A stretch of 28,376 nucleotides of DNA from IMG/VR virus record IMGVR_UViG_3300030685_000077, positions 1-28,376 of that record. One strand, given 5' to 3'. The position numbers were made by a program, and so were the translations under genes. The notes under the pieces were generated by a model. That model saw only the letters and a list, made by a program, of their open reading frames with translations, did not search any database and had not been told where the DNA came from. Source of the stretch: a virus. Positions 1 through 28,376 of this stretch are shown here, in pieces; position 1 is the first letter of the stretch, and each line of letters begins with the position of its first letter.

Positions 1-1
1 A

Positions 2-247
2 GTTTTTATTGGTTCAGATGGAAAAAGTAGATTACCAGTACCATTAAATTCAATATTAAATTCTAATAATATACAAAATAATATTATTTCAGGTGAGACA
101 ATTTATTTATATGATTGGAACATTTTGATTGATACTGATGACTATCCAAGTGGTGAGGTGTTTGATGATGGTCTAAATTCTGTCGTTCCAGTAAATACTC
201 CAGCATTATTATATAATGTGATAAATGGCGGACTTAATAGCGTTTAA
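2..247 (+). CDS. 3' end of an unknown phage protein (5' truncated)
   Basis: The frame is open from the first bases of the window to a TAA at 245-247, giving the last 81 residues of a protein whose start lies outside. The visible part begins VFIGSDGKSRLPV and ends VINGGLNSV. It is rich in Asn, Ser and hydrophobic beta-formers, with no motif I recognise. It lies on the same strand as, and directly upstream of, three fibre-type genes, so a virion or tail role is a reasonable guess from context only. The following 54 bases (248-301) hold no gene. They are an A/T-rich leader that may carry a promoter for the next gene. Confidence 0.7.
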   Translation, partial: VFIGSDGKSRLPVPLNSILNSNNIQNNIISGETIYLYDWNILIDTDDYPSGEVFDDGLNSVVPVNTPALLYNVINGGLNSV

Positions 248-301
248 TAAAAATGAAAATATAAAAATTATATATAAAGAAAAAACAATTTTTTAATTTA
301 A

Positions 302-1597
302 ATGGCTAAGCTTGATAAAAATGCTAGAATTATAATAAAGAGAACAGATATACCTACATTAAGTGCAACAACAGCACCTAATGATGATCATACTTCAACT
401 CCAGCATGGGCTCCAACTGATGTTTATGTTGGAGAATTATTTCTTAATGAAGTAGATGAAAAATTGTGGATAAGAACAGATTCTTCTATACGAAGAATCT
501 TAATGGATAATGATCCTACTGGAGGAGGTTCCAGTGCGAATTTAGAATTTATTCCAAATTCTGGTCTTAAATATACTTCACTTTCTGCACAAACAATTTA
601 TAATACTACTATAAATTCATCATTAACTGTACCAACAAGTGTTGGTGGAATATCAGCTGGAACAACAGCTGGTAGTTTAGCCGGAAAATCATTAGTACAA
701 ATAGTAGACGCTCTACTTTTTCCTACAATACTATCAACATATACAATACCAGTAATCGGTATATCAAGTTCAATTGGTTTAATTCAAGAGATTGGATCTG
801 TAATTAGTCCTATTTTAATATTATCTGGACTCAAAAATGATGCTGGCTCATTTATATTATTAAATATATATAGAAATAGTAGTCTAATAGGAACAACATC
901 ATCACCAATTATTACATTACAGGGAAATATATCACCACAATTTGGCTATTCTGATGAAAATAATCCTAATTATAAATATGCTTTAAGCACAACAGATTTA
1001 AATTATACAATACCAATAGCTGTTGGTGAAAATCCAAGTACTACCATATATAATGGATCAGTGAATTATAATTCTGGTATACCTAAAAGAGATAATAAGG
1101 GTATTTATGATAATAGAACACCTGCAGTTAGAAGTATTAATGCTCCACAAAGTAGTTTATCTGGATTTATATCTAATAATATAACAATAAATGGTTGGTA
1201 TCCATATTTTTATGGTAAAACATCAAGCCAAAAATTAGCTTCAGATATTGTAGCAATAATTCAATCAGGTACATCAGGTAGTTCAGGAAGCTCAGGTAGT
1301 TCAGGAAGCTCTAGTTATACCAAAGTAGTAACAAGTGGTGGTGGAACAATAAATATGAATTTTGCTGCTGTTGGCGAATGGCCTTGGTTTGCTGTATTTA
1401 ATGGATTTACGACAAAAACAAAATGGACAGATTCTACAAATCCACTTAATAATGGTGATATTGGATTATTACCAACAGATTTATTTTCTGCTCCAACAAT
1501 ATTATCAATAATAAGTCCAGATGGATTATGGACTACAACATTTAAAATATATGTTGCACAATCTGTAACAACATTAGGTTTAACAGATATACGATGA
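302..1597 (+). CDS. Fibre-like virion protein, 431 aa, paralogue of the next gene's C-terminal half
   Basis: Probable tail-fibre or other surface-exposed structural protein. Residues 1-70 form an N-terminal domain with a GELFLNEVDEKLWIRT stretch, resembling the short beta repeats at the start of many phage fibre proteins. Residues 80-320 and 340-431 match residues 291-535 and 536-626 of the neighbouring 628-aa protein almost throughout; shared landmarks are FIPN-GL-YTSLSAQTI, NNPNYKY, NGWYPYFYGK, SGGGTINMNFAAV and EWPWFAVFNGFTTKTKW. At residues 323-338 a short G-X-Y run (GTSGSSG type) is inserted exactly at the junction of the two modules; the paralogue lacks it. The ATG at 302 follows an A/T-rich leader without a Shine-Dalgarno. 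No catalytic motif is visible. The fibre role is inferred from modular architecture and neighbours; the exact virion position is unknown. Confidence 0.75.
   Translation: MAKLDKNARIIIKRTDIPTLSATTAPNDDHTSTPAWAPTDVYVGELFLNEVDEKLWIRTDSSIRRILMDNDPTGGGSSANLEFIPNSGLKYTSLSAQTIYNTTINSSLTVPTSVGGISAGTTAGSLAGKSLVQIVDALLFPTILSTYTIPVIGISSSIGLIQEIGSVISPILILSGLKNDAGSFILLNIYRNSSLIGTTSSPIITLQGNISPQFGYSDENNPNYKYALSTTDLNYTIPIAVGENPSTTIYNGSVNYNSGIPKRDNKGIYDNRTPAVRSINAPQSSLSGFISNNITINGWYPYFYGKTSSQKLASDIVAIIQSGTSGSSGSSGSSGSSSYTKVVTSGGGTINMNFAAVGEWPWFAVFNGFTTKTKWTDSTNPLNNGDIGLLPTDLFSAPTILSIISPDGLWTTTFKIYVAQSVTTLGLTDIR
1268..1315 (+). repeat. Short collagen-like insert between two fibre modules
   Basis: A run of 9-base units of the ggtagttca type encodes GTSGSSGSSGSSGSSS at a domain junction. 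The homologous junction in the downstream paralogue (around residue 532 of the 628-aa protein) goes straight from one module to the next. This is a clean insertion or deletion of collagen-like repeat DNA. Confidence 0.85.
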
Positions 1598-1618
1598 TTT
1601 AAAAAATAAAAATATAAA

Positions 1619-3505
1619 ATGGCAATAAATTTATCTGATAATATACTATCTAAAACCACAAAACCAGCAGATGCTAAATATGGCCCATATTTAGGTCCTA
1701 CTTTAAATGATACAATTGATAATTGTCTGTTATATTTAGATTTATCATGGCGTTATGAAGGTTTGACTGTTGGACTTAAAGTAAATAGTGATGATATTAT
1801 AGAATATTGGTTTGTTGGTGGAATAGCCGATGAAAATTTAATTTTAAAAACTTTTGCTGGAACATCTGGAATTAATGGTACATCAGGTACATCTGGAATT
1901 AATGGTACATCTGGAACTAATGGTACATCAGGAAGTTCAGGAATAAGAGGAATATCAGATTTATATAGAGGTGTTTCTTTTGATACCCTCAATCTTTCTA
2001 TTTTATCAACTGGATTGACACAAATTATAACAACAACAACTGGATTGTCATATTCAGTTTATCAGAATATTATAGTGTCAACTACAGGAAATGCGGTACT
2101 TGGTTATGTAGAGTCTTATGCTTTTTTAACAGGAGAATTAACATTTTATATTACTGATATAATTGGAAGTGGAACTGCATCGAGTTGGGTGACAAATTTG
2201 AATGGCGCTGCTGGAGGCGATGGTACATCAGGAACCTCTGGAAGTTCTGGTATTAATGGTATATCAGGTAGTTCTGGTATTAATGGTACATCAGGTAGTT
2301 CAGGAACCTCTGGAAGTTCTGGTATTCGAGGCACTAACGGAACATCAGGAAGTTCTGGAATTAATGGAACATCTGGTAGTTCAGGTATAGATGGTACAGA
2401 TGGTATTGGAAATGATGGTACGTCTGGAACTTCTGGAACTAATGGAACATCAGGAAGTTCCGGGACAAACGGAAAAGACGGAACTAATTTACAATTTATT
2501 CCTAATACTGGATTAGAATATACATCTCTTTCTGCACAAACTATATTTAATGCAACATTAGATAGTGGATTACAAATGCCGGTAACAGTCGGTGGAATAG
2601 CGGCTGGAACAACGGCTGGTAGCTTAATGAATAAAACACTTGTAGGATTATTTAGTGATTTACTTTTTCCAACGGTTCAACCAACATATACATTACCAAC
2701 AATAATAATAACACCAAATCCTTTAATATATTCATATGAAGTTGGATCTATTATTAGTCCTATTTTAACATTATCTGGTACTAAAAATGATGCAGGTTCA
2801 TTTACATTATTGACAATATTTAGAAATAGTACATCTCAAATAGGATCATCATCACCAACAATAACATCACAACCAGATATAGCAGCACAATTTGGTTATG
2901 TTGATAATAATAATCCTAATTATAAATATACTTTAATTTATACTGATAATTATACGATACCAATAACTGCTGGTGAAAGTCCAAGTATAACTATATATAA
3001 TGGAACTGGATCATATAATTCAGGTTTAGTAAAAAAGGATAATAAGGGATCAAATGATGTTAGAACACCAGCAGTTAGAAGTATTAATGCAACACAAAGT
3101 AGTTCAACTGGATTTGCATCTAATAATATAATAATAAATGGTTGGTATCCATATTTTTATGGTAAAGAATCAAGTGTAAAAACAGCTTCAGATATCGTAA
3201 CAATAATTCAAACGGGTATTGGTTATACTAAAGTGGTAGCAAGTGGAGGTGGAACAATAAATATGAATTTTGCTGCGGTAAATGAATGGCCTTGGTTTGC
3301 TGTATTTAATGGATTTACAACAAAAACAAAATGGTATGAAAATGCTTTGAATAGTGGAAATATTGGTATTGACTCTAATGATTTATTTGAAGCTCCAGTA
3401 AACTTATCAATAATAAGTCCTGATGGATTATGGACCGCATCATTTAAAATATATGTAGCACATAAAATTACATCATTAGGCTCGACAGATATAAGAGTGA
3501 TATAA
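1619..3505 (+). CDS. Collagen-like tail-fibre protein, 628 aa
   Basis: Modular fibre protein. Residues 1-80 (MAINLSDNILSKTT...KYGPY...YRYEGLTVGLK-type) are an N-terminal module shared with the next gene, probably the attachment or oligomerisation end. Residues 81-112 and 197-290 are collagen-like G-X-Y repeats dominated by GTS, GSS, GIN and GTN triplets. Between them, residues 113-196 form a compact beta domain ending GSGTASSWVTNLNGAAG, which resembles a small domain I know from collagen-repeat phage fibres (pattern GSGT-SSW-VNL-G). Residues 291-626 match the upstream 431-aa protein. The gene sits 21 bases after the previous stop and 16 before the next start, so the three are probably co-transcribed. 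The start is ATG after an A-rich leader. Trimeric assembly is inferred from the G-X-Y repeats. No Pro-rich triplets are present, unlike animal collagen. Confidence 0.8.
   Translation: MAINLSDNILSKTTKPADAKYGPYLGPTLNDTIDNCLLYLDLSWRYEGLTVGLKVNSDDIIEYWFVGGIADENLILKTFAGTSGINGTSGTSGINGTSGTNGTSGSSGIRGISDLYRGVSFDTLNLSILSTGLTQIITTTTGLSYSVYQNIIVSTTGNAVLGYVESYAFLTGELTFYITDIIGSGTASSWVTNLNGAAGGDGTSGTSGSSGINGISGSSGINGTSGSSGTSGSSGIRGTNGTSGSSGINGTSGSSGIDGTDGIGNDGTSGTSGTNGTSGSSGTNGKDGTNLQFIPNTGLEYTSLSAQTIFNATLDSGLQMPVTVGGIAAGTTAGSLMNKTLVGLFSDLLFPTVQPTYTLPTIIITPNPLIYSYEVGSIISPILTLSGTKNDAGSFTLLTIFRNSTSQIGSSSPTITSQPDIAAQFGYVDNNNPNYKYTLIYTDNYTIPITAGESPSITIYNGTGSYNSGLVKKDNKGSNDVRTPAVRSINATQSSSTGFASNNIIINGWYPYFYGKESSVKTASDIVTIIQTGIGYTKVVASGGGTINMNFAAVNEWPWFAVFNGFTTKTKWYENALNSGNIGIDSNDLFEAPVNLSIISPDGLWTASFKIYVAHKITSLGSTDIRVI
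1859..1954 (+). repeat. Collagen-like G-X-Y repeat, first block of the 628-aa fibre
   Basis: It encodes residues 81-112, made of GTSGINGTSG-type triplets and built from near-identical 9-base DNA units (ggtacatca, ggaattaat). It links the shared N-terminal module to the small beta domain. Confidence 0.85.
2207..2488 (+). repeat. Collagen-like G-X-Y repeat, second block of the 628-aa fibre
   Basis: It encodes residues 197-290: mostly GSS, GTS, GIN and GTN triplets, with a few charged ones (GID, GTD, GKD, GIR). It links the small beta domain to the C-terminal modules shared with the upstream gene. Confidence 0.85.
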
Positions 3506-3521
3506 AAAACAGAATATAAAA

Positions 3522-6500
3522 ATGGCAATAAATTTATCCGATAATATATTATCAAAAACAACAGCACCTGTAGATACTAAATATGGACCATATATAGGTT
3601 CAACTATAGATATTTGTAAGAGTGCTGCGTTATCATTTTTAATTAGTGCGTATAGATATGAAGGTTTAACAGTAGGTTTAAAAGCTAGTAGTGCTGATAT
3701 TATTGAGTATTGGTTTGTTGGTGGTGTATCAGATGTTAATTTAATTTTAAAAACTTTTGCTGGAACATCTGGTAGCTCAGGTAGTTCAGGTATAGATGGT
3801 ATTTTTGGCGGAGATAGCCAACCATATACTTTTTTAACTGGTAATACAGCTTCTAATCCTGGATTTTCATATTTGAAATTTAATGATGTTAGTAATCCAA
3901 CAGAAATTTATATTAGTGATATTAATGGTGATAATGTAAATATAGAGTCTTGGCTTAATACTTTAAATGATCATGGTATGTCAAGAATTAGAATTTTTGA
4001 TAGAATTAATTCAAATATTTTTTATGTGTTCACATTAAATTCTATTACTCAATGGTCCGCATCATGGTGTACTTTAATAGTATCAATTGTGGATTCAAAT
4101 GGCACATTTACATTAAATGAAAATATAGTTCTAACTTACACAGAAGCTGGTAATGGTACATCTGGTAGTTCAGGTAGCTCAGGTAGTTCAGGTACTAATG
4201 GATCATCAGGTTCATCTGGTTCATCAGGAACTAGCGGTTCATCTGGATCATCTGGTGTTTTTGGTGGTGATAGTCAGCCTTATAAATTTTTAACAGGTAT
4301 AACTCATTCTGATCCAGGTTATACATATTTAAAATTTGATAATGATATAAATTTTTGGAACGTTTCAAAAATTTATATTAGTGAATTTAATGGTAATAAT
4401 ATTTATGTTGATGGTTGGTTGAGTAGTTTAAATACTAATGGAATATCAAGAATTAGAATTTATGATAATGTGAATTATGATAATTTTGTAATTTTTGAAT
4501 TGAATAATGGAATTGATCACGGCTCTTGGTTTGAATTTAGTGTTACATGGGTTGCATCTAATTCTACATTATTCTTATTGAATCATAATCTTGTTATATC
4601 TTATGTTGAAAATGGAACTTCTGGATCATCAGGTAGTTCAGGATCTTCAGGTAGTTCTGGCTCTTCTGGTACGTCAGGAAGTTCTGGTACTAATGGCACA
4701 TCAGGAACTAATGGTACATCAGGAAGTTCTGGAAGTTCTGGCACATCAGGAAGTTCTGGCACATCAGGAAGTTCTGGCACATCAGGAAGTTCTGGCACAT
4801 CAGGAACTAACGGCACATCTGGAACTTCAGGAACTTCAGGAACTAACGGCACATCAGGAACTTCAGGAACTAACGGTACATCAGGAACTTCAGGAACTTC
4901 AGGAACTAACGGTACATCAGGAACTTCAGGCTCTTCTGCTACTAACGGTACATCAGGAACTTCAGGCTCTTCTGCTACTAATGGTACATCAGGAACTTCA
5001 GGCTCTTCTGCTACTAATGGTACATCTGGTACTAATGGATCATCAGGTTCATCTGGAATTGGGACTAATGGTACATCAGGCATTAATGGTACATCAGGCA
5101 TTAATGGTACCTCAGGTATTAATGGTACCTCAGGTATTAATGGTACCTCAGGCTCATCAGGAACTGGTACAAATGGTACGTCAGGAACGAATGGCACGTC
5201 AGGTAGTTCTGGAATAAGTCCAACGACACCAGAGACTCAATTAACAGCTAGTACGGAGCAAGAATTAGTTAATGCTTGGGCTACAGCGGCACCATCTACC
5301 ACACCTTATAAAATTATAATATTAAGTGCTATCACCTTTACACAAAATAGAATATTTTCAGGTAACACTATAGCAATAAAAATAGAAGCTATAACAACTA
5401 AGAATTTAAATTTTGGATCTAATGCTGTTGTATTTACGAATCCGGTGTTTAATAACATAGCTTATACAACCACTGGATCATATTATTTAAGAATTTCTGG
5501 TGGATATGCCACTTTTAATAATTGTATTTGGGGATCAGATGTAAGAGAGGTTGATTCTTATAAAATAAATGTTATAGTAGATAGTGCAACTAATAATACT
5601 GGTGGATTAACTTTTTATAATCCAACACATTATACTTCAAGTTATGATTATAATTCTGGTTCTACTATTCAACCATTTTCTATTAGGAATGATGCAACGT
5701 TTAGTAGTGATTCCGCTAGATTATATGTTACTATAATAGAAATGGCATCTGTTTATGATTTTAAAAGGTTTTCAATAGTAAAATTAACTTCAACAATATC
5801 TGGTTGTCCATATTCTGTAACTGGTGATGAGACATGGTATTATCATTCAGCACAAGAATTACCTGGATCATCATATATTAAAAATACTGCATTAATTTTA
5901 AAACAGGCATCAATAGATAATTTAATGGCTGCTAGGTTAATTACTGATAATACCGCAACTTTACTTTTAGGTGTTGATTCCAATAATAATATTGTTCAAT
6001 TAAATAAAGCTTTATCAGGTAGTTCTGGAAGTTCTGGAATTAACGGTACGTCAGGAAGTTCAGGCACAAATGGAACATCAGGTACTAATGGTAGTTCAGG
6101 TAGTTCAGGCACAAATGGTACATCAGGTACTAATGGTAGTTCAGGTAGTTCAGGCACAAATGGTACATCAGGAACAAGAGGAACATCTGGTAGTTCTGGA
6201 ACATCTGGTAGTTCTGGAACAAATGGTACATCTGGAACTAATGGTAGTTCAGGTACAAATGGTAGTTCAGGTAGTTCAGGTGCAAATGGTAGTTCAGGTA
6301 GTTCAGGTAGTTCAGGTGCAAATGGTAGTTCAGGTAGTTCAGGTGCAAATGGTAGTTCAGGTAGTTCAGGTGCAAATGGTAGTTCAGGTAGTTCAGGTAG
6401 TTCAGGTAGTTCAGGTACAAATGGTACATCAGGGACAAGAGGAACATCAGGTAGTTCTGGAACATCAGGTAGTTCTGGAAATAATGGTGCTAATGGTACA

Positions 6501-7088
6501 AGTGGTACTTCTGTAACGGTGTCAGGTACAAATAATACAGTTGTTAAATTCACAAGTGTTTCAACTGTGGGTAATTCTATAATGACTGATGATGGAACAA
6601 CTGTAACTGTTAGTGGAAATTTAAATTTAAATGATAATTACAGTAATATAAGAACTATTTCGAATGGTTATTATGGTGGTGCTGTGCAATTTAAAGCAAA
6701 TAATAGTACTTCTGATAGATGGTCACGAATTGGAATGATTGATTCAACTGGAACTTGGATTGGTGGAATGACTATTGATAATAATTATAATGCAACTTTT
6801 TCAAGTTCTGTAACAGCAACCAACTTTATTTTAAGTTCAGATAAGAGAGATAAAACAAAAATAAAACCAATTGATTTAACCCCAATTGAAATAGAATATA
6901 AATCTTTTGAATTAAAAACAGAACCAAATATAACCAGATATGGTGTCATTGCTCAAACATTACAAAAGACCCATCCTGAATTAGTAAGAACTGCTGAAGA
7001 TGGTAAATTAAAAGTCGCGTATATTGACTTATTAATATACGAAATTGCTTCACTAAAAGAAGAAATTAAGAAATTAAAAAATAAATAA
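3522..7088 (+). CDS. Large collagen-like tail-fibre protein with C-terminal S74 chaperone, 1188 aa
   Basis: Trimeric-fibre-type protein. Residues 1-80 repeat the N-terminal module of the 628-aa neighbour. Residues 93-209 and 247-364 are two copies of one domain starting FGGDSQPY-F-TG, a type I know from collagen-bearing phage fibres (GDS-Y-F...EIYI...W...S-I-I). Collagen-like G-X-Y blocks fill 81-92, 210-246, 365-565 and 833-998. Residues 566-832 are a beta-rich region starting TQLTASTEQELVNAWATA, possibly a beta-helix receptor-binding head. Residues 1000-1104 are a stem region. Residues 1105-1188 are an intramolecular chaperone (peptidase S74) with SDKRDK matching the S-D-x-R-x-K autocleavage site (Ser1106, Lys1111), then GVIAQTLQKTHPELV and a terminal coiled coil (LKEEIKKLKNK). 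Cleavage before Ser1106 would leave a mature protein of 1105 residues. The stop abuts the next gene's ATG. Confidence 0.88.
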   Translation: MAINLSDNILSKTTAPVDTKYGPYIGSTIDICKSAALSFLISAYRYEGLTVGLKASSADIIEYWFVGGVSDVNLILKTFAGTSGSSGSSGIDGIFGGDSQPYTFLTGNTASNPGFSYLKFNDVSNPTEIYISDINGDNVNIESWLNTLNDHGMSRIRIFDRINSNIFYVFTLNSITQWSASWCTLIVSIVDSNGTFTLNENIVLTYTEAGNGTSGSSGSSGSSGTNGSSGSSGSSGTSGSSGSSGVFGGDSQPYKFLTGITHSDPGYTYLKFDNDINFWNVSKIYISEFNGNNIYVDGWLSSLNTNGISRIRIYDNVNYDNFVIFELNNGIDHGSWFEFSVTWVASNSTLFLLNHNLVISYVENGTSGSSGSSGSSGSSGSSGTSGSSGTNGTSGTNGTSGSSGSSGTSGSSGTSGSSGTSGSSGTSGTNGTSGTSGTSGTNGTSGTSGTNGTSGTSGTSGTNGTSGTSGSSATNGTSGTSGSSATNGTSGTSGSSATNGTSGTNGSSGSSGIGTNGTSGINGTSGINGTSGINGTSGINGTSGSSGTGTNGTSGTNGTSGSSGISPTTPETQLTASTEQELVNAWATAAPSTTPYKIIILSAITFTQNRIFSGNTIAIKIEAITTKNLNFGSNAVVFTNPVFNNIAYTTTGSYYLRISGGYATFNNCIWGSDVREVDSYKINVIVDSATNNTGGLTFYNPTHYTSSYDYNSGSTIQPFSIRNDATFSSDSARLYVTIIEMASVYDFKRFSIVKLTSTISGCPYSVTGDETWYYHSAQELPGSSYIKNTALILKQASIDNLMAARLITDNTATLLLGVDSNNNIVQLNKALSGSSGSSGINGTSGSSGTNGTSGTNGSSGSSGTNGTSGTNGSSGSSGTNGTSGTRGTSGSSGTSGSSGTNGTSGTNGSSGTNGSSGSSGANGSSGSSGSSGANGSSGSSGANGSSGSSGANGSSGSSGSSGSSGTNGTSGTRGTSGSSGTSGSSGNNGANGTSGTSVTVSGTNNTVVKFTSVSTVGNSIMTDDGTTVTVSGNLNLNDNYSNIRTISNGYYGGAVQFKANNSTSDRWSRIGMIDSTGTWIGGMTIDNNYNATFSSSVTATNFILSSDKRDKTKIKPIDLTPIEIEYKSFELKTEPNITRYGVIAQTLQKTHPELVRTAEDGKLKVAYIDLLIYEIASLKEEIKKLKNK
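4149..4259 (+). repeat. Collagen-like block between the two duplicated domains of the large fibre
   Basis: It encodes residues 210-246, made of GTSGSSGSSG-type triplets with a GTN. It separates the two FGGDSQPY-type domain copies (residues 93-209 and 247-364), so one domain-plus-spacer unit appears to have been duplicated. Confidence 0.85.
4614..5216 (+). repeat. Long collagen-like block with nested 18- and 36-bp tandem repeats
   Basis: It encodes residues 365-565, about 67 G-X-Y triplets. At DNA level it holds higher-order tandem arrays: three exact 18-bp copies at 4740-4793 (ggcacatcaggaagttct), three near-identical 36-bp copies at 4929-5036 (starting ggctcttctgctactaa), and four 18-bp copies at 5079-5150 (gg-attaatggtac-tca). 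This is the pattern expected from recent unequal recombination or slippage. In the 36-bp units the usual Gly is replaced by Ala (SSATNG), interrupting strict G-X-Y spacing. Confidence 0.9.
6018..6515 (+). repeat. Long collagen-like block before the stem and S74 domain
   Basis: It encodes residues 833-998. Between about 6241 and 6420 it is made almost only of the 9-mers ggtagttca and ggtgcaaat/ggtacaaat (GSS, GAN, GTN). Two copies of a GTRGTSGSSGTSGSSG segment (residues 884-899 and 972-987) show duplication of a larger piece. Confidence 0.9.
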
Positions 7089-9380
7089 ATGTCAGTACCA
7101 AATACGACAACATTTACTTTTCAAGATGTAACAACTGAAGTTTATAGTGATATTAATGTTGGAAGAAACTTAGTATCTGCTTTTGTTGATGCAACTGGAA
7201 CTTTTGATCCAAGTTATGTTGGTTCTAAAAATCAATTATTAAACTTTAGGAATTATTGTCAGCTTTCTATTTATTTAATTGCTGCAGGAAATGGTTATTC
7301 AATTTTTTATGGTAATAATTTAACATGGGGTTGGGGGTATAATACTTATGGACAAGTTGGTGATAATTCGATAATTAATAAACAAGTGCCAGTTTCAATA
7401 TTAGGCACTAAAAAAACATTTTTAAATATTGTTGCCGGTCAATATACTACAATAGGATTAGATAAAAATGGACAAGTTTGGGGTTGGGGTTATAATTATT
7501 TTACTGGTCAATTGGGAGATAATTCAACAATAAATAAATGTACACCAGTATCAATACACGGTGTTAAAAAAACATTTTGTAAAATTGATACTTGGTCTCA
7601 TACAATGGGTATAGATAATAGAGGTCAAGTTTGGGGTTGGGGTGCTAATTATCAATGTCAATTAGGAAATAATTCACAAATAAGAGAATGTACACCAGTG
7701 TCAATACATGGTACAAAAAAAACATTTTGTAAAATTAGTACTGGGCAATATCATACAATAGGAATAGATAAAAATAGTCAAATTTGGGGTTGGGGTTATA
7801 ATACTTTTGGTGAACTAGGAGATAATACACAAACACAACAATGTACACCTGTGTCAATACAAGGTACAAAAAAAACATTTTGTACAATTTCTACTAACAC
7901 GTATTTTACAATGGGTATAGACAATAGAGGTCAAGTTTGGGGTTGGGGTTATAATAATAATGGTCAATTGGGTGTTAATTCAATAATAAATAAATGTACA
8001 CCAGTATCAATACAAGGTACAAAAAAAACTTTTTGTAATATATCATCTGGATATAACTTTACAATGGGTATAGATAATGGAGGTCAAGTTTGGGGTTGGG
8101 GTTATAATTTCAATGGTCAATTAGGAAATAATTCACAAATAATAGAATTTACACCAGTGTCAATACATGGTACAAAAAAAACATTTTGTGAAATTAGTGG
8201 TGGAGATAGATTTTCACTAGGAGTAGATAATATTGGTCAAGTTTGGAGTTGGGGTGCTAATGATGCCGGTCAATTAGGTATTATGCTAAATAAGTGTACG
8301 CCAGTATCAATATCCGGGGTTAAAAAGACATTTTGTGAAATTAGTGGTGGAGATAAATTTTCAATAGGAGTAGATAAAAATGGTCAAGTATGGGGTTGGG
8401 GCTATAATAGTTTTGGTCAATTAGGAAATAATTCAACAATAGTTAAATATTCACCAGTATCAATATTAGGTGCTAAAAAGACATTTTGTGAAATTGTCGC
8501 CGGGTCAATAGGAATAGATAATCATGGCCAAGTATGGGGTTGGGGTTATAATAGTTATGGTCAATTAGGCGATAATTCAGTGGGGATTCATTGTACACCC
8601 GTATCAATACACGGCATAAAAAAGACATTTTGTAAAATTAGTTTCGGACAAAATTTTTCAATAGGAATAGATAAAAATGAACAGGTGTGGTGTTGGGGTT
8701 ATAATAGAAAGGGTCAATTAGGAGATAATACAAGCACAGAACAACATACACCAGTATCAATACACGGTGTTAAAAAAACATTTTGTAAAATTTGTGCCGG
8801 ATTAAATTTTATGCTTGGTATAGATAATATAGGTCAAGTTTGGGGTTGGGGTTATAATAATTATGGTCAATTAGGAAATAATTCAACAATAGATCAATGT
8901 ACACCAGTATCAATACAAGGTACAAAAAAGACCTTTTGTGAAATTCGTCCTAAAGCTTTATCTACTATTGGAATAGATAATTATGGTCAAGTCTGGAGCT
9001 GGGGACGTGGCATATACGGTCAATTAGGAAATAATTCAACAATAGATCAATGTACACCAGTATCAATACAAGGTGCTAAAAAAACATTTTGTAGAATTGG
9101 TAGTTTTGGTGAATCTACGATAGGAATAGATAATCATGGTCAAATATGGGGTTGGGGTTATAATAATTATGGTCAACTTGGAAATAATTCAATAATAAAT
9201 CAATGTACACCAGTATCAATACATGGTGCTAAAAAAACATTTTGTAAAATTTCACAAGGATGGAATCATGATATAGTAATAGATAATCATGGTCAAGTTT
9301 GGGGTTGGGGTTATAATTATCACGGTGAACTAGGAAACAATATTACTACTTATACTCCTCTTAAAGTTTCTTTTATTTAA
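7089..9380 (+). CDS. RCC1-repeat (beta-propeller) virion protein, 763 aa
   Basis: Residues 1-62 form an N-terminal domain (TTFTFQDVTTEVYSDIN...GSKNQLLNFRNY) that may be the virion anchor. From residue 63 to the end there are 14 RCC1-type repeats of about 50 residues. The consensus is GIDN-GQVWGWGYN-YGQLGNNSTI--CTPVSI-G-KKTFC-I. RCC1 repeats normally make seven-bladed propellers, so 14 repeats fit two propellers in tandem. Repeats 7 (AGQLGIMLNKCTPV) and 9 (EIVAGSIGIDN) are short by a few residues. From repeat 2 to 13 most repeats carry a Cys in the C-TPVS position and all carry one in KKTFC. The start directly follows the fibre gene's stop (no gap), suggesting coupled expression. A receptor-binding or adhesin role is inferred from position; RCC1 proteins in eukaryotes act as nucleotide exchange factors, which is unlikely here. 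Confidence 0.85.
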   Translation: MSVPNTTTFTFQDVTTEVYSDINVGRNLVSAFVDATGTFDPSYVGSKNQLLNFRNYCQLSIYLIAAGNGYSIFYGNNLTWGWGYNTYGQVGDNSIINKQVPVSILGTKKTFLNIVAGQYTTIGLDKNGQVWGWGYNYFTGQLGDNSTINKCTPVSIHGVKKTFCKIDTWSHTMGIDNRGQVWGWGANYQCQLGNNSQIRECTPVSIHGTKKTFCKISTGQYHTIGIDKNSQIWGWGYNTFGELGDNTQTQQCTPVSIQGTKKTFCTISTNTYFTMGIDNRGQVWGWGYNNNGQLGVNSIINKCTPVSIQGTKKTFCNISSGYNFTMGIDNGGQVWGWGYNFNGQLGNNSQIIEFTPVSIHGTKKTFCEISGGDRFSLGVDNIGQVWSWGANDAGQLGIMLNKCTPVSISGVKKTFCEISGGDKFSIGVDKNGQVWGWGYNSFGQLGNNSTIVKYSPVSILGAKKTFCEIVAGSIGIDNHGQVWGWGYNSYGQLGDNSVGIHCTPVSIHGIKKTFCKISFGQNFSIGIDKNEQVWCWGYNRKGQLGDNTSTEQHTPVSIHGVKKTFCKICAGLNFMLGIDNIGQVWGWGYNNYGQLGNNSTIDQCTPVSIQGTKKTFCEIRPKALSTIGIDNYGQVWSWGRGIYGQLGNNSTIDQCTPVSIQGAKKTFCRIGSFGESTIGIDNHGQIWGWGYNNYGQLGNNSIINQCTPVSIHGAKKTFCKISQGWNHDIVIDNHGQVWGWGYNYHGELGNNITTYTPLKVSFI
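7275..9377 (+). repeat. Fourteen tandem RCC1-type repeats
   Basis: Units of about 150 bp repeat with strong nucleotide conservation, each with a core close to ggtcaagtttggggttgg followed by ggttataat, and later acaccagtatcaataca. The similarity is high enough for homologous recombination between units to add or remove blades. Confidence 0.9.
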
Positions 9381-9407
9381 AGTTTCTTTTGATGTCAACA
9401 ATTATTA

Positions 9408-9433
9408 TGTTTAAAATTTTAAAATTTTAAACA
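9408..9433. terminator. 26-bp perfect AT palindrome followed by T9, likely terminator
   Basis: Left half 9408-9420 (tgtttaaaatttt) and right half 9421-9433 (aaaattttaaaca) are exact reverse complements. A run of nine T follows at 9438-9446. The stem is almost all A-T, so it is weaker than a usual rho-independent terminator, but its place 28 bases after the RCC1 gene fits transcription stop or attenuation. An operator for a dimeric regulator is the alternative. Downstream, 9447-9478 is an A/T-rich leader that may hold the promoter of the glycan cluster. Confidence 0.55.
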
Positions 9434-9478
9434 ATTATTTTTTTTTATTATACAATAAATAAAAATAATATATTAATT

Positions 9479-11080
9479 ATGTTACAAAAAGACAATTTAG
9501 TTTTAACTATCTCAATTGGCGCCTTTTATGAAAATTTAAGCATTACCACGTTACCATCAATTAAAAAATATGCAAAAAAAATAAATGCTGATTTTTTAAA
9601 TATCACAGAACATGATACAAATTATATCACTCAAAAATGGAATAAGTTTCATATTCACGAGCTTTTAAATAAATATAAAAGAATATTATACTTAGATATT
9701 GATCTTATTATTAGAGAAGACACCCCAAATATTTTTGATATTGTTCCTGAAAATAAGTTAGGGATGTTTAATGAGGGTCGTTTTTCACCAAGATTTGAAT
9801 ATATAGAACAAGCATCAGAATATTATAAAGAACCAATAAAAGTAAAAAAATGGAATGGTACATTTTATAATTCTGGTGTTATGGTAATATCTAGAATGCA
9901 TAAACAGATTTTTAAGTTGCCAAGAGGTTTTGATTTTGTTGAAACAGACCAGCCATTTATTAATCTTAGAATTATTAACGATAAAATTGACATGTTTGAT
10001 CTTGAATATAAATTTAATAGGATGGATATGTTAGATAAATTTATGGGAATTTCAAGACTTGATTCATATATTGTTCATTATGCTGGTGCACCAAAAGAAA
10101 TTCTTTTAGATGTTCTAAAAAAAGATATTGAACAATGGAAAATAGACTCACCAGAATATAATTATCAAAGAAATATATTAATATCTGTAACTGCAGGTAT
10201 GGGAGACCAACTTTGTGCTGAACCAGCAATTAGATATACTGAAAAATTATATCCAGATGCTAACATATTTGTTGTTACTCATTTTCCAAGATTGTTTGAA
10301 CATCTTGATATGCCAGTTTTCGATTATGATCAATGGAAAGGTATGCAAGATGCTGTAATCACAATGCATACTTGCCCAGATGATGAGCAAACTGAACATA
10401 AATTATCACACGTTCTTTTTCATCCAACAGATTTTGCAACAATGTCAATGATAAAAAGAACTATTCCAAACGAAGACAAAACTATTAAACTTAAACTTGA
10501 TGTTGAAGATGTTGCATCAGTTATTGATATGATGAAAGATAAGCCACATGATAAAAAAATGGTACTTGTTCATCCAGGAAAATGGTGGCCAAGTAAAACA
10601 TTTCCAATTGAGTGGTGGCAAAAAGTGATTGACGGCTTATCTGAAAAATTGTCAGTAGTTCTTATTGGTAAAACAATTGATGAAAAACAAGGTTATCTTC
10701 CAGTTACTTGCCCCCCAGGTGGTTATGATTTCAGAGATATAACAACATTAGGTGAACTTATTGCTCTTATATCATTATCAAAGGTGCTTGTAACTAACGA
10801 TTCATCACCTTTACATATTGCTGGCGCATTTGATAATTGGATTGTCGTTATGCCAACTTGTAAACATGCTGAGCATATACTACCATTTAGAAATGGCACA
10901 CAATCTTATAAAACAAGAGCAATGCAAAAATCTTTACTACTAGATGATCTTGAAATAAGACATACAGAATTTTATACAGATACTATTGATAAAATTCCAG
11001 AAGGTAAAACATTATATGATTATTTACCTGAACCAGAAGATGTTGTAAAAGAAGTTCTTAGAATATATGAAGAAGAATAA
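9479..11080 (+). CDS. Bifunctional glycosyltransferase: GT8-like domain fused to GT9 (heptosyltransferase-like) domain, 533 aa
   Basis: Two glycosyltransferase domains in one chain. Residues 1-205 are GT-A/GT8-like: the metal-binding DxD is in YLDIDLII (Asp73, Asp75), followed by FYNSGVMVI and a C-terminal IVHYAGAPK, where His-x-Gly-type residues usually close the site. Residues 230-533 are GT-B/GT9-like: ISVTAGMGDQL near the start (239-243), VLVHPGKWWPSK (363-373) and TNDSSPLHIAGA (439-450), the signature of ADP-heptose-type transferases. The fusion implies two successive sugar additions to one acceptor. Leucine CTT codons are visibly commoner in the second domain than in the neighbours, where TTA/TTG prevail. 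The gene overlaps the next start by 14 bases. The acceptor is unknown: fibre protein or host/virion glycan. Confidence 0.85.
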   Translation: MLQKDNLVLTISIGAFYENLSITTLPSIKKYAKKINADFLNITEHDTNYITQKWNKFHIHELLNKYKRILYLDIDLIIREDTPNIFDIVPENKLGMFNEGRFSPRFEYIEQASEYYKEPIKVKKWNGTFYNSGVMVISRMHKQIFKLPRGFDFVETDQPFINLRIINDKIDMFDLEYKFNRMDMLDKFMGISRLDSYIVHYAGAPKEILLDVLKKDIEQWKIDSPEYNYQRNILISVTAGMGDQLCAEPAIRYTEKLYPDANIFVVTHFPRLFEHLDMPVFDYDQWKGMQDAVITMHTCPDDEQTEHKLSHVLFHPTDFATMSMIKRTIPNEDKTIKLKLDVEDVASVIDMMKDKPHDKKMVLVHPGKWWPSKTFPIEWWQKVIDGLSEKLSVVLIGKTIDEKQGYLPVTCPPGGYDFRDITTLGELIALISLSKVLVTNDSSPLHIAGAFDNWIVVMPTCKHAEHILPFRNGTQSYKTRAMQKSLLLDDLEIRHTEFYTDTIDKIPEGKTLYDYLPEPEDVVKEVLRIYEEE

Positions 11081-11939
11081 AGTTACTATTCTGTTGACAA
11101 CTTGTGATAGATACGAAACAACTTTACCACTTTGTTTAATGTCAATTTTCAGTCAAACCTACTCTCCATATAGAGTAGTTTTGATTGATGATAGTAAACA
11201 AAAAAAATTTTATGATTTTCAAATATTAAAAAATATTTTAGTTTTATTCAAAGAAAAAAATATTGAATTTGATTATTTTTATGGTCAATGTAAAGGAGCT
11301 GTACCAGCTCTTCAGATAGGACTAGAAAATATAGAAGATGGTTGGGTTTTTAAAACAGATGATGATAATATTTTATCTAGTAATACATTAGAAATATTAG
11401 TTAAAAATATTAAGCCTAATATTGGTGCAATGTCAGGTATTATTATAGATAAATATTTATATTCATTTTATAAAGATAATCCTGATAAAAGGCCGAAGGA
11501 AGAAAATGGATATTATTCTAAAATAGAAAACATTTATTCAGAATTTAATATTCAAATGGTTCACGAACAATCAAAAGATATAAAAAAAGTAGAGCATTTA
11601 TATTCTAATTATTTTTTTAATAGAATTGTTGCTGATGATTATCCTTTAGAAATGTCGCCATCATCTCATAGAGAAGAAACAGTATTTACTTATAATATAT
11701 TTAGAAAAGGTTATGATTTAATTGTTATACCACAAGTTAAAATTTATCATCTTTATTTTGATCATAAATCAGGAAATCGTCAATGGACAAATTCTGATAG
11801 AAGAAAAAATGAATTATTTTTAGTTAAAAAATTAAAAGAATGGAATATTATTCCAGATAAAATGGAAATTTTTGATGATGGAGAAAAAATATTTATCACT
11901 AAAAAAGGCGTTGATTATTTGATAGTTTATGGAAATTAA
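11067..11939 (+). CDS. GT2-like (GT-A fold) glycosyltransferase, 290 aa
   Basis: Inverting family-2-type glycosyltransferase transferring a sugar from a nucleotide-sugar. The N-terminus VTILLTTCDRYETTLPLCLMSI is the usual first strand and helix, RVVLIDDS (Asp41/Asp42) binds the nucleotide, and WVFKTDDDNI (98-100) carries the DxD-type metal site. A later YHLYFDH at about 225-231 may belong to the acceptor side. There is no membrane segment, so it should be cytoplasmic. The start overlaps the preceding gene by 14 bases and the end overlaps the following gene by 11, indicating translational coupling within the glycan cluster. The sugar and acceptor cannot be read from the sequence. Confidence 0.82.
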   Translation: MKKNKVTILLTTCDRYETTLPLCLMSIFSQTYSPYRVVLIDDSKQKKFYDFQILKNILVLFKEKNIEFDYFYGQCKGAVPALQIGLENIEDGWVFKTDDDNILSSNTLEILVKNIKPNIGAMSGIIIDKYLYSFYKDNPDKRPKEENGYYSKIENIYSEFNIQMVHEQSKDIKKVEHLYSNYFFNRIVADDYPLEMSPSSHREETVFTYNIFRKGYDLIVIPQVKIYHLYFDHKSGNRQWTNSDRRKNELFLVKKLKEWNIIPDKMEIFDDGEKIFITKKGVDYLIVYGN

Positions 11940-12576
11940 TGGTAGAAATGTACAGGTTTTTTCTTGTTATATGAATAATATTCCTGAAAGAGTTGTTGAA
12001 TGTCAAAAGCAAGTTTTTGATACATTTAATATGGAATTGAACCAAGAATTTACAGATTTATCATTTCATCATGATTGGATGGATCAAAAAATAAAAAGTT
12101 TAGATTTTGATATCTTAATATTTTTTGATATTGATTGCATTCCATTAAAACCTAAATTATATGAATATATAGTTGATCAAATTTCAGATGATAATTCTAT
12201 TATAGGTGTTGAACAGGTAAATCAAACTAGAACTCCTAATTTTGTTTATGCTGCTCCAGCTTGTTTTGGAATAACAAAAAAAGTTTATGAAAAATTGAAT
12301 AGTCCATCTTTCAAATTGAGAGACGAATATGATTGTGGTGGTGAATTTAGTTGGGTTGCTCCAAAATATGGCGTGAATGTAAAATTATTTGAAATAACTT
12401 CGTCATTAAATAAAAAATGGAAATGTTTAAATAAACGGTATGGTAATGGTACAACATATGATGATTGGCTATATCATCAATTTGAAATACGATTTTTTGA
12501 TATTGCAACTCAAGATAAAATAAATGCATATCAATTTATTAAAAAATGTAAGGAAATAATTTTAAAATATAAATGA
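11929..12576 (+). CDS. Putative GT-A glycosyltransferase, 215 aa
   Basis: A short nucleotide-diphospho-sugar transferase-like protein. The strand-DxD motif is in ILIFFDIDCIPL (Asp67, Asp69), preceded by a region with HHDWMDQKI, typical of small GT-A enzymes. The C-terminal half has TYDDWLYHQFEIRF, which might supply the acceptor-side base. It is shorter than most family members but shows no frameshift. It overlaps the upstream GT gene by 11 bases and the downstream sulfotransferase by 4 (ATGA), so it belongs to the same operon. The family is called from the DxD context only, with less certainty than for the two upstream enzymes. Confidence 0.7.
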   Translation: MEINGRNVQVFSCYMNNIPERVVECQKQVFDTFNMELNQEFTDLSFHHDWMDQKIKSLDFDILIFFDIDCIPLKPKLYEYIVDQISDDNSIIGVEQVNQTRTPNFVYAAPACFGITKKVYEKLNSPSFKLRDEYDCGGEFSWVAPKYGVNVKLFEITSSLNKKWKCLNKRYGNGTTYDDWLYHQFEIRFFDIATQDKINAYQFIKKCKEIILKYK

Positions 12577-13280
12577 AGCCAATAATAGTAATAACTCACG
12601 AACGGTCAGGTACTCACTTGCTAATAAATTTAATAAATTATGATAAGAATGGAGAATTTCATACTATTGGTTTTATTCCACAGTCTATACCATATACTTT
12701 AGAAAACTATAAACATTATACATATAAAGATATTGTTGTTAATTCGTATATTGAAAATATAGTTTGTAAATCACATCATCAAGTTGAATTTGTTTTGTCT
12801 TATTTAGATTTTTTATTTGAGAAGTATAAAGTTATTTATTTAAAAAGAGATGTTAAAGATGTTTTGGTTAGTTATTATAAGTTTATACCATTTCCTAAAG
12901 ATTTAGATAGATTTCCAAAATTTGAAGATTGGATTTTTAGTAAACCTGATGATATTGGTAGAGATTTTTTGCTGCCATATTCACCAGATCCTCATGTTAT
13001 AATTGAGCCTGAAAATTATGTAAATAGGTGGAAATTACATATTGATGGATGGATGAAATATAAGGATAATATGCTTGTGTTGAATTATGAAGATATATTA
13101 TTAGATTTTAATAATCAAAAATTGATAATTGAAAATTATATTGGTAAAAAAATTGGGGATGTAATACCTAATGTTAATGATAAAAATTTACCAAATTTTA
13201 ATCCTGGTAAAGGCGTGGTTGGAGAATATAAGAATTGGATGTCTCAGGATTTGATAGATAAAATAAATTTATTGGTTTAA
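12573..13280 (+). CDS. PAPS-dependent sulfotransferase, 235 aa
   Basis: Transfers sulfate from PAPS to an acceptor, probably a glycan given its neighbours. The 5'-phosphosulfate-binding loop is HERSGTHLL near the N-terminus (residues 9-17), and the 3'-phosphate-binding strand is VIYLKRDVKDVLVSYYKF (87-104), with Arg92 and Ser100 in the expected places. The C-terminus has KGVVGEYKNWMS, matching the usual G-x-G-x-W-type PAPS loop of cytosolic sulfotransferases. No signal peptide or membrane segment is seen. It overlaps the preceding GT gene by 4 bases. The substrate is inferred from context: it may sulfate the sugar chain built by the three upstream glycosyltransferases. Confidence 0.82.
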   Translation: MKPIIVITHERSGTHLLINLINYDKNGEFHTIGFIPQSIPYTLENYKHYTYKDIVVNSYIENIVCKSHHQVEFVLSYLDFLFEKYKVIYLKRDVKDVLVSYYKFIPFPKDLDRFPKFEDWIFSKPDDIGRDFLLPYSPDPHVIIEPENYVNRWKLHIDGWMKYKDNMLVLNYEDILLDFNNQKLIIENYIGKKIGDVIPNVNDKNLPNFNPGKGVVGEYKNWMSQDLIDKINLLV

Positions 13281-13303
13281 ATTTATAAAAATAAAAATAA
13301 AAT

Positions 13304-13843
13304 ATGAATAAATTAAGTTTTTTTACACCACTAATGCACAAATATGAATATGAGTTTATTGAAAAATATTTGAATAAAGATGATATTTTTTTAGAATGGG
13401 GTTCAGGTAATTCTACCTTATATTTTTCTGGATTAGTAAAAAAAGTAATATCTATTGAGCATGATAAAGATTGGATTAATAATATTCAAATTGCTGTTGA
13501 TAATTACAATATAGAAAATATTGAATTGAATTATATTGCAGCACATACACCAGATCCAATTCCATGTAGATATGAACAATTTAAGAATTATATTGAATTT
13601 CCAAAAAATAATAATTTGAAATTTACTAAAGTGTTAATAGATGGAAGAGCAAGAAAATATTGTGCTAAAGCAATATATGATATGATAGATGAAAATGTTA
13701 TTGTAATGATACATGATTTTAATAGAGAAGATTATCAAATGACTTTAAAATATTATAATGTTATTGAGCAATTAACAGATGGTCAAGGAATTGTGGCATT
13801 AAAGAAAAAAAGTAAAGTAATAGAAGATAATAACTATTATTAA
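13304..13843 (+). CDS. Class I SAM-dependent methyltransferase, 179 aa
   Basis: The SAM-binding motif I is IFLEWGSGNSTLYF (28-41), followed by the acidic end of strand 2 in VISIEHD (48-54). Later landmarks are VLIDGRARKYCAKAIYDMI (about 109-127) and VIVMIHDFNR, as in small methyltransferases found beside glycosyltransferases. The protein is compact, with no extra substrate domain. It stands 23 bases after the sulfotransferase behind an A-rich leader (ataaaaataaaaataaaata), so it may be co-transcribed or have its own start signal. A sugar or protein O-methylation role is inferred from position at the end of the glycan cluster. Confidence 0.75.
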   Translation: MNKLSFFTPLMHKYEYEFIEKYLNKDDIFLEWGSGNSTLYFSGLVKKVISIEHDKDWINNIQIAVDNYNIENIELNYIAAHTPDPIPCRYEQFKNYIEFPKNNNLKFTKVLIDGRARKYCAKAIYDMIDENVIVMIHDFNREDYQMTLKYYNVIEQLTDGQGIVALKKKSKVIEDNNYY

Positions 13844-13845
13844 TT

Positions 13846-13858
13846 TACAAAGGTGTTT
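13846..13858 (+). repeat. Left arm of a 13-bp inverted repeat around the 1061-aa gene's start
   Basis: The sequence tacaaaggtgttt is the exact reverse complement of aaacacctttgta at 13942-13954. The arms are 83 bases apart and bracket the putative promoter and the ATG at 13928. They include four G/C pairs and are not simple A/T runs. Confidence 0.8.
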
Positions 13859-13898
13859 CATTTAATAGTAAAAAATATTTTGTAGAGTTAATTTTTTT

Positions 13899-13914
13899 AT
13901 ATATAATAAAAAAT
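13899..13914 (+). promoter_or_regulatory. Putative promoter motif, copy 1
   Basis: The 16-mer atatataataaaaaat lies 14 bases before the ATG of the 1061-aa gene. The identical 16-mer occurs at 21296-21311 before the uvsY-like gene. Exact recurrence in two leaders supports a shared promoter or leader element, though in so AT-rich a genome some chance similarity is expected. Confidence 0.5.
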
Positions 13915-13927
13915 TAAATCGTTCAAA

Positions 13928-16900
13928 ATGATAAATCAGAAAAACACCTTTGTATCTTTTGCAGAACAATTAGCATTATTAAATAAGAATTCAATTGAAG
14001 TTATAACCAAATTAAATGATGTTGTAACTAATAGAAATTCGGTTGTTAGTGTTAATTTAATGAATAGTGATGGAACATCATCAACATATCAATTTCCAAC
14101 AGTTGGTCAATTAAAAAATGAATTAGATATCGCTAATAGAAATATTAGAAAACTAGCTGGTTTAGCAGACTCAACTGCATATGTATCAGATGGTACAACT
14201 ATGAGAAGGGTTTATGTTGATGACTTAAACCGTGAGCCAGATCCAATTGATAATTTAAATACAGTATCAAAATTTACATCAATTAATAATTCATTTTTTG
14301 AATCGTTGTCTAATCCTATGCTAGCGGTTGAACTTGATTTAACCGATCAAATAGATATAAAAGTTAATAAAGTATTATCTCGCAGATATATTATTAAATT
14401 TCAAAAAGATACATCTGGAAATTATACTACAGATGGTTTAACATCTAAAAAAGATTTTGAAAATAGATTTTTAAATAAAAATAATATAAGTATTGATGAT
14501 TTAACAACTTGGTATGGTAATCCAAAAAATTATGGTGTGATGTTTTCTAATCAGCCTTATGATGAACAGCAATTTGATTTAGATTATGAGAAATTACAAT
14601 ATTATGGTACTTTTGATGTTGTTGGCGTTGATAATGACACTATTAATAAAAAATTATGGTATGCGTTAGGTTCAATTACATATTACGATTATTCTGGTAA
14701 TACAAATACTTTAGCAATTGGTGATGAATTAATTATTAATAAAAAAAATTCATCAACAAAATGGAAAATTAAAGAGATTAGTACAGCTAAATCTAATTTT
14801 AGAGTTATTTTAGAAAGAACTGAAGGTTTAGAGCCTGTGCCAATTATTTCAAAAGCGTTAAAATTTTATAGTCCAACATTATCTAATAAATCAATTAAAG
14901 TGACAATTGGTTATGATGAATATAATGTAGTTTTTGTTAAGCCAATTAATACAGATTCTGGTATAGTAGCATCAACTTGGTCATATGGTACTTGTTTTTA
15001 TAGTAATGATTTAGTATTAGATACTAATAATACAGTTTCAATGAATAAATATTATAGTGAAACTGTATATGATTATGGATCAGTATTAAAGGATATGATT
15101 GTTAAAAATATTCCTAGTAAATTCGGTTCTACACCAAATGTTCTTACTTTAGATAGTACTAATTTTAAAGTTGTACAAATTAATACACATTTGACAAATA
15201 CTGCAAATTCAGCGAAGTTAAAAGCATTACAATCACAAAAAACATCTGTTAATTCACAATTAAGTCAATTGAATGACGCTATTACGCAAAAAACTAAGGA
15301 AGTTAGCACTAAACAATATAAATCGGTTTCTGATAAACAAGCTGCACAAAATCAATTAAATTCTTTAATTGATCAGCAAAATTCACAAACGAAATTATAT
15401 ACGTCTATTGTAAATAAAATTAGCGCAGAAAATACTGGATCATCTTCAACTGAAACACCAAAATTCAGAATTCGTGGATTTTGGAGTTTTCCAGCACCAA
15501 TTGTTGTTACAACATCAGGACAGCAACAAAAACAAGAGGTGATACAATTTAAGGTTCAATATAGATATAGCGCCAAAGGTGGTTCAGAACCCACCACAGA
15601 AGGTTTTAATTTAAACATGACACAAACAATTTATACAAATGCTACCTCAACTGGAGATGTCTTAGACCAATCTAAAGCATATACTAATCCTAGTGTTTCA
15701 ACTCAAAATTCAACTGTAACTGGATATTTTTCTAATTGGAATCAATTTTCAAGTGATGTAAGAGGAAGAACTTATAATAGTGCGCTAGATGTTTGGACTT
15801 GGAATGTGGAAGATGTTACTGATGCTAATGCTCCAAATATAAATCAATTAGATGTTTCAATACAGCAAAATGAAAAAGTTGATATTAGAGTTAAATCAAT
15901 ATCAGAAGTTGGTTGGCCAAATGCTCCTCTTGAATCTGATTGGAGTGATATATTAACAATAGAATTCCCAGATGATTTAGCACAAGTTGGTAATGATAGT
16001 TCTACTATTTTACAAAACGCACAAACTGATCAAATTTCATCTCAATTATTAAGTAATTTTAATTCTATGGGATTGACAACACATTTACAACAATCATATA
16101 ATGTTAATGATTTATATGTTGCACATCAAGATGTTAATTTGGGTACATCTTTTAAGGATGCCAATGGTAATGTCATTATGTTAAATGCTTATTTAAAATT
16201 ATTAACTGATAAAATATCAACACTTGAACAAACTATATTGCTTGCTAAAGGTGAACTTGTTGTTAAATTACTTAAAAATTCAAATGAAATTTTAATAGCA
16301 AATGGTGCTTCAGTTAATGTTGCAGTTCGTTGTGAAGAATATGCCACATTATTTGGCGGCACATCGAGAACTTATTATAATAATATTTATTCTATTGATG
16401 ATTATTATTTACAATTTGAAAATATTTCTACTAGTAACCAACTTGGTTTACTTTCATATAGAAAATACGTACCTTCTACAGTTGGTGATAATAGATTTTA
16501 TAATACCGCTATTGCAAATGGGTCATTAGCAGCATATGTTGATTCGTCTGATCAGTTAAATCAGCAAGTTGATAATCAATTTATTTGGGTATCTGATTCT
16601 TCTGGCACTGATCCTATATATAGATCCGGTTCTACTGTTGATGATAGAGGAAATTCACTTTATTCTAATAAATGGAATCTTGGTGTTGCATCTGGATCTA
16701 CAATTGATTTGTTTGACTCTACTGTAACTAGTGGTGTTAGTTGGACTGGATTGACAATTACTCTTCCTGATGCTAATTATCAATCTGATTTTCCTGTTAC
16801 TGTTCATCCATATATTGATAATATTAACAATTATGTATATTCAGATGTTGGTGGAGTTAAATTAATAAATGCTAGTACAAAATTCACATTACCAATTAAA

Positions 16901-17113
16901 ATTTTCTTTAAATTATCTGGTGGAACAAATGATAAAGTTACTTTTCCATCAACTTTATCAACATCAACCCCTGTAACTAGAAAATTAAGAATATTTTTAG
17001 AACCAGAAAATTTAAGTAGGCCATTTGAATTTGAAGTTAATTTTCAAATATTTAGAAATAAAACTTACACAACAAGAACTCTCAATAGCCCTAATACATC
17101 AACAATGCTTTAA
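13928..17113 (+). CDS. Large virion structural protein with coiled coil and FnIII-like domain, 1061 aa
   Basis: Probable baseplate or tail-associated structural protein; I do not recognise a specific family. Residues 1-110 are an N-terminal domain with RNIRKLAGLADSTAYVSDGTTMRRVYVDDL. Residues 115-420 are mixed alpha/beta. Residues 425-500 are a Gln/Ser/Lys-rich coiled coil (LKALQSQKTSVNSQLSQL...). Residues 510-682 begin FRIRGFWSFPAPIVV and end VDIRVKSISEVGWPNAPLESDWSDILTI, which looks like a fibronectin-III-type domain interrupted by an insert. A second coiled stretch (about 725-785) and a beta-rich C-terminus follow. There is no signal peptide or catalytic motif. The gene starts a three-gene run of structural genes; its ATG lies in the loop of a 13-bp inverted repeat. 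The baseplate assignment rests on size, architecture and position before uvsY, where T4 keeps the baseplate gene 25. Confidence 0.6.
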   Translation: MINQKNTFVSFAEQLALLNKNSIEVITKLNDVVTNRNSVVSVNLMNSDGTSSTYQFPTVGQLKNELDIANRNIRKLAGLADSTAYVSDGTTMRRVYVDDLNREPDPIDNLNTVSKFTSINNSFFESLSNPMLAVELDLTDQIDIKVNKVLSRRYIIKFQKDTSGNYTTDGLTSKKDFENRFLNKNNISIDDLTTWYGNPKNYGVMFSNQPYDEQQFDLDYEKLQYYGTFDVVGVDNDTINKKLWYALGSITYYDYSGNTNTLAIGDELIINKKNSSTKWKIKEISTAKSNFRVILERTEGLEPVPIISKALKFYSPTLSNKSIKVTIGYDEYNVVFVKPINTDSGIVASTWSYGTCFYSNDLVLDTNNTVSMNKYYSETVYDYGSVLKDMIVKNIPSKFGSTPNVLTLDSTNFKVVQINTHLTNTANSAKLKALQSQKTSVNSQLSQLNDAITQKTKEVSTKQYKSVSDKQAAQNQLNSLIDQQNSQTKLYTSIVNKISAENTGSSSTETPKFRIRGFWSFPAPIVVTTSGQQQKQEVIQFKVQYRYSAKGGSEPTTEGFNLNMTQTIYTNATSTGDVLDQSKAYTNPSVSTQNSTVTGYFSNWNQFSSDVRGRTYNSALDVWTWNVEDVTDANAPNINQLDVSIQQNEKVDIRVKSISEVGWPNAPLESDWSDILTIEFPDDLAQVGNDSSTILQNAQTDQISSQLLSNFNSMGLTTHLQQSYNVNDLYVAHQDVNLGTSFKDANGNVIMLNAYLKLLTDKISTLEQTILLAKGELVVKLLKNSNEILIANGASVNVAVRCEEYATLFGGTSRTYYNNIYSIDDYYLQFENISTSNQLGLLSYRKYVPSTVGDNRFYNTAIANGSLAAYVDSSDQLNQQVDNQFIWVSDSSGTDPIYRSGSTVDDRGNSLYSNKWNLGVASGSTIDLFDSTVTSGVSWTGLTITLPDANYQSDFPVTVHPYIDNINNYVYSDVGGVKLINASTKFTLPIKIFFKLSGGTNDKVTFPSTLSTSTPVTRKLRIFLEPENLSRPFEFEVNFQIFRNKTYTTRTLNSPNTSTML
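13942..13954 (+). repeat. Right arm of the 13-bp inverted repeat, inside the coding start
   Basis: aaacacctttgta encodes part of codons 5-9 (Lys-Asn-Thr-Phe-Val) of the 1061-aa protein and pairs exactly with 13846-13858. In mRNA the two arms could form a long-range stem that loops out the leader and start codon, provided transcription begins upstream of 13846. Confidence 0.8.
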
Positions 17114-17127
17114 AAATAACTATATGA

Positions 17128-20100
17128 ATGATTAATAATAGCTTTCAACTTTTAAGAACAAATCCAGCATTGACAACTAATGTTAAGTTAGTTGTTGCTT
17201 CTGATTACAATTTATATTTAGAATCATTTGATACCAATAAACAATTATCAGATCAAAAATTTAAACATTTTTTATTAAATAAAAATAATTTATTAGATGA
17301 TCAGATTATTAAGTTTTATGATGGATTATCATCACAAATAGCATTTGATGTTAAATATGATTCTGATAATGATACTACATTTTCTAAATATAGTCAGCAA
17401 TTTGATGATATTTATTGGTCTGGTGCTAAGTCAGTTGAGGATAATTGGTATAATGAAGATTATGAATATTTAGCGCCATTATTTATAAAAAAAAATAATT
17501 TACCTGAAGGGTTTATAATATTAAGAGTTGACGATCCTACACCATACGAAGAAGAATATAATGATTTTAGTGTAAGTAAATTAAATAAGGATAATTTTTA
17601 TTCTCAAATTGTTGATAAATGGAAATGTGTTAGTTTTTCTGATATGAGATATCAAAGTGATATAGGTTATTTCTTATATAATAATTATACAAATAATGAT
17701 TTATTTCCAGAAAATTCATTTGAATTAAATTTTAAGCAATATGAATATTCTAAATTTTATGGTATAGATTATGTTAATGGATTTTATACTTCTAAATCTA
17801 AATTTTTACAAGAAATATTATATTATGAACAACCACATTTTAAATTAGAAAAAGAAATATTAGATTCATTTAGAAGTAATGATTTAATTTTTCCACATAT
17901 ATTAAATATGAAGTTTTTATTTAATGATGTTCCGGCAACACCAGATAATATTAAAAATTATTCATTAAATAGGTATTATGGATTTTACATTGATAAATTA
18001 GAATTTATAACAAATCTGACATCCTATGTAACACCTGATTTGAAACCAGGACTATCATTGAAGAATAATATTTTTATGAGTGGGACAACAAAAATTACAG
18101 ATTCCCCTTTTGTTGAAGGATTTTATACAAATAAAACATATTGGATTCAATATAACGACCAATTTTATCAAGTTAATAGAATTCCAAATGGGTTGGTTTA
18201 TAATTATCAAGTAATTAGCACATTTGATATGAGTGCTGTCACATTTAGTACTGTTAATGATAGATCATGTTTTATTAATTATATGGATAAAGATTATGAT
18301 TATAATTGTAATAGAATTGGAAACACATCTGGATATACTAATTTTATTTCCGGATATACTTCTGGATTTAATATAGATTCATATTATGATAATGGTGAGC
18401 TTAAATCTATGTTTGGTGACCTTTATATAATTAATATTGATGGTATTTATCATATATTAAAGAAAAGAGGTGATGAGTATTTTGTTCAGAGTGATTATGC
18501 TATAAATTCTTATCCAGATAAATTAGAATATTGGAAAGGTGGAAAAAATAGTAAATATTATAATACAAAGCCAATATATTCATATGGTGTTAAGCCAATT
18601 GTTTATCCTGTTTATAGATTAAAATTTAGTGATATTAAAGATTTTGATTTTAATAGAGTTAATACTCATTTTGCTGATTTTGATTATGAAAAAGATATTT
18701 ATCATGTAACTAATGAACATAAATTATATGCTGTTGATTATACTGATATCTCAGTTCTAAATAAAAGTTTTATGACACATCCAAGAGGTGAAGATGGACA
18801 ATATCAAATTATGAATGTTTCATCTGAATATGTTTCTGATGATGAGTTATTTGAAATTTCATTTAACGATTTGACAGGAATTTGGAGAAAAAATCAATCG
18901 GTTGTTAAATGGGGGTATGCTGGCTCAAATTCTAATTGTGATTATCCTTATAAATTAAATAATTCAATAGATGTTGGAGATATTTATAATAGTGCGTGTG
19001 ATTCTAAAAGTAATGTGCCACACGAAACCGAAAAAAATTTAGATTATTTTTATAGAATAGGTAATTTCTTTTCTGGTAGTACTGGAAATATTGTTAGATA
19101 TTTAAATCAAACTACTAATATTGAAACCGATTTTATGATTAATAATAAATTTGATTTAGATTTATATTTAAACAAAGATGTGAATTATTTTAATTATTTT
19201 TTCAAAAATAAACATTTATTTTCGGTAAATGAATTACTTTATACTGGAGCAACCTTAAAGTATTCAACTTTTCAATCTGGTGATGTATATTCATCATCAT
19301 CTACATTATTTAAAGGCTTAAATTTTAGTGCAGTTAATATAAATAAGATATCAAGAGATACTTCTGGTAAAATATTAAATATTATTTCAGATTATAGTAA
19401 GAATTATAATGATTATAAATTTTCAATTATATTGAATGATGTGTATGATTATTATAGTGGTATTACATATATTGGATTATATGAAAATGGAATAATAGAT
19501 AGTAATAATATAATAGATAGTGGAACTAACGGAATTCATGTTTTCTTAAATGACGTATTTAAAAATATTTTAATTGTTATTAATGTTATAATACCTATAC
19601 AAACTTCTTTTATTAATTTAAATAATGTTCCTGTTTTTGGTGAAAAATATGGATTTTATAATTCTAAAACACTTGTTGGTAATAGTTTAATTTATCCTGC
19701 TACTGCAATAGAATATGACCCAGCATTAATTACGGCGGCTAATTTTAATGATGCCTTTGATGATATGAATACATTATCAGAATTTGAGTCTGGTATAACA
19801 TATTATTATTTTGATTCTAAAGGTGTTTTAGGATCAACTGGACCAATAAATATTTTTAATTCTGGCTGTACAATGATTGGTACAAATTGGGGAAAAGCAG
19901 ATCCACCATTTATTTTAACTGTTAATGACCCAGAATTATTAGAAACAAAAAAGCAATCTTATATAAAAGGTTCAATAAAAGGACCATCTTCTAATATTTA
20001 TGGTGATTATGAAACATTTTATGATTCAAATCAAAAACAAAAATACAATGTTATCGAACCGTTAGCAAGATATATGAATTTAAATATTCAAGAAAATAAT

Positions 20101-20547
20101 ATGAATACTGTTTTTGCATCAAATGCAGTATCAACAAATAATGTAATTTATAGATATAATGGTAGTTATGAACCAATATTTACAGATATTCCTATATTTA
20201 ATAATATATATTTATATACAGGAACAAGTATTAAACAATGGGATTCAAATTATAAATTTGATACATCTTTTGAAAATTTTGGTATGATAGAAGAATTAGT
20301 TTATTCAAAAATTAATCCAAATTTATCACCATTAAAATTAAAAGATACAGATACTGATAAATCTATTTATCCAATGGTTGATGAGTATGGTTATTCTTAT
20401 GGCTCAAGATTTATATTTAATTCATCTTGGGATAAAGATTTTTATATTTTAACCAATTTAGATCAAAATATAAATAAGATGGCTTTTGCAAATCTCAATA
20501 ATATTGATTATATTATTGATCCAATTCAAACAAAACAATTAGACTAA
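17128..20547 (+). CDS. Large putative virion/baseplate protein, 1139 aa
   Basis: I do not recognise a family. The protein is very rich in Tyr, Asn, Asp and Phe, with many short beta-like segments and no collagen repeats, membrane spans or enzyme motif. It begins MINNSFQLLRTNPALTTNVKLVV; residues 130-160 carry APLFIKKNNLPEGFIILRVDDP. It starts 14 bases after the 1061-aa gene and is followed 3 bases later by the 241-aa gene, so the three form one transcription unit and probably one structural assembly. The upstream ATG at 17124 is not used: it meets a stop after three codons, leaving 17128 as the start. A baseplate or tail role is inferred from size and neighbours only. Confidence 0.55.
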   Translation: MINNSFQLLRTNPALTTNVKLVVASDYNLYLESFDTNKQLSDQKFKHFLLNKNNLLDDQIIKFYDGLSSQIAFDVKYDSDNDTTFSKYSQQFDDIYWSGAKSVEDNWYNEDYEYLAPLFIKKNNLPEGFIILRVDDPTPYEEEYNDFSVSKLNKDNFYSQIVDKWKCVSFSDMRYQSDIGYFLYNNYTNNDLFPENSFELNFKQYEYSKFYGIDYVNGFYTSKSKFLQEILYYEQPHFKLEKEILDSFRSNDLIFPHILNMKFLFNDVPATPDNIKNYSLNRYYGFYIDKLEFITNLTSYVTPDLKPGLSLKNNIFMSGTTKITDSPFVEGFYTNKTYWIQYNDQFYQVNRIPNGLVYNYQVISTFDMSAVTFSTVNDRSCFINYMDKDYDYNCNRIGNTSGYTNFISGYTSGFNIDSYYDNGELKSMFGDLYIINIDGIYHILKKRGDEYFVQSDYAINSYPDKLEYWKGGKNSKYYNTKPIYSYGVKPIVYPVYRLKFSDIKDFDFNRVNTHFADFDYEKDIYHVTNEHKLYAVDYTDISVLNKSFMTHPRGEDGQYQIMNVSSEYVSDDELFEISFNDLTGIWRKNQSVVKWGYAGSNSNCDYPYKLNNSIDVGDIYNSACDSKSNVPHETEKNLDYFYRIGNFFSGSTGNIVRYLNQTTNIETDFMINNKFDLDLYLNKDVNYFNYFFKNKHLFSVNELLYTGATLKYSTFQSGDVYSSSSTLFKGLNFSAVNINKISRDTSGKILNIISDYSKNYNDYKFSIILNDVYDYYSGITYIGLYENGIIDSNNIIDSGTNGIHVFLNDVFKNILIVINVIIPIQTSFINLNNVPVFGEKYGFYNSKTLVGNSLIYPATAIEYDPALITAANFNDAFDDMNTLSEFESGITYYYFDSKGVLGSTGPINIFNSGCTMIGTNWGKADPPFILTVNDPELLETKKQSYIKGSIKGPSSNIYGDYETFYDSNQKQKYNVIEPLARYMNLNIQENNMNTVFASNAVSTNNVIYRYNGSYEPIFTDIPIFNNIYLYTGTSIKQWDSNYKFDTSFENFGMIEELVYSKINPNLSPLKLKDTDTDKSIYPMVDEYGYSYGSRFIFNSSWDKDFYILTNLDQNINKMAFANLNNIDYIIDPIQTKQLD

Positions 20548-20550
20548 TTT

Positions 20551-21276
20551 ATGAAGAGCAATTTAATGTTAAAAAAATTTAGTGTGAATTCGGTTCCTGG
20601 TACTATGAATCAAACTGAGTTACGTACATTTTTCGGTGGAAAAATTATTTACTCTGAAGATAATATTGTTATTAATGATGATTCTATAAATTTTAGTCAA
20701 GTAGTTGGTAATTATAATGATGGTTATCAATATTATGATAAAGATACAATACCAGAAATTTGGGAAACTCAATTTTATGAGAATTTAACAGATTTAAAAG
20801 GTAATAATCAAAATATATCATTATATACTCAAACAACATCTAATTTAAGTGATAACACAAGATGGCAGATAATTATAAATGGCTCAGCTATATTAAAAGA
20901 TTACTTATTTTTTAAAATTAAAGAACAAAGAGTGTTTAAGATTATAAATGCTAATGAAGTATATTCTAATAATATAAATAATGCTATTTATGAATATGTT
21001 ACAAATAATATATTTGGACGATATAGATTAGATAAAATAGATTTTTATGTTGGATATTATGATATTAAACAACAAACTATTTATGATAATATAATGCTAC
21101 AATATAATCCAACTTTTGATGTTAGTGTATATAAATCAGAAAATTTGATTAATAAAAGTGTTATTAATTATGACCCTTATAAGTTTGATATTATTACTAT
21201 TCAGTATAACCAATCAAAATCATCAACTCAATATAGTTTTGATTATTATTTTAACCTTAATTTTACAAAAATCTAA
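20551..21276 (+). CDS. Putative virion protein, 241 aa, unknown family
   Basis: No family recognised. The start MKSNLMLKKFSVNSVPGTMNQTELRTFFGGKIIYSEDNIVI leads into a beta-rich body full of Tyr, Asn and Ile, close in composition to the 1139-aa protein before it. There is no signal peptide, membrane segment or cysteine cluster. It is separated from the upstream gene by only 3 bases, suggesting translational coupling and a stoichiometric structural partner. It ends 46 bases before the uvsY-like gene. In T4 the gene in this place encodes the baseplate wedge protein gp25, but I see no gp25 signature here (length and sequence differ), so no homology is claimed. Confidence 0.55.
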   Translation: MKSNLMLKKFSVNSVPGTMNQTELRTFFGGKIIYSEDNIVINDDSINFSQVVGNYNDGYQYYDKDTIPEIWETQFYENLTDLKGNNQNISLYTQTTSNLSDNTRWQIIINGSAILKDYLFFKIKEQRVFKIINANEVYSNNINNAIYEYVTNNIFGRYRLDKIDFYVGYYDIKQQTIYDNIMLQYNPTFDVSVYKSENLINKSVINYDPYKFDIITIQYNQSKSSTQYSFDYYFNLNFTKI

Positions 21277-21295
21277 ACTAATATACAATTAAACA

Positions 21296-21311
21296 ATATA
21301 TAATAAAAAAT
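21296..21311 (+). promoter_or_regulatory. Putative promoter motif, copy 2
   Basis: The 16-mer atatataataaaaaat is identical to 13899-13914 and lies 11 bases before the ATG of the uvsY-like gene. It opens the recombination gene block after the structural run, a natural place for a promoter. Confidence 0.5.
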
Positions 21312-21322
21312 AATGAATAACT

Positions 21323-21775
21323 ATGCCTGAAGAAGAAAAAATTGATTCACGTAAAGATATGTCTAAGAAAATGATAGAATCAACAAAAGAGTGGAATGTT
21401 ATTGTTAAAAATTTAAGTGCAAGATTAAAAGGCGATATTGCAACTATTGTTGATGTGAAAGCCGAAGCAATTAGTCATAGACAAAGTGTTATTGAAGAGG
21501 TTAAGGTATATACAGTTAAAATATATAAATTAGTTGCTAAAATGAAGGTTTTACATAAAGCAAAATTTGAATTCTATGCAACATCTTATCAAGTTAAAAC
21601 TTCTGGAACCGAAAAACTTAGATTGATAGAAGCCGATTTATCTGAACATCAATCATTTATAGATGAGTTGGATGAACATGTTAATTTTTTAAAGGATACA
21701 TCTAAAAATTTAGAATCTATAAATTTTGCTGTTAAAGATAGAATAGAACTTGCAAATATTTTAGGAGGATATTAA
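21323..21775 (+). CDS. uvsY: UvsY-like recombination mediator, 150 aa
   Basis: In T4, UvsY loads the UvsX recombinase onto gp32-coated single-stranded DNA. This 150-aa, highly charged, helical protein has the length (T4 UvsY is 137 aa) and the visible pattern of that family. Residues 70-92 read LVAKMKVLHKAKFEFYATSYQ, comparable to the T4 stretch with KKVALKARLDYYSGRG. The C-terminal half, with DEHVNFLKDTSKNLESINFAVKDRI, parallels the T4 C-terminal helix region that includes IKSRGFAIKHI. Gene order is the stronger support: uvsY, small genes, then uvsW, as in T4. The ATG at 21323 follows the repeated 16-bp leader motif. Symbol assigned from pattern plus synteny; no UvsX gene lies in this window. 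Confidence 0.7.
   Translation: MPEEEKIDSRKDMSKKMIESTKEWNVIVKNLSARLKGDIATIVDVKAEAISHRQSVIEEVKVYTVKIYKLVAKMKVLHKAKFEFYATSYQVKTSGTEKLRLIEADLSEHQSFIDELDEHVNFLKDTSKNLESINFAVKDRIELANILGGY
21763..21768 (+). promoter_or_regulatory. AGGAGG, the clearest Shine-Dalgarno in the window
   Basis: A perfect AGGAGG stands 9 bases before the ATG at 21778. Most other starts in the window have only A/T-rich leaders. It overlaps the last codons of uvsY (Leu-Gly-Gly), so it could be partly coincidental. Confidence 0.5.
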
Positions 21776-21777
21776 TT

Positions 21778-22146
21778 ATGGCATTTGTTAAAGAATTTAA
21801 AGAAAATAAAGCATGGAAAGGTTTTTTATCAAAAAGTCAAAAAAAAAATAAAGAATATTATCAACAAATGTTTTATTATGCTTGTGATTATATTACTGAT
21901 AATGATTTAAATAGTGATGATATTAATTTACTTATTTTAGCAGTGATACTCCGAATATTAAAAGTGATTGATATAACTAATGATGATGTTTTTGAAATAA
22001 TAAATAAAATGTATAATAAAACTTTATTTAATTATGATGATAAGTTTGATTATGAGTTAGAATATGTTAAAAATTATTCTAATTATTATATTAAAAGAAA
22101 AATTAGAATAGAAAAATTGAATAAATTAAAAAAATTAATTAATTAA
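21778..22146 (+). CDS. Small helical protein in the uvsY–uvsW block, 122 aa
   Basis: Unknown family. The sequence is mostly helical and basic: it opens MAFVKEFKENKAWKGFLSKSQKKNKEYYQQMFYY, has a hydrophobic centre (INLLILAVILRILKVIDI, residues 49-66) and a Lys/Asn-rich tail. The central stretch is long enough for a buried helix pair, but its charged flanks and Asp residues argue against a membrane anchor. It starts 2 bases after uvsY behind an AGGAGG, and its stop abuts the next start. T4 also has small genes (uvsY.-1, uvsY.-2) between uvsY and uvsW, so this is a positional counterpart, not a proven homologue. Confidence 0.65.
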   Translation: MAFVKEFKENKAWKGFLSKSQKKNKEYYQQMFYYACDYITDNDLNSDDINLLILAVILRILKVIDITNDDVFEIINKMYNKTLFNYDDKFDYELEYVKNYSNYYIKRKIRIEKLNKLKKLIN

Positions 22147-22317
22147 ATGGAAGAAATTCAAATTGTAGTATTAGAAAAAGATGATAATCATACTAGAATT
22201 CTAGCAACGTATAAAAGTAAAGAATATAAATTTGATATATCAAGTGCAACACCAGAAGAAGATGTAATTAAATTGGCTCGAGATTATATATCAATTAAAG
22301 AACGATTAAATTCTTAA
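22147..22317 (+). CDS. Very small protein, 56 aa, in the uvsY–uvsW block
   Basis: This short frame fits exactly between its neighbours: ATG at 22147 directly after one stop, TAA at 22315-22317 directly before the next ATG. The product begins MEEIQIVVLEKDDNHTRILATY and ends RDYISIKERLNS. It looks like two beta strands followed by a short strand and a C-terminal helix (ATPEEDVIKLARDYISIKERL). It is acidic at the N-terminus, with no Cys and no known motif. Perfect tiling without gaps or overlaps on either side is the main evidence that it is a real gene. It corresponds in place and size to the small T4 genes beside uvsW. Confidence 0.7.
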   Translation: MEEIQIVVLEKDDNHTRILATYKSKEYKFDISSATPEEDVIKLARDYISIKERLNS

Positions 22318-22563
22318 ATGTACGGCATAAAATATACAAAAGAAAGATTAGAAGAATTAGGTATTGAAATAATAATACCAATTGATGAAAATACATGGAA
22401 ACCATCAGTGATAGTTGAAGGTAATGATGGTAGTTTTATGAGATATCCACCAGTAACAATGACTGAATTATATGACAGTAATATTGTTGATGATGCTGTT
22501 GATTTATTTATAATACAGCTTAGGAAAGAAAAATTAAAAAAATTGAATGAAGTTCAAGCTTAA
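22318..22563 (+). CDS. Small protein, 81 aa, overlapping uvsW
   Basis: Unknown function. The product starts MYGIKYTKERLEELGIEIIIPIDENTWKPSVIVEGNDGSFMRYPPV, looks like a small alpha/beta fold, and ends with a charged helix (LFIIQLRKEKLKKLNEVQA). The start directly follows the 56-aa gene's stop, and the last 17 bases overlap the start of uvsW, so translation of the helicase is probably coupled to it. No transmembrane segment, metal site or nuclease motif is visible. It completes the set of three small genes between uvsY and uvsW. Confidence 0.65.
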   Translation: MYGIKYTKERLEELGIEIIIPIDENTWKPSVIVEGNDGSFMRYPPVTMTELYDSNIVDDAVDLFIIQLRKEKLKKLNEVQA

Positions 22564-24106
22564 CCAAGATAATAGTAAATTAATTTTAATAGAATCAACT
22601 AAAGGTGAGTATAATCAATTAAAATTATATTTAACACGAAAGGTACACAATTATCGCTTTATGAAAAGATTTAAATTAGGTGTTTGGAATGGTGACATTT
22701 CATATTTTTCTGATGGAGTGATTAATTTTGGGTTATGGCAAGAAGTTTATAAATGTTGTAAAGAATATGGTTATCCTTTTATTATAGAGAATAAAGAACA
22801 ATTTCCACGTAATAATGAAATAACAAAAGATCACGTACAAGAATTTGTGAATGAATTTTATAAAGATCATAAAACTTCAGATGGTAAAGATTTTGTACCA
22901 TATGAGCATCAAGTAGATGCTATTTTTCAGATATTAAAACATCAATTTGGAATTGTTGAAATTGCAACTGCTGGAGGAAAATCATTGGTTTTTGGCACGT
23001 TACTTTTTTATTATTTAACACATATTGATCCTAATTCCAAATTCTTATTAATAGTTCCTAGTATCTCTTTAGTCACGCAATTTTATAATGATTTAGGTGA
23101 TTATAATTATGGGTTTAATAGTGATAATAAGTTGCCTTTAGATATCAGAATTGATGAGGTTATGAGTGACAAACCAAGAAAATATAGGGAAGAGGAAAAA
23201 AAACCTAATATATATATTGGTACTTATCAATCATTGGAGAAATATCCTAGAGAATGGTTCAAGCAATTTACGGTTGTGGCTTGTGATGAGGCACATACAG
23301 CAAAAGCAAATACTCTTATAGAAATTTTAACAAAAACTTTTGGTAGTGCTAAAATTAGGTTTGGAATGAGTGGGTCTTATCCTTCAGATATTTCAGTTGA
23401 AATATTAACTATTCAATCTCTTTTAGGTCCTAAATTAATTAACATAAGTGCGAAGAAATTAATAGATAAGGGTCTTATATCTGATCTTAAGGTTAAAGCT
23501 ATTCTTCTTCATCATGAAAATCGTAAATTTGCTGAGGGAGTATATAATATTAAAAAGAGAGGTGATGGCAAATCTGCGTACACTCTTGAACGTGAGTATA
23601 TTCATAATTCTATTAAAAGAAAGGTATTTGTTAAAAATTTAGTTGATAAATTTAAACAAAATTCATTAATATTATTTCACACTATTGTTTATGGTACAGA
23701 GTTATATAATTATATAAAAGATAATTGTGTTGGTAAGGATGTTTATTATATTGATGGACAAACTTCTACTGAGAAAAGGGAATATATAAAAAAGCAAATG
23801 GAGGACACTTCTGCTAATCCAAAAATACTTATAGCAAGTTTTGGTGTATTCTCGACTGGTGTTAGTGTGAAAGCTATTACTAATATAGTGTTTGCAGACA
23901 GTTTCCGTGAGCCTAAGTTGATTCGCCAATCAATTGGTAGAGGTCTTCGTTTACATAATGAGAAAACAAAATTGATTGTTTTTGATATTGTTGATATATT
24001 TCATGCTGATTTTAAAACTATATTATGGAATCAATATGAATCAAGAAAAGCTGAAGTTTATGTTAAGCAACAATATCCTCATGAGGAACTAAAAATTAAA
24101 TTATAA
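22547..24106 (+). CDS. uvsW: UvsW-type SF2 DNA helicase, 519 aa
   Basis: Superfamily 2 helicase. In T4, UvsW remodels forks and branched DNA and helps end origin-dependent replication. Residues 1-95 form the UvsW N-terminal DNA-binding domain: HNYRFMKRFKLGVWNGDISYF parallels the T4 sequence with NPRFRYGNWDGRI. Motif I is ATAGGKS (140-146), motif II DEAH (247-250), motif III GMSGSY (273-278), then LILFHTI (374-380), IASFGVFSTGVSVKA (429-443) and motif VI QSIGRGLR (461-468). All catalytic motifs are intact. Length is near T4 UvsW (about 500 aa). The start ATG overlaps the upstream gene by 17 bases. The 3' end overlaps by 11 bases, tail to tail, with the inserted endonuclease gene on the other strand, with no clear terminator between them. 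Confidence 0.92.
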   Translation: MKFKLNQDNSKLILIESTKGEYNQLKLYLTRKVHNYRFMKRFKLGVWNGDISYFSDGVINFGLWQEVYKCCKEYGYPFIIENKEQFPRNNEITKDHVQEFVNEFYKDHKTSDGKDFVPYEHQVDAIFQILKHQFGIVEIATAGGKSLVFGTLLFYYLTHIDPNSKFLLIVPSISLVTQFYNDLGDYNYGFNSDNKLPLDIRIDEVMSDKPRKYREEEKKPNIYIGTYQSLEKYPREWFKQFTVVACDEAHTAKANTLIEILTKTFGSAKIRFGMSGSYPSDISVEILTIQSLLGPKLINISAKKLIDKGLISDLKVKAILLHHENRKFAEGVYNIKKRGDGKSAYTLEREYIHNSIKRKVFVKNLVDKFKQNSLILFHTIVYGTELYNYIKDNCVGKDVYYIDGQTSTEKREYIKKQMEDTSANPKILIASFGVFSTGVSVKAITNIVFADSFREPKLIRQSIGRGLRLHNEKTKLIVFDIVDIFHADFKTILWNQYESRKAEVYVKQQYPHEELKIKL

Positions 24107-24995
24107 AATCTTTAATTCTTATAAATTTGCATTTTAAAAAAGACTCTATTTCACTTTGTCTATTTATGTCTTTAATTATTTGTTTTTCTGTAAAGTGATA
24201 TTTTTCGTCATATTCATATACAACATTATTTATTTTATCATATCCATCTAACCAATATCCTAGTTCTTTTATATAATATTCGCCACCATTCATTGCATGC
24301 TGAATATGAATATTTTCTTTTTTACTTATGTTATCAAATTCTACACATCCTTTTTCATTAAAAAATGGAAAAATTTGATTACCATTAAATTTATTTTCGG
24401 ATATTCTTTTTATTATATTCAATCTATGTTTAATATTACCACATTTTTGACAATTTTGACCTAATAACAATTCATTTGGTCTTTTTTCAAATGATCCATG
24501 TATTTTGCATATAATTTCAACTTTAGTATAATTGTTTATATAATTAACTTTAGAATAATCAAAATCCTCTTTTTCATAAATTTTTTTTAATTGATTTATG
24601 AAAACAGTCTGATCTTTTTCTCTTCTAAAAACCTGCGAAGCATTTTCATTACCATATCTTTCTTTATTAGTTTTTTTCATATTATTTACTCTAATAGATT
24701 CATAATTATCACCATATATTTCCATTTTTGTTTTGTTTTCTTTAATTTTTGCACAAGATGTATTACAGCAATATAATGGATACTTTGATATATTTTTTAG
24801 ATAAGAACGATATTCTAGTTCTTTTATTTCTCCACAAATATCACATTTTGCTTTAACTATAACTTTTGTTTTTGATGGTAGATGTTCAATTTTTACTTCA
24901 ATTTCATTGCCATATTTAACTTGATATCTAAGATTTTTATAATATAAAAAATTTTTAGAACCTATTTTCACGTTTGCAAATTCACTTATTATCAT
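24096..24995 (-). CDS. Putative homing endonuclease with zinc-ribbon repeats and Vsr-like nuclease end, 299 aa
   Basis: Probably a free-standing homing endonuclease that spreads its own gene. One putative zinc-binding set is CDICG (51-54) with the CC/C of YCCNTSC (76, 77, 81). A central YGNENASQ-type segment (KERYGNENASQVF, 112-123) resembles DNA-reading motifs of phage endonucleases. A second ribbon is CKIHGSFEKRPNELLLGQNCQKCG (Cys163, His166, Cys182, Cys185). The C-terminus GYWLDGYDKINNVVYEYDEKYHF (246-268) looks like a PD-(D/E)xK/Vsr-type core, with Asp250, Glu261, Asp263 and His267 as candidate catalytic residues. It lies antisense at the end of uvsW, overlapping it by 11 bases, and its start overlaps the upstream ribbon-helix-helix gene by 4 bases (ATGA). 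The family is inferred from motif layout. Confidence 0.72.
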   Translation of the reverse strand: MIISEFANVKIGSKNFLYYKNLRYQVKYGNEIEVKIEHLPSKTKVIVKAKCDICGEIKELEYRSYLKNISKYPLYCCNTSCAKIKENKTKMEIYGDNYESIRVNNMKKTNKERYGNENASQVFRREKDQTVFINQLKKIYEKEDFDYSKVNYINNYTKVEIICKIHGSFEKRPNELLLGQNCQKCGNIKHRLNIIKRISENKFNGNQIFPFFNEKGCVEFDNISKKENIHIQHAMNGGEYYIKELGYWLDGYDKINNVVYEYDEKYHFTEKQIIKDINRQSEIESFLKCKFIRIKDFII

Positions 24996-25174
24996 AATAT
25001 AATTTTTTTATTTGTAAGTTCTTCCTTTATTTCTAAACTTTTGCACATTTCTTCTATTATGCAATTCTGAATATATTTTGATCTGTTGGCTATAGTTTCA
25101 TTTATAATTTTTAATACATCAACATCCAATGATATTGAAAATGTCATTTTCTTTTTTTCTATTTTTCTTCTCAT
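24992..25174 (-). CDS. Ribbon-helix-helix DNA-binding protein, 60 aa, upstream of the endonuclease
   Basis: Small putative transcription regulator. From the chosen start it reads MRRKIEKKKMTFSISLDVDVLKIINETIANRSKYIQNCI. A basic N-terminus and one beta strand (MTFSISLD) are followed by two helices separated by ANRSKY, the Arc/MetJ/CopG layout. I chose the start at 25174 because upstream residues (MMFFDFKIFIYRIKQF) do not fit the fold and the ATG has an A-rich leader; a longer version from 25225 is possible. Its stop overlaps the endonuclease start by 4 bases, so both form one minus-strand unit. It may repress its own promoter and so limit nuclease expression; that is inference. Confidence 0.72.
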   Translation of the reverse strand: MRRKIEKKKMTFSISLDVDVLKIINETIANRSKYIQNCIIEEMCKSLEIKEELTNKKIIL

Positions 25175-25318
25175 AATAAATTGTTTTATTCTATATATAA
25201 ATATTTTAAAGTCAAAAAACATCAATTTTACATCAACTTTTAACCAAATATTTAATTATCAACAATATAACTAAAAATAAACTTTTAATTATTTTTAAAT
25301 TATATTAAAATAAAAATT

Positions 25319-25480
25319 ATGGTTAGAAAAACTGTACCAGAGAATAAAAAAAGAAAAACAATAACAATTGCTATTGATCCTGATGTGTATAAATTGTGGC
25401 AAAAATATTGTTTAGAGAATGGAATAGAGAATTATTCTGAATATATTGAAAAAATAATAATTAGTAAGATTAAATTATAA
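25319..25480 (+). CDS. Ribbon-helix-helix DNA-binding protein, 53 aa, divergent
   Basis: A short gene with the same kind of fold as the one facing it. The product MVRKTVPENKKRKTITIAIDPDVYKLWQKYCLENGIENYSEYI has a basic tail, one beta strand (KTITIAID), helix 1 (PDVYKLWQKYCLEN), the turn GIENYSEY and a second helix ending KIIISKIKL. This is the textbook CopG/Arc arrangement, in which paired strands insert into the DNA major groove as a dimer. It is transcribed away from the 60-aa gene; the 144 bases between their starts (25175-25318) are A/T-rich and must hold both promoters. It ends just before a strong terminator at 25482. No toxin gene accompanies it. Confidence 0.72.
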   Translation: MVRKTVPENKKRKTITIAIDPDVYKLWQKYCLENGIENYSEYIEKIIISKIKL

Positions 25481-25481
25481 T

Positions 25482-25508
25482 AAAAAAGCCTCTTAAAGAG
25501 GCTTTTTT
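25482..25508. terminator. Bidirectional rho-independent terminator
   Basis: The sequence aaaaaagcctct, a three-base loop (taa) and agaggcttttttt form a stem of six G/C-rich pairs extended by six A-T pairs, with a T tract in both directions. It sits between the convergent 53-aa gene (stop at 25480) and the 161-aa gene (stop at 25508), and serves both. It is the only G/C-rich terminator seen in the window. Confidence 0.92.
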
Positions 25509-25993
25509 TAGTTTTCAATCATTTTTTTAATATCCTTTGATGAGAAGTACCTAACTTTCTTATCTTTAATTTTGAATTCAAAAATTTCAAAAGTTTTAAT
25601 TAACGCTTGTGATTTATTAATATGCTCAATAACTTCAGCAATTGATTTTTCATAAACAGAATCAGCAATCCAATACTCTGGAAATCTTTTCTTAAAACTT
25701 TCCAATTCATTTTCAATTATTCTAACAGAAATATATACATTTTTATCAAAGATAGTAGATTTAATGTTTATTATTTCTTTCATGTGTACCATAAATCTAT
25801 GAATTAAATTATCTGTTTCTATAACTTTAAGCAAACCAATAGCATATGCATCATTTTCAGATAATGATATAGGCTTATTTTCTTTTACTAATAGCTGAAT
25901 TTCAGCTTCTGATTTATCTTTTAATACAAATCTCTTAAAATCAGAAAAAAGGCAACGACGTAAAATATCGTCAGGCGTGGCAACTATGTTCAT
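25508..25993 (-). CDS. Unknown phage protein, 161 aa
   Basis: No family recognised. The product is soluble and mostly helical. It begins MNIVATPDDILRRCLFSDFKRFVLKDKSEAEIQLLVKENKPISLSENDAYAIGLLKVIET, has a charged middle (VRIIENELESFKKRFPEYWI) and ends with FEFKIKDKKVRYFSSKDIKKMIEN, a likely beta hairpin plus helix. There is no signal peptide, Cys cluster or nucleotide-binding loop. It is transcribed against the surrounding genes. Its 3' end meets the bidirectional terminator, and its 5' end faces the CheY gene across an 85-base divergent leader (25994-26078). On the minus strand that leader reads tataaaaataattatattc just before the ATG, a plausible promoter. A single-gene early or accessory unit is the best description. 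Confidence 0.65.
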   Translation of the reverse strand: MNIVATPDDILRRCLFSDFKRFVLKDKSEAEIQLLVKENKPISLSENDAYAIGLLKVIETDNLIHRFMVHMKEIINIKSTIFDKNVYISVRIIENELESFKKRFPEYWIADSVYEKSIAEVIEHINKSQALIKTFEIFEFKIKDKKVRYFSSKDIKKMIEN

Positions 25994-26053
25994 GAATATA
26001 ATTATTTTTATAAGTATAGATTTTTTTTTAATTTTTGTTTAAAATTATTTATA

Positions 26054-26061
26054 TATAAATA
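26054..26061 (+). promoter_or_regulatory. TATAAATA box (T4 late-promoter-like) before the CheY gene
   Basis: TATAAATA is the T4-type late promoter core. Here it stands 17 bases before the ATG at 26079, in the divergent leader between the 161-aa gene and the CheY-type gene. In such AT-rich DNA an 8-base match alone is weak, but the position is right. Confidence 0.45.
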
Positions 26062-26078
26062 TAAATTAAATAATATTT

Positions 26079-26453
26079 ATGAACAATAAAATACTTATAG
26101 TTGATGATGATTCTGATAGTTCAATAATTCAACAATCAATAGCCCAAAAATTAGGATATTATACTCAAGTTGCAATAAATGGAATTGATGCTATCACTTG
26201 TATTAGACAAGATTTGCCAGATATTATATTATTAGATATATTTATGCCACAAATGGATGGCTATGAAACTATTGAATATATTCAAGAGAATTTTAATATA
26301 CCTATTATAATTGTAACCGCTGGCGGAAATCAAATTGTTAAAAAGATTAAAGAAATGGGAATTTTATTTTATGTCCAAAAACCAATTGTCCCAAATAAAC
26401 TACAAAAGGAGATAAATCGTTGTATAAAATATTATGAAGATAAAAAAATATAA
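26079..26453 (+). CDS. Stand-alone CheY-type response-regulator receiver, 124 aa
   Basis: A single receiver domain with no output domain. All residues for phosphorylation are present: the acidic pair Asp9/Asp10 (ILIVDDDSDS), phospho-acceptor Asp53 (IILLDIFMPQMDG), Thr80 (IIIVTAGG) and Lys101-Pro102 (FYVQKPIV). Length equals one whole receiver. No histidine kinase is encoded nearby, so it would depend on host kinases or small phosphodonors. It could act as a phosphate sink or as a bait for host two-component or motility signalling; this is inference. The last 20 bases overlap the next gene, indicating translational coupling. The start follows a TATAAATA box. Intact catalytic residues argue against decay. 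Confidence 0.88.
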   Translation: MNNKILIVDDDSDSSIIQQSIAQKLGYYTQVAINGIDAITCIRQDLPDIILLDIFMPQMDGYETIEYIQENFNIPIIIVTAGGNQIVKKIKEMGILFYVQKPIVPNKLQKEINRCIKYYEDKKI

Positions 26454-26745
26454 TCAATTCAAATTAAAATATAAATATAATATAGGAGATTATGTTTTAT
26501 TAGATTTGAATTTAGTAAATAAGGAATATGATATAATAGATGATAACGGAAATTTTAAAATTGAATCATTTGTATTAATATATGAAATACGTTATGGTGA
26601 TTGTGAAGTACAATATTATGACGTACATTTTTCTAATATGAATGGTTGCCTTATTATTCGTGAAAGTAATATTATAAGATTATTAACAAAAAAAGAAATA
26701 GAAGAATATAAAGTAAAACAAGAATTATATAAATATAATATATGA
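26434..26745 (+). CDS. Small SH3-like protein with KKYNQF N-terminus, 103 aa
   Basis: Function unknown. The protein starts MKIKKYNQF, a peptide shared almost exactly with the next gene (MIKKYNQF) and reminiscent of the T4 capsid-targeting start MKTYQEFIAE. After it, YNIGDYVLLDLNL and later VHFSNMNGCLIIRESNIIRLL look like strands of a small SH3-type barrel, followed by a C-terminal helix (TKKEIEEYKVKQEL). The first codons lie inside the 3' end of the CheY gene (20-base overlap), and its stop overlaps the following start by 4 bases. It is the middle member of a three-gene unit. It may be a head-packaged protein if the N-terminal peptide is a targeting signal. Confidence 0.65.
   Translation: MKIKKYNQFKLKYKYNIGDYVLLDLNLVNKEYDIIDDNGNFKIESFVLIYEIRYGDCEVQYYDVHFSNMNGCLIIRESNIIRLLTKKEIEEYKVKQELYKYNI
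26439..26462 (+). repeat. 24-bp direct repeat, copy 1 (encodes KKYNQF start)
   Basis: These 24 bases are identical to 26744-26767 and have the same position in the reading frame of two adjacent genes (codons for Ile-Lys-Lys-Tyr-Asn-Gln-Phe). The end of the window carries part of the same sequence on the minus strand. Confidence 0.85.
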
Positions 26746-27572
26746 TAAAAAAATATAATCAATTCAACGAAGGTCAAAAAATGACATCTTTACATCAACC
26801 AACAGATGTAGAAGTTAAAGAAGCTGAAGAATATTTAGAAAAAGGTATTGATTCTGATTGGGATTACAAAAATGGTCATTTTCTGATAGATATAACTGGT
26901 AGATACTCAGTTTATTATACTTTCTGGAAAGAGAGTCTTAGGGGTAGTCATTTTATTTCAAATCTAAGTACAGATTTTATGACCGCAGTTGAGAAGGCTA
27001 AGAAAGCTGCTGGTAGAATACCAGTTATTATTGATAGAACCGGAACAAAAGCTGGTATGTTTCAAGCTGCAAAATCTGAAATTTTTTCAGGTGGTAAGCA
27101 TCGTGGAGAGACAATTGGTGAGGTTTTTGTAGAAGATCCAACGTATATAGTTTGGCTTTCTAAAGAAAATCATTATCAAGGAAATGATCCTATAATGATT
27201 GATAAGATAAAATATTATACTGCACTTTATTATGAAACTGTTACCAAAAAAAATCGTGAAAAAAGTCCAAGTGAATTTATTGGTAATATTGGTGATAAAA
27301 TAACAATTGAAGCTGATGTATATGGTGCTTTAAAAGTTCCAAGTGCTTATAATAATAAAAATCAAATGCAATGTAAATTGATTGATGAAAAAGGTAATAA
27401 ATATTCAACTTATGATATTGGTCAAGATGTGAAAAATGGTGATACGGTAAAACTAACAGCTAAAGTAAAAGCGCATAATGAATATTTAGGTGTAAAATTT
27501 ACACAAATTTATTACTGTAAAATTATTAATGTTTATAATATGAAAGACATTGGAAATAAGTTTAATTTATAA
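26742..27572 (+). CDS. Protein with exonuclease-X-C-terminal-like motif and OB-like domain, 276 aa
   Basis: The N-terminal peptide MIKKYNQFNEG matches the start of the upstream gene. Residues 15-105 are mixed alpha/beta. Residues 117-142 (GGKHRGETIGEVFVEDPTYIVWLSKE) match the small motif found at the C-terminus of exonuclease X-type and related proteins (GKHKG-T--EV---DP-YL-WL). Residues 180-265 (FIGNIGDKITIEADVYGALKVP...DTVKLTAKVKAHNEYLGVKFTQIYYCKII) look like an OB-fold, as in single-strand-binding proteins. No DEDD nuclease core is present, so it probably binds nucleic acid rather than cutting it. The start overlaps the upstream gene by 4 bases. The end overlaps the convergent gene by 6, inside a 26-bp palindrome. 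Confidence 0.68.
   Translation: MIKKYNQFNEGQKMTSLHQPTDVEVKEAEEYLEKGIDSDWDYKNGHFLIDITGRYSVYYTFWKESLRGSHFISNLSTDFMTAVEKAKKAAGRIPVIIDRTGTKAGMFQAAKSEIFSGGKHRGETIGEVFVEDPTYIVWLSKENHYQGNDPIMIDKIKYYTALYYETVTKKNREKSPSEFIGNIGDKITIEADVYGALKVPSAYNNKNQMQCKLIDEKGNKYSTYDIGQDVKNGDTVKLTAKVKAHNEYLGVKFTQIYYCKIINVYNMKDIGNKFNL
26744..26767 (+). repeat. 24-bp direct repeat, copy 2 (encodes KKYNQF start)
   Basis: The second exact copy of 26439-26462, at codons 2-8 of the 276-aa gene. The coding context is conserved while downstream sequence differs completely, suggesting a reusable N-terminal tag rather than whole-gene duplication. Confidence 0.85.
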
Positions 27573-27582
27573 ATTAAACTTA
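27557..27582. terminator. 26-bp perfect AT palindrome across two convergent stop codons
   Basis: The left half 27557-27569 (taagtttaattta) is the exact reverse complement of the right half 27570-27582 (taaattaaactta). It contains both TAA stops, so the plus gene ends -NKFNL and the minus gene ends -TKFNL from the same palindrome. The structure could form a weak hairpin terminator for both convergent transcripts. Confidence 0.6.
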
Positions 27583-28376
27583 GTTAAGTTATTCTTGAAT
27601 TCCATTTCTTCTAATTCTTCTGGAGTATATAGAATTGAGTTTATAGAGTTTGTCATTTCTTCAGATTTAGAGTCTTTTAATATAGATTTTCCATAATAAT
27701 TATCTTCCCAGCCATCAGAATTTATTTTCATTGATATTAATTCTTTTGCTTCGTCTTTTGATACTACATTCATTATTTTATTAAAAAGGTCTAATCTATT
27801 TGCTCTAACAACTTTGAATAGTATTGGATCATTATTCCATTCACCTGTAAATGATCTACTTCTTTTATATCTATTTTCTTTAATAGCTGCATTAACGGCT
27901 TTTTCTAATTCTTTATTTTCCTTTTTATTATAAGCAATATCTCTTTCTTTTCTCATATCGTCGTGTCTATGAGATTTAATAGCAAACATTATGTACATCT
28001 GATTATCGTTATCTACACTTAATCTTTCACCAAAATATTTATCTCCTTTTTTCATTTCTTCTTTTGAAATATATAGAACGTTTTTATCTTTTTCAACTGA
28101 ACTTGATAGATCTTTAGTTGTTCTTAAAAAATATACGTTCCAGTTATTAAATAATCCAGTTACTTTTAAACTGTTTCTTAATGTTATATTTTCTATATCA
28201 TTAAGAGTTAATTTTTTTGGTTCATTTTTAACTATGTATGGTTCAAAAGCTCTATCAAAATCTATTTTAGCTGCTAATTCATCATATTTTATATTAAGAT
28301 AAGGAACCAATTTGATTAATTTAGATAGTATTTTTTCTATTATAATTTGTGGTAACATCAAATAGGCTTTGAATTG
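27567..28376 (-). CDS. Unknown phage protein, 5' end beyond the window
   Basis: Reading on the minus strand, the frame is open from the window edge: it enters as QFKAYLMLPQII and runs to a TAA at 27567-27569, 269 visible codons. ATG at 28358 is only internal. The QFKAYL entry matches the position and bases (caattcaa) of the KKYNQF start in two genes on the other strand, so the true start is probably only a few codons outside. The body has a helical part (LSKLIKLVPYLNIKYDELAAKIDF), a mixed middle (NVYFLRTTKDLSSSVEKDKNVLYI) and a charged helical C-terminus. A Lys/Arg-rich stretch (KENRYKRSRSF) may bind nucleic acid. I do not recognise the family. The 3' end overlaps the convergent gene by 6 bases. 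Confidence 0.65.
   Translation of the reverse strand, partial: QFKAYLMLPQIIIEKILSKLIKLVPYLNIKYDELAAKIDFDRAFEPYIVKNEPKKLTLNDIENITLRNSLKVTGLFNNWNVYFLRTTKDLSSSVEKDKNVLYISKEEMKKGDKYFGERLSVDNDNQMYIMFAIKSHRHDDMRKERDIAYNKKENKELEKAVNAAIKENRYKRSRSFTGEWNNDPILFKVVRANRLDLFNKIMNVVSKDEAKELISMKINSDGWEDNYYGKSILKDSKSEEMTNSINSILYTPEELEEMEFKNNLTKFNL

Follow-up and report, generated by a model that had tools for sequence, protein, structure and literature searches.

The window, a complete viral contig of 28,376 bases and the whole stretch of DNA analysed here, carries a gene for an RCC1-repeat protein within a fibre and baseplate cluster, a position expected of a receptor-binding protein. The features of the cluster are as follows.

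302-1597, plus strand: fibre-cluster protein of 431 aa, without Pfam or PHROG family
1619-3505, plus strand: collagen-like fibre protein of 628 aa, with PHROG tail fibre matches
3522-7088, plus strand: collagen-like fibre of 1188 aa, with a C-terminal Peptidase_S74 chaperone (Pfam)
7089-9380, plus strand: RCC1 protein of 763 aa, with 14 RCC1 blades behind an N-domain (ORF, Pfam)
7089-7268, plus strand: N-domain, residues 1-60, phrog_21885-like, presumed attachment module, present also in other proteins whose genes come directly behind S74 fibre genes
7269-8309, plus strand: predicted first seven-bladed propeller, residues 61-407 (half-unit of strands b-c-d, units 1-6, strands d-a of unit 7)
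8310-8330, plus strand: predicted junction of the two propellers, residues 408-414, within unit 7
8331-9377, plus strand: predicted second propeller of seven blades (residues 415-763), which strand a of unit 14 closes at the C-terminus
9479-11080, plus strand: glycosyltransferase with two domains, GT8/GT9, conserved as a partner of RCC1
11067-11939, plus strand: family 2 glycosyltransferase (Pfam)
11929-12576, plus strand: cassette protein of 215 aa, no assigned family
12573-13280, plus strand: sulfotransferase (Pfam)
13304-13843, plus strand: methyltransferase-like protein, a conserved cassette member with no more than a weak Pfam match
13928-21276, plus strand: three presumed baseplate/tail proteins (13928-17113, 17128-20547, 20551-21276), with relatives in 460-735 kb phages

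The 763-residue protein contains 14 W[GSC]WG anchors between residues 80 and 738, spaced by 51 residues except at unit 7 (49) and unit 8 (48), and its full RCC1 units are mostly 50-77% identical to each other in amino acid sequence. In Pfam it matches WD40_RLD (RCC1-like domain; E 4e-153) and the RCC1 family (E 5e-112, 13 stretches), and at the DNA level 14 matches to RCC1 (PF00415) were detected, every one above the curated cut-off. A tandem array with a period of 153 (score >1400) covers 7326-9341. The RCC1 array is real and exceeds chance by far. It consists of 13 complete units preceded by strands b-c-d (residues 61-83) and followed by a lone strand a (residues 754-759); the half-units at the two ends jointly make one further blade, giving 14 blades. 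The original prediction of fourteen RCC1 repeats at 7275-9377 after a short N-terminal domain is borne out, with the refinement that the fourteenth repeat is assembled from two half-units; the coordinates are correct, the N-terminal domain is about 60 aa long, and the gene itself starts at 7089.

The presumed baseplate proteins share about 40% identity with their counterparts in a 735-kb phage and are related more distantly to those of Lak phages, indicating that the phage of the window is probably huge. The window is therefore probably a fragment of a huge phage, presumably with a host of the Bacteroidota type. RCC1 was not found in the 735-kb phage and its kin, despite the baseplate proteins in common. 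Elsewhere in the window, a stand-alone response-regulator receiver domain is encoded at 26079-26453.

Number and arrangement of the blades

The number of regularly spaced RCC1 units, determined by anchor counting, was compared among 101 dereplicated clusters of relatives. Seven units were present in 63 clusters, 14 in 21 and 21 in one; the remainder had 6 (11 clusters), 13 (2 clusters) or 5, 8 and 12 units (one each). Proteins of about 557 aa have 6 regular units, representing either a true six or seven with one degenerate. The count of 8 in proteins of about 385 aa was a register artefact, anchor counting giving 7. With 14 units, half-units at its ends and relatives at 7, 14 and 21, the window protein agrees with RLD propellers, in which the units are counted by sevens and the ends are split-blade (Velcro) ends. 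Proteins with 21 units, presumably triple propellers, are encoded at L039:4392-7682 and L048:2582-6076, and two RCC1 proteins, one of 14 and one of 7 units, are encoded on a bacterial chromosome contig of Flavobacterium stagni (L169).

The fourteen-unit proteins show a break in the middle. The lowest-scoring inner unit is unit 7 or 8 in 10 of 15 such proteins (binomial 2e-5), which are partly related, the signal holding by permutation also across 8 groups. In the window protein, the d-a loop (from W.WG to TP) is 19 residues long in units 7 and 14 only and 21-22 residues in all others; the L015 proteins show a similar shortening. AlphaFold2 with aligned input of 16 sequences gave a model with 14 four-stranded blades (pLDDT 80.3, pTM only 0.57), in which strands b-c-d (61-83) are followed by full a-b-c-d units and a lone a (754-759). 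The least confident inner stretch of this model, residues 391-420, is the predicted junction region, and the N-domain, with pLDDT below 50, is effectively unmodelled. A single-sequence run (pLDDT 41.5) was discarded, and a second alignment, with N-domain fragments added, placed the N-terminal half-blade wrongly and was left out of folding.

Taken together, the quantisation at 7, 14 and 21, the break at unit 7/8 and the loop shortening at units 7 and 14 indicate that fourteen is seven plus seven, and the double beta-propeller of the original prediction, for which a structure prediction had been proposed as a check, is strongly supported by sequence, in line with the 14 four-stranded blades of the model, as a prediction of two successive seven-bladed rings. 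One large ring of fourteen blades, or an open solenoid, is extremely improbable: such a ring could in principle be closed by the half-units at both ends, but the relatives, including lone 7-unit proteins, are quantised by seven, and the break at unit 7/8 carries a terminal-like loop.

Exceptions with 12 or 13 units were identified in L014, L047, L058, L155 and L159. Between near-identical RCC1 genes (L013:1225-3447 and L014:1472-3541, L044 and L047, L049 and L058), the difference is exactly one whole unit or two; L014, as compared with L013, lacks one 153-base unit between identical repeats. The 12- and 13-unit genes may reflect either genuine loss of units or collapsed assemblies.

Presumed fibre attachment, the glycosyltransferase cassette and diversification

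The start codon of the RCC1 gene in the window abuts the stop codon of the upstream S74 fibre gene. Its N-domain groups with phrog_21885, and the search for the same N-domain at other fibre loci, suggested together with the original prediction, was positive for L031-L035 and for Cellulophaga phage phi17:1. At all five loci with upstream DNA (L031-L035), the reading frame of the N-domain protein starts at an S74 fibre gene's stop codon and the C-terminal part after the N-domain varies from locus to locus, while in phi17:1 the N-domain protein follows a fibre-repeat protein. The module is thus common to fibre-associated proteins at the same gene position, as would be expected for a receptor-binding protein, and from these sequences the N-domain would appear to serve for attachment, with heads that can be exchanged.

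Downstream, a cassette of RCC1, GT8/9 and methyltransferase-like genes is conserved (9479-13843 in the window; L012, L013, L037, L039 and L135-L164). An RCC1 gene lies upstream of GT8/9 in 34 of 35 homologs with at least 73% identity and room upstream, many of these loci being near-identical so that the independent number is smaller than this ratio implies. The usual order is collagen-like fibre, a protein of about 120 aa, RCC1 and GT8/9, then usually the methyltransferase-like gene; a sulfotransferase is present in some, and otherwise the gene neighbours differ among the phages having the cassette. The RCC1 proteins of the related cassettes have an N-terminus different from that of the window protein, indicating that attachment is not one conserved mechanism.

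Within these related cassettes, RCC1 diverges faster than its neighbour genes, again as expected of a receptor-binding protein. RCC1 identity was below that of GT8/9 in all 66 pairs compared, with medians of 55% for RCC1, 87% for GT8/9 and 91% for the methyltransferase-like protein, and it ranged from 49 to 82% in pairs with GT8/9 above 90%. In the close relatives L009-L011, the RCC1 gene is identical to that of the window; the fast change is therefore seen in other lineages only.

The mode of change can be followed in L037:1851-4046 and L013, of which GT8/9 is 99% identical. The best unit matches between the two RCC1 proteins are non-collinear, and units 2 and 4 of L037 are 100% identical in DNA, a pattern that, as judged from the sequences, is one of blade shuffling at constant blade number. 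The substitutions are mainly in the b-c (0.46) and d-a (0.39) loops. Between the blades of the window protein, the loop entropy is 2.14 bits for b-c, 1.19 for d-a, 0.94 for c-d and 0.70 for a-b, the difference between d-a and c-d being modest. By strand order, the b-c and d-a loops are assigned to one face. No reverse transcriptase indicative of a diversity-generating retroelement was found in 12 RCC1-bearing records, mostly fragments.

RCC1 proteins of other phages and the proposed role

The best PDB sequence matches of the window protein are UVR8 (E 4e-37), HERC2 and RCC1. With the eukaryotic RCC1, UVR8 and HERC2 RLD (PF00415, PF25390) it shares the repeat family, a unit of about 51 residues and an expected seven blades per ring, but it differs in having two rings in tandem, a fibre locus, a fibre-type N-domain and no known exchange-factor partner. 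Ran, the GTPase partner of RCC1, has no known counterpart in bacteria.

The T7-like tail fibres of Pseudomonas phages PollyC and SeaP1-4 consist of a conserved N-terminus followed by an RCC1 head. Sequences matching this N-terminus occur in 61 phage records, often under a tail fibre or tail fibre assembly annotation; PF03906 in PollyC scores 23.1 bits, slightly below the cut-off of 25.2. The first 300 aa or so are 95-100% identical among these fibres, whereas the RCC1 heads are 31-43% identical between two types, and four of the phages have one host in common. A stretch of about 37 residues is duplicated in tandem in the RCC1 head of SeaP1 (L121:2675-5377), but not in SeaP4. These fibres resemble the window protein in combining a conserved anchor with a hypervariable RCC1 head in the position of a tail-fibre gene, and differ from it in their single propeller, divergent units and long, different anchor. 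RCC1 genes also follow fibre genes, in fibre loci, in phages S-SRM01, LIBA6276 and BUCT-ZZ01. Synechococcus phage S-SRM01 (L115/L119) has three RCC1 genes behind its long tail fibre gene, accompanied by genes for a 2OG-Fe(II) oxygenase, a sulfotransferase, a glycosyltransferase and an epimerase.

Other known systems resemble the window gene in part. The phrog_21885 fibre partners (phi17:1 gp62, L030-L035) have the same N-domain directly after the fibre gene, but with a small unrelated C-terminal domain in place of RCC1. In T-even phages, gp38-type adhesins are variable tip proteins encoded right after the long tail fibre gene; the window RCC1 protein would work like these, given its gene position, its fold being different and no sequence relation being claimed. 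The proteins of phAPEC6, the 121Q/PBECO4 group, GAP32 and W70 are likewise of the RCC1 family, but are single propellers of about 40 kDa, often encoded in gene arrays. What is new here is the double propeller in a fibre-tip position, the kinds of component being already known.

The original prediction stated that RCC1 proteins as receptor-binding candidates of phages are little described, and rightly so: the papers found deal with chromosome or DNA condensation only, and our literature search found none that proposes host binding by phage RCC1 proteins. In RcGTA, rumen-phage and several other papers, "RCC1" is a strain or gene number and not the protein.

We consider it likely that the window protein is a two-propeller virion adhesin, attached to the fibre and a candidate binder of the host surface; its most likely role, as we read the combined evidence, is that of a fast-changing receptor-binding adhesin at the fibre tip. 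Its location in the virion is suggested by the fibre locus, the N-domain, the RCC1 heads of PollyC and SeaP, and mass spectrometry of other phages' virions. The N-domain (1-60) would attach the protein to the product of the gene immediately upstream, the collagen-like fibre processed by S74, and residues 61-763 would fold as the two successive seven-bladed propellers, each Velcro-closed by strands b-c-d from its own start and strand a from its own end. The face carrying the b-c and d-a loops would vary among the blades, the opposite face less, and this variable face, with 14 blades in total, may recognise a ligand on the host surface, most probably a glycan. In relatives the gene is altered through recombination between blades, the blade number being kept at 7n, and the co-inherited downstream cassette may serve to decorate either fibre or adhesin, or to change the glycan of the host.

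Three other roles were weighed. RCC1-family proteins have been detected by mass spectrometry in virions of GAP32 (as reported in PMC5259590), of phAPEC6, for which the authors propose a DNA-ordering role (PMC7247149), and of W70, for which a role in encapsulating DNA is suggested (PMC11370258). These proposals, and the filing of the phage RCC1 families phrog_7220, phrog_4219 and phrog_16766 by PHROGs under DNA, RNA and nucleotide metabolism, favour an internal virion or DNA-binding protein that aids genome condensation. We regard such a function as quite improbable here: RCC1 heads are found on T7-like tail fibres with fibre-like hypervariability, RCC1 genes sit in fibre loci, and fast divergence would not be expected of a DNA condenser. 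The PHROGs label is probably a mislabel. The same virion data argue against action inside the infected cell, in fibre folding or assembly or in host manipulation, as do the gene position directly behind the S74 fibre and the N-domain in common. Eukaryotic RCC1 propellers are intracellular regulators, in agreement with such action, which we nevertheless judge very improbable for the window protein.

A virion-exposed protein could also serve other than as the primary receptor binder, either as a secondary adhesin, or a decoration, directed to mucus, exopolysaccharide or the environment, or as a scaffold glycosylated by the cassette. The tight linkage to GT8/9 is in line with this role, as is the occurrence of sulfotransferase and glycosyltransferase genes near RCC1 in cyanophage S-SRM01 too; on the other hand, the fusion to a tail-fibre anchor in PollyC and SeaP speaks for a primary role, in those phages at least, and the diversification pattern fits receptor recognition. 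We therefore take the secondary role to be unlikely and retain the fibre-tip receptor-binding adhesin.

More broadly, and tentatively, since we judge the generalisation to fall a little short of evenly balanced, phage RCC1 propellers may be a widespread, overlooked receptor-binding module of one, two or three rings, in which whole blades are shuffled inside the gene while their number stays fixed and no retroelement takes part, and which in one lineage goes together with a dedicated cassette of glycosyltransferase, methyltransferase-like protein and sulfotransferase. Should phage RCC1 proteins prove to be surface adhesins, their repeated misannotation as regulators of chromosome or DNA condensation, in PHROGs and in papers that found them in virions, would be set right, and receptor-binding scaffolds of a new class would be recognised, whose specificity would be changed by swapping blades while the ring size stays fixed. 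For huge environmental phages of unknown host, this would supply a testable candidate for host recognition.
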